From a virus, in the IMG/VR virus record IMGVR_UViG_3300008448_000033, positions 21,592-85,591 of that record: 64,000 nucleotides of DNA; one strand, given 5' to 3'. Positions 1 through 64,000 of the stretch are shown here, one piece after another; position 1 is the first letter of the stretch, and every line of letters begins with the position of its first letter. Under the pieces are notes generated by a model, which was not told where the DNA came from, did not search any database, and saw only the letters and a list, made by a program, of their open reading frames with translations. The position numbers and the translations under genes are program-made.

Positions 1-1231
1 TATAAGTATGATAATTCGCTTGAAAGGCGTTAAGAATCTCATAAAATTCGTTGGATGCTTTATTTGAATCTCTACTGGTATCTTCTATGTGGGTAGTAAA
101 CGGAACCACTTCAGGAGTAACTACCCAATATAATTTATCATTCCAGCTACTAATTTCGTTAGCGGCTATCAAACTAGATAAATCTACCTCACCATAATCC
201 ATAGCCGGGAAAGTATTTTCAGATGCTTTTCCGCTATGAAGCCGATCTATTAATTTTTTATACCAATCAAAATCGTTATTGTACGTACCAGTAAAAAATT
301 TAATATAATAATCGTTGCTTAATTTGTATAGCTCGCCTTGAGTTCCATAAGTTATTTCTTTGGTGATGGTTGTATTCTTTAGGATAGGAATTTCTGAAAT
401 TATTTTTTTAATTGAATCTTCTCTCGTAGCTGATCGGAATCTAATCCCAGCATTCTCAAAGGCATCTTTTATCACACTACTTCTGCCCATACCGGCAACA
501 ATATCAAAACCTTTTAATTTTGCTTTAGAAAGCAAATCAGCATTTTTTTCTAAAGCTTTTGGATCAGAAATATCATCACCAACTTCTTTTGTATATTGTA
601 TTGGTTTTTTTGGTATAGCAAAATAATTTGCTTCATCTAAAACTTTTTCTACATGATGTGTTACGACTTTTGTTTGATCCTGTGTTAGAGCAGATTCAAA
701 TTCTTGTAGATGTTCTGCTTTATCATCCCAAATTTCTATCAATGAAATCTTAGGATATTCCTGTAATACTTTTTTAATTTGTTTAATTTTAAAGTCTACA
801 GTATCATTACCAGAATCATTTAATTTGACAAGATTAAATTCTAATCCCTGTTGTTCAAGAAGATCTGCCACTCTATCACCAAAGTTTTTTTCTAGTCTAC
901 CAGATAGCATCATTGAAAATGTTTTTTTATTATCAATCGCTTCTCTTGCAGCTGTTATTGTATCTTTGAACCAGTAACTTAAATCTGGGTTTTCTTCAAC
1001 ATTTGGTTCGGCTAATGATTCTTTGCTAGCCCACCAATTTCCTTTGTACCCTTTGGGTTTTTCTGGGCTTCTAAAAAGAGTACCATCAAAATCAAAAACA
1101 GTCAAACGTATAACCATGTTTTCGTTGGGATTTTGTGCTTCTCCTAAAACATATCTACTCCAAAACTTTTTATAGTTTGGTTGTTCTTTTTGATCTGTTT
1201 TTGACTTTAAAAATTTTCTAAATGAATTCAT
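1..1231 (-). CDS. HAD phosphatase with kinase-like C-terminal domain (partial, 3' end outside window)
   Basis: The frame is open from ATG at 1231 to the left edge (410 codons seen), so the C terminus is missing. Residues about 43-165 carry HAD motifs: VFDFDGTLF (nucleophile DxD), MLSGR (Ser motif) and IEIWDDK (acidic motif IV), as in polynucleotide 3'-phosphatase-type HAD domains. Near residue 295 ITYGTQGELYKLSNDYYIKF resembles a kinase N-lobe (Gly loop then VxK-like strand), followed by a hinge-like LYWVVTPEVVPF. The leader contains VLGEA near residue 29, a possible prohead-protease site. It lies 1 base downstream of the next gene in the same run. A nucleic-acid repair or host-modifying enzyme carried in the head is inference; the HAD call is firm, the kinase-like call moderate. 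Confidence 0.7.
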   Translation of the reverse strand, partial: MNSFRKFLKSKTDQKEQPNYKKFWSRYVLGEAQNPNENMVIRLTVFDFDGTLFRSPEKPKGYKGNWWASKESLAEPNVEENPDLSYWFKDTITAAREAIDNKKTFSMMLSGRLEKNFGDRVADLLEQQGLEFNLVKLNDSGNDTVDFKIKQIKKVLQEYPKISLIEIWDDKAEHLQEFESALTQDQTKVVTHHVEKVLDEANYFAIPKKPIQYTKEVGDDISDPKALEKNADLLSKAKLKGFDIVAGMGRSSVIKDAFENAGIRFRSATREDSIKKIISEIPILKNTTITKEITYGTQGELYKLSNDYYIKFFTGTYNNDFDWYKKLIDRLHSGKASENTFPAMDYGEVDLSSLIAANEISSWNDKLYWVVTPEVVPFTTHIEDTSRDSNKASNEFYEILNAFQANYHTY

Positions 1232-1232
1232 T

Positions 1233-1634
1233 TTATTTCTTTTTAAGCGTTTGATATTCCATATAGTCTGTAACTGATTTAATCATTGAATTAGCAATTG
1301 CAATCTTTTCTTGTACCCAAGGTTCTAGGTTAGTATCATCTTCAAGAATATTGTGCAACATTGTAGCATTTTTAGCTAAATGATATAAATTGCTTTTTGA
1401 CATTTCACCTTCATAATCAAGCTCTACGTCTTGAAGACCACCAGATTCCATTTCTTCTGGTTGCATTTCTGAGTCAAAGTCTGCGTCAATAACTTCCATT
1501 TCACCATGACTTGGATGCCCACAACCACCTTCACACATATCGCCTTCGTGAACGGTGTAAGGATTATCACCCATTGTATGATGCATTTCTTGCAGGATCA
1601 TTTTTTTTAAAAGTTTATCGTTTAGGTTTTTCAT
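1233..1634 (-). CDS. Small acidic protein with head-targeting-like leader
   Basis: A 133-residue protein of unknown function. It starts at ATG 1634 behind GGGAGCTAAAT. The leader MKNLNDKLLKKMILQE is amphipathic and ends in ILQE, matching the [I/L/V]-x-E pattern seen in neighbouring genes. The middle has a Cys/His cluster (DMCEGGCGHPSHGEME, about residues 32-47) that could bind metal, then a Glu/Asp-rich stretch, and the C-terminal third is predicted helical. No family was recognised. Its place in the left-end cluster suggests an internal head protein. Confidence 0.6.
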   Translation of the reverse strand: MKNLNDKLLKKMILQEMHHTMGDNPYTVHEGDMCEGGCGHPSHGEMEVIDADFDSEMQPEEMESGGLQDVELDYEGEMSKSNLYHLAKNATMLHNILEDDTNLEPWVQEKIAIANSMIKSVTDYMEYQTLKKK

Positions 1635-1644
1635 ATTTAGCTCC

Positions 1645-1875
1645 CTACTTTAGCATTTGTTTTATGGTTTTTAAAGTATCTTGAACAGTTTTTAAATCTG
1701 TGCTTTTTAAAGCAGTATCGACTAAAGTATTTATTGTTTTTATTTTTTCAGGCGTTAATTGAGTAACGACAGTAGTTGTCATAGTTGGAGAAAGACTAGT
1801 AGGAGGAGCTAATTCCTCTTTAAGTTTAATCTGTTCTAAGATTAATTTTTCTAATTGTTTATTATTAATTTTCAT
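1645..1875 (-). CDS. Small protein with head-targeting-like leader
   Basis: A 76-residue hypothetical protein starting at ATG 1875 behind AGAGGAAACAA. The leader MKINNKQLEKLILEQ repeats the local pattern (basic, amphipathic, ending ILE). A Pro/Thr-rich linker (residues about 24-42) leads into a helical C terminus (TPEKIKTINTLVDTALK). Its start overlaps the end of the upstream metallopeptidase-like gene by 11 bases, indicating translational coupling. No function can be assigned. Confidence 0.55.
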   Translation of the reverse strand: MKINNKQLEKLILEQIKLKEELAPPTSLSPTMTTTVVTQLTPEKIKTINTLVDTALKSTDLKTVQDTLKTIKQMLK

Positions 1876-3169
1876 TTGTTTCCTCTAAAGCACTTGGTCC
1901 AAATGGCCCGAATCTTTCACCCCTTGCTACTGCACCTTGACCTTTATGTTTCTTAGCATTCTTTTTAAAACCACTCGCTCTTCCAAATGATTTATTTAAA
2001 AAAGCATCTTGTTTTTTAGCTGCTGCAACGCTAAGAACCTCTTCTATCTCTTTCATCTTTTCTTCTGTTTCTTTTATTTCTTTTTCGTACTTCTTATTTA
2101 GTATAGTTGTAATATCTTTTGACTTATTTTGTTGCTCTTTTGCCCATTCTTTATCTATGCTATTGTTAGGTCTACGTTTAGCTCGCCTTGCTCTTTTTTT
2201 TGCACGTTCTTGCCAATATTTTGATAATTTTATTTTAGATTCTTGTAAATAGTCTTCTTCTTCAGAAAAATCTGATCCTTGTTCAAGCGCAACATATAAA
2301 CCTTTTTCTTGAAGATCGCTTCCAAGTTCTTTTAATTTTGCAGATATCTTAGGATCTTTTTTTAGCGAATGATAAATTCTTGTACCATGATCTAGATACT
2401 TATATTTTATCATATTTATGAGATCGGTAATTTTTTCTGCTTTTTCTTCATTTCCTTCTTCTTCAGCATCCGCTTTGCTTTGAAAAAATGTTTGAAAATC
2501 AGATGCACCATTTATTATCGAATCGAGAACTTTAATAAAACTTATTTTATTCCCACGGCTATGAGCTAATCTTTTTACTATTTTCATGGCTTGGCCTACA
2601 TAAGCCTCAGTTTCATCTCTGTCCATTAAGTAATTAAAATCTTCTTTTTGTTTGTCGGTTAAAAAACGATAAGGAGATTTATCTTCTATATTTGCAAGAC
2701 CTCTTGTAAAGTCCTGAGTTAAATGAAATGATTCATGATAAAATAAATCAGCTACCGCACCATGAAAATATTTATAATATTTTTCTAAATCATTAAAGCT
2801 TTGTACCTGTGAATCAATTTCAATTTCTAAATTAATATCGCCTTTATTAAAGGTATAAGAAACACCACCGTATTCTCTTGAACTATTATTACTGGGGAAA
2901 TATCTAGCGCCTATTAATCTTATTAGGACTCCTTCATTGTCGGACAATCCATCAATTTTTTCAATAGTGACGGAAACTTCATTTATCTTTTGTATAAATT
3001 CATTATCAATTTTATTAGCAAATCTATCGCTACGAAATACTAAACTATCTCTTAAGATTTGTTCTGGATTTCTTTTAAAGAAATTTAATAAAAATTCAGC
3101 AAATTGATTGGAGATTTTATTTCTCCAAGCGTTTTTACTTCTTGCTTCATTTATTAATATTTTAATCAT
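1865..3169 (-). CDS. Putative zinc metallopeptidase-like internal head protein (HExxH)
   Basis: A 434-residue protein. LFYHESFHLTQ at residues 142-152 contains an HExxH zinc motif (H145, E146, H149), and DRDETEAY at 183-190 supplies a Glu about 38 residues later that could be the third ligand, as in gluzincin-type peptidases. The C-terminal third is highly basic (KKRARRAKRR region near residue 320) with coiled coil, which suggests nucleic-acid contact. The N terminus MIKILINEARSKN is close in form to T4 internal-protein leaders, with INE followed by Ala. Peptidase activity and packaging are inferences; no close family was recognised. Confidence 0.6.
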   Translation of the reverse strand: MIKILINEARSKNAWRNKISNQFAEFLLNFFKRNPEQILRDSLVFRSDRFANKIDNEFIQKINEVSVTIEKIDGLSDNEGVLIRLIGARYFPSNNSSREYGGVSYTFNKGDINLEIEIDSQVQSFNDLEKYYKYFHGAVADLFYHESFHLTQDFTRGLANIEDKSPYRFLTDKQKEDFNYLMDRDETEAYVGQAMKIVKRLAHSRGNKISFIKVLDSIINGASDFQTFFQSKADAEEEGNEEKAEKITDLINMIKYKYLDHGTRIYHSLKKDPKISAKLKELGSDLQEKGLYVALEQGSDFSEEEDYLQESKIKLSKYWQERAKKRARRAKRRPNNSIDKEWAKEQQNKSKDITTILNKKYEKEIKETEEKMKEIEEVLSVAAAKKQDAFLNKSFGRASGFKKNAKKHKGQGAVARGERFGPFGPSALEETNEN

Positions 3170-3173
3170 AGTT

Positions 3174-3893
3174 TTATAATCTTCTTGCGAATAAAGTATT
3201 TGCTGCTTTAACTAATTGTTTGATAAAGTCTTCTTTATTTGTTATTATAGGTTTTCCTTTTGCATCACGTTGGTTTAACTTATCATCTGCTTTTGATATT
3301 AAATATTCAACTTGTTTAATTAGTTTCGGACTTCTGTAAGCTTTGTTTATGAAATTTTCAGAATCAATTTTATTGATTTCACAGTCATCAATGATTGGTG
3401 GCGTTTCTTCGTAACCATCTAATTTTGTTAATTTATAATTTTTTCCTTTATATTTAACTTGAAATCCTGTTTGCACTTCTGATTCTGGTTCTCTTTCTAA
3501 ACTACTCCAAACTCTTTTTGCAGAATCACTAACGCTTCTTCTATCGGGCATCATAGATGCGCCCCCATCAGTATTATAAACATAAGCCATTGCAAGCTTA
3601 TACATCATTTTACCAATTCCTTTACCTTCATATTTTTGCTGAATTGAGCTTCCATTAACGTTATATGCGTCTAAACATGGTCCCATATTAGCAGAAGATC
3701 CTTTTTGTAATTCTAAAGAACCAATTAGAAAAGGTTTAGAAGATTCAAGAAATTCTTTAGCAGAGTAACTATCTGTTTTCGGAAATTGTGATAAGTCAAC
3801 TAATATAAATTTTATGTCGTTACCTTTATCGATTATGATACCATAGTCGAGATTATTATTTTCTACTTGTTCTTTTATAATAACCCTAATCAT
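3174..3893 (-). CDS. GNAT-like acetyltransferase, possible internal head protein
   Basis: A 239-residue protein starting at ATG 3893, directly abutting the stop of the upstream gene (TAAATG). Residues 86-99 (QKYEGKGIGKMMYK) match GNAT motif A, the acetyl-CoA pyrophosphate loop (Q/R-x-x-G-x-G). The conserved strand before it and the following helix (LAMAYVYN) fit the fold. The leader MIRVIIKEQ shares the local [I/V]-x-E signature. The substrate is unknown; a host-protein modifying role after injection is speculation. The rest of the protein shows no recognised domain. Confidence 0.5.
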   Translation of the reverse strand: MIRVIIKEQVENNNLDYGIIIDKGNDIKFILVDLSQFPKTDSYSAKEFLESSKPFLIGSLELQKGSSANMGPCLDAYNVNGSSIQQKYEGKGIGKMMYKLAMAYVYNTDGGASMMPDRRSVSDSAKRVWSSLEREPESEVQTGFQVKYKGKNYKLTKLDGYEETPPIIDDCEINKIDSENFINKAYRSPKLIKQVEYLISKADDKLNQRDAKGKPIITNKEDFIKQLVKAANTLFARRL

Positions 3894-4304
3894 TTACCAC
3901 TTCCTACAACTCCAATATCTAGCTTTAGTTCTTGGACCGGGATTGTCACAGTTATGCCTTGCGCGAAATGATTTACGACGTTTTGGATTGCTCTTTTTAA
4001 TTTTCATATTTGGATCACCGAAATTAACTTTTTTAATATTTCCGGTGACAGGATCACGAACATACACTTTGAATTTTTTAACATCACCACGCATTGGCTT
4101 GCCCAAAGGTACTGATCTTCCTTGGTATTTTGCTTCTTCTAGTTTATCTGGGCATCCACAAGTTAGGTCTTCGTATAAACAAGCTTCACAAACTAGTGTA
4201 CCGTCTTCCAAAACAGCAGAGTCGTCACCGATCTCTTCAACAATGAGGTGTTCTTGAATGCTCTCTTGGACGATTTTTTTAATTTCTGTATCTGTGAATT
4301 TCAT
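3894..4304 (-). CDS. Small basic Cys/His protein of marine-phage type
   Basis: A 136-residue protein. The leader is MKFTDTEIKKIVQES. It is followed by a Cys-containing segment (CEACLYEDLTCGCPD, residues about 39-53) and a basic C terminus ending in RARHNCDNPGPRTKARYWSC. That ending is familiar from conserved hypothetical proteins of T4-like aquatic phages; its function is unknown. The four N-terminal Cys and the C-terminal His/Cys could bind metal. Good ribosome site GAGGAATAGAAA. Likely a head-associated structural or DNA-binding protein, by inference. Confidence 0.6.
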   Translation of the reverse strand: MKFTDTEIKKIVQESIQEHLIVEEIGDDSAVLEDGTLVCEACLYEDLTCGCPDKLEEAKYQGRSVPLGKPMRGDVKKFKVYVRDPVTGNIKKVNFGDPNMKIKKSNPKRRKSFRARHNCDNPGPRTKARYWSCRKW

Positions 4305-4307
4305 TTT

Positions 4308-5141
4308 CTATTCCTCTTTTTTCTTTTTTGACTTCCAAGAAACTCTCATGGAGCTTTTCTTTCTTCTCATGCCTGCTCTGGTGCATGCTGATGGTGTTGG
4401 TCGGCAAGCAGGATATTTGCTTCGTTGTTCGCCGCTTTGTCTACCGCATGTTTTACAAGTTTTACGACCAGTTTTAGGATTGGTTCGGCAAGTATTGCAA
4501 TCGACCCAACCTCTACCCTTTTTACCACCAGCACGGGCAAACCAACCATGTAACCCTTGTGATTTTTCTCTGTCAAAAGTTCCTTCTTGTAGAATAATTT
4601 CTAAATCTTCTAAAGAAATGGATTCATTGTTTTTTTCTTTGCCATCGCAATAGGCACGCTCACTAAACCCATTTGGATGATCACAATCAATACTTTCCTT
4701 ACGCTTGTCAGACCACCCTTCACCTTCTTCTATATCTTGCCCTTCTTTCATCTTGACTCTTGATTTTTTTCTACCGACTTTACCCCTTCGGCATCGAACG
4801 ATGAAACCGGAAGCGTATGCGCTTGGAAATACATCATATTTTTGTTTAGCTAGATGGTAACAGCGATCTTTCTTTTCGTATATTAATTCTTCAAAAAGTA
4901 AATCCTCATCTAATTCTAATTCTTCTTCTGCGTTAGACTGGGCTGGATAAGCTCTGTTAGGGGTTTTATCATAAATATCATCACCAGATACGATATTACC
5001 TAGAGGATTATTCATCTTATAAGTTGGCATCTGTGTACCGATTTCGCCTTGTTTTCTTCTATCCTCGCCATCTGGTTTATAGAATGAAGAAATATCGTCA
5101 CCATCTTTAGCTTCTTCTATGTTTTTAAATTTTATTTTCAT
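4308..5141 (-). CDS. Modular Cys-rich protein of unknown function
   Basis: About 277 residues from ATG 5141; an in-frame ATG at 5168 adds nine residues. Neither start has a good ribosome site. I favour 5141 because MKIKFKNIEEAKDGDD matches the local leader pattern (IEE then Ala). Three short Cys modules follow: one around YDVFPSAYASGFIVRC, one around SIDCDHPNGFSERAYC, and a C-terminal GLHGWFARAGG...GWVDCNTCR...CKTC...YPACRP segment with zinc-ribbon-like CxxC pairs. These modules recur in conserved hypothetical proteins of marine T4-like phages. Function unknown; metal binding is likely. Confidence 0.6.
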   Translation of the reverse strand: MKIKFKNIEEAKDGDDISSFYKPDGEDRRKQGEIGTQMPTYKMNNPLGNIVSGDDIYDKTPNRAYPAQSNAEEELELDEDLLFEELIYEKKDRCYHLAKQKYDVFPSAYASGFIVRCRRGKVGRKKSRVKMKEGQDIEEGEGWSDKRKESIDCDHPNGFSERAYCDGKEKNNESISLEDLEIILQEGTFDREKSQGLHGWFARAGGKKGRGWVDCNTCRTNPKTGRKTCKTCGRQSGEQRSKYPACRPTPSACTRAGMRRKKSSMRVSWKSKKKKEE

Positions 5142-5195
5142 TAAGATTTTACCAAAATTATATAACATAATTAGGTGAAACTTTAATATAAAGAC

Positions 5196-5222
5196 AAAAA
5201 AAGGGAGCGGTTTCCCGCTCCC
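5196..5222 (-). terminator. Rho-independent terminator after hsp20 gene
   Basis: On the gene strand GGGAGCGG-GAAA-CCGCTCCC forms an 8-bp GC-rich stem with a GAAA tetraloop, followed directly by seven T. It ends the unit containing the Hsp20 gene and separates it from the left-end cluster. Confidence 0.92.
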
Positions 5223-5245
5223 TCTTAAAAAGACATTATGTTATT

Positions 5246-5617
5246 TTATTGTATGGTGATGTTTTGAACAGTATCTTTCTTTTGCTTATATGGAATATTA
5301 ATATTTAATAGACCATTATTGTATTTAGAAGTTATGTTTAGCGTGTCTAAATCATTATCTAATTCAAAAGATCTTGATAGATTGCTAACAGGTTGTCCGT
5401 CAAAGCGCCTAGTGGCTTTAATATTCAAGATGTTATTCTTGACCGTAACTTCAATGTCTTCCTTGGCAACGCCGGGAGTACAGACAAAATACTGAATGCC
5501 GTCTTTCGTCTTATACATTTCATCTTCCATGAAGCGTTGTCTAAAGGTTTTCCCATGCGTTACATCAACATGTGGGAACATAGCTTCAAAAAAATCTTTG
5601 TTAATTAATAGTGACAT
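5246..5617 (-). CDS. Small heat shock protein (Hsp20/alpha-crystallin)
   Basis: A 123-residue chaperone of the alpha-crystallin family. The core has TPGVAKEDIEVTVKNNILNI (strands beta 3-5 of the ACD) and the conserved A/S-x-x-x-N-G-L-L pattern in YNNGLLNINIPYK. The start is set at ATG 5617 because AAAGGAG lies five to ten bases upstream; a longer frame to 5689 would run through the promoter. Short N and C arms are typical of phage Hsp20 proteins. It has its own sigma-70-like promoter and terminator. It probably holds unfolded phage or host proteins during infection alongside the phage GroEL. Confidence 0.9.
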   Translation of the reverse strand: MSLLINKDFFEAMFPHVDVTHGKTFRQRFMEDEMYKTKDGIQYFVCTPGVAKEDIEVTVKNNILNIKATRRFDGQPVSNLSRSFELDNDLDTLNITSKYNNGLLNINIPYKQKKDTVQNITIQ

Positions 5618-5660
5618 ACATTTTCTCCTTTTTGGTAATGCGGTTTTCCCGCTATGATCC

Positions 5661-5689
5661 ATAATATAAGCACTATAAAAAATTGTCAA
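5661..5689 (-). promoter_or_regulatory. Sigma-70-type promoter for hsp20
   Basis: Gene strand reads TTGACA, 17 bases, TATTAT (positions 5689-5684 and 5666-5661). The -35 box is perfect, the spacing is optimal and the -10 matches at four of six bases of TATAAT. It lies about 45 bases upstream of ATG 5617. This suggests host polymerase transcribes hsp20 independently, likely early. Confidence 0.8.
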
Positions 5690-5691
5690 GT

Positions 5692-6069
5692 CTAGTGAAG
5701 AGTAAAATCTAAATTATGTTTAGAAAATAATATATTCTTTTGTTCCTGTACCGTCATAACATAACCTTGGATCTTCATCAAATCTTCTTCAGTCAGTAAA
5801 ACATCCTTGATGTTATGTTTTACGATGAATTCAGTTTCTTCTTTTGTTGGGTGGTTTATTTTATTTTCTAAGATGTCTCTAAACGCACGAACAACTACAA
5901 AAGTTTCCATTAGATCGGGTATCTCTGTTTCTTCCCATTTTTCTACTGATTTATCGCCAATTGTCTCTTTTAGAAGCTGCGATATGACATAATAATCCGA
6001 TGCGTTATTACTCATAATCTCCATAAATTTTTCAAATACCATTGTATAATATTGTACTTTTTTTTGCAT
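5692..6069 (-). CDS. Hypothetical protein
   Basis: A 125-residue, mostly helical, mildly acidic protein without recognised motifs. It starts one base after the stop region of the upstream gene with AAAGG nearby. It is part of a five-gene run (6880 to 5246) of small unknown proteins between two terminators, a pattern common for early or middle phage genes. Its 3' end overlaps the -35 region of the hsp20 promoter. Confidence 0.6.
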   Translation of the reverse strand: MQKKVQYYTMVFEKFMEIMSNNASDYYVISQLLKETIGDKSVEKWEETEIPDLMETFVVVRAFRDILENKINHPTKEETEFIVKHNIKDVLLTEEDLMKIQGYVMTVQEQKNILFSKHNLDFTLH

Positions 6070-6070
6070 T

Positions 6071-6382
6071 TTAGCCTTTCAAGACCTTTTTATTTTCTTT
6101 TTCATTAAAAGTCTTATACAATGTATTTAGATCACCGGAAATGAAAATATCACTGCCAAAGTTGCCTTTATTGACAGTGGCTCTTAAAAATATTGCATTT
6201 TTATTTAGTTCTGGGAATGCGCCGGATTCTATTACTTTTTCTTTGAATTCCAGATCTTCTGTAACGCACACTACATAATCAAAGTTTAGTAATGCTTCAC
6301 GCATTTTATAATGTTTATTTCTTTCTAAGGCTGAATTGCTTTTCACATTTTCTTCATAAACTTCTATAACTTTGGTTAGCAT
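6071..6382 (-). CDS. Hypothetical protein
   Basis: A 103-residue protein with alternating helices and strands (FDYVVCVTEDLEF, NAIFLRATV). It overlaps the end of the upstream gene by 7 bases. GAGGATTTCTTTAA precedes the ATG. No family was recognised. Confidence 0.6.
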   Translation of the reverse strand: MLTKVIEVYEENVKSNSALERNKHYKMREALLNFDYVVCVTEDLEFKEKVIESGAFPELNKNAIFLRATVNKGNFGSDIFISGDLNTLYKTFNEKENKKVLKG

Positions 6383-6600
6383 TTAAAGAAATCCTCTTCT
6401 TTCATAATTATTTTAGTGCCATTAGCACTAACAACAAAAAAATTATCTCCTTGGGGCCATTTCTCAATTATTATACCATAAAAAGGTATTTGATTTGTGG
6501 TAACATTTTTTATAGAATCTTGTAAAAAATCATAAATCATAGCGCCTTGAGGTACAAAAACCATATCAGATATTTTGTACCGACTGTCTTCACTAACCAT
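6376..6600 (-). CDS. Hypothetical small beta-rich protein
   Basis: About 74 residues from ATG 6600, chosen because TGGAG sits just upstream; the in-frame ATG at 6618 has no such site. The sequence is beta-rich (MVFVPQGAMIYDF, FYGIIIEKWPQGDNFFVVSA), suggesting a small SH3-like barrel. The start overlaps the upstream gene by 8 bases. Function unknown. Confidence 0.6.
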   Translation of the reverse strand: MVSEDSRYKISDMVFVPQGAMIYDFLQDSIKNVTTNQIPFYGIIIEKWPQGDNFFVVSANGTKIIMKEEDFFKC

Positions 6601-6880
6601 TTTCTCCAGAGCCTCCATTGCTATCTTTCATTCTCTCTAGCTCGCTCTTAGTATAGCTCAAGAGAATTTGGTATGCATCCTCTATGTTTAGATCAACAGT
6701 AATTAATCTTTTTCTTAAGCCATCAAGTACTTTTAGCTTTTCTTGAGGATCTTCTATTCTTTTTGCTGCTTCAAGACTTTTCATTATACCAGATAGCGCA
6801 TTGATTGGCCTTTCAAGTATTACGTTAACTTCACTAGGTATATTTTCATAATCCACAGTTATATAAATTTTGGCAGACAT
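6593..6880 (-). CDS. Hypothetical protein
   Basis: A 95-residue protein starting at ATG 6880 behind AGGAGATAAT. A short beta N terminus (KIYITVDYENIP) is followed by helices and a Gly/Ser/Asn-rich tail. No recognised domain. It is the first gene of the unit after the terminator at 6895-6918. Confidence 0.6.
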   Translation of the reverse strand: MSAKIYITVDYENIPSEVNVILERPINALSGIMKSLEAAKRIEDPQEKLKVLDGLRKRLITVDLNIEDAYQILLSYTKSELERMKDSNGGSGENG

Positions 6881-6894
6881 ATTATCTCCTAAAC

Positions 6895-6918
6895 AAAAAA
6901 GACGGTATAACCCGTCTT
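6895..6918 (-). terminator. Rho-independent terminator
   Basis: Gene strand AAGACGG-GTTATA-CCGTCTT followed by T-rich sequence. It ends the GroEL/coiled-coil unit and stands just before ATG 6880. Confidence 0.85.
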
Positions 6919-6950
6919 CATTGTAGCATCTTTGAATATTTTGTAAAGTC

Positions 6951-7304
6951 TTACTTAACTAATCTAAACAATGCATTAATTAACGCAATCGCTGTGCCTG
7001 ATCCTACCAACCATAATACTTTTGATTGTGATTCTTGATTAGATTTTAAAACTGCTAAGTCTTGTGCTAATTGGTCTGGAACTCTTTGCTCTAAAACTGT
7101 AATTCTTTTTTCTTGACCGCTAACGGAAACACTAATAGTTTCGGTAACTTTCTCTAGCTTTTCAATACTTGTTTCTAGCCTTTCAACACTAGAATAAAGT
7201 TGTTCTACTTTTAAGGCCATACCATTATTGCTTACTTTTAATTCAGTTATGGCGTTGGTTAATTCTTTTAAATTATCGCTTATTGATTGTAATTGGTCAT
7301 TCAT
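6951..7304 (-). CDS. Coiled-coil protein with C-terminal membrane helix (XhlA/holin-like)
   Basis: A 117-residue protein. Residues 1-90 form a long heptad coiled coil (VEQLYSSVERLETSIEKLEK). Residues about 97-116 (LWLVGSGTAIALINALFRLV) form one transmembrane helix ending in a basic residue. This layout matches the haemolysin XhlA-type lysis accessory proteins, though similarity by eye is only architectural. A late-type box lies 22 bases upstream of the ATG, which supports late expression. Alternatives are a spanin-like or structural membrane protein. Confidence 0.5.
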   Translation of the reverse strand: MNDQLQSISDNLKELTNAITELKVSNNGMALKVEQLYSSVERLETSIEKLEKVTETISVSVSGQEKRITVLEQRVPDQLAQDLAVLKSNQESQSKVLWLVGSGTAIALINALFRLVK

Positions 7305-7325
7305 ATACTATTCCTCTGCAATACA

Positions 7326-7334
7326 ATAAATAGT
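7326..7334 (-). promoter_or_regulatory. Late-promoter-like box 1
   Basis: Gene strand ACACTATTTAT about 22 bases before ATG 7304, at the very end of the GroEL gene. It is one of eight related boxes upstream of structural or lysis-type genes. Confidence 0.45.
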
Positions 7335-7335
7335 G

Positions 7336-8919
7336 TTACATTTCGATAATAGCGTGTCCGGTTGTTAATAAAGTTGATGCTGCCGATACAGCATTTTGCA
7401 ATGCACAACGAGTGACTTTAGCTGGATCTATGATGCCAGCTTCTTTCATCCCAACATATTCAGATAGAGCAAAATTATAGCCAGTCCATTCGCCCTTGCA
7501 TTTGCTTTCGTCTAGCAGGGTGGAAACAATAACATCTGGTTTTTCAGAGCAATTGACGGCAAGGTTACGAATAGGTTCATGGCAAGCTTCAAAAATTACT
7601 TTACGTCCAAAGTCTTCTTCCTGATCACCAGTCTCCAATACGATATTTTGTGCAGCTCTTAATAGGGCAACACCACCACCGGGAAGAATACCTTCTTCCT
7701 GTGCGCTTTTAACCGCAGCTAAGGCATCTTCAACGCGATGTTTTCTTTCGGTCATATCAACTTCGGTGACACCACCAACTCTGATAATAGCAGCACCAGA
7801 GGCAAGCTTACTAATTCTTTCTTGTATTCTTTGGCATTCTGCTAGATCGCTTGTTTGAATGATTTCTTCTTTGAGTGATTGGATACGCTTTTCAACTTCG
7901 TTATAATCTCCAGAACCTCCTACAAATGTAGACCAATTCTTGAAAGCTTCAACATGCTTAACTGTGCCAAGGTCTGCTCTTGTAACCTCTTTTAGAGTCT
8001 TGCCGGATTCTTTACTAACGAATGTAGCACCAATAGACAAAGAGAGATCCTTCATGATATTCTTTCTATCTTGACCGTAGCTTGGAGCTTTTATGACACC
8101 AACTCTCATAGTACCACGAACAGCATTAAGAATCAAAGCAGCAAGTGCTTGTCCTTCTACTGACTCTGCCATTATAACAAATGGCTTACCTTCTCTGGCA
8201 ACTACTTCAAGAATAGGCAACAGATCATCTAGAGAATCAATAGTCCAATCTGTAACCATAACCAATGCATTTTCATAATGCATTGTGTTCTTTCTTTCTT
8301 CCGTGATAAATTGTGCGGATGAAAATCCTGCATTAACTTGGAAACCCTCTACAACATCAAGAGTGGTATCTAGCGATTTACCTTCTTCAATAGATACTGC
8401 ACCGTCACGACCAGCTTTATCAATAGCCATAGAAACAAGTTTACCTATTTGTTTTTCACCATTTGCAGATATTGTAGCAATATGTTCAACATCTTCAAGG
8501 CTTTTAACTGGTGTGGCAATCTTTTTAAGATTCTCTACTACTTCTTCTACTGCTTGATCCATACCACGCTTTAAGGCCACAGGGGAAGCACCAGCAGCTA
8601 AATATCGCTGTGCATGGTTCACGATGGCTCTTGACAATACAGTTGCAGTTGTTGTGCCGTCACCAGCTTCATTAGCTGTTGTAGCAGAAACCTGCTTAAT
8701 GATTTGTGCCCCTACATTTTCAAATGGATCATCAAGAAAAACATGTGAAGCAACAGTAACACCATCTTTTGTGATAAATGGATTTTTACCTTTTGGATGA
8801 ATCACAACGTTTTTACCTTTTGGACCTAGAGTACAACTAACCGCATCTGCTAGTTTATTAACGCCGCTAACTATTTTTGAATTTAAACTCGTACCATTAT
8901 CGAAAACTCTTTTACTCAA
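7336..8919 (-). CDS. groEL: GroEL-type chaperonin (Hsp60)
   Basis: A group I chaperonin, about 527 residues, that folds proteins in an ATP-driven ring. It shows GVNKLADAVSCTLGPKGKNV, the nucleotide motif DGTTTATVLSRAI, VEGFQVNAGF in the apical region and ILPGGGVALLRA near the C terminus. The C-terminal Gly-Gly-Met repeats of bacterial GroEL are absent. I place the start at TTG 8919 (MSKRVFDNG aligns with the usual N terminus; AAAGG lies 12 bases upstream). A GTG at 8964 would add 15 residues and overlap the upstream gene by 26 bases. A GroES-like partner is encoded about 15 kb away. Confidence 0.95.
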   Translation of the reverse strand: MSKRVFDNGTSLNSKIVSGVNKLADAVSCTLGPKGKNVVIHPKGKNPFITKDGVTVASHVFLDDPFENVGAQIIKQVSATTANEAGDGTTTATVLSRAIVNHAQRYLAAGASPVALKRGMDQAVEEVVENLKKIATPVKSLEDVEHIATISANGEKQIGKLVSMAIDKAGRDGAVSIEEGKSLDTTLDVVEGFQVNAGFSSAQFITEERKNTMHYENALVMVTDWTIDSLDDLLPILEVVAREGKPFVIMAESVEGQALAALILNAVRGTMRVGVIKAPSYGQDRKNIMKDLSLSIGATFVSKESGKTLKEVTRADLGTVKHVEAFKNWSTFVGGSGDYNEVEKRIQSLKEEIIQTSDLAECQRIQERISKLASGAAIIRVGGVTEVDMTERKHRVEDALAAVKSAQEEGILPGGGVALLRAAQNIVLETGDQEEDFGRKVIFEACHEPIRNLAVNCSEKPDVIVSTLLDESKCKGEWTGYNFALSEYVGMKEAGIIDPAKVTRCALQNAVSAASTLLTTGHAIIEM

Positions 8920-8938
8920 TTTTATAACCAACCTTTCT

Positions 8939-11776
8939 TTATCTTGTTTTGATTTTGAGATCACCGGCTTTAGATGATAACATATCAGATTTAAACTTTA
9001 CAGAATTAATTGTAAGTTTTTCCATTCCCGGTATTTGTATAATAATATCTGATCTATCTTGCACAACAATTTCTTGTGGATTGAAGTTACTGCTACCGTC
9101 ATTTTCTAGGCTCACTTCGGAAACAGTAAGACCAGATGGACCATCTTTGACTTTTAAGAAGATATCATAGTTTTTATTTTCTTCGTCTTTACCAACGTCA
9201 GCTTCTCTTACAAATGCCATAAGATCTTGCGGTTTCATTCGTCTAAGATTCTTGGTCAATACATTTCTTATTATACCATATACTTGTTCCATAGTTTCTT
9301 TATAAACGTCTGGATTCTTTTCTTTTGCAGAAACCATCCAAGCAGGAGCATCTAAAGTTTCATAATCTGGATCATACGTCTTATCTTTAAAATTACCTGT
9401 ATTTGTTTTTAACTTCTCTAGAAATGTCTTTCTACCAACAACCCACCAAGGATCTCCTTTTGGATTTCTAACTAGGCTATCATCTTCTGTGCCAAATCCA
9501 AGAACCTTGTTCATTTTGTATTCATTATCTTTCTCGCCAGTTGCATATTTAGCTGAAAGTCCAGCAGTTTTACCATCCACGGTTTTCAAAATAAAATCAG
9601 CTTTGTTATTTGTGCTACCAACTGATTCTGCACTAGCTATTTTACCAATCTTGTTTATAATAATTGGTTTTGCCTCAAGGGCAGATTGGAATAGATGTTT
9701 GTATTTATCGCTTTTTAATTTTTCTAGAACGTCTTCTCTGCTAGCATCTGGTCCTAAATCAATTCTATTCTTTAGTTGATCGGTTTCTTTTCCGGTCAAT
9801 ACAAAGCCAATTATATGCTCATAAGCTAGACCTTCACGTTCTGCTATATCGACTCTATAAAAGACTTTAGCGATTACTTCACCATCTTTCATTACGTTTG
9901 TTGTATCTCTTTTATCATCAAACTTTAAAATACGCTCATCGTGCAATTTATAACCGGCAGATTTTAAAGCTGATTTAATCTTAGATATACCTTTCTCAAG
10001 AGATTCATCATCCTCAAAGCGAACAGCTAAACTGTTTGGTGTTTTATTAGATGGTAAAACAGAAACAAATCCTTCTGGATTAGCAGAAGATATTTTTGAT
10101 GTAATTTTGCTTAATTCTTTTTCGTTGAGAGCTTCAAGGACTAAAGAAGAAATAATATTTTCAGATAAATTGTCTGATGGTTCTGTAAACTTTTCAATAT
10201 ATTTTGAATTTTTTAATAAATTTTCAGAGATATCTAATAAATTTAAAAAGCATTTTTCTAAATTTTTAAACTCTTTATTTGATGCTAAATAAAAAAATAA
10301 TTCATTCAGTTTGCCAATGGCGAATAAACCACTATAAGCTCCAATTCTTATCTGTTGTTTTTCGCCCTTAACAGATTCAGACTTAATAAAAATTATTTTA
10401 GGATCTGATTTTATATCGTTAATTGTTTTATTTACAATTTTTTCAAAATTGCTTACTGAGCTTTTATAATCACCAATAAATTTTTTTAAAGAATTAGGTA
10501 TTTCTTCCTCGTTTAAAGATTTGATGTCATTCATAAAGTCTTGATAAAACTTTTTTGATTCTTCAGAATTTTTGCTAATTAAGGTTTTTATGGTTTCTAA
10601 TTGTGTTTGTTCTATATTAGAAAAATCTATATTTTCAAATTGAAAATTTTTAATATTTTCTGCTATAGAAAATATTCTAGCATCCGTAGATTTTTTATTT
10701 GTTATTTTACCGATATGGTTTATAAATTTATCTAATAATTGAGGATAAAGAACTTTTTTTGGCTCTAAAATATCTACTAGTAAAAATACTTTTTCATCGT
10801 ATCTTGTAATAAGATTTTTTAATTTATAAAAGTAAGATTTAATTTTTTCTTCATTGTTGTATATGTTATTAGTTTGGTTACAAAAATCTTCAATTAATAT
10901 TGAAGACCATATTTCCCTGTCAGAAAAAGTTTTTTCATTAAAATATTCCTCTACTTTAGTAGAATCAATATCAAATATAGAATATAATTTTTTGTATCCA
11001 CCGCCAGCAGATTGATATAATTCTTTTTCTGTTTGATTTTTTAAAAACTCTTGGCTTGGACGAACGCTACCACCTCTATAAAAGTATTCACTTCCTCTTT
11101 TAACAGAAATTCCTTTTTCAATTCCATTAGATACTATATAAAGATCAGCAGATGTTTTATAAAAATATCTATCTCCTTTTTTTTCTTTTTGGTTAAGACC
11201 AACAAGATTTAAAAAATCTATATTTTTAATATCAATTTGATTTTTCAAAGACCAATCATCTATGTTGGCTTGAACAAATTTGTATGTCTCACCATGAAGT
11301 TTAGTTCTTTCAGACTCATCTGGTAAAAAATATTCTAAGGTGTCATTTATACATTTTTCGCTAGTATTGGAGCCATTAAATTTAATATTTGGTATCTTCA
11401 AATAATTTTTTTGACGTAAAAATTTTATAATAGATAAAGCAAGACTGTACTCAGCGGCAGATCCAATATCTGTTGGTACTATAACATCATCACAAATTTT
11501 TACTGCTTTCTTTTTTTTATCTGATTTAGGCTCTTCTTTAGGAACCTCTTGCGAGGATTCTGGTGGCATTACCTGTGTAGATGCTACTGCTGGCTTGGTC
11601 CCTATTTGATCGGTAAAAGTAGTTTTTCTTCTAATTATTGGTGGAACCGCTGTGATAGCTGGTTTCTCTGGTTTCTTTTTTGTTTCTACTAATTCTAAAA
11701 CAGATTCATAGATCAATTTATACTGATCGCTTTGTTTAAATAATTGTTCGTCTATAAATTGATCTAAATCTTTCAT
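8939..11776 (-). CDS. Large putative injected protein with two nuclease-like motifs
   Basis: A 945-residue protein of no recognised family. The leader MKDLDQFIDEQ closely resembles T4 capsid-targeting peptides (F-I-x-E). A Pro/Lys-rich linker spans about 35-90. Two segments share one pattern: DLYIVSNGIEKGISVKRG (211-228) and DFILKTVDGKTAGLSAKYA (727-745), i.e. Asp, about 12 residues, G-[IL]-S-x-K. This recalls the D-x(n)-[E/S]-x-K core of PD-(D/E)xK nucleases, and both are preceded by a short beta strand. The middle (about 300-560) is Lys/Asn-rich helical. It lies between clpP and groEL. Nuclease function and injection are hypotheses. Confidence 0.55.
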   Translation of the reverse strand: MKDLDQFIDEQLFKQSDQYKLIYESVLELVETKKKPEKPAITAVPPIIRRKTTFTDQIGTKPAVASTQVMPPESSQEVPKEEPKSDKKKKAVKICDDVIVPTDIGSAAEYSLALSIIKFLRQKNYLKIPNIKFNGSNTSEKCINDTLEYFLPDESERTKLHGETYKFVQANIDDWSLKNQIDIKNIDFLNLVGLNQKEKKGDRYFYKTSADLYIVSNGIEKGISVKRGSEYFYRGGSVRPSQEFLKNQTEKELYQSAGGGYKKLYSIFDIDSTKVEEYFNEKTFSDREIWSSILIEDFCNQTNNIYNNEEKIKSYFYKLKNLITRYDEKVFLLVDILEPKKVLYPQLLDKFINHIGKITNKKSTDARIFSIAENIKNFQFENIDFSNIEQTQLETIKTLISKNSEESKKFYQDFMNDIKSLNEEEIPNSLKKFIGDYKSSVSNFEKIVNKTINDIKSDPKIIFIKSESVKGEKQQIRIGAYSGLFAIGKLNELFFYLASNKEFKNLEKCFLNLLDISENLLKNSKYIEKFTEPSDNLSENIISSLVLEALNEKELSKITSKISSANPEGFVSVLPSNKTPNSLAVRFEDDESLEKGISKIKSALKSAGYKLHDERILKFDDKRDTTNVMKDGEVIAKVFYRVDIAEREGLAYEHIIGFVLTGKETDQLKNRIDLGPDASREDVLEKLKSDKYKHLFQSALEAKPIIINKIGKIASAESVGSTNNKADFILKTVDGKTAGLSAKYATGEKDNEYKMNKVLGFGTEDDSLVRNPKGDPWWVVGRKTFLEKLKTNTGNFKDKTYDPDYETLDAPAWMVSAKEKNPDVYKETMEQVYGIIRNVLTKNLRRMKPQDLMAFVREADVGKDEENKNYDIFLKVKDGPSGLTVSEVSLENDGSSNFNPQEIVVQDRSDIIIQIPGMEKLTINSVKFKSDMLSSKAGDLKIKTR

Positions 11777-11777
11777 T

Positions 11778-12431
11778 CTAGATTACCTCGTCTGCAATAC
11801 CTAGCTTAACTGCTTCTTCGGCAGATAAATAGATGTTGACATGTTTTTCAAACATTTTTTTAATTGTTTGTTCTGACATTTTTGTTTCTTTACGCAAAGC
11901 AGAAATATAGGCTTGTTGTGTAAAGTTAACCTCTTCCATTTCATTTTGTAGATTATGGATCGGTCCTTCATTACCGGCAGCAACTGAATGGATCATAATG
12001 CGGCAATGCTTACCAACCTTACGCTTGCCCTTTGTGCCAGAGGCTAGCAAAAGCACGCCAGCACTCATAACCTTACCTAAGCCAATTGTGTGGATCTCGC
12101 AAACGTTCTTTGTCCAGCGCATTGTATCATAGATAGCAAACATATCATTAGCAGATCCGCCATTTGTGCAGATATAGAAATTGATTGGATCATTTTTGAT
12201 TACGGTCTTTCCTCTAACTTTTTCTTCTTTCGCTCCAATGTCTCTAAGAGTTAATAGTGTTTTTACTAACTCACCAGATGTTTCCTCGCCAACGTCACCA
12301 AATAATCCAACATTTCTTGAAATTGAATCTTCTGGACCTTCAACAATAAATTGTTGGGGTACTACAACTTCTTCTTCTGCTACATCTTCCTGTACTTGTT
12401 CTTTTGTTTTTTTGCTTGTAAAAGTTTTCAT
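11778..12431 (-). CDS. clpP: ClpP-like serine protease (S14)
   Basis: A 217-residue ClpP-family protein. The nucleophile is Ser123 in GKVMSAGVLLLASG and the His is H148 in RIMIHSVAAG. The place of the catalytic Asp (usually R-D-x-[FY]-L/M-S) reads VNIYLSAEEA, with Asn199 instead of Asp. The conserved end (AVKLGIADEV) is intact. The first about 27 residues are an extra charged arm. It could pair with a host Clp ATPase or serve in capsid maturation, as S14-type proteases do in some phages; no T4 gp21-like protease is seen in the window. Start ATG 12431 behind AAGGGAAA. Confidence 0.9.
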   Translation of the reverse strand: MKTFTSKKTKEQVQEDVAEEEVVVPQQFIVEGPEDSISRNVGLFGDVGEETSGELVKTLLTLRDIGAKEEKVRGKTVIKNDPINFYICTNGGSANDMFAIYDTMRWTKNVCEIHTIGLGKVMSAGVLLLASGTKGKRKVGKHCRIMIHSVAAGNEGPIHNLQNEMEEVNFTQQAYISALRKETKMSEQTIKKMFEKHVNIYLSAEEAVKLGIADEVI

Positions 12432-12724
12432 TTTCCCTTCTTTCCGAGTACAACGATCTTATGCTCTCCAGCACGATATTTGTGTTCAATTACGGTAGTT
12501 GGAAACTTATTTGCCCATTCGATCCATTCTTCTTTTGACTTAAAATTCTTTTTAAAGATAACAATTCTATAGTTTTCTTTAACATTCCATCCAATTGCAT
12601 TTTCTGACCAGTCTTTAAACAGATTATCTACTTCTTTCTTGCTTGTGAACCTCTGTACTTGCACTTTATAAACTACACTATTATCGACTTCTTCTGCTGA
12701 TTCTCTCCAAGCTGAAACATGCAT
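12428..12724 (-). CDS. Hypothetical protein
   Basis: About 98 residues from ATG 12724, set by AAGGAG ten bases upstream; a longer frame to 12790 lacks a site and overlaps the next gene. Contains two alpha/beta segments (VYKVQVQRF, YRIVIFKKNF) that look like a small repeat fold. It overlaps clpP by four bases (ATGA-type coupling). No family recognised. Confidence 0.6.
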   Translation of the reverse strand: MHVSAWRESAEEVDNSVVYKVQVQRFTSKKEVDNLFKDWSENAIGWNVKENYRIVIFKKNFKSKEEWIEWANKFPTTVIEHKYRAGEHKIVVLGKKGK

Positions 12725-12728
12725 ACTG

Positions 12729-12995
12729 TTAGCTCCTTCGTTTTTTAACGGGCTTATAGTGTATGGTACCATCTTGCCAATACAAGTCAATCTCGTTATT
12801 TAAGAATTTATGCACATAGTTTATGTATTTCTGCAAAGAATCTAACTTTGTCCGTTGCTGAAAAGCCCAGTTTACAACAGTGATAGCCATAAATAAACGT
12901 TCGGCTATGATAACATTATCTTCTTTCTTTTTATATTGATCGATAATGTTTTTTATGATCTGTTGTCTATCTGGACCAGCAGCGGATGTGTTCAT
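12729..12995 (-). CDS. Hypothetical helical protein
   Basis: An 88-residue, helix-rich protein with a basic C terminus (KPVKKRRS). AGGTAACTACA precedes ATG 12995. No recognisable domain; part of a run of small genes upstream of clpP. Confidence 0.55.
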   Translation of the reverse strand: MNTSAAGPDRQQIIKNIIDQYKKKEDNVIIAERLFMAITVVNWAFQQRTKLDSLQKYINYVHKFLNNEIDLYWQDGTIHYKPVKKRRS

Positions 12996-13000
12996 TGTAG

Positions 13001-13105
13001 TTACCTGATAATTTTCTTATTTCTCTTGACATGCTCAAAGAGAGTTTTGTTTAGTTTTTGTTCTTTTACTTCCTTAATCAATTCTTTTAAAAGTTTAATC
13101 AACAT
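13001..13105 (-). CDS. Short basic peptide (34 residues)
   Basis: ATG at 13105 follows a near-perfect ribosome site (CGGAGGAAGATAAAA). The product begins MLIKLLKELIKEVKEQKLNK and ends in KRNKKIIR, a basic amphipathic helix. The stop is TAA at 13001-13003, five bases before the next ATG. It overlaps the upstream gene by 11 bases. The strong ribosome site and clean fit between neighbours argue it is real; function unknown. Confidence 0.55.
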   Translation of the reverse strand: MLIKLLKELIKEVKEQKLNKTLFEHVKRNKKIIR

Positions 13106-13496
13106 TTTTATCTTCCTCCGATTTATTATTAATTAGATTACCAAAGTTTTCTTTCACTTCTTTATAAGTATTATATTTTAATTTGTAATGTAAATGTTTT
13201 TTTAAAGTACTCATGTATGTATCACCAAACTCATTCATTTTACGGTCATACACTTCTGCAATCTTAGCATACTCTTCTTGCTTCTCTGTATCTTCTTCTG
13301 CACATTTTTGAGATACTAATTCAAGTGCTTTTAAGCCATTATCATGCATCCTGCTAAGTTGCCCAAGTATGAAGTACGACATTTCTTCAAATATTTTAAG
13401 CGAATCTCTTACTGCTTCTTCTCTTGAGCTTCTATTCATATACTCTGAATACAAATAACCCATATAAAATACAAAAATATAAATCACAATCTGCAT
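13095..13496 (-). CDS. Membrane-anchored hypothetical protein
   Basis: About 133 residues from ATG 13496 (AGAGG upstream). Residues 1-18 (MQIVIYIFVFYMGYLYSE) form an N-terminal membrane anchor; the rest is a charged helical domain, partly coiled coil. An in-frame ATG at 13568 would translate through the terminator hairpin and is rejected. Function unknown; phage inner-membrane accessory protein is possible. Confidence 0.6.
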   Translation of the reverse strand: MQIVIYIFVFYMGYLYSEYMNRSSREEAVRDSLKIFEEMSYFILGQLSRMHDNGLKALELVSQKCAEEDTEKQEEYAKIAEVYDRKMNEFGDTYMSTLKKHLHYKLKYNTYKEVKENFGNLINNKSEEDKNVD

Positions 13497-13515
13497 TTTC
13501 AACCTCTTTTCAGCT

Positions 13516-13543
13516 AGTATAACATAAAAAAGTGCGCTGGTAA
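13516..13543 (-). promoter_or_regulatory. Possible sigma-70-type promoter
   Basis: Gene strand TTACCA, 16 bases, TATACT (13543-13538 and 13521-13516), just upstream of ATG 13496 and partly inside the terminator stem. The -10 is good and the -35 weak, so this is a candidate only. Confidence 0.3.
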
Positions 13544-13562
13544 TCTTTCTACCAGCGCACTT
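13526..13562 (-). terminator. Rho-independent terminator
   Basis: Gene strand AAGTGCGCTGGTA, short loop, TACCAGCGCACTT then T run: a 13-bp stem. It ends the unit containing the acidic head protein and the 89-residue gene. Confidence 0.93.
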
Positions 13563-13584
13563 AAACATTTTATTAGAGATTAGT

Positions 13585-13854
13585 TTATTCTTCTAGTGCT
13601 TCTTTCAGGATGCCCTTTACGCTTTCTTGTGGAAGTGCGGTTAGGAATGCATAAAGAGCAGACTTTGGAATTTTTTGTTCATCTAATGCTTCAAGAAAAT
13701 CAACTACTGAATCTACGGTTACTGATTCTTCATCATCTGATGAATAGATTTCTAAATATTCATTTAGCAATCCATCTAGCTCATGTTCGCCAGACTCAAT
13801 CTTTTCTAATTCTTCAGCGATTAGTTCTTTAAGTTCGCCCTTTGTTATTTGCAT
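13585..13854 (-). CDS. Small acidic protein with head-targeting-like leader
   Basis: An 89-residue protein starting at ATG 13854 behind AAGGATATAAA. The leader MQITKGELKELIAEE has the same amphipathic form and [I]-A-E ending as the left-end cluster. The rest is strongly acidic and helical (VDSVVDFLEALDEQ). It directly follows the acidic head-type protein gene, supporting a head role. No family recognised. Confidence 0.6.
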   Translation of the reverse strand: MQITKGELKELIAEELEKIESGEHELDGLLNEYLEIYSSDDEESVTVDSVVDFLEALDEQKIPKSALYAFLTALPQESVKGILKEALEE

Positions 13855-13866
13855 TTTATATCCTTA

Positions 13867-14853
13867 TTATACACCGTGCTTATTTGAAGATTTTGCAGGA
13901 GTTAAGTTACCAGTTTTGCCAGAACCCTTAGCCTCATTGCCTACCTTACCGCCAGCACCAAATGGTTTTTTACCTGCACCGTGGCCTTTTGGATTTGCTT
14001 TACCGCCACCTTTTGATGTTTCATGGAAAGGTGCGCCGCCTTTCTTTTGTGGACCTTGACCAGTTAATTTTGAGTGGGTTTTACCGTGTTTACCGCCAGC
14101 TTTTTTAGCTTCATTTGAAGGTGCGCCTGATTTGGCTTTCTTTTTCATCTTCATTTTTTCTTTGGCTGACATTGCTTTGCCTTTTGCGCGAGCTTCGGCA
14201 AGGATACGAGCCTTAACGCGAGCTAAAACAGCTTCGGTTAAATCAGTTGATTCGTGTACTGGTTTGCCGCTTTGGGCTTTAGAATCTTTCATACCTTTTC
14301 TTTCGCCGGGATCTTGTACTTTTTTCTTTTCCACTTCAGCTTGTTTTTTTTCGGCTTCAGATTGTTCTTCGTTCAAGTCTTCTTCGCCATAAAGACCTTC
14401 TTCCATTTCTGCTTCTTCACCTTCTTCATCTTCCATTTCTGGTTCTTCGCCTTCTTCATCTTCCATTTCTGGTTCTTCTTCTGAAGGTTCTTCCATATCT
14501 TCTTCACCAGCACCTTCTTCGACTTCAATGCCTAATTCTGGGAATTCACTACCAATGGCTTTGATGACTCTTGAAACAACTTCTTTCTCGCTACCGCCAC
14601 CAGCACCTTCCATGTCGAGTTCCATATCTTCGCCGCCCATATCGTCTTCGGCTTCTTCCATGTAATCGCCTTCTGGCATTTCTGGTTCCATCATATTTTC
14701 TTCTACTTCTTCACCACCAGCAACTTTCTTCATGCCCATACCTTCTTTGAGAACAGTGTTTTGCTCAACAAAGTTATCAGCAAATTTTTCCATATTTGCC
14801 AATTTCATAAAACGGCGGATAGTTCCCTCATCTAATCTTTTAGTATTGCTCAT
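13867..14853 (-). CDS. Bipolar acidic/basic head-associated protein
   Basis: A 328-residue low-complexity protein. The N terminus (RLDEGTIRRFMKLANMEKF) is a motif met in conserved proteins of aquatic T4-like phages, and is followed by NTVLKEG, a possible protease site. Residues about 45-165 are very acidic with a 10-residue repeat (PEMEDEEGEE). Residues about 225-328 are Lys/Gly/Ala-rich, like a histone H1 tail (KKAKSGAP, GKHGKTHSKL). A late-type box lies 47 bases upstream and the ribosome site is TTAGGAG. A scaffolding or DNA-compacting head protein is the best inference. Confidence 0.65.
   Translation of the reverse strand: MSNTKRLDEGTIRRFMKLANMEKFADNFVEQNTVLKEGMGMKKVAGGEEVEENMMEPEMPEGDYMEEAEDDMGGEDMELDMEGAGGGSEKEVVSRVIKAIGSEFPELGIEVEEGAGEEDMEEPSEEEPEMEDEEGEEPEMEDEEGEEAEMEEGLYGEEDLNEEQSEAEKKQAEVEKKKVQDPGERKGMKDSKAQSGKPVHESTDLTEAVLARVKARILAEARAKGKAMSAKEKMKMKKKAKSGAPSNEAKKAGGKHGKTHSKLTGQGPQKKGGAPFHETSKGGGKANPKGHGAGKKPFGAGGKVGNEAKGSGKTGNLTPAKSSNKHGV
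14401..14482. repeat. 30-bp tandem repeat, nearly three copies
   Basis: Copies start at 14401, 14431 and 14461 (plus strand begins TTCCATTTCT each time). It encodes the ten-residue acidic repeat of the head-associated protein. Slippage in this tract would change repeat number without a frameshift. Confidence 0.85.
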
Positions 14854-14897
14854 ATATTATCTCCTAATAAAATGTTTATAAAGATATACTAATCTTT

Positions 14898-15158
14898 TTA
14901 TAAATAGTATTCTTTATCTAAATGTTCCTTAAATTTTTCTTTTGCCTCATCTTCTAATTGCTTTATACGCACAAAACTGTAATTCATGCGTTTTGCTACC
15001 TGCCTTAAAGTCATCGGTCCACCGTTCTTTTCAAGTGCAATATCAATACAATTTAAATCTTCTTCATAATCTATCCAAGATCTGCAATTTTCATTTGGGC
15101 ACGCCGTATCAAGCTCTTTACAAGTTTCTGTGCATGTTTTAAAACTATATAGTGTCAT
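14898..15158 (-). CDS. Sigma-70 region 4-like HTH protein
   Basis: An 86-residue protein. Residues about 46-75 (GPMTLRQVAKRMNYSFVRIK) read like sigma region 4.2: a helix-turn-helix beginning M-T-L-R-x-V and ending S-x-x-R-I-K-Q-L-E. The N-terminal part has Cys pairs (CTETCKELDTACPNENC) that may form a zinc knuckle. It could be a late transcription factor that recognises the phage's late boxes, similar in role to T4 gp55, although that one resembles region 2. One late-type box lies inside its own 3' end and drives the next gene. Confidence 0.65.
   Translation of the reverse strand: MTLYSFKTCTETCKELDTACPNENCRSWIDYEEDLNCIDIALEKNGGPMTLRQVAKRMNYSFVRIKQLEDEAKEKFKEHLDKEYYL
14900..14908 (-). promoter_or_regulatory. 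Late-promoter-like box 2
   Basis: Gene strand AATACTATTTATAAA, 47 bases upstream of ATG 14853 of the acidic head protein, overlapping the stop of the sigma-like gene. Confidence 0.5.
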
Positions 15159-15463
15159 AATTCTGAATTCTCCTTTGAAATTATATCAAATATATCTTGT
15201 ATTTCGCTTTCTTCTAGAGCAAAATCGTTTTTAACTTCATTAAATTGTTTTTCGTCTTTTTTAATTTTGTCTTGTAAACTAACTCTTTTATTAGTTTCTT
15301 GCAAAAGACTTATAATTCTTGGATCTCTTTCAAGATAGCCTTTTATGATAATATCAAAAAAAGCTGATTTAGATAATTTATCATAATCAAGTTGAATCTT
15401 TAGCTTTGCTAAAGTTGAATCTTCTTGGTCAATAAATAATCTAGAACCAGCTATTTTAAGCAT
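15155..15463 (-). CDS. Hypothetical protein, possible transcription co-factor
   Basis: A 102-residue protein with a short beta strand then helices (LSKSAFFDIIIKGYLERDPR) that could form a ribbon-helix-helix, and an acidic helical C terminus. It overlaps the sigma-like gene by four bases and the upstream IMPDH gene by eight. Coupling to the sigma-like protein suggests a transcription role comparable to T4 gp33; this is inference from position. No clear ribosome site precedes the ATG, so translational coupling is likely. Confidence 0.5.
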   Translation of the reverse strand: MLKIAGSRLFIDQEDSTLAKLKIQLDYDKLSKSAFFDIIIKGYLERDPRIISLLQETNKRVSLQDKIKKDEKQFNEVKNDFALEESEIQDIFDIISKENSEL

Positions 15464-16484
15464 GTGGAGTTGTTTTCAAAATATGTGTGGAGCTTTCGTT
15501 CTGACCGGCACTTGTTTGCTTAATAAATTCAGCTTTTAGGTAAAGCTCTTCTATGTTTCTAGCCCCGCTGTAAGAAAGACCGCTGCGAATATTACCAACT
15601 AAATCGTTGAAAATGTTAGTAACAGATCCCTTGCAAGGAATCATTGTCGCAATACCTTCTGGAGCGGATGACTTTCCTCTCCATTCCTGTTGCGCTTCAC
15701 GGCTTGCCATACCACGGTAACTCTTAAATCTAGTGGCATGCAGTACCGATTCAACCACATTACCGGGAGCTTCATCTGTACCGGCTAAAAGGGAGCCAAG
15801 CATTACAAAATCAGCACCAGCAGCAAGAGCTTTAACAGCATCGCCAGCATTTTTAATGCCGCCATCAGCGATTACTGCTGCACGTATAGCAACAGAAGCA
15901 CATTCCATAATAGCTGTGAGATTTGGCACACCATGACCAGTTTGAATACGGGTAGAACAAATTGATCCACCGCCTATTCCTACCCGAATTGAGTCCGCTC
16001 CCCAAGCTTCTAGTCTTTCAAAAGCATGCCTAGTGGCTACGTTACCTGCCATGATATGGATAGATAAACCATACTTATCTCTAATAGATCTAATGGCATT
16101 TTTTACCATTATATGATCGCCGTGCGCCACATCAATGCAGATAAAATCTGCACCTGCACTTTGCAAAGCATCAACGCGGTCCATAAAATCGCCAGTAGTA
16201 CCGATAGCAGCACCAACTCGTTCACCTTCGCGCTTTACTGCTCTTACAATGTCTGCTTGTTCGCTAACGCTATTATAGCGATGAATTATCGCAACGCCGC
16301 CCAATTTAGATAGAGCAATAGCCATATCCTGACCTGATACAGTATCCATAGGACTGGCAATAACAGGAGAATCAAAAACTAAGTTTTTTCCCAGCGCGCT
16401 AGTGAGTGAAATTTCTGATCTTGATTCTATATCGCTGTACTTTGGAACTAACAGAACATCATCGTAGCTTAAAGTTTCTTTCAT
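15456..16484 (-). CDS. guaB: IMP dehydrogenase/GMP reductase family enzyme without CBS domains
   Basis: About 342 residues from ATG 16484 (AGAGGAAAAA upstream). A TIM barrel of the IMPDH/GMPR family: [15 protein letters not shown] near residue 38, the catalytic loop [19 protein letters not shown] with Cys176, [11 protein letters not shown] (phosphate site), and the flap segment [10 protein letters not shown]. The two CBS regulatory domains of typical IMPDH are missing. It oxidises IMP to XMP, or reduces GMP if a GMP reductase; the motif GS[IV]C[ST]TR does not separate them. It would shift purine pools towards guanine nucleotides during infection. Confidence 0.9.
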
Positions 16485-16708
16485 TTTTTCCTCTTTTCTT
16501 GACAATCTGGACAATAAAGATCCACTTTCTTCTGATCGCTAAAGACTTCGACAAACCAAGTCATAGCCATCTGTTTATCTTTTTTATCATATTGTTTCTG
16601 GCATGTCAAGCATTCGTTCGGTAAATTCAACATTAAATCTATTGTCGATGTTGTTTTCTTTCCAGCCATTTTGTTCAGCATCCGTCTTTGTTTTCTGTTC
16701 ATTGCCAT
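16481..16708 (-). CDS. Small zinc-finger-like protein
   Basis: A 75-residue protein with basic N terminus (MNRKQRRMLNKMAGKK) and two CxxC pairs (ECLTCQK at about 33-36, YCPDCQE at about 65-68), a likely zinc ribbon. Similar short proteins are common in aquatic T4-like phages; their role is unknown. AAGGAATATTTAA precedes the ATG. Its first 122 bases lie inside the end of the upstream gene in another frame. Confidence 0.7.
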   Translation of the reverse strand: MAMNRKQRRMLNKMAGKKTTSTIDLMLNLPNECLTCQKQYDKKDKQMAMTWFVEVFSDQKKVDLYCPDCQEKRKK

Positions 16709-16973
16709 TTAAATATTCCTTATATTCTTCGCAGTCCTTTGGAAGTATTGTAACGATTGATTTAGTCGTTCTAGAATAAATAACAAATAAATCTTCATTT
16801 TTATAATTCACCATATGTAAACTTTTAGAATTCGTGTAAGTATTTATATGTTTGGTTTTGTTTTGCTTTATTAGCAGAATTATATTTTTTCTGTCATCGT
16901 GATTTAAAACCAGATTATAACGCTGTTTAGCCCTTTTGGCAGCGTGCTTGTGTCTTTTCTGTCTAACATTCAT
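16587..16973 (-). CDS. Hypothetical basic protein with long overlap
   Basis: A 128-residue protein starting at ATG 16973 behind TGGAGCAAAC. The N terminus is very basic (RQKRHKHAAKRAKQR); the core (LHMVNYKNEDLFVIYSR) is beta-rich. The last about 40 residues (NGWKENNIDNRF) are encoded over the first 122 bases of the zinc-finger gene in a different frame. The N-terminal part looks like a real conserved phage protein; the overlap region may be a recent extension. Confidence 0.55.
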   Translation of the reverse strand: MNVRQKRHKHAAKRAKQRYNLVLNHDDRKNIILLIKQNKTKHINTYTNSKSLHMVNYKNEDLFVIYSRTTKSIVTILPKDCEEYKEYLNGNEQKTKTDAEQNGWKENNIDNRFNVEFTERMLDMPETI

Positions 16974-16987
16974 GTTTGCTCCAAATC

Positions 16988-17021
16988 AAAACCCACAGTA
17001 TGCATTATAACATACTGTGGG
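16988..17021 (-). terminator. Rho-independent terminator after dUTPase
   Basis: Gene strand CCCACAGTATG, loop, CATACTGTGGG followed by TTTTG. The stem is 11 bp; the T tract is short, so efficiency may be moderate. Confidence 0.8.
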
Positions 17022-17041
17022 CTTAGATAAAGCTCTATGAA

Positions 17042-17554
17042 TTATTTAGTTCCTGAACTGCCAAATCCGCTTGTTCCTCTAGTATTTTCAGAAATATCAA
17101 AGTTTTCTACCTGTTCAAGTTTGCTTTCCCAAACCTTTTGTACCGTGAACTGTGCAATCTTATCATGGTGATTAATGATCACGGTATTATTAGTACCGTT
17201 ATACACAACGATTCCCCAAGGACCAGTATAAAAACTGTCCACAAGACCAAGAATAACAAACTTGCCTTTGCTATTCATCCCAGACCTTCCACGAATATCA
17301 CACGCCCAACCTTTAGGGGGCATGATAGCCAGACCAGTTGGTACAATAACTGTTGCACCGGGATCAATATAGATGGGAGTTTCTGGTGTATCGCAAAATA
17401 AATCCCATGCCGCATCTTCAGAGTGCGCTTTCTGCGGTCCTTTAGCGGTTTTTGTTAATGGCTTCCATTGTAATACTGGTTTATAAAAATCTTCAAATTT
17501 CTTTGTCCACTCAGTTTCCTTACCATTTTCTGTATTAACATACCATGTTGTCAT
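17042..17554 (-). CDS. dut: dUTPase (dUTP diphosphatase)
   Basis: A 170-residue trimeric-type dUTPase hydrolysing dUTP to dUMP. All five motifs are present: AHSEDAAWDLF (I), RGRSGM (II), GLVDSFYTGPWG (III), HHDKIAQFTV (IV) and TRGTSGFGSSG (V). It keeps uracil out of phage DNA and supplies dUMP for the nearby ThyX. AAGGAGCAACA precedes the ATG and the gene overlaps its upstream neighbour by four bases. It ends the 24.6-17.0 kb unit. Confidence 0.95.
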   Translation of the reverse strand: MTTWYVNTENGKETEWTKKFEDFYKPVLQWKPLTKTAKGPQKAHSEDAAWDLFCDTPETPIYIDPGATVIVPTGLAIMPPKGWACDIRGRSGMNSKGKFVILGLVDSFYTGPWGIVVYNGTNNTVIINHHDKIAQFTVQKVWESKLEQVENFDISENTRGTSGFGSSGTK

Positions 17555-17802
17555 TGTTGCTCCTTAATAGGTTCTTTATACATTTCGTACCAAAAATAAA
17601 CACATTCATTCGCTTTTGGATATTTTTCATAATGCTCAGTTAGTTTTCTTTTGATATCTTCATTAGAAAAACAAGCATATGAGGTATACATTTTACCATA
17701 GTTACAGGCTTGCTCATCAAAAATCATTTCTGGAAATGGTGTTCCTTTTTTGTGAGTTGATACTTTAAGTGTTATCGCTGTTGGGGTTTCTGGGTCTATC
17801 AT
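17551..17802 (-). CDS. Hypothetical protein
   Basis: An 83-residue protein with beta strands (TAITLKVSTHKKG) then a helical, aromatic C terminus (ANECVYFWYEMY). GAGGCTATGAG precedes the ATG; four-base overlaps at both ends show tight coupling between dut and the upstream gene. No family recognised. Confidence 0.6.
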   Translation of the reverse strand: MIDPETPTAITLKVSTHKKGTPFPEMIFDEQACNYGKMYTSYACFSNEDIKRKLTEHYEKYPKANECVYFWYEMYKEPIKEQQ

Positions 17803-18089
17803 CTCATAGCCTCTGCTTTCTTTTTCATTTGTCTTGCAAGATCTTCAAGTTTATAGGCAGCATCCATAAGAACTTTTTTACTGCCTAAATTGTGATCTAT
17901 AGAAACAACAGTATCGGCTAATTTAATTTTAGTACCTTCATGCTCAAAAACGACAGATGACTTAGAAACTACCTCGCTATTTTCTAATACTTCCACATCT
18001 TCATGCATTAATCTCCAAAACATTTTGTCTCCCTTATATTCCGATTGCTCTAATTCATTTCTCATAAACCAATCTTTTGTTCTGCTCAT
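17799..18089 (-). CDS. Hypothetical protein
   Basis: A 96-residue protein: beta-rich centre (KSSVVFEHEGTKIKLAD) and helical basic end (LEDLARQMKKKAEAMR). GAGGTTATTGGC precedes the ATG. It overlaps the polymerase gene by four bases, so it is co-translated with it; a replication accessory role is possible but unsupported. Confidence 0.6.
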   Translation of the reverse strand: MSRTKDWFMRNELEQSEYKGDKMFWRLMHEDVEVLENSEVVSKSSVVFEHEGTKIKLADTVVSIDHNLGSKKVLMDAAYKLEDLARQMKKKAEAMR

Positions 18090-21000
18090 GCCAATAACCT
18101 CGTCTGATCTTTAAGTGATTTGATTGAAAACCCATATCCATCTTTATTGATTTGACCCATATAAGGTCTATTCAAGTGAATGATGTCGTTCTCTCTTATA
18201 GACCAACATTTAATTGTTGTCAATGAGTTTGTATTATCGGTCACTGTTAAAATCCAATACGGTCTACCTTTTTTATTTAATTTAATCTCTTTATTTCTTG
18301 GAATAAACCAAACGATATCTTGGTCTAATTCTTCATCAAAATCACCAATTGGTTGGATATTTTTCTTATTAAGTTTAAGAAGCACTTTCTCGGACATAAC
18401 AAGATTAATCGGATAAATGCCAGTTAAAGCTGTCATATGCTCAATTCTTTCCTCTGTAGTGAAATCTCCTTCTGGCTTATATTTTTCAATATTTTCATCT
18501 AGTTTCTTTTTTGTCTTTGGACGATCAACTACAACTGCACTCCAAAAATGCTTGGCACCAGTAAATCTTTTATCTATCAAATCACTCATAGCACCACCTC
18601 TTGTTAGAGCATCAAGAGCTTTTTTATTAAATTTGCTATAAACAATATCTGGATGAAATAAAACATCTTCAATTGTTTTAAAAGGTCTATGCTTAATAAT
18701 TTCATTAATTGCCGCATCACCAAGACCTTTAATAGAGGATAGTGGTTGAATCAATGTTTTAGAATCATTTGAGTCTACTTCCCAAGTAGTACCAGATGAA
18801 TTAATATCAAGTCTTTTAATATTATATCCATATGTCTTAGCAATGGCTATGGCTTGCTCTTTTCGCTTTTCTGGTTCTTTGTCGAGGAATGCAGCGAGCC
18901 ATTCAGCAGGGTAGTAGTAAAAAAGATAGGCACACTGATAAGATAGAATGGAATAGCAAACAGCATGAGAGAGGTTGAAACCATAACCGCTGAAGAATTC
19001 CATAGTTTTCCAGAGGTTAATTGCATTTTCTTCGCTAATTCCCTTTTCACTACATCCCTCAATAAATTTACCATACAGCTTCTCCTTTACAGCAGCTTCT
19101 TTACCAGTTCCTTTTTTAGTTAGAACTTTACGAAGCTCATTGCCTTCATCAAGCGAAATATCTTTTCCTAATTTGTGTGCCAGCAAGCTCAATTGCTCTT
19201 GGAAAACAAGAAAACCAAATGTTTCACCGGCAACTTCTTTAACTAATTCATGAACGTATTCAACTTCATCAGGATTATTTTTAGCATTTACATATTTTGT
19301 ATGAACGTTAGCGGATAATGGACCGGGACGATAAATAGAAGTAATAGCTGCAATATCTACAATGTTTTTTGGCTTTGCATCCATGCAGAATTTTTGTGCA
19401 TTTGGATTTGTAAATTGGAATGTACCACAGAAATTACCATTTTGAAATACGTGTTCATAAACGTTTTGATCGTTAAGATTCATTGTATTCGGATGTAATT
19501 TTTCATCATAGAATTTTTTAACTTCTTGAAACGTTGGCTCTTTGATACCGTGATGATTTTTAAGAATTTGACGAATGCAAGTATCAACCATTTCAAGAGT
19601 TGATAATCCAAGAATATCAAACTTGATAAAACCAAGTGGTTCTAAATGACGAACTGTTTGTCCTTCTGTCCAAGGTGTCTGCACAACATCGCCACTTTTA
19701 ATTAATGGCATTTTTTGATCAATGTTATCTGCAAATAAAACTCCACCCGCATGTCGAGAAATAGAACGAATTTGCTTTTGTAAAGTTTCGACATGTGTTG
19801 CAACATTTGGATATTTCAAAAGATAAGCAACTAGTGATGGTGAATGTTCCTTTAACTCTTCCCAAGTTGGGTCATAAACACCGGCAGTAATACCATGAAT
19901 CTTTTTACAAACTGGTGTTGCCTCGTTAATCATTTTGCTTGTTACTTCATTTACTTCTTGAAATGGAATTTCGTATAGCTTGCTAATATCTTTAACAAGC
20001 GAACGAGCCTTAAGAGTATTATAATTTGAAATTGGTACTACAGTATTTTCACCATATTCTTTAATAAACATTTCCTTAGCTGAAAACGCATCCATGCAAT
20101 CATAATCAATATCTGGATAGTCTTTAGCATTCTTGCGAATAAATCGTGAGAACTGGAGCTTGTATTTGATTGGGTCAATTTGAGTAATACCAAGTAGATA
20201 AGATACAAGCGAACCAGCACCAGATCCACGACCACTGCCAACCAATTGTGTAGACGATACTTTATCGCTAATAGTTCTCATGGTTAGAAAGTATTTAGAG
20301 AAACCACGATCTTTAATCGTATATAGCTCCTCTTTTAATCTTTCAATATATTCATTATCTTTATGAAGATTAAATTTCTTTAGATTCTCCACAGCAATTT
20401 TTGCCAAGCAAAGATCAGCAGTTGTCCCCTCTGGAACAACAAAACTTGGTAATTTAATAGTTGTATCAGGAGTATAATCTTGAATGCGATTTTGTAGAAT
20501 GTCCGCAGTACGGGCAATGCTTTCTTCTACCAGTTTATCGTCGTAAGAAAATCCAAGGCGATCTGAATACTCACGATACGCCGCGAACAATTCATCCCCG
20601 TTTTTAGGATAAAGTTGGTACTCCATTTCTGCAAGTGATTGTGGTAACTGATCAATCTTAATCTCATCTTTCCGTTTACCCATCCATCCAAGCATTTTAT
20701 AAATTTCACGGTCCTTCCACTTATCAGGTGAAGGAAAGTGAGCATCGCATGTACTGACCAGTTGAAAACCATATTGCTTACTTAACTCAATAATGTGTTG
20801 ATTGATTATGTGCTGCTCTTTATAATTTGCCCATTGAAGCTCGCCATAAAAACGATCTCCAAAGATCTCCATCATTCTTTGAACAGTTCTTTCCATCGCT
20901 CCCATAACAGCACTGCTACCGAGGTCACGATTACGCCAATAGTCATTCCCAAGAATACCGCCAATACAGGCAGTTGAGGCAATAATTCCGCCATTGTATT

Positions 21001-21517
21001 TATGGAGAAGGTTGTAATCAATACGAGGATAACGATAGAAATTATCTCCACGATAGGATTCACTAACCAATTTAAAAAGATTATTAAGCCCTTCCTGATT
21101 AATCGCGTTAAGGACAAGATGACTCCTTTGGTTCAATGTATTATATGAACCCTTCTTTGTTTCGCTTTCATCTTCAACAACAAGTCCAACATCTTCATCG
21201 ACCTGTTTTGCAAGTTTAGCGTCTTCTTTATGTTTTTCTTTTTCTAATTTCCAAGATGGAATATCTGGATGTACATAGGCTTCAATTCCGTAAACAATCT
21301 TAAAATCTTTACCTTCATCCTTCATTTTTTTAGATTTCTGAAAAGCATAAGCAAAGCTATTCATGTTGCCATGCTCAGTAAAAGCCATGCCTTTCAAACC
21401 ATTTGAAAAAGCAAAGTCGGCATGCTCTTCTGGATATCCCATGCCATCGAATATTGAAAATGTGGTATGACCGTGCATATTGTAAAACGGAATAGATGGT
21501 TTTTTATTTTCTGTCAT
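18086..21517 (-). CDS. dnaE: DNA polymerase III alpha subunit (DnaE-type, family C)
   Basis: A 1143-residue C-family replicative polymerase. The N-terminal PHP domain is intact by eye: MHGHTTFSIFDG (H15, H17, D24), FTEHGNM (E48, H49), STACIGG (C184) and STCDAHF (D258, H260), so a proofreading-type metal site is plausible. The palm has GSGRGSGAGSLVSYLLG (428-442), PDIDYDC with D471 and D473, and FDILGL with D634 as the third catalytic Asp. A late OB-like segment (YWILTVTDNTNSL) lies near residue 1100. It should copy phage DNA with the nearby helicase and SSB. No clamp gene is in the window. AAGGTATGCA precedes the ATG. Confidence 0.95.
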   Translation of the reverse strand: MTENKKPSIPFYNMHGHTTFSIFDGMGYPEEHADFAFSNGLKGMAFTEHGNMNSFAYAFQKSKKMKDEGKDFKIVYGIEAYVHPDIPSWKLEKEKHKEDAKLAKQVDEDVGLVVEDESETKKGSYNTLNQRSHLVLNAINQEGLNNLFKLVSESYRGDNFYRYPRIDYNLLHKYNGGIIASTACIGGILGNDYWRNRDLGSSAVMGAMERTVQRMMEIFGDRFYGELQWANYKEQHIINQHIIELSKQYGFQLVSTCDAHFPSPDKWKDREIYKMLGWMGKRKDEIKIDQLPQSLAEMEYQLYPKNGDELFAAYREYSDRLGFSYDDKLVEESIARTADILQNRIQDYTPDTTIKLPSFVVPEGTTADLCLAKIAVENLKKFNLHKDNEYIERLKEELYTIKDRGFSKYFLTMRTISDKVSSTQLVGSGRGSGAGSLVSYLLGITQIDPIKYKLQFSRFIRKNAKDYPDIDYDCMDAFSAKEMFIKEYGENTVVPISNYNTLKARSLVKDISKLYEIPFQEVNEVTSKMINEATPVCKKIHGITAGVYDPTWEELKEHSPSLVAYLLKYPNVATHVETLQKQIRSISRHAGGVLFADNIDQKMPLIKSGDVVQTPWTEGQTVRHLEPLGFIKFDILGLSTLEMVDTCIRQILKNHHGIKEPTFQEVKKFYDEKLHPNTMNLNDQNVYEHVFQNGNFCGTFQFTNPNAQKFCMDAKPKNIVDIAAITSIYRPGPLSANVHTKYVNAKNNPDEVEYVHELVKEVAGETFGFLVFQEQLSLLAHKLGKDISLDEGNELRKVLTKKGTGKEAAVKEKLYGKFIEGCSEKGISEENAINLWKTMEFFSGYGFNLSHAVCYSILSYQCAYLFYYYPAEWLAAFLDKEPEKRKEQAIAIAKTYGYNIKRLDINSSGTTWEVDSNDSKTLIQPLSSIKGLGDAAINEIIKHRPFKTIEDVLFHPDIVYSKFNKKALDALTRGGAMSDLIDKRFTGAKHFWSAVVVDRPKTKKKLDENIEKYKPEGDFTTEERIEHMTALTGIYPINLVMSEKVLLKLNKKNIQPIGDFDEELDQDIVWFIPRNKEIKLNKKGRPYWILTVTDNTNSLTTIKCWSIRENDIIHLNRPYMGQINKDGYGFSIKSLKDQTRLLA

Positions 21518-21668
21518 TGCATACCTTCTTTAGATTTATATCGTGCTGTAGAGTGTTAGTATACTGCGAAACATAATAGCAGTCACTTTCTTTTTTTAAG
21601 AAAATAATTCCAACAGTTACTAATGCTGCCAATATCAGCAATGGACGACCATATTTTTCAGGTATCAT
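21504..21668 (-). CDS. Small single-pass membrane protein (54 residues)
   Basis: ATG at 21668 follows GAGGGCGTAA. The product has one hydrophobic segment (RPLLILAALVTVGIIFL, about residues 8-24) and a short tail with Cys30 and Cys50. It overlaps the upstream gene by 11 bases and the polymerase start by 14, filling the gap between them exactly. That fit and the ribosome site support it. Function unknown. Confidence 0.6.
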   Translation of the reverse strand: MIPEKYGRPLLILAALVTVGIIFLKKESDCYYVSQYTNTLQHDINLKKVCNDRK

Positions 21669-22536
21669 TTACGCCCTCAAATAGCTCATATCTTTTTGTT
21701 GTTAAAAAGATATTATCTCTTTTATACACAAGCTTATTTTCGTCTGATTTTAAAAAGTTTTTATAGTTATCCCAAGAATTGATTTCATGAAACCAAGGTA
21801 AATCTCTTATTACATATTCTGATAGATCTAATGGATAAAAAATTTCATTCAATTTCATGTTCAAGGTTCTTACCGTGTTCATGGATCTATCAGAATTATG
21901 CCAAACATGCAAGGCATACTCTTTTAAATTGTCTTTACATCTTTTAAATTCAGAAGTTTTAAAAGTAAAACTGATATGTTTATTGTCTTTTACGGATAGA
22001 CCATCGTGACAGAATATTATGTTTGTATTACTTGAGATTATGTCTCTATTTTCATATATAACACTTTCAGGTACAACTCCAAAAGGAAAAGCACAATAGA
22101 ATTTTTTTGGAGTGGTCCATCTGCTTATCTCAGAACAAACTTTATAAGCAGTATCTGCACCATAAAGAATAGAATGTCCAAGCGAATCATGTCTATCTCT
22201 GTTTTTGGGATGAATTGGGATATAATATATTTGTATTTCTTTTCTTCTTTTAATATCATGGCGTGTATTTACCATTTCTGGTCTAGAATAAATAGTTGCA
22301 GGATCGTATATCATCTCTCCAACAACTTTTTTGATTAAGGGTTGTGTCCCTAAATGACCAACTATCCAGATTGTATCACAACCAGCAACAGCGCACTCAA
22401 AAACTGCTCTTTCAATAGCGGTATAGTTATCTGCAATTGGCATAAGAGTGTCATGCCAAGGCATATTAAACATATTATCAGGACTTGCTATAGGAACGAT
22501 ACCAGCTAAATGATTAACAGTTTTTTCTTGTTGCAT
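21658..22536 (-). CDS. Nucleotidyltransferase-like protein
   Basis: A 292-residue protein. The N terminus (LAGIVPIASPDNMFNMPWHD, then TAIERAVFECAVAGCDTIWI) has the order of a nucleoside-diphosphate-sugar pyrophosphorylase fold: a beta strand with nucleotide loop, then a helix leading to a strand. The usual G-x-G-T-R-x nucleotide loop is not evident, so the substrate is uncertain. Similar proteins occur in aquatic T4-like phages. It overlaps its upstream partner by 23 bases. Sugar or nucleotide modification of DNA or surface is only a guess. Confidence 0.5.
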   Translation of the reverse strand: MQQEKTVNHLAGIVPIASPDNMFNMPWHDTLMPIADNYTAIERAVFECAVAGCDTIWIVGHLGTQPLIKKVVGEMIYDPATIYSRPEMVNTRHDIKRRKEIQIYYIPIHPKNRDRHDSLGHSILYGADTAYKVCSEISRWTTPKKFYCAFPFGVVPESVIYENRDIISSNTNIIFCHDGLSVKDNKHISFTFKTSEFKRCKDNLKEYALHVWHNSDRSMNTVRTLNMKLNEIFYPLDLSEYVIRDLPWFHEINSWDNYKNFLKSDENKLVYKRDNIFLTTKRYELFEGVNDT

Positions 22537-23335
22537 TTAATAAAATTCTTTCTATATGATTAAAATATTTATGTTCTTTTTTATCGCTTTTTAATATTTC
22601 TTGAGGAGTTTTATCAATTATGTGAAAATTTTCTAACATATCATTATACAATGTTTTACCATATGGATAAATCTCTCTATGCGATATATTAACAATTAAT
22701 TTTTTACACTCTCCGGTTATAGCAGATTTTAAATTCCCTTTTGCATTATATTTTTTTAATTCTCTTAAAACTTTCATTCTAGACAGAGAGATATCAAAAT
22801 CTTGATTTTTAATTTCTTCATCTGATAAATATGAAATTGCAGCTATCTTTGCTTCGTCTTGATTTATCTTTATTGTTTTTACAAAATCATCATCTAATTC
22901 TAAATTATGATTTATTATTTGAATGCCTTTTTGGGCATCAAACCAATCTATTACAAGATTTCTAGAATTAGTTTTATTTATTGATGCCAAGCCATTTATA
23001 TTTTGCTCATCAAATAAAAATAAATTTTTGTATGAAATATTACAAACGAAGTTTTCTTTTGTTGTTATTTTTAATAAATTAGAATCTGCCAATCTAATAC
23101 TTTGAACAATATTAGAAAATGGAGATAAGTGATTAATAGATAATAAAAACATTATTTCTTGCCATTTATCTATACTTTTAATTTTATCGTCAAACATAGA
23201 AAATGGATCTGGTTTATTTATCTTTGTATAAACTATTGGTATTTTATTTATATAAGAATAGCACAGCGCACTCAAGTCTGAGCCTATGATTAGATCATCA
23301 TAAACTAAGTCAAGAGTGCGCTGTATATTAGCCAT
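22514..23335 (-). CDS. Rossmann-like protein of unknown function
   Basis: A 273-residue protein. The N terminus (YDDLIIGSDLSALCYSYIN) resembles a dinucleotide-binding strand-loop-helix (D-x-I-I-G-S-x-L-S-A), as in FAD- or NAD-dependent enzymes, though the G-x-G-x-x-G is reduced. The rest is Lys/Asn/Ile-rich with no clear motif. It is coupled to the nucleotidyltransferase-like gene downstream and overlaps thyX upstream by eight bases. Confidence 0.45.
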   Translation of the reverse strand: MANIQRTLDLVYDDLIIGSDLSALCYSYINKIPIVYTKINKPDPFSMFDDKIKSIDKWQEIMFLLSINHLSPFSNIVQSIRLADSNLLKITTKENFVCNISYKNLFLFDEQNINGLASINKTNSRNLVIDWFDAQKGIQIINHNLELDDDFVKTIKINQDEAKIAAISYLSDEEIKNQDFDISLSRMKVLRELKKYNAKGNLKSAITGECKKLIVNISHREIYPYGKTLYNDMLENFHIIDKTPQEILKSDKKEHKYFNHIERILLNATRKNC

Positions 23336-24020
23336 TTTTTACTTCGTTATAAGCCTTAATTGTTTCTGGATATTTCTCTTCCAAAATCTTTAGCATTGCT
23401 TCGGCTACACGTTGAATTTCCCATTGTGCGCCTTCATGTGAGCGTAATTCAATAAACTTTAAAATATTGTTAAGGTTTGCACTTGCATAATATTCTGTAT
23501 ACATATTCTGCGGTAAAATACCTCTTGCTTGCTCTCGACAAACTCCCTTACGCATCATTTCTTCATAAAGAAAAACAGCAGCCAAATGATGATCGCGGAT
23601 AGCTCTTGATGCAGATACTTCACCAACTTCGTAAACAACAGGATCAATCATATTACCTTCGTTACTAGCTTGGCGATTTTTTTCATGTTGAGTTCTAAAT
23701 GTCATTGGTTCGTAAAATTCTAGATTCTCTGCTGTATAACGGCGAGAGATTTCATTATAGCTCCAAGTACGATGACGATGATGCTGTGAACGAATAAATA
23801 ACGGAACTTTTACACGAAACGTAATGAAACAATGCTCTAGTGTGCTTGTATGCTTATGTTTAATAAGGTAGCGAATTAGTTTACGGTCCTTATCATCTAA
23901 TTCAGACTTATGAACCCCAAACGATACGCGAGCAGAGTTAACAACAGTGAGGTCTGAGCCAACTGCATCAACAAGTTCAACTTTTCCAATTCCATCTCCA
24001 TATAATTCAATACTAGTCAT
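23328..24020 (-). CDS. thyX: Flavin-dependent thymidylate synthase ThyX
   Basis: About 230 residues from ATG 24020, chosen because AGGAG lies nine bases upstream; a TTG at 24029 is too close to that site. The ThyX signature RHRTWSYNEISRRY is at 82-95. It methylates dUMP to dTMP with methylenetetrahydrofolate, FAD and NADPH, replacing ThyA. With dUTPase and the deaminase it supplies dTTP. The gene overlaps the GroES-like gene by eight bases. Confidence 0.97.
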   Translation of the reverse strand: MTSIELYGDGIGKVELVDAVGSDLTVVNSARVSFGVHKSELDDKDRKLIRYLIKHKHTSTLEHCFITFRVKVPLFIRSQHHRHRTWSYNEISRRYTAENLEFYEPMTFRTQHEKNRQASNEGNMIDPVVYEVGEVSASRAIRDHHLAAVFLYEEMMRKGVCREQARGILPQNMYTEYYASANLNNILKFIELRSHEGAQWEIQRVAEAMLKILEEKYPETIKAYNEVKNG

Positions 24021-24294
24021 TCGGTACAACTCCTAAGACAACATTCTCTGATACCATAAGAAAAGTCTGACCTTCAACAGATATAGACTCAATTGTATTC
24101 GTCGGAACAACAAGCAAATCTCCTATATTTTCTGCAAACCGTGACCCTTCTTCGGCATCCAATAGCAGCACAACCGAATGTGGATCAATCTTCATTTTAT
24201 AACCTTCTGGTAGGGTTATTGAAGCAGTTTGCTTATCATTTTTGCTACTGTGCTTTTCAACAAGCATGTATTTGTTTTTTGGATATAGCTTCAT
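24013..24294 (-). CDS. GroES-like co-chaperonin
   Basis: A 93-residue protein, the usual GroES length. The N terminus (MKLYPKNKYMLVEK) fits the first strand of the fold (M-K-x-L-x-x-R-V-L-V), then TASITLPEG fits the edge of the mobile loop (normally T-x-x-G-I-x-L-P). The C terminus GDLLVVPTN...SVEGQTFLMVSENVVLGVV follows the GroES pattern G-D-x-V-L-F...G-E-E-Y-L-I-x-x-E-x-D-I-L-A. The mobile loop is shortened. It probably caps the phage GroEL encoded at 7.3-8.9 kb or the host GroEL, as T4 gp31 does. GAGGTAAAA precedes the ATG. Confidence 0.65.
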   Translation of the reverse strand: MKLYPKNKYMLVEKHSSKNDKQTASITLPEGYKMKIDPHSVVLLLDAEEGSRFAENIGDLLVVPTNTIESISVEGQTFLMVSENVVLGVVPND

Positions 24295-24303
24295 TTTTAC
24301 CTC

Positions 24304-24558
24304 TTACTTTGTGATTGTGTCATAAACATGTTCTAGCTGATCAAAATCAGTATCGTCCTTCTTTAGGCGATAAGCCTTCATAACTGCTTTCATTTCTTCT
24401 TTTGAAAGCCAACCATTATCAACATAGTTCTTTCGTAGATCCTTCTTTTGATCCTTGTACGGTTCCATAGCAGCTTCAATTGTAGCAATAGCCTTAATGT
24501 AGTCCTTCATACGCTCTTCTTTTGTCTTCTTAACTTCGCCGGTCATTACAGTCTGCAT
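24304..24558 (-). CDS. Hypothetical helical protein
   Basis: An 84-residue charged helical protein (IATIEAAMEPYKDQKKDLRK, then WLSKEEMKAVMKAYRLKK). It starts at ATG 24558 behind AAAGGAGAAAAC, as first gene of the unit after the RNR terminator. Short helical proteins of this type are frequent in phages, some DNA-binding; no function is assigned. Confidence 0.6.
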   Translation of the reverse strand: MQTVMTGEVKKTKEERMKDYIKAIATIEAAMEPYKDQKKDLRKNYVDNGWLSKEEMKAVMKAYRLKKDDTDFDQLEHVYDTITK

Positions 24559-24575
24559 GTTTTCTCCTTTGAAAT

Positions 24576-24615
24576 AAAAACCGCTCTATGAGAGACAATC
24601 TATCATAGAGCGGTT
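24576..24615 (-). terminator. Rho-independent terminator after RNR
   Basis: Gene strand AACCGCTCTATGA, loop, TCATAGAGCGGTT then TTTATTTC: a 13-bp stem. It ends the 31.6-24.6 kb unit. Confidence 0.9.
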
Positions 24616-24634
24616 AGGTTGTAAAGCTACTTTT

Positions 24635-26494
24635 TTACTTAACCGGACAGACTCCACCTTCGCACTCTAACGAGCTTTGAAGATTTCCGTCACCAATATC
24701 ACCAACATCAATTGGTTTGATCTTGGCTGATAGCTTCTCGTATTGCTCCTTTGTGATTGTTTCTTTTGGAGCTTGTTTAAAACCATGCTCGCTGTGGCAT
24801 AGGAATGAAATAGTTTTTAGATATTTCAGGTTATCCGCTAGCCATTCTTTTAGTGCTGGTAGTTCTTCCTTGCGGTAATAAACCGTAACTGAAACAGCTT
24901 GATCGGCCCAATGTTTCTGAGCAAGTTTAACAACATCTAATTGTTTCCACGTTGTCCAATCTTCATCCGCTACTGGTGCATTATCTGGTGCTGCAACATA
25001 GAAGTCAACAACTTGTGTATTATGATCCAGCGTACCGTCAAACCTCATTACTGGTTCCACATAATGACCGGCTTCACGCAATAATGGTAAAAGAGGATCG
25101 CCAGATCCAAAGCGGACACGCTGAATAATATAGCGGGAAAAAGCAGGGTGGACGCCTTCGTATGAATCAAAGACTTTGGAAATCGTGCCCGATGGTTTGA
25201 TAACAGTTGTTCGTAGGCTTTCTGGGATTCCAAGTTCTTTGCTGTATCTTGTGTTTTCATCTTGAATAGCCTTATATGCCCTATCTAGGACTTCTGGTGT
25301 AAACAATGGAGATTGTAGACAACCTGTAATACCTGTACCAATACGACGATTACGTTTTACAACCGCATCGCATTTTGGTTGATGATATTTTTCAGTCGTT
25401 ACACGTTTACCCCAACGATGCATTAATCTAGCAGCTTCGATAAACTCTTCTTCATTTTGGAGGTTTGGAAGAGCAATTTCTTGGAGGTTGCATGGTTCTC
25501 CATCCTCAAGCGTTGCTTCAGCGCATGGATTGACTCCAATTGCTGAATCCGCTTTGAGTTCTCCCATTCTTCCAAACTTTTGTATATTAGTTCTATTAAC
25601 AATACCAAAGGGTTCGCCCTCCTCGTATGTTTTCCAGAACAAAGGATGTAAATCATCTACATCATCGACGACAACAGAAAAGTTAGCCATAGCCCGCTGT
25701 GTTGGAACATTTCCAAGATCCCAACGTTTAGCTTTTAGATATTCCTTATCCCAAGGATCTCCTAATATAATTATGGCACTACGGCGAACATTACCAGCTA
25801 CAACCATTTCGCCAATAGAGCATAGAATATCTGCTGCGTCTAGAGGCTTAACCATCTTACCTTCACGAAGCTTTAGGATAGCACATAGCTTATCGACAAA
25901 AGCAACAAGTGGTTTTGGACCACTGCTTGTTCCACCGAAACCGTGAATTGGATCACCAGCGGGACGAATACAGATAGTTGAATAGCTAAACGATTTCCCT
26001 GAAACAAAATATGATTCAAGGATACGACAAGTTAGTTCATTCCAGCCTTCACGACTATCCGGTACGATGAAATCTGCGTCCTTTGTATCTCTCCAAACAA
26101 TATTAACGTCTTTCTTGACTCTTGGCAACTTAGAAACAAAACGATGTTCTACTGACATGCCAACACCACCACCCAACATAAGGAGGTCTTGTGCAAGAAC
26201 AAAGTTTTCCCAACTATCACCGGCAACAAACCAGCAGTTATTCAGGGCAACACCACCTAGCTTTTTATGGCTAGGAGCACCAGAATACCACCAACCACGA
26301 CCGGCAGGACCAGCTTTGCGATTAGTCAAATAATATTTAAGACGAGCGATTTCTTCTTCGCTTACATTATGCCCTTGTACGTTGCCTCTGATGACACGAT
26401 CAACTGTATCGGTCCAATTCTCTAGAACACCTGTATCTTTACGCGCATAGGTACGTTTATAAACAACTTTAGCTAAGTTAGACCATTGTGACAT
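24635..26494 (-). CDS. nrdJ: Class II (B12-dependent) ribonucleotide reductase, monomeric type
   Basis: A 619-residue enzyme like the ribonucleoside-triphosphate reductase of lactobacilli. ALNNCWFV has C87 (first redox Cys), VNPCAEATLEDGEPCNL has N322, C324 (thiyl radical), E326 and C335 (second redox Cys), and the tail ECEGGVCPVK has the C611/C616 shuttle pair. It needs adenosylcobalamin, so the host must supply B12, and it needs no oxygen or small subunit. It is shorter than the about 739 residues of the lactobacillar enzyme. The thioredoxin gene overlaps its start by one base, giving an adjacent reductant. Confidence 0.95.
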   Translation of the reverse strand: MSQWSNLAKVVYKRTYARKDTGVLENWTDTVDRVIRGNVQGHNVSEEEIARLKYYLTNRKAGPAGRGWWYSGAPSHKKLGGVALNNCWFVAGDSWENFVLAQDLLMLGGGVGMSVEHRFVSKLPRVKKDVNIVWRDTKDADFIVPDSREGWNELTCRILESYFVSGKSFSYSTICIRPAGDPIHGFGGTSSGPKPLVAFVDKLCAILKLREGKMVKPLDAADILCSIGEMVVAGNVRRSAIIILGDPWDKEYLKAKRWDLGNVPTQRAMANFSVVVDDVDDLHPLFWKTYEEGEPFGIVNRTNIQKFGRMGELKADSAIGVNPCAEATLEDGEPCNLQEIALPNLQNEEEFIEAARLMHRWGKRVTTEKYHQPKCDAVVKRNRRIGTGITGCLQSPLFTPEVLDRAYKAIQDENTRYSKELGIPESLRTTVIKPSGTISKVFDSYEGVHPAFSRYIIQRVRFGSGDPLLPLLREAGHYVEPVMRFDGTLDHNTQVVDFYVAAPDNAPVADEDWTTWKQLDVVKLAQKHWADQAVSVTVYYRKEELPALKEWLADNLKYLKTISFLCHSEHGFKQAPKETITKEQYEKLSAKIKPIDVGDIGDGNLQSSLECEGGVCPVK

Positions 26495-26742
26495 TAGATT
26501 ATCTCCTTTAATCTTACAACATTTTGTGCTCCAACAAGTCTTGATACTTCTTCATCATTCTCAATAACCATAAAAGTTGGAACGCCTGTGATAGCAAAAT
26601 CGTTTGCCATATCACGATTTTCATCAATATCCACTACTTCAAATTGAATATCAGAGTGGGATTCTTTTAACATATTAAAAACTGGTTTTGCTTGCTTGCA
26701 TGGATTACACCAGCTAGCACTAAACATGACGACTTTTTTCAT
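26494..26742 (-). CDS. trx: Thioredoxin
   Basis: An 82-residue minimal thioredoxin. Active site ASWCNPCKQAKP (C12 and C15), the cis-Pro segment ITGVPTFMVI and the preceding DIDENRDMA strand are present. The N-terminal strand and helix of full-length thioredoxin are missing, as in many phage versions. It abuts the class II RNR and probably reduces its C-terminal Cys pair. Confidence 0.95.
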   Translation of the reverse strand: MKKVVMFSASWCNPCKQAKPVFNMLKESHSDIQFEVVDIDENRDMANDFAITGVPTFMVIENDEEVSRLVGAQNVVRLKEII

Positions 26743-28145
26743 GAAACTTTCTTCTCCTTTTTTTGTTTCAAATATTTTTCTTTCAATGCCTTCTCTTGGT
26801 CTTTCGCGGATTTTACCAAAATATCCGTAACACTTTCAGTAGTTTGTTGCAGAACTTTTATGCTTACGTTTGATGTATCCATGAAAATTGGGAATACTAA
26901 TCCATCAGGTCCATTTCTGTTCTTAGCAACATAAAAACGTCCTTCGTTTGTATTTTTATCTTTTATTGTTCTTGAAACTGTAAAGATAAAGTCTGCAACG
27001 AAACATTTATTGAAGGCTTCAGAAATGCTCTCCATTGTAATAACTTCTGCATTAAGACCGCTTCTGTTTGTTTGTGAAGCTGTCCATACAGGGCATCCAA
27101 ATGTTTGAGCAATAGCACGAAGCTCTTCATAGATAGTCTCCAATTCGTTACGCTTTTCTTTCTGTGCGCTGATTGGTTTAATTAGATCGCCATAATCCAC
27201 AATGACCATATCAATTTTAAAATCTTTACGTCTTAATTTTTCAAGATGATTTTTGATCATATTGGTCGTTGCTGATTTAGTTGGATATTCCTTAACAATG
27301 AGCTTACCCTTAATGTCTTTGATACCATTCCAAACTTCTTCTTTGAATGTTGGTACGTCAGATAGAGGAATTCCAGTAATGCAGGAATCGTATCTAAGGG
27401 AGACAACCTTATCTTGTAGCTCTAGAGTATAGTGAACAACATTCAGACCTGCTTCCAAAGCTTTGGAACCAAGATGAACAAGTACCATGCTTTTGCCAGC
27501 ACCAGTTGGTGCAATAACTACACCAAGCTCGCCTTTGCCCAAGCCACCCTTTGAAATACCGTCAATAAGCTGCCAACCAGTAGAAACTGGATTTCTAGCC
27601 AATAACTCAAATCGCTTTTCAAAATCTAGGTGATAGTCATAACCATGATTATTGTCTGTGCCAAGCTTAATTGCGTCATTAATAACTTTACTCACCTCAT
27701 CGAATGATGAATTCTGTATAAGACCAACGGATTTAATCATAGCCTCTTTAAGCTTTTGCTTTTTACAAAAGTCAAGAGAAACATCCTTAATATGTTCTGC
27801 TCCTTCAACGCTAAAATCATTGCTTTGGATACGAGCATAATAATCTCGTACCTGTTTCTGTAGCAATTCGTTTTCAAAGCCTATATCGCTTCTAAGAATA
27901 ACAGTAATTGTATCTCTTGTTGGGTGAGTTCCATATTTCTTACGGTATTCAAAGACTTTTTGTGTGAATACACGAAGATATTTTAGTTCTAAAAAATTAA
28001 TGTCTAGGACTTCACTGATTTGGTCAGCAAACACCCGATCATCAAGAATCAAATTGACCAAGTTCTCTTGAAACTTGGTTCCAAACTTTGAAAAGTCCTG
28101 CTTTTCTTCGATAAATGACATTTTCTCTCCATCAACAGTTTTCAT
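26739..28145 (-). CDS. DnaB/gp41-like replicative helicase
   Basis: A 468-residue RecA-fold hexameric helicase. Walker A is APTGAGKS (212-219), Walker B is MVIVDYGDL, and WTASQTNRSG supplies the sensor/Arg motif region. The N-terminal about 150 residues are helical, as in DnaB. It should unwind DNA ahead of the DnaE-type polymerase. Two starts are possible: ATG 28145 (GAGGATAATGA, overlaps the flap nuclease gene by 14 bases) and ATG 28121 (TGGAGAGAAA, no overlap); the second has the better site. Confidence 0.92.
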   Translation of the reverse strand: MKTVDGEKMSFIEEKQDFSKFGTKFQENLVNLILDDRVFADQISEVLDINFLELKYLRVFTQKVFEYRKKYGTHPTRDTITVILRSDIGFENELLQKQVRDYYARIQSNDFSVEGAEHIKDVSLDFCKKQKLKEAMIKSVGLIQNSSFDEVSKVINDAIKLGTDNNHGYDYHLDFEKRFELLARNPVSTGWQLIDGISKGGLGKGELGVVIAPTGAGKSMVLVHLGSKALEAGLNVVHYTLELQDKVVSLRYDSCITGIPLSDVPTFKEEVWNGIKDIKGKLIVKEYPTKSATTNMIKNHLEKLRRKDFKIDMVIVDYGDLIKPISAQKEKRNELETIYEELRAIAQTFGCPVWTASQTNRSGLNAEVITMESISEAFNKCFVADFIFTVSRTIKDKNTNEGRFYVAKNRNGPDGLVFPIFMDTSNVSIKVLQQTTESVTDILVKSAKDQEKALKEKYLKQKKEKKVS

Positions 28146-29118
28146 TCATTATCCTCTTTAGGTTCATATAAAGCTCTTCAAAGTTACTCTCGCCAAAGCC
28201 ATCTGTCAACATCATTTTTTGTATTTCAATTTTGTTGAAAGTGCATTCACTATTTTCTAGAGCATAATTTATTTTATGTACATCTTGAATAGATAAATTT
28301 GAAGAATACAGTTGCATTAAACTGTAATTTAATTTGATTTTTTTTTCTTGATCTACAATATTATCAAAGGCTTTTGCTTTTCCTTTATTTTCTCTAGAAA
28401 AAGAAATAATGTCGTCTATGTAATAAGTTTTTTCCTCTGATAGAAATGGAAACCTTTTTGCAACAGTCGGCAAGCCTACACCGTCAACACCATCAATATT
28501 GTCCGATGTGTCTCCAGACAAAGCTCTAGCTAAACAGAAATTATTTGGGTGTATTTTATACTCTTCTAAAATTCTTTTTGTATTAAGAATCTCTTTCTGC
28601 ACAGGTCTATAAAGAATTGTATTTTTATTACACAACTGTATAAAATCTTTGTCGCTTGAGACAATAACTTTTTGATAATCTTTTAGTTCTTGCTTATAAA
28701 CAAGTGCAGAAATAATGTCGTCTGCTTCAACGCCATCAAACATTAATTGTATAATTGGCATCTGATTAAGATATTCAACTAATCTTAGCATTTGCCAGAC
28801 TTTATTTTTTAATTCTTCATTTTCGTCTAAATTCCTAATATTTCTGTTTAGACGTAACGGCTTACGACCATCTTTGTATTCTTTATAAGATAGTTTTTTC
28901 TTTCGTGAACCGCCAGTTCCATCCCAACAAATAATAACTCTATTTGGATTAACTTCTCTTATAAGTTTTTGTAAAATCTTTAAAAATCCTTTAATTCCAC
29001 CAATTGGTTCGCCATTATTTGATAAGCTTGGATCTACTATAAATGCTCTAAAGTAGTTATTATTACCATCAATTATTAGAAGCTTCTTCTTTTCTTGACT
29101 TGACGAGTTCTCGCTCAT
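28132..29118 (-). CDS. 5'-3' exonuclease / flap endonuclease
   Basis: A 328-residue PIN-like FEN nuclease as in the N domain of Pol I or T4 RNase H. Acidic motifs: LLIIDGNNNYFRAF (14-27), GVEADD (129-134), VSSDKDFIQL (153-162) and SGDTSDNI (201-208), then the H3TH GVDGVGLPTVAKRF. It removes RNA primers and 5' flaps. The nearby family-A polymerase lacks this domain, so the two may act together. GAGGTAGAGCGTC precedes the ATG, inside the end of the upstream gene. Confidence 0.93.
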   Translation of the reverse strand: MSENSSSQEKKKLLIIDGNNNYFRAFIVDPSLSNNGEPIGGIKGFLKILQKLIREVNPNRVIICWDGTGGSRKKKLSYKEYKDGRKPLRLNRNIRNLDENEELKNKVWQMLRLVEYLNQMPIIQLMFDGVEADDIISALVYKQELKDYQKVIVSSDKDFIQLCNKNTILYRPVQKEILNTKRILEEYKIHPNNFCLARALSGDTSDNIDGVDGVGLPTVAKRFPFLSEEKTYYIDDIISFSRENKGKAKAFDNIVDQEKKIKLNYSLMQLYSSNLSIQDVHKINYALENSECTFNKIEIQKMMLTDGFGESNFEELYMNLKRIMNENC

Positions 29119-29485
29119 GACGCTCTACCTCTGCAACACAGCTAAATAATTCTTTAGTTGCATCGCCAATAAATGGACCGTCATAACCGCTGTTGCGGAG
29201 CCTTTTAGCAACATAGAAAAGACGGTACAAAACGTCATTATACCTGTCTAAGTCTTTAAAGTTCACAAGAAGCTTATTGTATTTTTCACGAAGTTCTTCT
29301 AGGTCTTCTGATAGCCGATCTGCCATATCTGATTCTGATTGGACGATCATGGTCATATAAGTTGCGCGTTCTTTTAGCGTAGTTGGGATTTCATCACCTT
29401 TACCATCCACAAGACTACCAGCTTTTAAAATTTCTTTAGCCTCTTCTATTTCTGCTTTAAGCTTTTCTAATTCTGTATTAATCAT
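29069..29485 (-). CDS. Coiled-coil hypothetical protein
   Basis: A 138-residue helical, acidic protein with long coiled-coil stretches (MADRLSEDLEELREKYNKLL). The 3' end overlaps the flap nuclease start by 50 bases in another frame. No strong ribosome site; likely coupled to the deaminase gene (four-base overlap). Function unknown. Confidence 0.6.
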   Translation of the reverse strand: MINTELEKLKAEIEEAKEILKAGSLVDGKGDEIPTTLKERATYMTMIVQSESDMADRLSEDLEELREKYNKLLVNFKDLDRYNDVLYRLFYVAKRLRNSGYDGPFIGDATKELFSCVAEVERHERELVKSRKEEASNN

Positions 29486-29832
29486 AATTTATAGGTTCCT
29501 ATGGTTTCACTATCAACAGTATAATAAACTTTTGAAATACCACGCTCCTTAAGGATCTCATGGCACATAACACAAGGCTTGCTCATACGGTCTTCATGCT
29601 TTCCCTTGCTTGCACGGGCAACATAAACTATAGCACCTTTAGTCTGTGCGCGAGGGATATTAAGAATCGCTTTAATTTCTGCATGATAAGTAGAAAGACC
29701 CTTCTCTTCGGGACGATACTTCGCGCCAATAGAAGAATACTTCTCAGAATTAATTCCGAAGTTAATGATAGCACCGCCCCGAACAAGCACAGCGCCATGA
29801 CGAAAGTTGCCATAGGTAGAACACTCTGCCAT
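29482..29832 (-). CDS. Cytidine/deoxycytidylate deaminase family protein
   Basis: A 116-residue zinc deaminase. HAE (H50-E52) in LSTYHAEIKAI and SKPCVMCHEIL (C87, C90) form the zinc site. It would convert dCMP (or a related cytosine nucleotide) to dUMP for ThyX. It is shorter than T4 dCMP deaminase and lacks an obvious allosteric insert, so the exact substrate is open. Confidence 0.88.
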   Translation of the reverse strand: MAECSTYGNFRHGAVLVRGGAIINFGINSEKYSSIGAKYRPEEKGLSTYHAEIKAILNIPRAQTKGAIVYVARASKGKHEDRMSKPCVMCHEILKERGISKVYYTVDSETIGTYKL

Positions 29833-29840
29833 CTTCTTAG

Positions 29841-30398
29841 CTAACTGAAAGATACCTCCGCACGCTCTTGGAACAATCCTTCTTGCTGATTAAGGTCTGC
29901 TGGTTGTCGTTGGTCTTCATTTATTGCCTCCGTTGATGATTCACTATACTGCTGAACTAATTCTTGTTCAAGTTCTTTCTTAACCGACTTTGCATCGTGA
30001 TCATAAAATTCTTTATACCATTTTTGATCTCTTGCGGTTTTTTTAGAATGACAGTTGGCACAACGGACAACACACTTCTTTATTTCTTTTTCTAAGGTTT
30101 TAACTGTGGTTCTACCAGATACCATTTTAGAAACGTCTTTGTGTTTATCACCAGTTACATGATCTAGCTGTAAAACAAATGGATCTTTTTCTCCGCAATC
30201 TATACAGGGATGTTGAAGATAATATTTAAACACATATTTTCTTCCAATAAATCGTCTGTAATCGTCTTTTACGCGACTACAAACTTTACAAAAGTTTTTT
30301 GATTTAAACTTTTCTCGCTCACCGATAGCATTACAATTTTTACAAGTAAACAAGATTTCTTGTTGTACTGGTCCAAACAACTCTAATTGTTCATCCAT
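29841..30398 (-). CDS. HNH endonuclease-like protein
   Basis: About 185 residues from ATG 30398 (GAGGTTTAC upstream); a longer frame would run into the UV endonuclease gene. A first Cys knuckle is C19/C22 and C37/C40. The HNH/ββα-metal core is C65-x2-C68, QLDHVTGD (D79, H80) and RCANCHSKKTAR (C113, C116, H117). It may be a homing endonuclease or a packaging/restriction-type nuclease. It stands between the deaminase and UV endonuclease genes, a free-standing site typical of homing genes. Confidence 0.82.
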   Translation of the reverse strand: MDEQLELFGPVQQEILFTCKNCNAIGEREKFKSKNFCKVCSRVKDDYRRFIGRKYVFKYYLQHPCIDCGEKDPFVLQLDHVTGDKHKDVSKMVSGRTTVKTLEKEIKKCVVRCANCHSKKTARDQKWYKEFYDHDAKSVKKELEQELVQQYSESSTEAINEDQRQPADLNQQEGLFQERAEVSFS

Positions 30399-30408
30399 GT
30401 AAACCTCA

Positions 30409-31338
30409 TTAATTTTTGATACCAAACTTTTCTCTAATATCAAGTAGAGCAATATTTTTCATTTTTGCTTCAATATCGACATCCACAGAATCTTCTAGCA
30501 TTAGCTTTAGCTGCTCTTCAGGAATATATCTTATCATTTGCGAATGCGCTCGTTTTTGATTGTATGGAGCATTTTCCATACCAATCTCTGTATTTGAAAG
30601 ATGTTGCAATGGTTTGATATTACCCCAAGTGTTTAAAACATAAGGAAAAACTTCCAAAAAATTTTGATCATCGTTAGAAATGATATGATGATGGCTATCG
30701 AAAACAATAGGAACATTAATTTTTCTACTAATTCTAAGAAGCTGTCCAACATTATAACACCTTTCGTCATTCTCTAAGGTTAAACGATTTTTAATATTAT
30801 TGGGTAGAGAAGAAAATACTTCAACAATTCTATCTTCACGATTGGCTTTACCACCGTGAATATTGATAGCATAGTAAGGAGTTTGTTCAAACCCCATAGT
30901 ATCAAATACCCAAGCGTGATATGCAAGTTCTTTAATGCTGTTCTCTACCGTACTGTCTTTATCGCTACTGATAACACAAAACTGACCGGGGTGACAAGTT
31001 ACTCTGATCCCTGATTCCTTGAACTGTCTCCCAGCAAGAGCGAGGTCTGTTTTAATTTGTTCATCGTTTTTAGCAATATCTCCACAGAATTCAAATAGTG
31101 GGAATAAGCCACTTGAAAGTCTGAAAGATTTGATGTTGCATTCATTGAGACGAGGAATGATTCGCAGGATTTCCTTGACATTTCCACGATATGTTTCAAG
31201 AATTCTCTCTCTTGTGTATTTCCCATTTTTGTATGCACCTAATTGTAAAAGTTTTTCATCTATGATGTTCTCATAAATAGTAGTCCCATCGCGTTTTGTA
31301 CGCGGTTCAATCCACTGGCAGCAAAGTCCCAAGCTCAT
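30409..31338 (-). CDS. uvsE: UV damage endonuclease (UVDE/UvsE)
   Basis: A 309-residue TIM-barrel repair nuclease that nicks 5' of UV photoproducts. Family motifs: CNIKSFRLSSGLFP, TCHPGQFCVISS, INIHGGK, LTLENDE and IVFDSHHH, giving the metal-binding His/Glu/Asp set. AAAGGATTCTTA precedes the ATG. It would protect phage DNA in sunlit water. The gene overlaps the upstream one by one base. Confidence 0.95.
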   Translation of the reverse strand: MSLGLCCQWIEPRTKRDGTTIYENIIDEKLLQLGAYKNGKYTRERILETYRGNVKEILRIIPRLNECNIKSFRLSSGLFPLFEFCGDIAKNDEQIKTDLALAGRQFKESGIRVTCHPGQFCVISSDKDSTVENSIKELAYHAWVFDTMGFEQTPYYAINIHGGKANREDRIVEVFSSLPNNIKNRLTLENDERCYNVGQLLRISRKINVPIVFDSHHHIISNDDQNFLEVFPYVLNTWGNIKPLQHLSNTEIGMENAPYNQKRAHSQMIRYIPEEQLKLMLEDSVDVDIEAKMKNIALLDIREKFGIKN

Positions 31339-31577
31339 TAAGAATCCTTTGTGTCTAGAAGAGCGTTATCTAGTTCATACTGTACGCTATCAAGTGCTTT
31401 CTGTCTAGCTTCTTCTATTGAATCCGCTTCGCCTTTTTCTTCTACTTTTATGTGCCACCAATATTTTCCATCCTCTTTTGGTCCACCAATTATGATTTTA
31501 ATTGGACCATTATCGCCAATAATCTTTACTCTACCAGCGTGTTTTAAATCTATAGTAGTCCAATCAATTTTTGACAT
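31338..31577 (-). CDS. Small alpha/beta protein
   Basis: A 79-residue protein with strands (RVKIIGDNGPIKIIIGG, YWWHIKVEEKG) then a helix (IEEARQKALDSVQYEL), a fold like small RNA-binding or HicB-type domains. Its ribosome site (AGAGGG) lies within the 3' arm of the terminator hairpin directly before the ATG. No family assigned. Confidence 0.6.
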   Translation of the reverse strand: MSKIDWTTIDLKHAGRVKIIGDNGPIKIIIGGPKEDGKYWWHIKVEEKGEADSIEEARQKALDSVQYELDNALLDTKDS

Positions 31578-31613
31578 AAAAAAGCCCTCTTGGCAAGAAT
31601 GCCAGAAGGCTTT
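31578..31613 (-). terminator. Terminator overlapping a ribosome binding site
   Basis: Gene strand AAAGCC...TGGCA, loop, TGCCA...GGCTTT then TTT, ending at ATG 31577. The AGAGGG used by the next gene forms part of the 3' stem, so the hairpin both ends transcription and can hide the ribosome site in read-through RNA. Confidence 0.8.
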
Positions 31614-31631
31614 TAAAGTGTAAAATTGTTT

Positions 31632-31979
31632 TTAAAGTTTTCCGTGATCGGGCACAGAAAATCCTGTCTTTGGAATAATTAGTTTTCCGTTTTCGTGAAC
31701 AATGATACCATCAAACATCAATTCTGACACTGCAATTTTTAATTGAGTACGGTAATCACCACCTCTTGGTTTTGCAAATGGTTTGCCGGTAGCTTGTTCA
31801 TAAATATCTTGTAAATATGGCGATGGAACTGGTTTCAACTCAGCTAGATGTTCTTCACCTGATGTCCCAACAAATTTTTTATAATTCTTTTTGATGTTAT
31901 CAAAAACACCTTCTTTAATAACATGATTCTTTATTTCTTCTCTGATTATGTTTCTCAAATAACTTTCTGTAATTTTCAT
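31632..31979 (-). CDS. Small protein with head-targeting-like leader
   Basis: A 115-residue protein starting at ATG 31979 behind GGGAGAATTAA. The leader MKITESYLRNIIREE followed by VIKEG matches the left-end cluster. The rest is basic (KKNYKKFVG) with a C-terminal winged-helix-like part (QLKIAVSELMFDGIIVHENG). It lies apart from the cluster, before recA-region genes. An internal head or DNA-binding protein is inferred. Confidence 0.55.
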   Translation of the reverse strand: MKITESYLRNIIREEIKNHVIKEGVFDNIKKNYKKFVGTSGEEHLAELKPVPSPYLQDIYEQATGKPFAKPRGGDYRTQLKIAVSELMFDGIIVHENGKLIIPKTGFSVPDHGKL

Positions 31980-32003
31980 TTAATTCTCCCAAATTTTTGT
32001 AAT

Positions 32004-32600
32004 TTATTTTTTATTTTTACTTTTAACATTTTTAATTAACTTCTCAAGCTTTTCTATTCTTTCTTCTAAATCTTTTATTGATGTTTCTTTATTAAAGAGA
32101 CTTGATTTTTCATTTTCTTTCCCTTCAAGCGCAGACAATCTCGCAGATAAAGAAGCAAATTTTGCGGATGCTTTAACTTGATGTGTTTTACAGTCAGTAG
32201 GTTCTTCTTTTTCTTCTTCTGGTTTAGAATCACCACTTTTACCTTTGACTTTTAATTTGCCCTTAATGAAGCTTTTAGCTAAATTCATTAGGGCGGGAGT
32301 ACCAGCAGAGGATACGGCACCGGCTAAAGCACCGATTGTAGCCGTAATTGCAGTTGCGTGATCCTCTGCTGGTTGTGGCTTAGGAATTACCGGATCTGCT
32401 TTTGGTTGCTCCACAACGGCAACCATTTCTTGCACACCAGCATCCATTTTTTCTTCCTGTTTAACAATTTGTTGTTCATCGCCAAAAAAAGAAATAGAAT
32501 CTAGATCTTGACGATCAGAATATTTTGATAATTCTGCAAGATCTTTTATTTCTATCTTTGTGCCATCTTTTAATGTAACTAATGCTTTTTGCTCTGCCAT
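32004..32600 (-). CDS. Hypothetical protein with hydrophobic centre
   Basis: A 198-residue protein. N-terminal beta part (ALVTLKDGTKIEIKDLAEL), a Gly/Ala hydrophobic segment (ITATIGALAGAVSSAG, about 86-101), a Lys-rich linker and a C-terminal coiled coil (IKDLEERIEKLEKLIK). It may insert in a membrane or bind a virion component. It sits in a run with an exported and a membrane protein, so an envelope-related role is possible. Confidence 0.5.
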   Translation of the reverse strand: MAEQKALVTLKDGTKIEIKDLAELSKYSDRQDLDSISFFGDEQQIVKQEEKMDAGVQEMVAVVEQPKADPVIPKPQPAEDHATAITATIGALAGAVSSAGTPALMNLAKSFIKGKLKVKGKSGDSKPEEEKEEPTDCKTHQVKASAKFASLSARLSALEGKENEKSSLFNKETSIKDLEERIEKLEKLIKNVKSKNKK

Positions 32601-32601
32601 G

Positions 32602-33030
32602 TTATCTTATCTCTATGATAAATTGATCTTTTTTGACACCTTTTTCTAATATATATAGTTCAGCTTCTTTTGCAAAGTCTTTTGATAGATTACCTTTATT
32701 ATAAAATATGATTTTAATATTTTTTAATTTACTATTTTTTAATAATGCAACTGCCGATGAATCAAGTATTGGTATGATTTTTTTCTTTTCTTCTGGTTCT
32801 TCTTTCTTAAAGAACTCTTTCTTTTTTGGTTTTTCAATAACTTTCTTTTCTTCTTCTTTCATTTCAAACTTAAAACAGTCAGGCATATTTGAGCATTTAA
32901 ATTCTTCTGCTCTGCGATACCAAAAAAAATTAACACATCCATAGCTATCTTTTTCTACTGGTGTCCAATCGCATTCTACTGCATCGCTTTTTAAAGCTAA
33001 TAAAAATATTAATAAAAATAAACGGCGCAT
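32602..33030 (-). CDS. Exported hypothetical protein
   Basis: A 142-residue protein with a Sec signal peptide (MRRLFLLIFLLALKSDA, cleavage likely after residue 17). Four Cys in the mature N terminus (residues 20-52) suggest disulphides. A Lys/Glu linker leads to a C-terminal alpha/beta part (KNIKIIFYNKGNLSK). CGGAGAACAAAC precedes the ATG. It likely acts in the periplasm, possibly in lysis or superinfection exclusion; no family recognised. Confidence 0.6.
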   Translation of the reverse strand: MRRLFLLIFLLALKSDAVECDWTPVEKDSYGCVNFFWYRRAEEFKCSNMPDCFKFEMKEEEKKVIEKPKKKEFFKKEEPEEKKKIIPILDSSAVALLKNSKLKNIKIIFYNKGNLSKDFAKEAELYILEKGVKKDQFIIEIR

Positions 33031-33050
33031 GTTTGTTCTCCGTTTTAATT

Positions 33051-33344
33051 TTATTTTTTCTTTCCTTTTACAGCTTTAGCTTTTTGTTTTAAAGCTTCGG
33101 CTTTTGCTTTCGCTTCGGCTTTAGCAAGTTCAGCTTTTAATTCTAATTCTTTCATTTTTTCTTCGTGCTTTTGTTCGCTTTTCTTTTGCCAGAATTTCCA
33201 ACCGGCACCACTACCTAGCAAAACAACAACAACTAGCACAACTGCCACAACTGGATTGCCGCCAGTTAATTCTTTTAATTGTGCTAATTCGCCAGCCATA
33301 GTTTGTGGTTGAGCAACGCTTGCAACTGTTTCTGTGTTTTCCAT
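33051..33344 (-). CDS. Single-pass membrane protein with basic helical tail
   Basis: A 97-residue protein. One membrane segment (VVAVVLVVVVLLGSGAGW, about 32-49) is followed by a charged Lys/Ala/Glu helix ending AKAVKGKKK. This resembles inner-membrane spanin or holin-accessory layouts, but the tail's charge pattern would also suit a cytoplasmic face. GGGAG lies seven bases before the ATG. It pairs with the exported protein downstream. Confidence 0.55.
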   Translation of the reverse strand: MENTETVASVAQPQTMAGELAQLKELTGGNPVVAVVLVVVVLLGSGAGWKFWQKKSEQKHEEKMKELELKAELAKAEAKAKAEALKQKAKAVKGKKK

Positions 33345-33365
33345 CTCCTTTCTCCCATATTATAA

Positions 33366-33395
33366 GACAGGACCAGAAGTAAATCTGATCCTGTC
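33366..33395 (-). terminator. Hairpin after recA, possible weak terminator
   Basis: Gene strand GACAGGATCAGA, loop, TCTGGTCCTGTC followed by TTATAAT. The 12-bp stem (one G-T pair) is good but the T tract is poor; it may be a processing or weak termination site. Confidence 0.55.
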
Positions 33396-33419
33396 AAATA
33401 ATTAGTTAAATTTTATTAA

Positions 33420-34568
33420 TTAAGCCACTTCTTCGGAATCTGTTTCTGATTCTCCATCAATATTATAATAATTTTTTGCTTCACCTTGACGATTCTCAAA
33501 TTTAACTATTACTTCCTCTTCCATGACCTTGTAAACAGTCTCACGGAATGCTTGATCTTCCATTAACTCATCCCATTGAGAGGCTTGGAATTTCTTTGGT
33601 TGTCCACTAATTTCAATTTCATACCAAGCACCCATTTGCTTAATAAATGGTTTAATAGCCTCAAACACACTTTCATGGTCTAGAATACCAATTTCCTCAC
33701 CAGCCCATAAGATACGGAATGTGCATTCACGACCAACGGTTCCAAATCTTGATTTCTCAAGACGAACTTTTACCTCATTACCAATTCTATATCCATTTCT
33801 ATCATGAACATATGAATCCTTGCCTTTTCTACCTGTTAGCCATAGTCTTAGGCTATAAGCAAAAGCAAGACCTTTACCACCGGGAGTTGAATATCTCTCG
33901 GAGTCGGTTAGGTACTTAATATTACCTGTAACACTAAGGTTATGCTTAAGCTGGTTTAGAACTATCAAGGTTGATTGTGAATTAGCTATCGGCATGATGA
34001 TCTTTGATAAGCCTTTTGCCATAATACGTGGCTTAACTGCCATGCTTTCATTTGGGTTGAAAGTTCCTTCAATGTCTGTCTTTGAAGGCGTTAGCGCAAA
34101 CGAATCCCAAATAAACAACATCCTATTTTGATTATTCTTCAACAATTCTTCGATTGTTTCAAGAACAAATTCAACGCTCGTTGCTTGAACGTATAGCATT
34201 TTTGAAACATCAAGACCAATTTTCTCCCAGAACGTTGGATCAATCGCGCTTTCTGAGTCAAAATAAATTACATCAATCCCTTTTTTCTGAGCGTTTGCAG
34301 CAATTTGCGCTGCCATGTAGCTTTTACCAGAGCCTTCCATACCGGCAATTTCTGAAATCTTACCAACTGGTATCCCAGCTAGTTTACCACGACAAACAAT
34401 TGAATCTAGCCAGCGTGAGCCAGTAGAAATCCAATCAGTAACTTCTGTTGGGCTTTCTTGCAATAGGTCAAAAGATACCTCTTGACCAGCTTTTTTATTA
34501 ATAATTTTTCTTAGTTCGTCTATTGATACTTTTCCTGCCGGAACGCTTTCTTCTTTCTTTTTAGCCAT
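33420..34568 (-). CDS. uvsX: RecA/UvsX-type recombinase
   Basis: A 382-residue strand-exchange protein. Walker A is GMEGSGKS (76-83), the acidic FDSESAIDP segment follows, Walker B is RMLFIWDSFA, and STPGGKGLAFAYSLRLWL matches loop L2 and after. The C terminus is acidic (ESETDSEEVA), as in RecA proteins. It should drive recombination-dependent replication and repair with the SSB encoded just upstream. TTAGGAGAATAAT precedes the ATG; the gene stands alone between two hairpins. Confidence 0.95.
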   Translation of the reverse strand: MAKKKEESVPAGKVSIDELRKIINKKAGQEVSFDLLQESPTEVTDWISTGSRWLDSIVCRGKLAGIPVGKISEIAGMEGSGKSYMAAQIAANAQKKGIDVIYFDSESAIDPTFWEKIGLDVSKMLYVQATSVEFVLETIEELLKNNQNRMLFIWDSFALTPSKTDIEGTFNPNESMAVKPRIMAKGLSKIIMPIANSQSTLIVLNQLKHNLSVTGNIKYLTDSERYSTPGGKGLAFAYSLRLWLTGRKGKDSYVHDRNGYRIGNEVKVRLEKSRFGTVGRECTFRILWAGEEIGILDHESVFEAIKPFIKQMGAWYEIEISGQPKKFQASQWDELMEDQAFRETVYKVMEEEVIVKFENRQGEAKNYYNIDGESETDSEEVA

Positions 34569-34583
34569 ATTATTCTCCTAAGT

Positions 34584-34614
34584 AAAAGAGCCACAGACTT
34601 TTGATCTGTGGCTC
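34584..34614 (-). terminator. Rho-independent terminator after SSB
   Basis: Gene strand GAGCCACAGA, loop, TCTGTGGCTC followed by TTTTAC. The 10-bp stem separates the SSB gene from recA. Confidence 0.88.
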
Positions 34615-34639
34615 AGTCTACATCATAACTAATTTAGTG

Positions 34640-35434
34640 TTAAGCGTCTAAATCCATATCTTCAAAGGCTTGTTCAAATTCAGATTTAGCCTTTACAGAC
34701 TTTTTAGCTTGTACTGGCGTTGCTCCAAACTTTTTAAGTTCTGTAGAGGTTTTTTCTACTTCTTCTTCTGATTGATCAGAAGCTAGGAATGTTACTACGA
34801 TTTTCTCTACTTCTTCTGAAGTCTTACGAGCAAATAGAGTGTTGAAGTCTGGAATTTGCTTTAATAGCTCCGCAGCCTTAGCTGGTCCTTCATCTGTTAG
34901 CTTTGATGAATTACGGGCAGCTGTAACATTTGTATCGGCGTACTGCTTACCGTTAGCTTGTTCTTTTAGAAGGAACATATCTACGCCCTTATCTGGGTCT
35001 GTGATATCTCCATACTCCTCGTCAAGAACATATTGTAGAAAAGCCTTGTACACAGTTTGGCTATAACCAAATACTCTAACACCTTCAGTTTCTTCGCCTC
35101 TTACATAGATAGCAGAGTAGAAGCGTTCCTTGGCACCGATGTCCTTAGCCATCTTCTTACCATCTTCTGATTTCTCTCTATAAAGCTTTGCAACTAGATC
35201 ACAAGCTTCACAGTGTTCGCCATAGTTCTTCTTTGGGCACAGAAAACCCTTAGCGTCAATTTGGTAGTGAAAGTAGAACTTCTTGAATGGATCACCATCC
35301 TCTGGACAAAGAACGCGAATCTTTGTCTTTACTCCATCCTTAAGCGAGAAAAACTTGTTATTCTTATCGCTTGGTAGGTTCTTCTTTTGGGCTTCGTCTT
35401 GCTTCTGTTGCATCTTTTTCATATCAATAGCCAT
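34640..35434 (-). CDS. Single-stranded DNA-binding protein (gp32-like)
   Basis: A 264-residue protein with the gp32 layout: basic N terminus (KKMQQKQDEAQKK), OB-type core, a zinc site around H56, C66, C75 and C78 (LCPKKNYGEHCEAC), and an acidic C-terminal tail (FEQAFEDMDLDA) used by such proteins to contact partners. It should coat single strands for replication and recombination. CAAGGAGAATACAA precedes the ATG. Confidence 0.85.
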   Translation of the reverse strand: MAIDMKKMQQKQDEAQKKNLPSDKNNKFFSLKDGVKTKIRVLCPEDGDPFKKFYFHYQIDAKGFLCPKKNYGEHCEACDLVAKLYREKSEDGKKMAKDIGAKERFYSAIYVRGEETEGVRVFGYSQTVYKAFLQYVLDEEYGDITDPDKGVDMFLLKEQANGKQYADTNVTAARNSSKLTDEGPAKAAELLKQIPDFNTLFARKTSEEVEKIVVTFLASDQSEEEVEKTSTELKKFGATPVQAKKSVKAKSEFEQAFEDMDLDA

Positions 35435-35478
35435 TTGTATTCTCCTTGTCGGTCAGTGTCCCTGCCGACTGTTGTAAG

Positions 35479-35503
35479 ACTCTAGCACGGTCTGCGCTAG
35501 AGT
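35479..35503 (-). terminator. Hairpin between SSB and upstream gene, without T tract
   Basis: Gene strand ACTCTAGC, loop, GCTAGAGT followed by CTTACAAC. The stem is good but there is no T run, so attenuation or RNA processing before the abundant SSB message is more likely than strong termination. Confidence 0.45.
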
Positions 35504-35757
35504 TAAAGCACAAATTTTTTAGTTTCTTTTTTTACTTCACCTAAAACAGTTTTCCAATTAAAAATTCTTATTTCTTGACTTTCTAAATCCCAAACTCTTT
35601 CTAAACCATCTTGTAACGGGTAAGTTTTTTTACCAGTGAGTTTGCTCTCTAGAAATAGCTTAGGCATTTCTGCTAATTTTACAAATTTCATTTTTCTCAG
35701 AGATCCATCTTGCTTCTTGAACACGCCTTCGTAAACATCTAATTCAACCTCTGTCAT
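35503..35757 (-). CDS. Small beta-rich hypothetical protein
   Basis: An 84-residue protein (YEGVFKKQDGSLRKMKFVKL, then ERVWDLESQEIRIFNW). The pattern suggests an SH3-like barrel, a type found in several phages. It overlaps the FtsZ-like gene by four bases. Function unknown. Confidence 0.6.
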   Translation of the reverse strand: MTEVELDVYEGVFKKQDGSLRKMKFVKLAEMPKLFLESKLTGKKTYPLQDGLERVWDLESQEIRIFNWKTVLGEVKKETKKFVL

Positions 35758-36578
35758 TCTTGAATCCTTTGACTAAAAGCGTGTATAAAACAATAATCTT
35801 GCTCTTGCTTTGTAGAGTATATTGTAAAGCTTACTTTGCAATTGTCAACTGCTTTTGCAGTAACTAATGATTTAATATTTTTTAGAATAGAACCATCAGT
35901 TTTTAATTTTTCTTCGTTAAACACAAAATAAAAATATTTATCACTTATATTTTGTAAGTTATATAAATAGTTCTCTACATTATTTTTTATATCGTAAACA
36001 CCAACCGTACATATCCTTGCTATATCTTTTGGTGTTGCTATGTTCCCAAATATACCATCAGTTGTTTCGTTTGTTAAGATAAAATTTAAACAATTAAATA
36101 TGTATTCGTTTATTTTTTGATAATATCCTATAACTGGTAGGTCGCCTAATATGTTTTCTACATTTGGGTTACTAACTAAATATATTTTCTTAAATATACC
36201 AGATCTAGCATATTCCTGTAAGACATTAAAAGTAAGTTTTTCCTGTAATAAATTATTACCAGCTAGAGAATTAGTCTGTGGTCTTATGTAGATTATATTT
36301 AATTCTCTCTCTTTTAACTGCTGAAGTATACGCAGTGATGCTCCAGATATCATTCCAGAGCCTCCTACTATCAGGAACGCTCTATCTCCAATTTTATCTA
36401 AATAATTTGATAGGCTTGGAGCATTTTTTTCATAGTCTTCGGGTGTTTTTTGTTCCTTAACAGGAATACAGTTTTCACCCTCAATATTTTTATCTATCAA
36501 AATAACATTATATTTCTCATCACCTTCAAATAATTCAGCGATGTTGCAACCAGCGTTTCCAAGTCCAATTATAGTCAT
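35754..36578 (-). CDS. FtsZ/tubulin-superfamily-like protein
   Basis: A 274-residue protein. The N terminus MTIIGLGNAGCNIAELF matches the first nucleotide strand-loop of FtsZ (I-G-x-G-G-A-G-x-N). FLIVGGSGMISGASLRIL at 69-85 stands where FtsZ has the tubulin signature G-G-G-T-G-T-G, and a long core helix is followed by a beta strand with IYIRPQTN. NEYIFNCLNFILTN then GNIATPKDIARI parallels helix H8 and the T7 loop, but the N-x-D-x-x-D catalytic residues of T7 are not kept. It is shorter than PhuZ. A filament role is unproven. AAAGGTATAAT precedes the ATG. Confidence 0.55.
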   Translation of the reverse strand: MTIIGLGNAGCNIAELFEGDEKYNVILIDKNIEGENCIPVKEQKTPEDYEKNAPSLSNYLDKIGDRAFLIVGGSGMISGASLRILQQLKERELNIIYIRPQTNSLAGNNLLQEKLTFNVLQEYARSGIFKKIYLVSNPNVENILGDLPVIGYYQKINEYIFNCLNFILTNETTDGIFGNIATPKDIARICTVGVYDIKNNVENYLYNLQNISDKYFYFVFNEEKLKTDGSILKNIKSLVTAKAVDNCKVSFTIYSTKQEQDYCFIHAFSQRIQE

Positions 36579-36579
36579 A

Positions 36580-37782
36580 TTATACCTTTAGTTTTATTTT
36601 CTTCATTTCACCGTAATTCTTTCCAATCTTAACATTAGCTAGAAATTTACCGTATTTAGTATCTTGCACAATTTTTAGAATCTCTAAAACGTCATTTTTT
36701 TCATCATCTGCTAGGTCCAAGACAAATTCATCGTGTAGAAGAAAAGAAATAAATGTCTTCTTACCTTTTAGATAGTCGTCTACCTTTAATATTTGCCTGT
36801 GATACAAATCAATAAAAGTGCTTTGATTTAGATAAGGAATAGCATGATGTTCATCGCTTTCAATCTTACGTCCAAAAGGAGTATGAACATAGCCATCTAC
36901 CCAATACAATGTCTTCAAAGAGTTTTTATCAAAAAGAGCATCTAGTTTTGGAGCATACTTCTGATAAACTGGGTTGCTTGAATTATAAAGCCATTCTGTG
37001 ACAATTTTTTTCGTGTCTGTTCTATTCAAGCCTCCTAAAATGTCTCTGCCAATCCATTCGTACATATCTTCTTGTGGTTGCTCTTTGTTTAAGAGGGCTA
37101 AAGATGTTCTGAATTCAGCCGCGTTGACATCAATTGATACAAACCAATCATTTTGAGGTTTTAGCGCACCTCTATAGGCTTTTTGAAAGTTTTGAATAGG
37201 AAAACTATTTTGCTTAGTTGAGAGCCGACCGGTGATTGATCCATAAAGATTATAATTTACATATTTTTTAGCATCGCGGATACGATGAAAATAGGATAAA
37301 TCTCTTTCGGTAATAATATTATTTTTTAGCACATCAAGATCAATGTTTAATTCTCTGAATTTGATATCTGTTAAAAGCTCGTTGAAACGTCTGAAAAATT
37401 CGTACTCCTGTGGTTTAGGGTATGTCTTTAAAACATGTTCTGTTATTTCATTTTTTAAAAAACAATATTCCAACAGAAATTTTTTTGGCACCAAATCGTA
37501 AAAACAATTTTCTCTCAATGAGACTTTTGCTTCTTTGAAAGATGCAAGAAAAGCTTTTAACTTGTAATTAATGAAATCCCAATTTTCTTTCAAATTATCA
37601 GGGCACACTTCTCCAAGAGATTTACCCTCACAATAAAGTTGTGCATAGTCAATATTTCTACCTTTTAGGAAGGCAGAATATGACCAACTTTTAGTTAAAT
37701 TTTCTGGAATTTCTTTTATTAGATCATTCTCAATATAAATAGCAACACAATTTTCTTTATCATCCAGAGCTTGAAAGATCAT
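36580..37782 (-). CDS. Short family-A DNA polymerase
   Basis: A 400-residue protein equal to the polymerase domain of Pol I. GSITGRLSTKQNSFPIQN (181-198) matches T-G-R-L-S...N-L-Q-N; motif A is WFVSIDVNAAEFR (D218); motif B is R254...K258...Y266; motif C is FLLHDEFVLDL (H350, D351, E352). The first about 140 residues show no clear 3'-5' exonuclease motifs and are too short for one. Its co-occurrence with a DnaE-type polymerase is unusual. It may do gap filling with the flap nuclease, or primer-removal synthesis. TTTTAGGTGAAAA precedes the ATG. Confidence 0.88.
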   Translation of the reverse strand: MIFQALDDKENCVAIYIENDLIKEIPENLTKSWSYSAFLKGRNIDYAQLYCEGKSLGEVCPDNLKENWDFINYKLKAFLASFKEAKVSLRENCFYDLVPKKFLLEYCFLKNEITEHVLKTYPKPQEYEFFRRFNELLTDIKFRELNIDLDVLKNNIITERDLSYFHRIRDAKKYVNYNLYGSITGRLSTKQNSFPIQNFQKAYRGALKPQNDWFVSIDVNAAEFRTSLALLNKEQPQEDMYEWIGRDILGGLNRTDTKKIVTEWLYNSSNPVYQKYAPKLDALFDKNSLKTLYWVDGYVHTPFGRKIESDEHHAIPYLNQSTFIDLYHRQILKVDDYLKGKKTFISFLLHDEFVLDLADDEKNDVLEILKIVQDTKYGKFLANVKIGKNYGEMKKIKLKV

Positions 37783-37789
37783 TTTTCAC

Positions 37790-39079
37790 CTAAAATTTGA
37801 ATTCATCTTGCATGAAGATTGCTTTGTTGATCATCTTCTCTCTATCTATAGCACGCCTGTCTGTTCTGTCAACATCAAACAAATTAGAAGTTATGTTATT
37901 TATATAATCTACGGATGACCTGATGTTATAGGTTTTATTATAGGCTAATGCTCCTCTATAATATTTATCAAATTCAAGTTGATTCCATTTTTGTCTTGTT
38001 TCTAGCGCTCTAAAATATAGTAGAAGTCTTATCCAATGTTCAGTAGGAAATATATCATTTATAATTTCTATGTTTAGTATTTCTCTGGTTGTTTTACCAA
38101 CAAATATTTCTCTTGTTTTAACAGATTCTTTACCGCTAATAACTTCTGTATTTGGAAAAATAAAAGTATTATAAAACTGCAAAAACATAAACTTTAATAA
38201 TTCTAATTCTGTAGTTTCTTCATACTTTTTACCAATCATTGCTTTGACATATCTTTTATTATAAAAAGATTCTTCGCTATCTATACCATTTCTGGCAAAA
38301 TATCCATCCTGTATTTGATACCCGCAAAGATCAATTAAACCAGTTTGGTTAAGCATAGATTGTTTTGTATTGAATATTAATCTCCAAGGAGCGTTCTTGT
38401 CAACTAAAAATCCAAATCTATTTGCTGATTCTAGATAGAATTCAAAATTTTTATCTTTTATGTATTCATCATGTTTTATCTGATCGTTGTTAAAAGAGTT
38501 GCTTCTAAGATCTACTATAAGTCCAGATACATATGGGCTACAATATATGCTTTGCAAAAAAGCGGTTCTAGTGAAGGGAATTTGTTGTATTTTAATAAAT
38601 TTAGAAATTATGTCAATAAAAATCTGTGAAAAATCTTTAACATTGTTTATTTTATTATTTTGTTCTTTGGTTATAAATAAAGCAAAATCATCGTAAACAG
38701 ATTCAATATAATTTTGATATTCTAAGTGAAAGGAAACATAGGCTTTTACAGGAAAAAGATTAGTAAAAACGCTATCTGGAGCGATTTTACCAAGACCAGC
38801 TCTGAAGTATTTTTGAAGATCAACATACGCTTGAGCCGGTATATCCAAAAGCATTAGATCGGCATTTGATAAAATGGGTGATAAAAAATTAGTATCTATG
38901 AAAATAGAACTGTTTTTATTATCAATTCTACCATAAAAACGATCATTAAATTCTAGTGTACTTATTTTTTTGGTTTCTCTATTCAAAAAAATTGTGTCAT
39001 ATGTATCTTTTTTTCTAAAAAAATCTGCTAAAGATTCTTTTTCTTCAACATTTAAAATAAAATTATTTTGTAATGGCAT
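37790..39079 (-). CDS. Putative virion structural protein
   Basis: A 429-residue protein. The segment from about 170 (TRTAFLQSIYCSPYVSGLIV, then FEFYLESANRFGFLVDKNAP) is familiar from conserved virion-associated proteins of aquatic T4-like phages, but no defined role is known to me. It lies between baseplate genes and the family-A polymerase, ending the structural run here. Confidence 0.55.
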   Translation of the reverse strand: MPLQNNFILNVEEKESLADFFRKKDTYDTIFLNRETKKISTLEFNDRFYGRIDNKNSSIFIDTNFLSPILSNADLMLLDIPAQAYVDLQKYFRAGLGKIAPDSVFTNLFPVKAYVSFHLEYQNYIESVYDDFALFITKEQNNKINNVKDFSQIFIDIISKFIKIQQIPFTRTAFLQSIYCSPYVSGLIVDLRSNSFNNDQIKHDEYIKDKNFEFYLESANRFGFLVDKNAPWRLIFNTKQSMLNQTGLIDLCGYQIQDGYFARNGIDSEESFYNKRYVKAMIGKKYEETTELELLKFMFLQFYNTFIFPNTEVISGKESVKTREIFVGKTTREILNIEIINDIFPTEHWIRLLLYFRALETRQKWNQLEFDKYYRGALAYNKTYNIRSSVDYINNITSNLFDVDRTDRRAIDREKMINKAIFMQDEFKF

Positions 39080-39081
39080 TA

Positions 39082-41700
39082 TTATTTACCGTCAATTGGT
39101 GGTTTTCTTTCTTCTATCTGTTTAATCTGTGCGGATCTATCTTGTACTGCTTGCGATGTAGTATCTTTTTGTTTAGCAGAACCAGCAGCATTCTGATCTC
39201 TTCCGTCCATTGAATAAAGTAGAGTAACTGATATTTTTGTCGAAAAAGAACCCGGTTCTATAGAGTGATAAACTTTATTTACGTTATAAATACCGCCAAC
39301 ACCAAATTGCACTACTTCATCGCGTCTTGCGTCTGGTGCGCTCAATAAAAATGTAGGGTCTACGAAAACTTTAGAACCAGCAAAGAACAATGTATTACCG
39401 AACATTTCTATATCACCATTAAAAAGGCCAGATCTAACAAATGGATTTCCTCTAGATAGATCTCTATTGTTTTGAACAGCTATAACTGCTAATTGAGATG
39501 ATATTTGAGACTTAGAAAAATTAACTTTTTTAAATAAGCCTTTTTCTGCGCCTATTTGTACGTCTATTATACCGCTTGTGTCTCTTGTGCCATAATCAAG
39601 AATCTTTCCTGTTATATTATCCATTTGCCTAGTAGTAATATAATAATAATTTATTAGATAGCTTTTATTTGCCAATTCTTGTCGGAATAAAATATCGGCT
39701 TCAACACTTTTTAAGACAAATGGCAAAAGATGTCTTTTTCTTTCCATAAGTTCTTGATATGGAACTCTAGAAAAAAACTCTACTTCTGTTTGTTTATCGT
39801 CAGATGGTACAGTTCTGGCGCTGCAACTGCCTATTGTAATGTCGCCAAAATGTTTTTTCATTTGAGTACCAAATACATTACCAACCATCGAATCAAAAAC
39901 TAATTCTTTAAACAGTTTTTCTATAAAGAATTGTAATTGTATTACTTTTACTTTTTTATTTATGAAATGCTCAAATAGAAATTTTTTAAATCTTTCTAAA
40001 GAGATTGGTAAATCTGCTAGATTTGCTACATTTGGAGGTCCATATTCAAAAACTTCCACACCATCTTTATTTTTTACTTTTTTAACATTTGAATAAGTAA
40101 AATTTCCAAGTAAAGGAACAGTTGAAGCCAAATCTTTATCATTTGTCAGGCAACCAAACGCATATTCAAGAATATCTCCTAAGAAAACGAATGTAATAAT
40201 TTTATCAGTCTTGGAGTCAAATAATGAGCTTGTCTCTTTTTGTTCTTTTTGTTTTGCGGCACTATCTTTTTTCTTATTTTTTGATAGGTCTTTTTTAACA
40301 AATGCTTGATCATTTTCTACAGGGGGTACTGGTCCTACTTTTGTTATCTCTGGTGCGTCTAAACTAACAGCCCCTTCTATCGATAGGACTTTTGTATCAG
40401 ATTCTATATTTTTTTCAAAATGAGTTTTTAAATTATCAAGAGTTTGTTTTTTAATTTTAAGAGTGTGTAACTTTGAATTACTAAATAAATCTTTTAAAAA
40501 TTCTTTATAAATCGTATTTTCTTCTTGGGCAACTTTTTCTTGTAATCTTTTTATTGCTTCGTCTTTTTGTTTTTTAATTTCTAATTCTTTTTTTAAGAAT
40601 TGCGCTTCCATACGAGTTAATTTCTTTTTAGTATTAATTTTAGTAGTAATAACGTTAGAGGTTTCAGGTATTTTCTCTATCTCTGCGATTTTATCATTAT
40701 ATGGAGCTATTCTTTTTAATATATCAAAATGATTTATAATTTTTCCATCATCGGTTTTGTAATATAAAACACTTGCTTCTGTTGAACTTAAATCAGTTAT
40801 TGCTGCACCTAGATAATTTGCTGTTATGCCAATTTTACCTTCAGAATTAACATCTATTTCAAAATCTCTATGTCCTAAATAATAAGTGTATGAAGACCTT
40901 TCTAAAGCATATCTTATTTCTTGTATATCTGTTTCTTTTAAATCAGTTGAGCCATAATTTATTCTTCTTAGGGTTTTTTCATCATACGACCAACCTATTT
41001 CTAATTTTATTCTAAAAGAATTAGTATCTGACATTTCAGCTACCGTACCATCACCCTCTTTTGCAATAGCTGCATCTCTATTAAAGAAATCTTTGAAACA
41101 AACTTCTGCAAAAACATTCTCATCTTCCTCGGAACGAACAAGGAATTTTTTAAAGAGTATATTAAAGTCAGTAAAAAAATACTTTATTGAAGTAGTAAGA
41201 AAGGCTGGAACTATTTTTGAGGTTTGATCATCGATAGTTACGCTTTGTATGCCTGCACCATATGCCTTACCGTATTCTTTTAATAGAATTTCTTCTCCTT
41301 TGGTCGGCATGGATAATACATCTTCAAAAGGAGCTAAGAAAGTATAACTACTTCTATTAAGTTCTTTAGTTGTTATTAATTGTGGATTAAGAATTTTTTT
41401 TCTTAAATCTCCTTTATCAAAAACCCTTGTTTGAATAACTTTATAAAGCCTAACTTTAGGCATTATAGTGCTAAAAAAAACTGGTGTCGTGTTGACAAAT
41501 TTATTAACTTTTTTTGGTCCAAATAAAAGATTCACAAAATATGAATTATCATCTGCATTTTGAGCGTCAATTCTTATAAAGTTTTTATAGAATGTTGCTT
41601 GCTCTAAAGTTTTTTTAAATTTTACAATATGGTCCAAATAAAGCAAAAGACCGCCTTGATCCTCTATCGTATAACCAGTTTTTGTTTCTTTATTAGCCAT
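39082..41700 (-). CDS. Large baseplate/tail structural protein
   Basis: An 872-residue protein. The N-terminal third is mixed alpha/beta; about 360-430 is a charged coiled coil (LEIKKQKDEAIKRLQEKVAQ) and 470-500 a Lys-rich linker. The C-terminal part (FNGDIEMFGNTLFFAGSKVF, then GIYNVNKVYHSIEPGSFSTK) follows the pattern of baseplate-hub type beta domains in large myophages. It stands next to the gp53-like wedge gene, which supports a baseplate role. Confidence 0.6.
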   Translation of the reverse strand: MANKETKTGYTIEDQGGLLLYLDHIVKFKKTLEQATFYKNFIRIDAQNADDNSYFVNLLFGPKKVNKFVNTTPVFFSTIMPKVRLYKVIQTRVFDKGDLRKKILNPQLITTKELNRSSYTFLAPFEDVLSMPTKGEEILLKEYGKAYGAGIQSVTIDDQTSKIVPAFLTTSIKYFFTDFNILFKKFLVRSEEDENVFAEVCFKDFFNRDAAIAKEGDGTVAEMSDTNSFRIKLEIGWSYDEKTLRRINYGSTDLKETDIQEIRYALERSSYTYYLGHRDFEIDVNSEGKIGITANYLGAAITDLSSTEASVLYYKTDDGKIINHFDILKRIAPYNDKIAEIEKIPETSNVITTKINTKKKLTRMEAQFLKKELEIKKQKDEAIKRLQEKVAQEENTIYKEFLKDLFSNSKLHTLKIKKQTLDNLKTHFEKNIESDTKVLSIEGAVSLDAPEITKVGPVPPVENDQAFVKKDLSKNKKKDSAAKQKEQKETSSLFDSKTDKIITFVFLGDILEYAFGCLTNDKDLASTVPLLGNFTYSNVKKVKNKDGVEVFEYGPPNVANLADLPISLERFKKFLFEHFINKKVKVIQLQFFIEKLFKELVFDSMVGNVFGTQMKKHFGDITIGSCSARTVPSDDKQTEVEFFSRVPYQELMERKRHLLPFVLKSVEADILFRQELANKSYLINYYYITTRQMDNITGKILDYGTRDTSGIIDVQIGAEKGLFKKVNFSKSQISSQLAVIAVQNNRDLSRGNPFVRSGLFNGDIEMFGNTLFFAGSKVFVDPTFLLSAPDARRDEVVQFGVGGIYNVNKVYHSIEPGSFSTKISVTLLYSMDGRDQNAAGSAKQKDTTSQAVQDRSAQIKQIEERKPPIDGK

Positions 41701-41702
41701 AT

Positions 41703-42044
41703 TTAACCACCGTAGTAATAGCCTAAAGCTTTTTGTAGCGGTAATGGTATATAAATAACATCACCAATTGAATTATGCTGTTCTGTTGGTCTGGAATTGA
41801 ACCAAGCTATAAGCCACCAGTATCTAAAATCATCATAATGTTTTTGCGACAAAACATAATATTTATCACCCGATGCCCACACATGAGGCGCTTTTATTAA
41901 GTTTATCTTCATACTATCAGTAACCTCTGTGATAGTTTGTGTACCATATTGATTTATAAATAATCTATTTCTATTTTCAAATGTTTTTTTATATTGCTCA
42001 GTAGCATTTTCAAAAACTCTACTATAGTCATATCTAGTAGCCAT
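41703..42044 (-). CDS. Baseplate wedge protein with LysM-like domain (gp53-like)
   Basis: A 113-residue protein. The C-terminal two thirds (HVWASGDKYYVLSQKHYDDF, then WWLIAWFNSRP...IYIPLP) have the LysM-like form of T4 gp53-type wedge proteins: a beta strand, a helix with the tryptophans, and a final IY/IPLP strand. It acts in baseplate wedge assembly in T4. Neighbours are baseplate genes on both sides. Confidence 0.7.
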   Translation of the reverse strand: MATRYDYSRVFENATEQYKKTFENRNRLFINQYGTQTITEVTDSMKINLIKAPHVWASGDKYYVLSQKHYDDFRYWWLIAWFNSRPTEQHNSIGDVIYIPLPLQKALGYYYGG

Positions 42045-42048
42045 TTAT

Positions 42049-42705
42049 TTATACTCCATATGGGAAATTTCTTGTTCTTGGAACAATTCTATCATTATCA
42101 CCTTTTTCCCAACCAAGTGCATCTGTGTGCATGATATCAAGATTTAAATCTAGTTTATAAATCATTGAATATAAATTTCCATTTTTTGAAAAATAACCAG
42201 ATTCAGTGTCGGTTTCATAACTTACACTATCCATTTTACAAATTAATTTACCGCTTTGATTATTTGATCTGGCTAGGTTTGCAAATTTAACCCCTAAAAT
42301 TGGCGGTGTAGAGAGTAATAAGGCATTTCCTGTAATTATGCTTGCCGGTGTTGATTGACCAATTATTGTCGTTACATCCTGCGTAGTTGTAGGATTAAAC
42401 TTAGATCTTTGATAAACAGGATATGAGAATTTTATTAATTTAGAGATTTTTCTAAAATTTAATTCGCCTTCTGCTGTATCTTCCGATGGGATATCAATCG
42501 CAATAGACATTTTTCTTTTTGTATTTTTATACAAATAAATTGGGTCCATTCTACCATATACGCTTTCACTAGACCATTCTTGTGAGTAGTTATCTGAAAA
42601 TTTTGTTAAGTAGGCAGAAAAACTAACTGTTTCATTTGATGGCAAATGAGTTATTGATATAGAAAAATTTACATCTAATGCGTCCTGAACTGCTCTTGTA
42701 GACAT
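42049..42705 (-). CDS. Baseplate/tail-tube junction protein
   Basis: A 218-residue protein. W-S-S-E-S-V-Y-G-R-M-D-P-I (about 39-51) followed by LYKNTKRKMSIAIDIPSED and a helix with LIKFSYPVY is a conserved pattern in myophage baseplate tube-initiator proteins (T4 gp54/gp48 position). Start ATG 42705 behind the strong AAAGGAGGATAGTA. It follows the tape measure gene directly. Confidence 0.6.
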   Translation of the reverse strand: MSTRAVQDALDVNFSISITHLPSNETVSFSAYLTKFSDNYSQEWSSESVYGRMDPIYLYKNTKRKMSIAIDIPSEDTAEGELNFRKISKLIKFSYPVYQRSKFNPTTTQDVTTIIGQSTPASIITGNALLLSTPPILGVKFANLARSNNQSGKLICKMDSVSYETDTESGYFSKNGNLYSMIYKLDLNLDIMHTDALGWEKGDNDRIVPRTRNFPYGV

Positions 42706-42707
42706 TA

Positions 42708-45239
42708 CTATCCTCCTTTAGCTACTTCTTTAACAGCCTTACCAACATGTTGTCCAACTATATCGCCTATTTTTGCAGCATCTAGTGAAACATTTATATT
42801 ACCAGCCGCGAATGCACTTGCCATTTTACCCATAACATCAATTATTTTTTGTTGTTCGTTTTGCAATCTTTGTGTTTTTTCTACAGCATCTGCATATTCT
42901 TTTATAGCGTCTGCCATAGCTTTAACAGCAGTTGTTTGTTTTGGATCTATTTTTATTTTACTTAATTTAGGCTCTATAGCGTCCAAAGCTCTTCCTAAGT
43001 CATTAATAGAAGTAGCCAAATCTCCAGTCATAGCTTGCGTATTAGTTAATGCTAACTGACGATTTATATTAACAACACCATTTGCGTTTTGTGATGCAGC
43101 TTGCACAGAATTAGTAAATGCTGGCGCTCCTAAAGCAGTGGCACCAGCTATAGCCATACCAGTCAAAGGGTCTACTGCGCCAGCTACTACGGGAGCAGCA
43201 ACAGGAGCAAGAGTCGCAGGAACACTTCCTGCATTCAATACAGATGTAACACCGGCAGCTACGGTTCCAGCAAGTGGACCTATTTTTTTAGCCTTTTCTT
43301 CAAGTATTGTTTTAAGATCTTCAAGTTGTTTTGCCCAATTAGTAGGCAATAAATCAAAAAAAGCATTAAGCTCTATCTTTGACGCATTAATTAAACTTTT
43401 TACATATTGAATAGTGTCTGGAGCTAGCTTTTGGTAGCTTTGTTTAATTCTTTCAATTGTGCTATCAAACCCAGCACCAAAACCAGCTGTTTCTGCCTCC
43501 ATTACCTCTGTTAAAAGTGCTCTTTGGGTTTCTCTACCTTTATATCTTTCACGAATTTTAGCAAAATCTGCTGTTGTTTTCTTAACAAAATCCTCATAGC
43601 CTATTTCTAAAGCTTGTGCCCCTTCAATAAAAATTTGACCGGGTGCTGCTCTAAGCTTTCTTTCTGATTCTAATGCTGCTTGTATATTTTCTTCTGGTAG
43701 GGCTAGTAGTTCTAGCTGACCCCTTCTGACGCCTTGAACAACTGACCTATATGTAGTAAAGCTATCTTGTATTTTTTGAGAATCTTGTTCTGAAAAGCCT
43801 ATAATGTCACCTAATTTTTGACCATTTATTTGAAAATTTAATAATTGTTTCGCGCCGTCCTCTGTATAGAGTAATAAACTCTCAAATCCTTGTCCAAAAG
43901 CACCACCCACTTTTCTAAACGCTTCACCTATTGGTCCCGGCATATCTGTAAATATATTTTGTATGCTGTTCGCGGTTTGTGCTAAACGGTTTTCCGTCAT
44001 AACAGAATCTGCTGCTGCCTGTGTCATAATAGAAGAAACCATAGACCTAACACCTTCATTTTTTTGAGCAACTGCATCAAGTGTTTTTGCCATAAGTTCA
44101 ATCTTATTAACGTTAGCCTCTAGAGCCTTATTCAAATCTATATATTTTAAACCAAGCGCGTCTATTTGATCTTTTTTTGCCCCCATACGTTCTGTGACTG
44201 TTGTGGCAGCTGCGGCGGCTTGTTTAATTCCAGTTATAGCATCTCCTTTTGCTTCTATACTTAATTGTCCTTCTTTGAGAGCCTTTCTGTCTTCTTCAGA
44301 CATTGTAGTTATTTTTCTAAAAGTCTCTAAATCAATATTAGCTGATTTCGCAACCAACATTTGTTCGCGGGCTGAAAGGTCTGTAAACCCCTTGCCAGTT
44401 GTCTCTTTCATTTTCTCAAAACGGTCTACAAATAACTGCAATCTTTCAATAGGATCACTTATTAGCAAATCTTCTGTTGAGAAAAAACCACCTTTTAATA
44501 CGGTGTTTAACTTACCAGCAGAATCAGCAGCTTCTTCAAAAGTATCAAATTGTGAAAATTGAGTAATAAGCTGCTCAGTACTTATTTTTAATTTAGTAGC
44601 AACCGCTTCCGTTTGTGCAAAGATCCTCATAGAATCTTTACCAAATTGAATCAATTTTGGCATTGCTGCTGCAAAATCTTTCATAATAACGCTTGGCGGT
44701 TGTTTTAAGCCTTGTGCTAATTTAAACATTGATGCATTAAGTTTTAAAGCCTCAGTATTATTGAAACCAAGGGTTTTTGTCATTAATGTAATGTTTTTAG
44801 CATTAGTAGAATAATCTAAGCCAAGCTTATTTAACATGGCAGACTGTACTGCCATAGTAGTTTGCATTTCTTCTTTTAAATTTAAGAAATTTGGTATTCC
44901 TTCTGTTAAGCTTTTGAATGCCTCTGCTGATTCTCTATAGTCTATACCAAGACCTCTAACGGCAGATGAAAATTTTCTTAAGACTGGCACTCCTTCATTA
45001 GCTAAACCAGTAAACGCAGAAAAAGAACCTCTTGCTTCATCTATTTTTTCATAGACGCGCATTGCATTTTCTGCAAGTTCTTTTAAACCAGCATTAAAAT
45101 CATCTATTTGTTTAGCATCATTACCGCTTCCAACGCTAGTATCACGGCTTTGAGAGCCACCGTCGCTGCGACCACCTGCTCTAATAGCTTTTTCAAGTAT
45201 TTCTTGAAGATCTCTTTTTTGGTCTTTATCAAATGGCAT
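42708..45239 (-). CDS. Tail tape measure protein
   Basis: An 843-residue, helix-rich protein with coiled coils, high Ala/Lys/Glu, and a hydrophobic Ala/Gly/Val/Pro stretch at about 680-720 (TVAAGVTSVLNAGSVPATLA) as in tape measure proteins. It sets tail length and is placed next to tube and hub genes. It has its own late-type box (45263-45271) and ribosome site (TGAGGAAATAAAAT), and a terminator upstream, so it starts a new unit. Confidence 0.85.
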   Translation of the reverse strand: MPFDKDQKRDLQEILEKAIRAGGRSDGGSQSRDTSVGSGNDAKQIDDFNAGLKELAENAMRVYEKIDEARGSFSAFTGLANEGVPVLRKFSSAVRGLGIDYRESAEAFKSLTEGIPNFLNLKEEMQTTMAVQSAMLNKLGLDYSTNAKNITLMTKTLGFNNTEALKLNASMFKLAQGLKQPPSVIMKDFAAAMPKLIQFGKDSMRIFAQTEAVATKLKISTEQLITQFSQFDTFEEAADSAGKLNTVLKGGFFSTEDLLISDPIERLQLFVDRFEKMKETTGKGFTDLSAREQMLVAKSANIDLETFRKITTMSEEDRKALKEGQLSIEAKGDAITGIKQAAAAATTVTERMGAKKDQIDALGLKYIDLNKALEANVNKIELMAKTLDAVAQKNEGVRSMVSSIMTQAAADSVMTENRLAQTANSIQNIFTDMPGPIGEAFRKVGGAFGQGFESLLLYTEDGAKQLLNFQINGQKLGDIIGFSEQDSQKIQDSFTTYRSVVQGVRRGQLELLALPEENIQAALESERKLRAAPGQIFIEGAQALEIGYEDFVKKTTADFAKIRERYKGRETQRALLTEVMEAETAGFGAGFDSTIERIKQSYQKLAPDTIQYVKSLINASKIELNAFFDLLPTNWAKQLEDLKTILEEKAKKIGPLAGTVAAGVTSVLNAGSVPATLAPVAAPVVAGAVDPLTGMAIAGATALGAPAFTNSVQAASQNANGVVNINRQLALTNTQAMTGDLATSINDLGRALDAIEPKLSKIKIDPKQTTAVKAMADAIKEYADAVEKTQRLQNEQQKIIDVMGKMASAFAAGNINVSLDAAKIGDIVGQHVGKAVKEVAKGG

Positions 45240-45262
45240 ATTTTATTTCCTCAACAGATAAA

Positions 45263-45271
45263 ATAAATAGT
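45263..45271 (-). promoter_or_regulatory. Late-promoter-like box 3
   Basis: Gene strand TTTACTATTTATTTT, 24 bases before the tape measure ATG and just after the terminator at 45281-45307. Confidence 0.5.
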
Positions 45272-45280
45272 AAACAAATA

Positions 45281-45307
45281 AAAAACGAAACCTATTACTA
45301 GGTTTCG
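45281..45307 (-). terminator. Rho-independent terminator
   Basis: Gene strand CGAAACCT-AGTAAT-AGGTTTCG followed by TTTTTTATTT. It closes the sheath/tube unit before the tape measure gene. Confidence 0.92.
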
Positions 45308-45314
45308 CCCTTTA

Positions 45315-45473
45315 TTATTTAGCGTTTTTTATTTGTTCTGCTTCTTCTTGAAAGTGCCTAATCAGTCTTTTAAAAAACCAGTTTCTTAAACCAACCGGTA
45401 AATTGTAAAGCTCTATCAAGCTCCAGCCACCTCTATGTTTCATTATAAAAAACTGCTCATAGACAGTTTCCAT
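45315..45473 (-). CDS. Small tail assembly protein
   Basis: About 52 residues from ATG 45473: METVYEQFFIMKHRGGWSLI then LYNLPVGLRNWFFKRL. This short W-S-x-x-E-x-Y-N-L-P pattern is typical of a conserved small protein next to gp26-like genes in T4-type phages, thought to help baseplate hub or tail assembly. A longer frame to 45539 lacks a site and overlaps the upstream gene, so I use the short form (AGTAGGTAT upstream, weak). Confidence 0.65.
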   Translation of the reverse strand: METVYEQFFIMKHRGGWSLIELYNLPVGLRNWFFKRLIRHFQEEAEQIKNAK

Positions 45474-45477
45474 ATAC

Positions 45478-46296
45478 CTACTGTTGAGGCCAAAAAAACT
45501 CCAAAGTAATTGGAGCCTCCAATTCTTCGGAATGACCACATTTATTACATTCCATCTTATAAGGGAAAGTTACAGTTGGCATAAATTCCTTATATTTTAC
45601 CCTTAAAAATTTAGAATCCTTAACCGGCAAAGACTCTAAAACTTGCTTGATTTGTTCTTTATCTGTTATTGAAGAAATAGAAGAAACCATCATTGATAAT
45701 TGCGATGTGATTAAGGAATCGGCGCTACTTGCTCTATCAAATAGCGATGCTTCATCTTTTCCAATAACGGATTTTAATTCTACCGGTAAACCGCTTGCAG
45801 GTAGAGTTAATTTAATAGTGCCGTTTTCTGAAATCTCTATTTCTTCTTTTAGCCCATTTACTCTTGGAGATTTTGTTAAGTCATAAGAATAACTTTTCTT
45901 AGTTTTACATTCTCTACATGAAACATCCACAGAGTATTCTGAGCCATAAGCTGATATTCTTGCAGCTAAGAATATTGCTGCTCTATCAGAAGATACTAGA
46001 TCTGTTGATTTTATTGATTTATCAACAATAATAGAATCTAGGAGCTTTTCTAAAACAATACCGTTTTTGATAAAATTTTCAGAGGTGAGAATATCTTCCT
46101 CTTTTGCAGTCATTTGTTTTATTTCTATTGTTGTTTTGTCTCTTAAAGGATGACCAACGGGGTAAAGCTTACCTTTTGATGGTAACTCTACCAATTCCGT
46201 TGGCATCACAAAATCTAGTACATTTTTTGTCCCCGCTGGGGTTGTTACATTTTCTGCTTGATTATTAAATAAGTTTGATAAATCATTATTACGCAA
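45478..46296 (-). CDS. Baseplate hub protein, T4 gp26-like
   Basis: A 272-residue protein. LVELPSKGKLYPVGHPL, then KQMTAKEEDILTSENFIKNG and DRAAIFLAARISAYG are the conserved core of the T4-type baseplate protein family (gp26/gp51 group). Two CxxC pairs (SCRECK and ECNKCG) make a zinc ribbon. The start is TTG at 46296 with GAGGCTATAA upstream. It lies between tube and tail-assembly genes as expected. Confidence 0.8.
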   Translation of the reverse strand: MRNNDLSNLFNNQAENVTTPAGTKNVLDFVMPTELVELPSKGKLYPVGHPLRDKTTIEIKQMTAKEEDILTSENFIKNGIVLEKLLDSIIVDKSIKSTDLVSSDRAAIFLAARISAYGSEYSVDVSCRECKTKKSYSYDLTKSPRVNGLKEEIEISENGTIKLTLPASGLPVELKSVIGKDEASLFDRASSADSLITSQLSMMVSSISSITDKEQIKQVLESLPVKDSKFLRVKYKEFMPTVTFPYKMECNKCGHSEELEAPITLEFFWPQQ

Positions 46297-46313
46297 TTAT
46301 AGCCTCTTTTCTT

Positions 46314-46970
46314 TTATAGCCCAGTTGGTAGATAAGTATTGCCACCAGCACCAGTGGTATTCCAAATTTTGGCATAATCATATCTGATTGTTAAATCTAC
46401 TGTTGAAAAATCTTCATTATCATAAGTTAATTGAGAAAAATCAACGCTTCCAAACATAGAATTATATAATGTCCATTCTTCTATAACATCTTTACCTAAT
46501 ACTGGCTCACCTGTAGCAACTTCTGGCGCTAACACTTTTATTTGTATTTGTCCAACGTGTTGTGCCATAGTAGCCTTTGAAAGCGTTTTTAGATTAGTCT
46601 GGGGGTCAACTGGAACGGCATACCCGCTCTTATCTAAGCCATTCATCATTAATTTTGCTATATCAAGCACAGGTCCGGTACTAATTTTTGCGGCTTTAGG
46701 ATCTGATTGATTTATATAATCGCCACCAGATCCACCAGCATCAACAAATTTCATTTTTACTTCTTTCCACTTAACTCTACCGGGATAGTTAAATTGATGA
46801 TTTAAGTATTGAAATTCTTTAAAGCTTACTTCAAATGATGGTCTATCTACTGATGTAGCAAACATAGATAACTGACCAGCTTGTGGGAATTCGCTAAACG
46901 TGCCTCCAAATGTTACTAAATATCTAAAACTTCTTTTAGGCTCTATAGTTAATTGATTCCAAAATGCCAT
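46314..46970 (-). CDS. Tail tube protein (gp19-like)
   Basis: A 218-residue protein of the tail tube family: FATSVDRPSFEVSFKEFQYL and NHQFNYPGRVKWKEVKMKFV (the conserved N/W-x-x-V beta hairpin region), then EEWTLYNSMFGSVDFSQLTY near the C terminus. It polymerises into the inner tube. It directly follows the sheath gene and has CTAGGAGAATAAAAAG before its ATG. Confidence 0.9.
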   Translation of the reverse strand: MAFWNQLTIEPKRSFRYLVTFGGTFSEFPQAGQLSMFATSVDRPSFEVSFKEFQYLNHQFNYPGRVKWKEVKMKFVDAGGSGGDYINQSDPKAAKISTGPVLDIAKLMMNGLDKSGYAVPVDPQTNLKTLSKATMAQHVGQIQIKVLAPEVATGEPVLGKDVIEEWTLYNSMFGSVDFSQLTYDNEDFSTVDLTIRYDYAKIWNTTGAGGNTYLPTGL

Positions 46971-46987
46971 CTTTTTATTCTCCTAGA

Positions 46988-49966
46988 TTAGTCTGTAAAT
47001 GAAGCACCGCTTCTTGTAATTATAAAATCAACAGCTATAAATTCAATTGCTCTAGCTGGCTTTAAGTAAATTTTAGCATACAAGATATTTCTATCTATTA
47101 AATCATCTGTTGTTGTAGTGCTATCCAAAACAACTTTATAATCTGTTAGCCCTAGATTTGATTTTATGCCAGATAAAAATGTTTCTGCTGCGCTTCTAAA
47201 TCTTGCCCAAGTTACTTCTACGTTTTGATCAAACAAGATGCCTGATGCAATCAATGAAATTCTCTTTTTAGCAAAGATTAATAATCTGCGAACATTAATT
47301 CTGTCAAGTGCAGAAGGAATTATTTGTAGTGTTTTTTGACCAAACACAACTATGCCTTCATTAACAAAGTTTGCAATTGGATTAATATTTGCTTCATACA
47401 AATCATCGCGTTGTTTTGCAGTTAAGTGAAGGGCGGTATCGGTAACTTTAAAACCAGCAGCAAATTTAGTTCTTGAATCTGGCTCTTTTAGCCCACCACG
47501 ATTAAACCCTGCTGGAGCAAACCATACAGCATTGCTTTTCTTTTCTGAACTTGCTAAAGTTCCGACAGCAACAACTGATGGTGGAACCCAAACGCCCAAT
47601 GTAGGACCAGATGATTGCGGTACGGACATTTTAACCCAAGGGAAATATGTAGCACCGTAGCTTGAATTTAAAACTCTTGATCTTAGATTGCTAACCGCAG
47701 TTCTTACGTTTGTAGGTTTAACGCTTTCATGACCTGATACGTTTTCATGTGCTGGTCTATAATCACCAGTTAAATCAATGATGGCTAATGCATCGCCTCT
47801 TGTTTGGCAATTGTCAACAACTAATTTTGTTAATGATTCATTTGTCAAGCCGGGAACTGCCATTAGGTTCATATTAACTCTTTCTGGGTCTTTTACCGTG
47901 TTAATAGCAACCTTATAGCTATTATAGACATAAGAATTTTTATCAGTTGAACTACCATTCATAGCCGCGTTTTTAAATGCTTCTCTTTCAGTAACATCTA
48001 AGCCGTCAAAACCACCATGTAAAGCTACTGCAAATTGGTTTATAACAACTGGTGTATCGCCAAGGAATGCATTTGACCCTGTTGGAAGAACACCGTTTCC
48101 ATTAACTGCTGTATAAGATGTACCTGCATACCTTGAACCAGTTGCCCAAGTTGCTGTTGACGCTGCTCCCGCTGGAGTGTTTACGCTGGCCGAAACGTCG
48201 TCTAAAGTAAATACAAACGAGTATTCAAACGAGCTACCAGTTGGAACATAAAACTCAGATCTGCCTAAAGGTCTTAGAGCATCAACGTGGAACATATCAT
48301 TAGGCGCGTTAACATAGGCATTTATACCTTTTGCAATACCAAAAAAGTTTGATGTTGAATCATCTTTTGCCCCGGCAACTGAGGCTACAGTTGACATCTT
48401 TGGAAACACCAAAGAGTGTGTTGTCTGCACTGCACTTCCAGTATAGCCAAATATAACAGCACCGTTATCGTTTACTGTGCCAGCGTATCTACCATAATAG
48501 CTTGAGCTTAGAAGATAAGATGTAGAACTAAATGTTGATGCTGGTTTTAATTCTATTTTCTTTGGTCTTGGTGGGCCAAAGAAACCGAATGGCAATAAGC
48601 CTTCACCATAAACTTTATTAGCGATACCTTCTGCTAATTCTACTCTTATGATTGAAGATTGATTATCAAATTCTCCATACTCAATCAATCTTTCTTCTGT
48701 ATAATTCCATTCAACATATTTATCGCCAATTTTACGACCAATGAAATTTTCTGAAGAGGCGTCTAAGCTACAACCTGTAAACTCTTCAACGATCACCAAT
48801 TTAGAATCGGTTGAGTTAATTTTGCAAACAGTTACATCGAAAGAGCCATATTTTTCTAAACTAGAGTTTGGCCCTTTAATATTGCTAATGTTAATTTTAT
48901 AATTTTCTTGTTCAAATTCACCTTTGCTAATTGATACAAATCTAAACAAATTTTTTGTACCAAGATCTACTTTATTAACGGTAGAATCAGAACTTAAATA
49001 TTCTGTTTCGGTTTGTGCGAAAGATCCTGTTGACTCTTGATGCTGTGAAAAGATCCAACCGGATTTAGCGTATTGGCAACCAAATTCAAAACTCTTTGGA
49101 TCTAGATCATCTATAGCCTTCAAAGGAATTATAGCTGCGGCTAAATTATTAACTGTACCGGCATCTGCTGTTAAATTTTCATTTAAAAACTTTTCATAAG
49201 TTTCGCCAAGCCAATAATTTTTAACGTCTGAAACGCATTCAGAATTTGTAGAAGTTGGGTTTACATTAAAATTCTTTCTGATAAACAAAGGACTTTCTGG
49301 GTTCATATTAAATTGAACTCTAGAAGATGCACCAGATTTAGAAAAAACTACTGCTGTAAAGCCTTTATTGACTGTATCGCTTGACTTAACCCAAACGGAG
49401 GAACCAGAGATAATGCCAGATCCAGTTAAAGGAGCGCCTTCTAACAAGATACCACCGCCATCTGCAACGTAAAATATACCAGCTACAAATGAATTTTCTT
49501 TAAACCCGTCAAAATCAGTACCAAGAGACTCTGTTAGCTCTGCAACAACTAAAGCATAAGCACCAGCATTTGAACTAATGGAGGAAGCGGGAGAACCAAC
49601 TTTCCAACCAGCTTTACCATCTACCGTCGCTTCAGAATGTTGAGCACCAAGCATACGTACAACCGTAATCGCGGAAACATCAGCATCTAAATGTGCTTCT
49701 GCTGCGATTGATGCATAAGATGGAGCTAATTTTGAATTTCCTTCTCTCCAAACATCGCCAACTGATTCTTCGCCTGTTATTTTTGCGCCAAATACATCTT
49801 CAAGTTCTTTTTTGCTTTGTATAATGGTAGGTATAAATGCTGGTCCTTTAGAAAATTTACCAACAATGACAGGGCCTATCTCAGTTGTGGTTGGTGCTAA
49901 AACGCTTCTATCAATCTCCTTTACTTGCACGCCGGGAGATACGAATTTATAGTCTTTAATTGGCAT
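46988..49966 (-). CDS. Tail sheath protein (gp18-like)
   Basis: A 992-residue contractile sheath protein. The N terminus (PGVQVKEIDRSVLAPTTTEI) and C-terminal part (ANFVNEGIVVFGQKTL, RINVRRLLIFAKKRI, then VDFIITRSG) are typical of sheath proteins. It is longer than T4 gp18 (659), with large beta-rich insertions at about 130-640. A variant late-type box lies about 40 bases upstream and AAGGAGACTAAAAGAT precedes the ATG, suiting high late expression. Confidence 0.95.
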   Translation of the reverse strand: MPIKDYKFVSPGVQVKEIDRSVLAPTTTEIGPVIVGKFSKGPAFIPTIIQSKKELEDVFGAKITGEESVGDVWREGNSKLAPSYASIAAEAHLDADVSAITVVRMLGAQHSEATVDGKAGWKVGSPASSISSNAGAYALVVAELTESLGTDFDGFKENSFVAGIFYVADGGGILLEGAPLTGSGIISGSSVWVKSSDTVNKGFTAVVFSKSGASSRVQFNMNPESPLFIRKNFNVNPTSTNSECVSDVKNYWLGETYEKFLNENLTADAGTVNNLAAAIIPLKAIDDLDPKSFEFGCQYAKSGWIFSQHQESTGSFAQTETEYLSSDSTVNKVDLGTKNLFRFVSISKGEFEQENYKINISNIKGPNSSLEKYGSFDVTVCKINSTDSKLVIVEEFTGCSLDASSENFIGRKIGDKYVEWNYTEERLIEYGEFDNQSSIIRVELAEGIANKVYGEGLLPFGFFGPPRPKKIELKPASTFSSTSYLLSSSYYGRYAGTVNDNGAVIFGYTGSAVQTTHSLVFPKMSTVASVAGAKDDSTSNFFGIAKGINAYVNAPNDMFHVDALRPLGRSEFYVPTGSSFEYSFVFTLDDVSASVNTPAGAASTATWATGSRYAGTSYTAVNGNGVLPTGSNAFLGDTPVVINQFAVALHGGFDGLDVTEREAFKNAAMNGSSTDKNSYVYNSYKVAINTVKDPERVNMNLMAVPGLTNESLTKLVVDNCQTRGDALAIIDLTGDYRPAHENVSGHESVKPTNVRTAVSNLRSRVLNSSYGATYFPWVKMSVPQSSGPTLGVWVPPSVVAVGTLASSEKKSNAVWFAPAGFNRGGLKEPDSRTKFAAGFKVTDTALHLTAKQRDDLYEANINPIANFVNEGIVVFGQKTLQIIPSALDRINVRRLLIFAKKRISLIASGILFDQNVEVTWARFRSAAETFLSGIKSNLGLTDYKVVLDSTTTTDDLIDRNILYAKIYLKPARAIEFIAVDFIITRSGASFTD

Positions 49967-50002
49967 ATCTTTTAGTCTCCTTAAAACTTAAAGCAATGAA
50001 TT

Positions 50003-50020
50003 ATAAATAATTAGTATTAT
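50003..50020 (-). promoter_or_regulatory. Late-promoter-like box 4 (variant)
   Basis: Gene strand ATAATACTAATTATTTAT, 37 bases before the sheath ATG. Compared with other copies it carries a 3-base insertion between ACT and ATTTAT. Confidence 0.4.
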
Positions 50021-50043
50021 CTCTTTCCAAAGTCAAATTAATA

Positions 50044-51318
50044 TTATGTTATTGAATAGCTGCTAGTATTTTCATTCACCGCTATTAATCTAAAGCCTGT
50101 ATTTGGTGCCGCAGCTGCGCTTATTGTTACCCAAACTGCCGATGAACTTACTTCCATGTCTACAGCGACTAAATCATTTATCCATCTACCATTTTCATCA
50201 ATCATAACGTCAGCCGTAATATAGTTGAAATCTGCTGTTGGAAAAGCTGTTTTACCGCTTTCTTGAGTCAGCGGTAAAGAACCAGACCATTCGCCATTCA
50301 CATCAAGAGTACCACTATATTGAAATCTTAAAGCCTTATACGCACTTTGAACTGAAGCTGCTGATAGTCCTGCGTTTGTTAAGGCGGTATCAATTGCATG
50401 TAGGGCAGTGTCTAAATTAACAACATTATAAGTTACACCCTCTACAGTAACATTACTTGGTGTAAGTGAAATATTTGTAAAACTAGCAGAGGTGTGCAGA
50501 GAAGCAGTAGCAGCAATGGTTAGACTAGAATTAACTGCAACACCAGCTGAACCGCTAATTAATACTGGCTTTAATTTATTAACAACTAGATCTGCCGAAG
50601 ATGGTGTTCCGCCTATTGTTTTTTGAAATTGCCAATCGCTACTTGAACTTACCCACAGCAATGAGGCAGTTTCGTAATTACCTCGATTTACATAAAGACC
50701 ACCAGTAGCCGAATCATAAGCGGCTTCACTTCCGCTTACTTTATTTACAACTATAATATTATCTTTGACTTCTAATACTTCTGTATTTATAATAGTTGGT
50801 GTTCCTCGCACAGTCATGTTACCCTGTACGTCTAAATCACCTATAATTATGGCATCGCCACCTACAGTTAAATCGCCACCAGCCTGCAAAGCAGAAGAAC
50901 CGCTGATACTGCCGCCTGTTACTGATAAAGAACCGTTCCCGCCAACTGTTATAGAACCACTAGTTGTGGTAGAACCGGTGAGTTGAGTGCTAACTCTTGA
51001 TCTAAGAGCGCCGACATTGTTCGCACCAGCGACAAGATCGCCTGTTATGCTTGCTCCACCACTGTTAACAGTAATACCATTAGAATTAACAACTAAACCA
51101 GTGTTATTGTTAATAGTTACGCCACCATTATTAACAATTAAACCAGAAGCACCAGTAACTGCAATTGCGGATGCACTTAAAGGAACGTTTATAGTTACTT
51201 TACCTGTTGCCAATGATCCTGACGCTTCAAAAATTACATCATTACCATCAACTTTTTGTAAATTTTGTTTTGCGTTTAAATCAGTTAAAGACCTAACTTT
51301 TCTTCTAGTAGTAGCCAT
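50044..51318 (-). CDS. Fibre-like structural protein A
   Basis: A 424-residue Gly/Ser/Thr/Asn-rich protein. Residues about 40-200 are beta-repeat units (GLIVNNGGVTINNNTGLVVN, then DLDVQGNMTVRG and VEVKDNIIVVN-type strands) as in phage fibre shafts. The last 100 residues (325-424, from SAYKALRFQY) form a domain shared with the two downstream/upstream fibre genes. The N terminus RSLTDLNAKQNLQKVDGN also resembles fibre B. It probably decorates the tail or head; receptor binding is possible. Own late-type box and GAGGAATAAAAT. Confidence 0.7.
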   Translation of the reverse strand: MATTRRKVRSLTDLNAKQNLQKVDGNDVIFEASGSLATGKVTINVPLSASAIAVTGASGLIVNNGGVTINNNTGLVVNSNGITVNSGGASITGDLVAGANNVGALRSRVSTQLTGSTTTSGSITVGGNGSLSVTGGSISGSSALQAGGDLTVGGDAIIIGDLDVQGNMTVRGTPTIINTEVLEVKDNIIVVNKVSGSEAAYDSATGGLYVNRGNYETASLLWVSSSSDWQFQKTIGGTPSSADLVVNKLKPVLISGSAGVAVNSSLTIAATASLHTSASFTNISLTPSNVTVEGVTYNVVNLDTALHAIDTALTNAGLSAASVQSAYKALRFQYSGTLDVNGEWSGSLPLTQESGKTAFPTADFNYITADVMIDENGRWINDLVAVDMEVSSSAVWVTISAAAAPNTGFRLIAVNENTSSYSIT

Positions 51319-51340
51319 ATTTTATTCCTCTGTTATTTTT

Positions 51341-51352
51341 ATAAATAGTATT
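51341..51352 (-). promoter_or_regulatory. Late-promoter-like box 5
   Basis: Gene strand TTAATACTATTTATAAA, 23 bases before ATG 51318, at the stop of the upstream gene. Confidence 0.5.
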
Positions 51353-51884
51353 AAGAAACATCATAAGCAGTTGGATTTTCGTTGATCGCCAATAATTTAT
51401 AAGAACCAGATGTTGCTATATCTGGGGCGTACATACCAACATATACTTGTGATGCGCTAGTAAATAATTCATATGCTATGATATCATTAGCCCAATTTGC
51501 AGAACCACTTTCTTTAACCATCAAATTAATAATAAAATAATCTTGATCTGCAACAGGAAATGATGCACTCCCGTATTGTGTTAATGGTAAGGCTTCTTCA
51601 GCGTATCCTTCTGCGTCGAAAGTTCCAGTAACTTTATATCTTAATTTTTTATAATTTGCATTAACAACAGAAGTGCTTGCGCCGCCACCAGATGAAGCGG
51701 ATATATTAGTTAAATATCTACCGTCACCAACAAAAAAAGAAGCAGTTATTGGAAGAGAAGAACTAACAGTACCATTATTTAAAGTTCCTGATATTCTAAA
51801 AAGAATATTACCATCAAGATCTTGTTTAATGACTTGTTTTCTAGTTAAGAGATCCGTAAGAACTTTTACAGGCTTAACTGCCAT
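51351..51884 (-). CDS. Fibre-like structural protein B (short)
   Basis: A 177-residue protein made of the shared N-terminal segment (KPVKVLTDLLTRKQVIKQDL) and the shared C-terminal domain (76-177: ANYKKLRYKVTGTFD, ending YKLLAINENPTAYDVS) with no repeat shaft. It aligns by eye with the last 100 residues of protein A. It may be the minimal form from which the longer fibres grew, or a capping subunit. ATAGAGGAATAATTA precedes the ATG. Confidence 0.65.
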   Translation of the reverse strand: MAVKPVKVLTDLLTRKQVIKQDLDGNILFRISGTLNNGTVSSSLPITASFFVGDGRYLTNISASSGGGASTSVVNANYKKLRYKVTGTFDAEGYAEEALPLTQYGSASFPVADQDYFIINLMVKESGSANWANDIIAYELFTSASQVYVGMYAPDIATSGSYKLLAINENPTAYDVS

Positions 51885-51887
51885 TAA

Positions 51888-52142
51888 TTATTCCTCTATA
51901 CCGTATTGCCTCTTTATTTCTTTAAGATTTTTAAGAAATTCTGGCTGTATGCCTTGCAAACGAGCTTTTTTATTTAATATATCTTTAATTAGTTCCAATT
52001 GATGTTTTTGGGAATTTAAAATGTATAAAGCTTCTTCTTTGGAAATTTTTTCTTTATCTATTCTAACTCGAAATTCTTTTAATTTTGTTCTCAACAAGTA
52101 AACCCAATTTGCAACTTGTATGAAATTAAAACTAGACTTCAT
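51888..52142 (-). CDS. Hypothetical helical protein
   Basis: About 84 residues from ATG 52142; a TTG at 52166 would lengthen it but has no site. Helical and basic (RTKLKEFRVRIDKEKISKEE, then IKDILNKKARLQGIQ). It overlaps the upstream gene by 11 bases. Possibly a small assembly factor for the fibre genes around it. Confidence 0.55.
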   Translation of the reverse strand: MKSSFNFIQVANWVYLLRTKLKEFRVRIDKEKISKEEALYILNSQKHQLELIKDILNKKARLQGIQPEFLKNLKEIKRQYGIEE

Positions 52143-52335
52143 ATTCTTCTTCGCTTTCTGCCTCAATTTCTGCTATAATTTTGTCATATTTTTTATACAT
52201 TTTATCTACTTCATCTAATATTTCCTGTTTATTTTTCATCAGGATTGATTGAGATTTTATGTCTTTAACGTGTGATAAAATTAACTTTGTCATTTCGTCA
52301 AAATCTTTTAATAAATATGTAATTTTACGTTTCAT
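52132..52335 (-). CDS. Hypothetical coiled-coil protein
   Basis: A 67-residue helical protein (EILDEVDKMYKKYDKIIAEI) with acidic end (EAESEEEYEV). First gene after the terminator/late-box pair at 52350-52393, with TTTTGAGGTATTT before the ATG. It is placed like a small structural or assembly protein. Confidence 0.55.
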   Translation of the reverse strand: MKRKITYLLKDFDEMTKLILSHVKDIKSQSILMKNKQEILDEVDKMYKKYDKIIAEIEAESEEEYEV

Positions 52336-52349
52336 AAATACCTCAAAAT

Positions 52350-52360
52350 ATAAATAGTAT
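52350..52360 (-). promoter_or_regulatory. Late-promoter-like box 6
   Basis: Gene strand ATACTATTTATATTTT directly after the T run of the terminator and 15 bases before ATG 52335. Confidence 0.55.
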
Positions 52361-52393
52361 AAAAAAAACAGGGTGGCACTTTAAGCCACCCTG
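52361..52393 (-). terminator. Rho-independent terminator after fibre C
   Basis: Gene strand CAGGGTGGC-TTAAAGT-GCCACCCTG followed by eight T: a strong 9-bp GC-rich stem. Confidence 0.93.
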
Positions 52394-52418
52394 CTAAAAT
52401 AAATTTTAAATTATTTTA

Positions 52419-53603
52419 TTATTCAAATGGCTTTTCGTTAACAACAATTAAACGAATTTCTGTGTTTGTTGAGGCTGCTGGAGCGTCAATCACGATATAT
52501 GGATACCATGCAGTATCACCACCTGCGCCTTGTGAAGCAGTTATTTTAACGCTTGTTAGGTCATTAAGCCAACCGTCGTCGCTACGAACGGCAACATCAA
52601 TTGAAAGATATCTTGCTTCGTTAATAACTGTGCTTGCCGTGGCATTGGAAATTTGAACATAACCACCAGTAACGTATGCCGTGCTCATAGAGCCAGCATC
52701 AAGATTACCAGAAAGAATAACTCTAATACCGTCTTGTCCTGATGTCTTTACACCCTGCACGGCAGAACGTCTGTTGTTATATGTTTCTGTTGATACACCG
52801 CTATTTACTTGTCCCTCTAAGCCTTCAATCTCGCCACCAAGAGCAATTAGCGATTGCGTGAGGTCAAATAAAGAACCAGTAGTAAGACCAAACCTTCCAT
52901 ATTGCGTATTTGATTTTATTAATACAGTTCCGCTAAGGCTTGTTGAACCGCTGACTACTAAGCCAGTAAGATGACCAACGCTTGTTAGCGACGATCCTAC
53001 AACATTAGATCCTAGTGCAGTCGCGGATAGAACTTCTGTACCACTAATTTTAAATATCTTACCGCTTGCAAGATCTAAGTTTTCACTCGATTTAAATGCG
53101 GTTGAAGCATGATTATATTGAAATCTTGCTAATCCATCGCTTCCTGAACCGACAGAAAAACCTGCACCGTTAGCATCAGATAGGGTGGTGCTACCACTTG
53201 CTAATGCAAGCGATAAATCTCCAATATTAACTGTTGAAGAATCAACGCTTGTGGTAGTGCCTTTAACTCTAAGATTCCCAACAACAGTTAAATCGCCGCC
53301 GATTGAAGCAGCATTTGTAACGTCTAACGAACTTGCGCTAACTTGAACTGCGCTAGCGTTTAAAGCAGCACCAGTTACCGTTACGCCATTAGCAGCGGTA
53401 ACTAAACCACCGGCTTTTACTTCACCGGAGCTACTAAGTGCGCTACCTGTAATTGCAAAATCAGTACTACCAATTTGCGTAGAGGTAATCGCGGTATTAC
53501 CACCAATACTTAAACTACCATTACCGCCTACAGATAATGAGCCGCTTGTGCCTAACGCGCCAGATACTTGTAGATCAGTTAAAATTTTTAATGGATTTGC
53601 CAT
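52419..53603 (-). CDS. Fibre-like structural protein C
   Basis: A 394-residue fibre-like protein. N terminus NPLKILTDLQVSGALGTSGS shares the K-[IV]-L-T-D-L motif with proteins B and the 990-residue fibre. Beta-repeat shaft about 20-225 (SIGGDLTVVGNLRVKG and similar). The C-terminal about 110 residues (SAVQGVKTSGQD... RLIVVNEKP) are related to the terminal domain of proteins A and B. Ribosome site CCGAGGAAAATAGAA, late-type box about 45 bases upstream. Confidence 0.7.
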   Translation of the reverse strand: MANPLKILTDLQVSGALGTSGSLSVGGNGSLSIGGNTAITSTQIGSTDFAITGSALSSSGEVKAGGLVTAANGVTVTGAALNASAVQVSASSLDVTNAASIGGDLTVVGNLRVKGTTTSVDSSTVNIGDLSLALASGSTTLSDANGAGFSVGSGSDGLARFQYNHASTAFKSSENLDLASGKIFKISGTEVLSATALGSNVVGSSLTSVGHLTGLVVSGSTSLSGTVLIKSNTQYGRFGLTTGSLFDLTQSLIALGGEIEGLEGQVNSGVSTETYNNRRSAVQGVKTSGQDGIRVILSGNLDAGSMSTAYVTGGYVQISNATASTVINEARYLSIDVAVRSDDGWLNDLTSVKITASQGAGGDTAWYPYIVIDAPAASTNTEIRLIVVNEKPFE

Positions 53604-53647
53604 TTCTATTTTCCTCGGTCAAAGACCAACTATGTTTATTTCTTTTA

Positions 53648-53660
53648 ATAAATAGTATTT
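53648..53660 (-). promoter_or_regulatory. Late-promoter-like box 7
   Basis: Gene strand AAATACTATTTATTAAA, 45 bases before ATG 53603 of fibre C. Confidence 0.5.
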
Positions 53661-53670
53661 TATTTTTACA

Positions 53671-54765
53671 TTAACCAATTATTGTTACAACATATTTAAC
53701 GCCGATATTTAATGGGTCTGGAGGATCACCAGTATCTATAGTAATCGTATTTAAATCAGTAAAACTAATACCAACCTCAAGTTTTTCGTAATCGTCAGCT
53801 GCGCTATTGGATCTAACGGATACGTACATATCTCTTGTATTCAAGTTATGTTGAATTACATATGTATTTTCTGTAGAATTGCCTATAAAAAATGTTTTTT
53901 TAATTGCAGTTACAGATTCGCCAACAATATTAGATTCTGATGGTTGTCTTTTTCTTGGCTCCGCTTTTCTTGTCTCTAAGATTATATTTTCTTTGGGTAA
54001 TTTGACAGAAACAGCATTTTCACTGGTTATAACGTTAGGCTCATTTTGAGATTTTCCATCACCGATCAGATACCCAGTTACTTTAACTGTTAGTTTTGTA
54101 ACATATTGTCTCTCTTCGGATTCTAGCGATACAGCACCCTCTTCTATTTCAAAATTACCACCCATAAATGATTCAAACCGATAGCCATCATGTTCTATTA
54201 AAAAATGCTTTACTGCCCTTGTAGTAGAAATAAAAGGGTGTATAATATCATTCATTTGCTGTAAATAATTTGTTTTTATAGATATTGTATAGTCAACATT
54301 AACATAAACAGGCAATCTAATTGATTTTGTTTGATAGACAATTTGTGGAGTTTTTGTTAAAGCATAATTTAATTTTTTTGTACCCTTATACGCAGCATTA
54401 TTTGCGTATTTTGATGTTTTTTCTTGATTGATTACTTGAGAGAAACCTATTCTATCAAATCCCGGTATATTGGCTTGAAATGCGCCCTTAACGCTTGCAG
54501 GATCTTTTTCTATACCTCCTCTCTCTACAGAAATAAAAGGCGCTATGAGAGTTCCATCCTGATCTCGTAAATCTTTATAATTTTTTATCTGAAATGCTCT
54601 TTCGGCAGAGGCCCATATAACAGGTACTTTTCTAAAACCTTCATTTGTTGTTACTCTTGGATCAATTTTTTTATCCACCCAATTAAACAAAGCAAAATCA
54701 ATTGTTTCTAAAGTACATGGTTTTATGTTATCTATAAATTTTTCTTCTGGTGTGTTACTTTGCAT
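53671..54765 (-). CDS. Tail terminator/neck protein with fused C-terminal domain
   Basis: A 364-residue protein. The part to about 265 has PCTLETIDFALFNWVDKK, VIWASAERAFQIKN and IRLPVYVNVDYTISIKTNYL, a pattern of tail-sheath stabiliser/neck proteins (T4 gp15-type position). A basic linker leads to a C-terminal beta domain (IGNSTENTYVIQHNLNTRDM, ending VGVKYVVTIIG-like) often attached to phage surface proteins. It overlaps the next gene by 11 bases. The role is assigned from pattern and position. Confidence 0.6.
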   Translation of the reverse strand: MQSNTPEEKFIDNIKPCTLETIDFALFNWVDKKIDPRVTTNEGFRKVPVIWASAERAFQIKNYKDLRDQDGTLIAPFISVERGGIEKDPASVKGAFQANIPGFDRIGFSQVINQEKTSKYANNAAYKGTKKLNYALTKTPQIVYQTKSIRLPVYVNVDYTISIKTNYLQQMNDIIHPFISTTRAVKHFLIEHDGYRFESFMGGNFEIEEGAVSLESEERQYVTKLTVKVTGYLIGDGKSQNEPNVITSENAVSVKLPKENIILETRKAEPRKRQPSESNIVGESVTAIKKTFFIGNSTENTYVIQHNLNTRDMYVSVRSNSAADDYEKLEVGISFTDLNTITIDTGDPPDPLNIGVKYVVTIIG

Positions 54766-55255
54766 TAAATACTCCTTCGCGTGCTTTCACACATTCTGCT
54801 TCTATTTCAAATTTATGGTCTGTTTGACCAAATAATTGCTTTGGTTCATTTAAGGTAACTATTTCATAAAAAGAGTCACCATATCTTATAAAATCGCCTT
54901 CTCTTACAAATAAATTCTGATCTTCTGTGAGCCTTCTTTTGTGAAAGTGAATTTTTATAGATGGTCTTTTATCAATGCCAAATTTAGTTGTAGTTGTTTT
55001 TATACCTTCCCATTCAATTAAAACATTGATTTTTATTGGAGATAGGAACGTTTTACGCAACGATTCTCCATATAAAGGATGATAATTGGTTGTTTCAAGA
55101 TCTATTGGATAGTAAACAATTGTCTGTCCAATAACTCTTTCAATTAATTCATCATTTATTTGTTTAACAAAGTCTCGTTCTTTTTTACCCGTAAATAAAG
55201 GTGGTGGTGGAGCATCAACTTGCTGAATTATATCTTCTTTCTTTTTTCTAGGCAT
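54755..55255 (-). CDS. Head-tail neck/completion protein
   Basis: A 166-residue protein with YYPIDLETTNYHPLYGESLR, IKIHFHKRRLTEDQNLFVRE then GDFIRYGDSFYEIVTLNEPK. This is a conserved connector protein of T4-like aquatic phages in the position of gp14/gp3. The fold appears a small beta barrel as in head-closure proteins. It sits between gp13-like and gp15-like genes. Confidence 0.6.
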   Translation of the reverse strand: MPRKKKEDIIQQVDAPPPPLFTGKKERDFVKQINDELIERVIGQTIVYYPIDLETTNYHPLYGESLRKTFLSPIKINVLIEWEGIKTTTTKFGIDKRPSIKIHFHKRRLTEDQNLFVREGDFIRYGDSFYEIVTLNEPKQLFGQTDHKFEIEAECVKAREGVFNAK

Positions 55256-55261
55256 ATTTTA

Positions 55262-56548
55262 TTATCCAACAAATATTAATGTGGGTATGAATGTCTGAGC
55301 TTTTGTAGCATCTTCAAGAATCTTTGCATTTTCTTCGCCAAGCTTTGAGTAGACCATTTCTGCTAATGTTGTTTTTAATTCTTCCCTTAAATCCTTTTGC
55401 TCGCCCTGTCCCTGTGTTATTAGATCATTGCCATTCAATTGAACTGTTTCGCCGGGGATTGGAATACTGCCGAATTTGCTTCTAACGTAGCCTAACATTT
55501 CTTTGCTTAATGCAAGAGCATATCTGCGAATCCATTGTTTACCAATAGAATTGATTTTATCGTATGGTATATTTTGAAATGGTATTGTATTCATATTGTT
55601 AATACCATCAACTCCCGTTTTTCCTCTGGTTCCTTCATCCCAAGCATCAGTTGCAATAACAAATTCAACATACATATTATCAGGACTCATTATGTTAGGA
55701 GTTGGAAATATTCTTAAATAATTATCTTTAATTTGGTATGAATAATCAGATACTCTTGTTTTAATCGCATCTTCATAAGCCATAGCTTGTAATTTATTTT
55801 GCCAAGCTGGAATTATCTCAAACGTGCTATCATCAGCATATTGACCATAAGTACTTAAATTACCTACAACGTTAAGGCCACCGAAATAACCATAGAAATT
55901 CCATGATGCACCGGGGGTTTTATAATAAACTTTTTTAATCAATATTCTTTTATTTTGTATTTTATTATAAAAATCTTTATCGGCATTTAATGAAGAGCTA
56001 TAAATTATTGTTTGCAAATCATAGTCTTGAACATCTATTTGAGGAGTAAAAGAAGCTGAATAAATAGGAGTCGTGCCACCAAGACCTATTTCGGTTGCTA
56101 CAGAATTTGCTATTTTCTTTAAGTAAGAGAATGTAAAATTTGGAAATTTCAAACTAAGATGAGTGCTGCCCGTGATATCAGATCCAGTTAATTGACCTTT
56201 AGAATCAAAAGTTCCTGTTGATTGTCCTAATATAAATGGTAATACGTTTTTACTCTGATGAGTGTTGACAATATAGGAATACTCTAATACTGATTCTTCA
56301 TACGCTGCGTATACTTGTTGCTCTGTAATTTCTAGGTCAAGGACATCACCGCCTAGCTTTTTATATACATAACTAACCTGCTCGACTGCACCTTGTTTAA
56401 ACGCATTTATTTGCTCGCTTGACCAATATGTTGGTGAGACATACACACCAAATGGTAATGATGAAGAAACAACATTACCAGTTGAGCCTGTTACTGGTAG
56501 AATAACTTTGCTCATTTGCGATGTTGGAGTTAAAATTGGTAGCGACAT
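55262..56548 (-). CDS. Neck protein (gp13-like)
   Basis: A 428-residue protein. The C-terminal half (WIRRYALALSKEMLGYVRSK, then IPIPGETVQLNGNDLITQGQ) is the conserved core of T4-like neck/adaptor proteins. The N-terminal part has a Ser/Thr-rich beta stretch. AGAGGATAATAA precedes the ATG. Upstream is the capsid terminator, so this begins the tail-completion unit, though no clear late-type box is present in the 150-base gap. Confidence 0.7.
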   Translation of the reverse strand: MSLPILTPTSQMSKVILPVTGSTGNVVSSSLPFGVYVSPTYWSSEQINAFKQGAVEQVSYVYKKLGGDVLDLEITEQQVYAAYEESVLEYSYIVNTHQSKNVLPFILGQSTGTFDSKGQLTGSDITGSTHLSLKFPNFTFSYLKKIANSVATEIGLGGTTPIYSASFTPQIDVQDYDLQTIIYSSSLNADKDFYNKIQNKRILIKKVYYKTPGASWNFYGYFGGLNVVGNLSTYGQYADDSTFEIIPAWQNKLQAMAYEDAIKTRVSDYSYQIKDNYLRIFPTPNIMSPDNMYVEFVIATDAWDEGTRGKTGVDGINNMNTIPFQNIPYDKINSIGKQWIRRYALALSKEMLGYVRSKFGSIPIPGETVQLNGNDLITQGQGEQKDLREELKTTLAEMVYSKLGEENAKILEDATKAQTFIPTLIFVG

Positions 56549-56644
56549 TTATTATCCTCTTATAAAATATCTAAAATTTTGCTTTTCTTCTTATCTATGC
56601 TCAATAATATAGATTAATTAGTTTTCTTTTAAGTTTAAAGCAAT

Positions 56645-56673
56645 AAAAAACCCCGCTTCTTTTGGAAGCGGGG
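56645..56673 (-). terminator. Rho-independent terminator after major capsid gene
   Basis: Gene strand CCCCGCTTC-CAAAA-GAAGCGGGG followed by TTTTTTATT: a 9-bp stem. The rest of the 56549-56698 gap is AT-rich and shows no gene. Confidence 0.94.
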
Positions 56674-56698
56674 AGCTTTTCAGCTTTTAATTTTTACT

Positions 56699-58591
56699 TT
56701 AGCCTTCTAGATCGCGGACAACAACTAGACCGTACATATCTGGTCTAACCATCGCTTTGCCGTAACGAGTCATAACAGCTTTGCGTGGTACGAAGGTTGA
56801 AGGATCGAAGATGGTTGGTGTGGTTTGTAGTGGGACATAAGGAGCGTAAACATAACCGCTCTCTAGGAATGAGCCACCTTTACGACCAACTAGGATTACG
56901 TTGCGTAGGAAGTATGGATCTACGATAACATCCCACTTCTTTGATAGTTCACCGACCTTAACTGCGCCAACTGAACCTTTTTCAGCTTCGTGAGTTACTG
57001 AAGCGCGGAAGCCAGCGGTGAATTCAAGGATGTTTGCAACTTCTGGTGAGACAACGAGGAAGTTTGCACCGCCGCGTAATGTCTTACGATAGATAGCTGC
57101 TGATACATCGTTGATTGTTTCAACTAGGGTTTCATACCACATTGAAACGTTACCGGTGAAATCAGGAGGAGCAGCATAATCTGTTGATGCTGCGCTTGAA
57201 CCTAGAACGTCAGTACCAGTCTTACGGTTCAAGAATTTACCGGGACGGCGTGACCAGTATAGAGTACCTGCGGTTGAACCCTTGACTAGATCGTTTAGAA
57301 TTTCTTGGTCAATTTCAAGACCAATTTGTTCTGATAGAATGCTGGTCAATTCAACTTCGGCGTCGAGGTTGTGATAAGCATTCAAATCTTGACCTAATTC
57401 TGGGGTCCAGCTTGCCTTGAGCTTGCGTGATTGAGCAGTGATTGAGAAGCTGTCAACCTTTAATTCTAGTTCTGGTAGATTTGCAGAACCTTCAAGAACC
57501 ATACCTTGATTGCTGTTATCACCTTTCAAGATACCAAGTTGATCTTGTGCTGTACCAACGGTGCTGATACGATCTTTAACTGGGAATTGTAGAACGATAT
57601 TGCCAGCTGGACTTGAAGCGCGTGCTGAACCACCAACTAGTGTGCTACCTTCTGTTTTTGCAGCAGAAGCTAAACCAGAAGTTGTACCAACTAGAACAAA
57701 TTCTAGATATTTTGTACCAGCGGTATCATTAGTGACACCCGATCTACCCTTACCTTCAACGATACGGCTCAAACGACGAACAACGTTGACAGCACCAGAG
57801 CTACCTGATAGTGTAAGAGCAGCATTTGAAGAGACGGAACCAGTAACGATTGAGAGCGAAACTAAATCATTGACTGCAACTAACTCAAATGAAGCATCCG
57901 CCGCAGCTAATGTCGCAACTGGAGCGCGAACAACAAGTGCTGTTTTTGTTGTTTCACTTAGCAAGTCTGGGTCAAAACGAATGTATGAACCACCCGATTC
58001 AAGCGAAGATGATGAGCCTAGATCGACAACTTTAGTGATTGCAAAAGAAGTACCGTCACCGAATGATGCTGACGCACGGGCACGACCATAACCGCTCATT
58101 AATGAGTAGAAACCAGCTTCTACTAATTCTTTGCCAGCTGAATCACGGCCATCTAAACGAACACCGCCTGTTAATTGGACACCAAGGCGATCACCGAAAA
58201 CAGATGAATTTTGTGCCATAACTTCATCGTTAGCAAAACCTAGTCTTTCACCTCTTCTGAAGTCGAGGAAGAATACTAGACCTGATGGTAAGCTCATTGG
58301 TTGGACTGAAACTAGATCGTTAGCAATCAAACCAGCGAATACACGGCGAACGATGGGGAATGCTACAGCGGCGAAACCTTGTACGTCACCACCACCCATT
58401 GAGTTAGCTTCTTTCAATAGTTCTTGTGCTTGGTTCTCAAGCAAACGTGCCATAGTGCTTTTCTTGTGTTCTGTGTTCAAGCCTTCTAATAGACCTGATT
58501 TTTCCCATTTGCCAACGAGGGCTTGGGTTTCCTTTAGTACGTTGCGTTCAACAACGCCTTCAGTTAGTGTTTCTAAAATATTTTTTGACAT
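56699..58591 (-). CDS. Major capsid protein (gp23-like)
   Basis: About 630 residues from ATG 58591 (GGAG eight bases upstream); ATG at 58603 would add four residues without a site. The segment ALVGKWEKSGLLEGL, then TMARLLENQAQELLKEAN and DVQGFAAVAFPIVRRVFAGL, IANDLVSVQPMSLPSGLVFF follows T4 gp23 closely. It is HK97-fold, cleaved in T4 by the prohead protease; possible [IL]-x-E sites here include LLEG and LLKEA in the first about 65 residues. The gene looks richer in G/C than its neighbours, as often seen for very highly expressed capsid genes. Confidence 0.95.
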   Translation of the reverse strand: MSKNILETLTEGVVERNVLKETQALVGKWEKSGLLEGLNTEHKKSTMARLLENQAQELLKEANSMGGGDVQGFAAVAFPIVRRVFAGLIANDLVSVQPMSLPSGLVFFLDFRRGERLGFANDEVMAQNSSVFGDRLGVQLTGGVRLDGRDSAGKELVEAGFYSLMSGYGRARASASFGDGTSFAITKVVDLGSSSSLESGGSYIRFDPDLLSETTKTALVVRAPVATLAAADASFELVAVNDLVSLSIVTGSVSSNAALTLSGSSGAVNVVRRLSRIVEGKGRSGVTNDTAGTKYLEFVLVGTTSGLASAAKTEGSTLVGGSARASSPAGNIVLQFPVKDRISTVGTAQDQLGILKGDNSNQGMVLEGSANLPELELKVDSFSITAQSRKLKASWTPELGQDLNAYHNLDAEVELTSILSEQIGLEIDQEILNDLVKGSTAGTLYWSRRPGKFLNRKTGTDVLGSSAASTDYAAPPDFTGNVSMWYETLVETINDVSAAIYRKTLRGGANFLVVSPEVANILEFTAGFRASVTHEAEKGSVGAVKVGELSKKWDVIVDPYFLRNVILVGRKGGSFLESGYVYAPYVPLQTTPTIFDPSTFVPRKAVMTRYGKAMVRPDMYGLVVVRDLEG

Positions 58592-58624
58592 TTTATTCTC
58601 CATAAACCTTTATAGGTTGTAATT

Positions 58625-60064
58625 TTATTTTTTGTTAATACCTGCTAAAATCTTCATACGTTCTGATTGCGGACTTGCTTCTTGACTTGTTCTTGAACGA
58701 ACCAAGAACGGACTTGCACCTGATCGTGAAACTGCTTCGTTTAGTGATTTCGGTGCTTTAACTTCGATCTTAGCACCTTCCACCGCACTTTGAAGTGTTT
58801 CAAAAGCGATTTTGGCTGTTTCAACCGTTTCTGTTTTAGCAATAGATTCGACAATCATCTTTTTTTGTCGCTCATTCAAGGAGATATTTTCTAAAACACG
58901 GTTTGTATATAGTAATTTAGCATTTGAAAGATTCATTCTTTCAATATGTTCCTTAAGGGAACCAAGCATGTTTTTCAAATCTAAATTTTCTTTCTTTAAT
59001 TCTTCGTTTCTTTTTTTTGTTTTTGCAATTTGCTTATCGCTTTCTTCAACTGCGTCTTGCAAATGTTTTAATTCTTCTTTATATTTATCATCTTTACGGT
59101 GAGCTAATTCATTTGCTACCGCTTCTCTTGTTTCTTTTGTTGTGACACCACGATGACCAGTTGGAACATTTTTTGTATCCACTTCTACTGTTGTTTCTTC
59201 TTCTAATTCACCATATTGTGGTTCCATACTTACTTCGTCTTGTTCTTCTTCACCAAAATTGACCATCATATCTTCGTCTTGTTCTTCGCCTTCTTCGTCC
59301 ATAGATACCAATAAGTCTTCGCTTACATCTGCGTCCGGTTCTGGATCAACAGCGCCATCATTCATTAAAGCTGCTAAATTTTCATCATATTCTTCTTGCC
59401 CTTCTTCATATCCAGCAGGTTCAATAAATTCTGGACCTTCGCCAAAACCGGCACCAGCTTCATCTAGATCTTTTTCATAAAATTCAAACATTTCATCTTC
59501 ATCTAGAGCTTCTGGCGAATAATAGCCTTCACCTTCTTCTAAATCTTGATCGCCTTCATCTGCGTTTTCGTCTTCGTCAACATCATAAGACATTGATTCT
59601 GCTAATGCTGGTGCTGCGGGTGTTGGGATACCAGTTGGTGCTGCCCCCATAGCTGGCATGCTTGTCATTGGAAGCATACCACCACCAGTTTGCATAGCTG
59701 GCTCTTCTTCTTGTTCAATTTCTGGTGTTTGTTTCTTAAGTTCTGAAAAATCTATTTCGATCATTTGCTTATCGTCATCTGTCATATAGGAATCAGGTGT
59801 TTTTTCAACTAAATCCTTTTCTATACGAGATTTTTCTTTTTTTGACGATAAATCTGATGGAGTATTTTCTAAAGCACTAGCTGCATCCATTGGATCTTCT
59901 TTTGGCTCAACAGGTTCGGCTTGTTCTTCTTGTTCTAATAATTTATCTACTGCTTCTTTGATTTGATGAGAGTATTTTTCGACCAAATCCTTTTCAGCAC
60001 TTTTGATAGCCGCTTGTCTAAGGGCGGTTGCGTCAACGATGGCTTGTTCCAATAGTGATGACAT
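58625..60064 (-). CDS. Prohead core scaffold protein
   Basis: About 479 residues from ATG 60064 (GGAGAAATTA upstream); the longer frame begins with TTG and no site. The N terminus SSLLEQAIVDATALRQAA is amphipathic. The centre (about 90-310) is very acidic and low-complexity; the C-terminal part (about 320-440) is a long coiled coil (ELKKENLDLKNMLGSLKEHI, LLYTNRVLENISLNERQKKM) typical of T4-like core proteins (gp22 position). It directly precedes the major capsid gene. A late-type box is 31 bases upstream. Confidence 0.8.
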   Translation of the reverse strand: MSSLLEQAIVDATALRQAAIKSAEKDLVEKYSHQIKEAVDKLLEQEEQAEPVEPKEDPMDAASALENTPSDLSSKKEKSRIEKDLVEKTPDSYMTDDDKQMIEIDFSELKKQTPEIEQEEEPAMQTGGGMLPMTSMPAMGAAPTGIPTPAAPALAESMSYDVDEDENADEGDQDLEEGEGYYSPEALDEDEMFEFYEKDLDEAGAGFGEGPEFIEPAGYEEGQEEYDENLAALMNDGAVDPEPDADVSEDLLVSMDEEGEEQDEDMMVNFGEEEQDEVSMEPQYGELEEETTVEVDTKNVPTGHRGVTTKETREAVANELAHRKDDKYKEELKHLQDAVEESDKQIAKTKKRNEELKKENLDLKNMLGSLKEHIERMNLSNAKLLYTNRVLENISLNERQKKMIVESIAKTETVETAKIAFETLQSAVEGAKIEVKAPKSLNEAVSRSGASPFLVRSRTSQEASPQSERMKILAGINKK

Positions 60065-60094
60065 TAATTTCTCCAAAACGCATTAATATTTTAA

Positions 60095-60103
60095 TTAAAT
60101 AGT
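60095..60103 (-). promoter_or_regulatory. Late-promoter-like box 8
   Basis: Gene strand TACACTATTTAATTAA, 31 bases before the scaffold ATG. It differs by one base (ATTTAA for ATTTAT) from the main form. Confidence 0.4.
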
Positions 60104-60123
60104 GTACAATAATTCTAAATGAC

Positions 60124-60426
60124 TTAATCTGTTATATTTTTTGGTCGTGCTGTATTCTTTCTTTTCTTTTTTGGTGCCTCAATTGCTTCTTTATTCATTT
60201 CTTCATTGTATTTTTTAGAATTTCTAAGGCGATTGATTCTTTTTTGTCTTTCTTTAATTGATTTTTTTGTAAATCTTCTTGACATTGCAGAATTTTCATA
60301 TAAATAATATACTAAAGAGTCCTTACTACATTCTTTTAAGAATCTTTTAATCAAATTTTCTGTTGATTCTGCTGAAGGTCTAACTCCCGGTGGTAAACTA
60401 ACTGATAATAGTGCTGCTCTCGACAT
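60124..60426 (-). CDS. Ribosomal protein bS21-like
   Basis: A 100-residue basic protein. STENLIKRFLKECSKDSLVY then YENSAMSRRFTKKSIKERQK follows the bS21 order: an E-x-x-x-x-R-F-K-R-x-x-x-K helix, a Y-E-K-P-[ST]-like turn, and a basic Arg/Lys helix. The usual R-K-R-K cluster and the P of E-K-P are altered, so the match is moderate. Phage-borne bS21 is known in large aquatic phages, where it may bias translation towards phage messages. Its place beside capsid genes could instead mean a head protein. Confidence 0.45.
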   Translation of the reverse strand: MSRAALLSVSLPPGVRPSAESTENLIKRFLKECSKDSLVYYLYENSAMSRRFTKKSIKERQKRINRLRNSKKYNEEMNKEAIEAPKKKRKNTARPKNITD

Positions 60427-60434
60427 TTTATGCT

Positions 60435-60827
60435 CTACTTTCTGCCATTCATGGCATTTAAAATTTTATTCCATTGACCAGCGCTTTCGCTGATCATATC
60501 TTTTACTTTAACTTCTCTTTGAGTCTCCGGTACTTTAACTTCATTAATTGGTGTTGTTCCGTCAAATGGGTTAAAGCCTGTTCCTCCCATATCAAAACCA
60601 AGTTTTTTGTTTTTTTCTACAACTTCTTTTTTAAATACTTTATTATAATCTACTTTTTGTTTTAATTTTGGTTTCTGCTCAGATTCTTGTCTTTTTTGAA
60701 CAATTTTTTCTTCTTTGACAAGTTCTTGAGAGTCTGTTAAAGTTTTTAAACCTTCTTCTAAAAGAACTTCACGAATACATTCTTTAATTAGCGGTTTAAT
60801 TATTTTTTTTAATTCTTGTTTATCCAT
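60435..60827 (-). CDS. Small protein with head-targeting-like leader
   Basis: A 130-residue protein starting at ATG 60827 behind ACGAGGTTAAT. The leader MDKQELKKIIKPLIKECIRE is amphipathic and contains IKE and then LLEEG, in line with the leader group. A Lys/Glu linker and a conserved-looking FDMGGTGFNPFDGTTP segment follow. It is encoded just upstream of the scaffold, in the capsid unit, so a head role is likely. Confidence 0.6.
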   Translation of the reverse strand: MDKQELKKIIKPLIKECIREVLLEEGLKTLTDSQELVKEEKIVQKRQESEQKPKLKQKVDYNKVFKKEVVEKNKKLGFDMGGTGFNPFDGTTPINEVKVPETQREVKVKDMISESAGQWNKILNAMNGRK

Positions 60828-60857
60828 ATTAACCTCGTAAAATATTATTATACTACT

Positions 60858-63830
60858 TTATATAAACCACCACCAAAGATCTGTTGCGTTTATAAACATA
60901 GCAATAGCTGTAAAAAAAGTATACCATGTTATACCAGAGCTACTGCTTACTGCATGAAATGCTTCATATCCATTGCCTGCAATAGTGTGCGTGGCTAAAG
61001 AATTATTTATTTTTTGACCAGCTGCTGCATGAATAGTGGCATTAGTATTTTTTAAATTTTTCATATATATCATAATACCATCAATATTTGTTATGCTCGG
61101 TAAACCATAATCAGCGTTATTGCCATTATCTAAGTATACCATAGAAGAAACGGCAGAAGCAGATTGACCACTTGCGGTTAAGAATAAATATGAATGTGCG
61201 ATATTTGAGGCTAAGATATTTGTTAATTGTGAACCATTACCAATAAATGAACCAGTTCCAACTAGTTTAACACCACCAGCAGAAATATCTAGGTTGCCGC
61301 TATTATTGCTAATTGTTGTTGCGGCGACACCAGCAGTTGGTGAAGCAATAGAAATAGATCCGCTGCCTACAAATATTTCTTTAAATGGTTTATCGCTTGA
61401 GCCAAGTGAATAAGAAGAGGAAGAATTTGGAACTATACTTCCGCCAACTTGGATACCGTTAGAAGCAGTTAACTGTCCTGTTACCGTTGTTGTATCTGTT
61501 GATTGATCGCCTAATTGAACATTTCCGCTGACAATTAATGTACCTTGTGAAGTTAATGATGTTAAGGTGAGATTTGGGTTTACAGTAATCTCTAATTCGT
61601 TTGTTTGTTGAACTACATTTATGGTTGATGTGCTTTTTAAACTACGTAAATAACCAGTTCCATTATTAACATCTCTTACAAGAGACTCGCCAGACCCAGT
61701 AGATTCTAACGAAGTTATAGGAGATCCGCCACCGCCGCCTTGAACAGCTGAAATAATTTCTTGTAAAGAAATAAAACCATCAGGTGAAAAAAAATCTATT
61801 CCATCGTTCCATATACTTATACCTGAAGAGCTGTTAAATAAATCAATTATGTCGTTATCTCTATTATATGTGCTGCTTGAGAGATGCCCAATAATTATTT
61901 CAGCGTTTGATACGCCAAAAGAGTCTTTAAACAAAGAACCAGATTCATAACTTCCATTACCGTATCCATTAGAAGAAAGATCGTATTCTGCTTCACCAAC
62001 AACAAGATTGCCATTGACTTTATAACCATTATTAGATGTAATAGAATCTAAAACTGTTACATCTTCTGCAAAGAATGGAATTTTTGTCTCGGTTTTAATA
62101 TTGTAATATATTTCTCTATTGTCAAGTAAAGATCCTTGTTGATTAACAATAGGTAAATCAGTATATTTATAACCTGTTACATCGTCTAATTGAATATCAT
62201 ATGGAACATAGTTTGAAGAGGTTATAGAAGCGGTTATTGGCAAAACGTGCGTATAGGCAACCGTTGAATTATAAACATAAAAAGGAGGATATGCTCCGCT
62301 AATATATACATTACTTAAATCTAACTGGCTTTGAACTTTTAGATATGAATTTTGATTTATTATGAAAAACTTATCAGCTTCTAAACTACCAGAAAAATAG
62401 TGACTGCCGGTTGGAGGACCGTCACCGCGATAATAAAAATCTATATTGCTTTCGTACGCATCAATAATTCTACTAAAAGGACCAACAAAATATGAATCAG
62501 GATAATAAGTTATCGAGCTATCGTACGAAATTATATAGCCACTTTTACAAACAAAATTTGGGGAGAAACTAAGGCCAACATTGCTAACTACTAAATAATC
62601 TCCAATAGAACTATAATAAAACTTTTTTGGTCCAATACAAGCATTTATGTTGCTTAATGTACCGTTTACGTCTTTAAAAGTAGAATACTCAAAACTTAAA
62701 TTTTTATAACCAATTAAAGATAAACGAGCGTTATTAAAAAAACATCCTAGAAAATTTAACTTATCCGCCTGAGCAAAATTTGTTATATTTAGCGTACCGC
62801 TTGCTCCATAGATATAACCATTCACAAATTGCATATACGGAGGTGTTATAAAGTTTACCGTTCCGCTATTAACGATTTGGCAGTTATAAGCAAAAATCTC
62901 ATCTCTTGATACTGAAACATATTTTTGGTTTGATAAATATTCAAGATTGTTTGGAGGGCCAGAAAAACCACCAAAACCAAGACAACTTTCTCCATTATCA
63001 AATGCTAATATACGAATCGTATCGTATGCTATCGCACCATTGATACCGGCAGTGCGAAAGAAGCCTTTTACTTCTGTTGCTGGTTTGACAATATCAACTG
63101 TTTGGTTTATATCGTTATTTCCAAATCCAACCGAGCTTATATAAAAATTACTACCAGAGTGTGAAGTGATTACTGCTGTTCTATAGCCATCATTGGATAT
63201 AAGAAAGCAGCCAGTTAATGAATTTTCTGTTGGTTGTGAACCTGTAAATGTTAATTTAATTCCGCACTGAACACCATTATTAATTCCAACATCTGGATCG
63301 ATAGTCAATGCCCCGGTAGTTGGTACATTAGAATATAATGTTTCTCTTTCGCCAATAAATTTAACTAAAAGATTACTATCACTTTTGCCTATACCTTTGT
63401 TAACAAGATTAACAGTTTCTTCGTACGAACCGCTTGCTATGTTTATTGTTACATGAAAGACTTCTCTATCATTTGTTGTTGCGTTTAACGTAGCTAATTT
63501 GTCAACCGCTGCTTGAATTGTTAACAAGGCAGAACCACTTGTTAAACCAGTATTATTATTTGAACCATTTTTTGAAACATAAACATTTGTTGTGCTGTTG
63601 TTAACAAAAGCAGCACCAGACAAATTTAATGTTCCTGCATTTATTGTAACAGTATCTATTGAACTGCTGCCTAAAATAACGTTATTATGAAAATAAGCAT
63701 TAGCATGAACATCTAGTGTATCTACATTACCATCATTATTTTCTAATGGTGTACCAATAGTAAAGGTATCTTTGGCTGTTGAAGCCATATTAAGACCACC
63801 AGAAACCGTTAATGTAGTTAATACTTTCAT
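60858..63830 (-). CDS. Large beta-helix tail fibre/tailspike-like protein
   Basis: About 990 residues from ATG 63830, chosen because MKVLTTLTVSGGLN matches the N-terminal motif of fibres B and C; a GTG at 63848 would overlap the upstream gene by 17 bases. Residues about 85-125 (VYVSKNGSNNNTGLTSGSAL, then TIQAAVDKL) are the start pattern of a pectate-lyase-like right-handed beta-helix, which continues to about 560. A Gly-rich break (QGGGGGSP, about 700) precedes repeat shaft and a C-terminal domain. Likely receptor-binding or glycan-degrading; no catalytic residues can be placed. Confidence 0.75.
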   Translation of the reverse strand: MKVLTTLTVSGGLNMASTAKDTFTIGTPLENNDGNVDTLDVHANAYFHNNVILGSSSIDTVTINAGTLNLSGAAFVNNSTTNVYVSKNGSNNNTGLTSGSALLTIQAAVDKLATLNATTNDREVFHVTINIASGSYEETVNLVNKGIGKSDSNLLVKFIGERETLYSNVPTTGALTIDPDVGINNGVQCGIKLTFTGSQPTENSLTGCFLISNDGYRTAVITSHSGSNFYISSVGFGNNDINQTVDIVKPATEVKGFFRTAGINGAIAYDTIRILAFDNGESCLGFGGFSGPPNNLEYLSNQKYVSVSRDEIFAYNCQIVNSGTVNFITPPYMQFVNGYIYGASGTLNITNFAQADKLNFLGCFFNNARLSLIGYKNLSFEYSTFKDVNGTLSNINACIGPKKFYYSSIGDYLVVSNVGLSFSPNFVCKSGYIISYDSSITYYPDSYFVGPFSRIIDAYESNIDFYYRGDGPPTGSHYFSGSLEADKFFIINQNSYLKVQSQLDLSNVYISGAYPPFYVYNSTVAYTHVLPITASITSSNYVPYDIQLDDVTGYKYTDLPIVNQQGSLLDNREIYYNIKTETKIPFFAEDVTVLDSITSNNGYKVNGNLVVGEAEYDLSSNGYGNGSYESGSLFKDSFGVSNAEIIIGHLSSSTYNRDNDIIDLFNSSSGISIWNDGIDFFSPDGFISLQEIISAVQGGGGGSPITSLESTGSGESLVRDVNNGTGYLRSLKSTSTINVVQQTNELEITVNPNLTLTSLTSQGTLIVSGNVQLGDQSTDTTTVTGQLTASNGIQVGGSIVPNSSSSYSLGSSDKPFKEIFVGSGSISIASPTAGVAATTISNNSGNLDISAGGVKLVGTGSFIGNGSQLTNILASNIAHSYLFLTASGQSASAVSSMVYLDNGNNADYGLPSITNIDGIMIYMKNLKNTNATIHAAAGQKINNSLATHTIAGNGYEAFHAVSSSSGITWYTFFTAIAMFINATDLWWWFI

Positions 63831-63831
63831 T

Positions 63832-64000
63832 TTAGCCGATACCTGCACTACCGCTGTAGGCTACAGTTAAATCTGCATGTTGAATGCCAGTTAATTCCGC
63901 TACAACATATACTCCAGTTGTATTGTTGCCAGAGTCTGCACCTAATAAATATATTTTATCTGTTTTCACACGCATTTCTACGCTATAAATATTTTTTCCA
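63832..64000 (-). CDS. C-terminal end of a structural protein (partial)
   Basis: The frame runs in from the right edge and stops with TAA at 63832-63834, one base before the fibre ATG. The 55 visible residues (MRVKTDKIYLLGADSGNNTT, ending VAYSGSAGIG) are beta-rich with Gly/Thr/Asn bias, fitting a fibre or virion decoration protein. Too short to identify. Confidence 0.5.
   Translation of the reverse strand, partial: GKNIYSVEMRVKTDKIYLLGADSGNNTTGVYVVAELTGIQHADLTVAYSGSAGIG

Follow-up and report, generated by a model that had tools for sequence, protein, structure and literature searches.

A set of probable virion fibre genes with a shared N-terminal motif and exchanged modules in a T4-like phage

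The window, by which we mean the whole 64,000-nucleotide stretch of viral DNA analysed (from IMG/VR record IMGVR_UViG_3300008448_000033), carries three putative fibre genes, here called A, B and C, beside a gene for a gp15-like protein, as well as a gene for a long fibre-like protein (Table 1). The original prediction had placed all four fibre-like proteins correctly. The local gene order is gp13-gp14-gp15-(fibres)-gp18; in T4 it is gp13-14-15-16-17-18. A near-DNA search with 24 kb of the window against named phages gave no match. At the protein level, the middle domain of A matched two PHROG families of cyanophage virion structural proteins (phrog_6002, E = 1e-18; phrog_30158, E = 4e-10), its anchor and C-terminal domain being unmatched, and tblastn with A returned 26 phage records, nearly all from cyanophages, again through the middle part only.

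Table 1 Features of the fibre locus and the long fibre gene (positions in the window)
Feature	Position	Strand	Remarks and basis
gp15-like protein, 364 aa	53671..54765	-	probable tail terminator
gp15 core, residues 1-270	54765-53956	-	
gp15 added C-terminal domain, residues 276-364	53940-53674	-	decoration-like
Putative fibre A, 394 aa	52419..53603	-	ORF, pairwise and profile comparison
A N-terminal anchor	53603-53514	-	MANPLKILT
A TSGSLxVGGNGxL patch	53510..53560	-	5' edge of exchanged shaft
A stretch replaced in relative L006	52462..53510	-	DNA comparison
A middle domain, residues 100-205	53306-52989	-	shaft precedes
A knob, residues 293-390	52727-52434	-	
Block common to window and relative L005	50042..52418	-	81-85% DNA identity
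Small charged protein, 67-aa ORF	52132..52335	-	
Conserved small protein, 92 aa	51888..52166	-	immediately precedes B; cassette marker; 9 aligned, 24 contigs
Fibre-like protein B, 177 aa	51351..51884	-	pairwise and profile comparison, AlphaFold2 model of knob
B anchor, residues 1-49	51884-51738	-	followed by Gly/Ser linker
B knob, residues 77-169	51656-51378	-	
Putative fibre C, 424 aa	50044..51318	-	pairwise and profile comparison, model
C anchor, residues 1-50	51318-51169	-	shaft next
C TSGSLxVGGNGxL patch	50926..50976	-	extra L005 shaft segment directly behind
C middle domain, residues 157-263	50850-50530	-	
C knob, residues 326-416	50343-50071	-	
Putative long fibre, 996 aa	60858..63848	-	from GTG; 990 aa from ATG at 63830
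Long-fibre head-locus anchor, residues 6-97	63833-63558	-	
Long-fibre large middle module, residues 67-600	63650-62049	-	beta-helix by eye only

A, B and C have in common a C-terminal domain of about 95 residues, here termed the knob, with the endings RLIVVNE, KLLAINE and RLIAVNE, respectively. BLASTP linked the C-termini of B and C (37% identity over 111 aa, E = 2e-22) and A with C (25% over 395 columns, E = 6e-13), and aligned A with B along a KxLTDL stretch only (E = 0.06). Comparison of tail profiles by hhalign was significant for every pair (A-B, E = 7e-9, P 95.8; A-C, E = 3e-9, P 96.1; B-C, E = 3e-31, P 99.9), and an HMM built from nine B and C tails, with A left out, recovered the A protein of the window at E = 1e-8. 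The original prediction of a common terminal domain of about 100 residues in these three proteins is therefore confirmed, and by the very profile comparison that had been proposed as its refuting test. The knob, of which we aligned 62 copies, is a previously unnamed domain with no useful sequence match in Pfam (best E only 0.02), PHROGs (three families, each hit by 1 of the 62 members, best E = 8e-4) or the PDB (no match to the knob profile at E up to 1), and our searches of open-access literature listed no description of it or of the cassette.

The N-terminal ends also have elements in common. Of 63 knob proteins, 16 have the pattern K[IV]LT[DT]L within their first 30 residues, as against none of the 285 other ORFs that reach 100 aa. 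A relaxed form of the KxLTxL motif was present in 49 of the 63 compared with 3 of the 285 (P = 4e-43), and had three matches in 26,068 residues of inner sequence. The segment is short, yet far above chance, and makes up a conserved N-terminal element that is present across the set and rare in other proteins. B and C further share an N-terminal anchor of about 50 residues (47 aa, 38% identity, E = 2e-6; hhalign E = 2e-10), and an apparent likeness of the A anchor to the B anchors extends over about 12 residues. The N-terminal motif proposed originally for A, B and the long fibre is thus real, whereas the anchor of C had been overlooked.

The long fibre stands further apart. It gave no pairwise match to A, B or C better than E = 0.003, the short N-terminal motif is all that it has in common with them, and a search of it for the knob found no copy. 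The profile of its anchor matched those of the A anchors (E = 1e-5, P 82), and two other phages carry this anchor (54-64% identity over about 90 aa) in the same position, on unrelated proteins of 332 and 346 aa. Its large middle part matched neither a Pfam family (E up to 1) nor a PDB sequence; at another locus this part follows a different anchor and a knob. A single four-member family of A, B, C and the long fibre was rejected, because the last has no knob and an anchor of its own class, weakly linked to that of A.

To place the set among its relatives, we used 24 contigs collected through the neighbouring 92-aa gene, of which one is nearly identical to the window and two are nearly identical to each other. 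In all 24, the B anchor opens the ORF that follows this gene. Behind that fixed start, the proteins vary in length from 66 to 1011 aa and carry from zero to three knobs. A, B, C and most B-position relatives end in the knob; it can also sit directly behind the anchor or occur in two or three copies, and it is lacking in 5 of the 24 proteins at the B position. The 75 set proteins include matches to PHROG tail-spike, tail-fibre and virion structural families and to collagen, YadA stalk (4 of 75) and lectin domains (1 of 75, placed behind a knob in L023:4598-7975); the lectin and YadA-stalk matches would fit a role in adhesion. T4 fibritin, the whisker, is a long segmented coiled coil with a C-terminal foldon and is attached to the collar; a Pfam scan of the 75 proteins gave no match to a fibritin-type coiled coil or foldon.

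Comparison of the DNA with that of related phages, as the original prediction had suggested, revealed breaks at module edges. L006 is 76-79% identical to the window on both flanks of the A shaft, and this identity is lost inside, where a 97-bp patch (53409-53313) retains it. The identity of A to its relatives stops at 53510, the edge of the TSGSLxVGGNGxL patch. Of 78 set proteins, 8 contain this patch, at shaft edges, and none of 359 others do; the A protein of L006 has it twice, around an extra segment. A larger exchange is seen with L005, with which the window shares a 2.4-kb block that starts one base past the A stop codon, ends at the C stop codon and has a gap at 51111-50928; the gp15 proteins of the two are only 45% identical. 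The trees conflict accordingly: that of gp15 groups the window with L006 (100/100) and rejects a grouping with L005 (P = 4e-121), and the 92-aa protein together with the B anchor rejects a grouping with L006 (P = 0.004), in AU tests run on groups picked after the identities had been seen. From the DNA breaks and conflicting trees, distal parts have been exchanged between phages, and shafts, genes and the entire kit have been swapped between viruses. The earlier picture of shafts swapped between fixed modules thus stands for the N-terminal end and for the replaced A shaft.

Taken as a whole, the locus probably encodes modular, recombining virion fibres, in a kit that a group of uncultured T4-like phages carries. 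The matches to PHROG, YadA, collagen and lectin families and the structural neighbours of the knob suggest that the set proteins are fibres, presumably trimeric, on the virion. Each would dock through its short N-terminal peptide, extended in B and C to the anchor of about 50 residues, and behind this would stand a shaft that is highly variable in kind and length, most members bearing one or more beta-sandwich knobs of about 95 residues. The exchange of shafts, whole genes and the whole cassette between phages would take place by recombination at module edges, in part at the short TSGSLxVGGNGxL patch.

The neighbouring gp15 is likely the tail terminator. The gp15 of the window matched PF16724 (T4-gp15_tss) at E = 4e-4 and 20 bits, under the cut-off of 25; of 10 aligned homologues, 1 matched this family. 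Distant homologues detected by tblastn include those of Flavobacterium phage immuto and Microcystis phage Mel-JY01, two phages in which we looked for the knob and found no copy. Wherever the kit was seen, gp15 carries the extra C-terminal domain, which matches PHROG head-decoration families. In counts that draw on the best 80 of 576 gp15 loci and do not amount to a survey, fibre genes came next in 9 of 9 loci with the added domain and in 0 of 73 without it, and in 63 of these 73 the sheath ORF was next or next but one. Each contig has a single gp15, which in two of them is repeated in tandem within one ORF, and in all 3 contigs where such a move was visible it had left the gp13-gp14-gp18 operon along with the fibres. 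The loci with the added domain form a single clade, so the link represents one event, and we rejected the correlation as independent evidence.

There is about an even chance that the proteins are ordinary baseplate side fibres, linked to gp15 by the accident of one ancient rearrangement. Besides the single event, such a position is favoured by the baseplate-looking genes (judged by eye) that the block adjoins in L005-, L026- and L027-like contigs and by the resemblance of the knob to gp9, a baseplate protein of T4; however, the link between gp15 and the fibres has outlasted tandem duplication of gp15, splitting of the gp15 domain and relocation. Rather doubtful is a location at the neck, with A, B and C attached to the tail terminator in the manner of whiskers and the added domain of gp15 as their platform. 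The 9 of 9 loci and the joint relocation would agree with this, as would two known necks: T4 fibritin, a neck fibre, contacts gp15 (PMC3004832), and in Anabaena myophage A-1(L) the five neck fibres are held by a neck ring, which in turn meets the terminator (PMC10966104). Against it, the link is one event, another lineage has the block at the end of baseplate-looking genes (by eye), and gene order is not contact. It seems unlikely that a decoration domain acquired by gp15 makes the neck ring a docking platform for interchangeable neck fibres, with the knob as their common coupling element and the set moving between phages with or beside this platform.

Structure prediction of the common domain, also proposed at the outset, gave a compact, confident beta-sandwich for the knob of B (AlphaFold2, pLDDT 93.9). 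A model of the whole of C (mean pLDDT 65.7) was good in the knob and too weak in the shaft for use as a structure-search query. The closest structural neighbours of the knob are the C-terminal domain of T4 gp9 (residues 163-285; Z 7.7, 92 residues, 3.5 Å, 9% identity), which ranked first in a second-look list, and the C-termini of tailspikes and pyocin fibres. gp9 is the connector of the T4 long tail fibre. The Z score is below the level for claiming relatedness, a sequence match is absent, and Foldseek against the PDB gave nothing under E = 0.001 (all matches at 0.012 or worse, Z under 8), so the likeness may be a mere common arrangement. Against BFVD, Foldseek gave one match, to an unnamed entry (E = 6e-4).

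Of the virion gene parts that we compared, the knobs of B and C rank with the most conserved (dN/dS 0.04-0.09, versus 0.12 for the sheath), unlike a variable receptor-binding tip. The knob of A changes fast (within its last 60 residues, 43-49% identity across 55-58 aligned positions), which suits such a tip. This divergence, the prevailing C-terminal position and the tailspike and pyocin-fibre domains among the fold neighbours lend something to the possible, if improbable, reading that the knob is a conserved receptor-binding tip and that shafts set reach and spacing only, several fibres holding one kind of tip at differing distances; strong purifying selection on the B and C knobs, their internal, tandem or absent counterparts and the lectin behind a knob in another protein argue against it. 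The fixed tip module of the original prediction is likewise not supported in that form, since the knob is internal or tandem in relatives, and the 996-aa protein and five of the B-position proteins lack it altogether. In a modular fibre set, the B and C knob would instead be a structural end-cap or docking module, as its internal and tandem copies, the lectin in L023 and the low dN/dS suggest, and host contact may fall to the exchanged shafts, to the lectin-bearing modules and the large middle ones, and to the faster-changing knob of A. Duplication and plain divergence of paralogues, with no module exchange, is highly improbable: B and C are adjacent and have homologous ends, but the sharp breaks within A between conserved flanks, the conflicting trees and the recurrence of one middle module behind different anchors already contradict it, and it would require the breaks to be assembly artefacts in several unrelated contigs.

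Our analysis of this probable fibre set adds a hitherto unnamed fibre domain, confidently predicted in fold, and a family of phage contigs whose DNA directly reveals the edges of fibre recombination, and it cautions that a conserved C-terminal domain need not be a receptor-binding tip. If the gp15 link means contact, it would also open neck fibres, about whose role little is known, to genetic study. As in T4 and A-1(L), where a terminator is close to the fibre base, the fibre genes lie beside a neck gene; in contrast to both, no coiled-coil fibritin or bead-chain proteins were recognised. Receptor-binding proteins of Klebsiella and E. coli phages combine conserved N-terminal anchors with exchanged distal domains (PMC6872550, PMC10408124). 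The set differs from these in that B and C also keep a conserved C-terminal domain, unnamed and in places internal or repeated, and in that no T4gp10-like branching domain was recognised in Pfam and PHROG scans of the 75 proteins, which miss remote likeness. It resembles them in its fixed N-terminal attachment, in a short conserved peptide across several proteins per phage, in distal swaps between phages and in conserved DNA beside the swap points. The fibre set is thus new in detail and known in principle.

The fibre set is real, recombining and modular, and it carries a new C-terminal domain, the knob, of about 95 residues. The original prediction of a terminal domain common to fibres A, B and C was borne out. 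By BLASTP, B and C share 37% identity over 111 aa (E = 2e-22) and A matches C (E = 6e-13); A against B gave nothing past the N-terminal motif. All three pairs of tails align by hhalign (A–B, E = 7e-9; A–C, E = 3e-9; B–C, E = 3e-31), and an HMM built from B and C without A retrieves the A of the window (E = 1e-8), so that profile comparison finds significant similarity of the terminal domains. Across 62 aligned knobs (66 non-redundant copies minus four), the sole invariant column is the Asn within W-x-N-D-L, with R14, F41, D66 and A85 nearly invariant. An AlphaFold2 model (109 residues, mean pLDDT 93.9, pTM 0.84) has a helix followed mainly by strands, read as a predicted beta sandwich.

The predicted N-terminal K-[IV]-L-T-[DT]-L segment also held. 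B and C have about 50 N-terminal residues in common (hhalign E = 2e-10); what A shares with the 996-aa fibre and with additional proteins from relatives is limited to a short motif. With set proteins defined by the knob alone to avoid circularity, the relaxed motif [KR][IVLS]1-2-L-[TAGS]-x-[LVI] occurred within the first 30 residues of 49 of 63 knob proteins (p = 4e-43 against 3 of 285 ORFs outside the set). Farther inside proteins, it was met three times in 26,068 residues. Class A anchors (the presumed N-terminal docking ends) match a third anchor class of relatives (E = 5e-11). The anchor of the 996-aa fibre matches class A anchors (E = 1e-5) and gave no match to those of B and C.

Shaft swapping, a further part of the prediction, is visible in the DNA. 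Between the window and related contig L006, DNA identity is 76–79% on both flanks and is gone within A from 53510 (codon 32) to 52462 (14 codons before the end), save for a single 97-bp patch; A is 394 aa in the window and 776 aa in L006. A second contig, L005, belongs to another lineage, with a gp15 45% identical to that of the window and no BLASTP match to the window among its other upstream genes, yet 85% identity to the window begins at 52418, one base past the stop codon of A, and after a gap (51111–50928) resumes at 81% as far as 50042, the stop codon of C. In the gp15 tree, the window and L006 are joined with full support and window + L005 is rejected; the tree of the 92-aa protein and B anchor conflicts with it, rejecting window + L006 (p = 0.004), for groups picked once identities were known. 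The patch TSGSLxVGGNGxL lies at two exchange edges and occurs in 8 of 78 set proteins versus 0 of 359 others. It appears twice in the A protein of L006, 142 residues apart, bounding an extra segment at both ends, and an extra segment in the C protein of L005 starts immediately behind it. A similar pattern is seen in the long fibre, whose first ~90 residues are 54–64% identical to 332- and 346-aa proteins that occupy the equivalent position in two other phages, and whose residues 68–599 match a protein at another locus (30% identity, E = 2e-49) that bears a different anchor and a knob.

Scans recovered 14 loci for B, 11 for A and 24 contigs for the 92-aa protein (40–86% identical across lineages), which include near-duplicates (L056 approximates the window itself; L075 and L076 are near copies). 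In all 24, the B anchor opens the ORF after the 92-aa gene, which ranges from 66 to 1011 aa; 19 of these ORFs contain one or more knobs, full or partial, and two contain three. The knob directly follows the anchor in four proteins, one with a ConA-like lectin distal to it (PF13385, E = 1e-12). The 66-aa ORF, an anchor without a knob, is a truncated or decayed copy. Domain scans of 75 set proteins (of 76 non-redundant, one near copy omitted) found Pfam YadA stalk (four), bactofilin (three), lectin (one) and collagen (one), and PHROGs virion structural, tail-spike and tail-fibre families. In nine IMG contigs, including that of the window, the number of knob matches per contig was between 2 and 6 (a match in G005 is split); no knob was found in phages immuto and Mel-JY01. 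The 67-aa and 92-aa proteins had no family match of note; the latter could be an assembly helper. In two contigs, a pair of ORFs between A and the 92-aa gene looks, by eye, like glycosyltransferases.

Comparison of the window with L006 gave dN/dS values of 0.06 for the knob of B and 0.09 for that of C; other values from this pair were 0.04 (gp14), 0.12 (sheath), 0.10 (gp15 core) and 0.37 (added gp15 domain). Against L005, the two knobs gave 0.06 (B) and 0.04 (C). All these values are rough because dS is near 1. The knob of A retains 43–49% identity over 55–58 aligned residues of the last 60. By these measures, the B and C knobs evolve as structural parts do, and the A knob does not.

The window spans bases 21592–85591 of an IMG/VR virus contig of 85,591 bases, and a near-DNA search with 24 kb of it among named phages found no close one. 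All long genes of the region are on the minus strand, transcribed in the order 996-aa fibre, two small genes, a 483-aa gene, gp23 (major capsid protein; PF07068, 237 bits), gp13-like (PHROG head-tail adaptor), gp14-like (PHROG head closure, E = 0.0025), gp15-like, A, 67-aa ORF, 92-aa gene, B, C, sheath gp18 and a gene taken, by position, for the tube protein.

In marine-type relatives, gp15 stands alone upstream of the sheath gene. Among 82 gp15 loci (the best 80 of 576 plus two in bacterial bins), nine have an added C-terminal domain, and in all nine the four ORFs that follow include knob genes, compared with 0 of the 73 without it, 63 of which have the sheath ORF next or next but one. The link represents one event, because gp15s with the domain form one clade (support 74/92). 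In the three contigs where both regions are readable (G005, G008 and G009), the sheath gene directly follows gp14, and gp15 and the fibre genes lie elsewhere. The added domain is a separate small gene just 3′ of plain gp15 in two contigs. L070, L075/L076 and L078 carry the gp15 core twice, with the added domain solely at the end; it would be unusual for a terminator ring to have double the number of domains. A neck site for the fibres is possible by analogy, since fibritin of T4 contacts gp15 (PMC3004832) and the neck fibres of A-1(L) are anchored near its terminator (PMC10966104); a baseplate site also suits the gene order of the other lineage.

Coordinates of features in the window and in related contigs
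Feature	Position	Strand	Size	Basis
GroEL-type chaperonin	window 7336-8964	minus	542 aa	phrog_5725, E 3e-140
15-, 21-, 30-base tandem repeats within ORF 13867-14853	window 14319-14500
DNA polymerase	window 18086-21517	minus		PHROGs
Ribonucleotide reductase	window 24635-26494	minus		PHROGs
DnaB-like helicase	window 26739-28145	minus		PHROGs
Fibre C	window 50044-51318	minus	424 aa
Fibre B	window 51351-51884	minus	177 aa
67-aa and 92-aa genes, between A and B	window 51888-52335	minus
Fibre A	window 52419-53603	minus	394 aa
Long fibre	window 60858-63848	minus	996 aa
Knob after anchor, lectin distal	L023:4598-7975
Knob after anchor	L026:16707-17651
Knob after anchor	L027:18841-20117
Knob after anchor	L028:10928-13930
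Anchor without knob	L059:10274-10474		66 aa
Two adjoining, related-looking ORFs between A and 92-aa gene	L071:7530-9806; L077:7526-9828		376-384 aa
Separate added gp15 domain	L066:8169-8495; L067:7877-8188
Tandem gp15 core in one ORF	L070:6068-8062; L075:2668-4683; L078:3560-5569		664-671 aa

For the knob, the top solved structure by Foldseek was the R-type pyocin fibre C-terminus (E = 0.012); a second-look aligner ranked residues 163–285 of T4 gp9 first for the model (Z 7.7, 92 residues, 3.5 Å), followed by the C-terminal domains of the Pam1 and Sf6 tailspikes (Z 5.4–6.2), values that do not prove kinship. Retention of an anchor with exchange of the distal part is a principle described for enterobacterial phages (PMC6872550, PMC10408124); the new details are the conserved knob, its mobility within proteins and the tie to an extended gp15.
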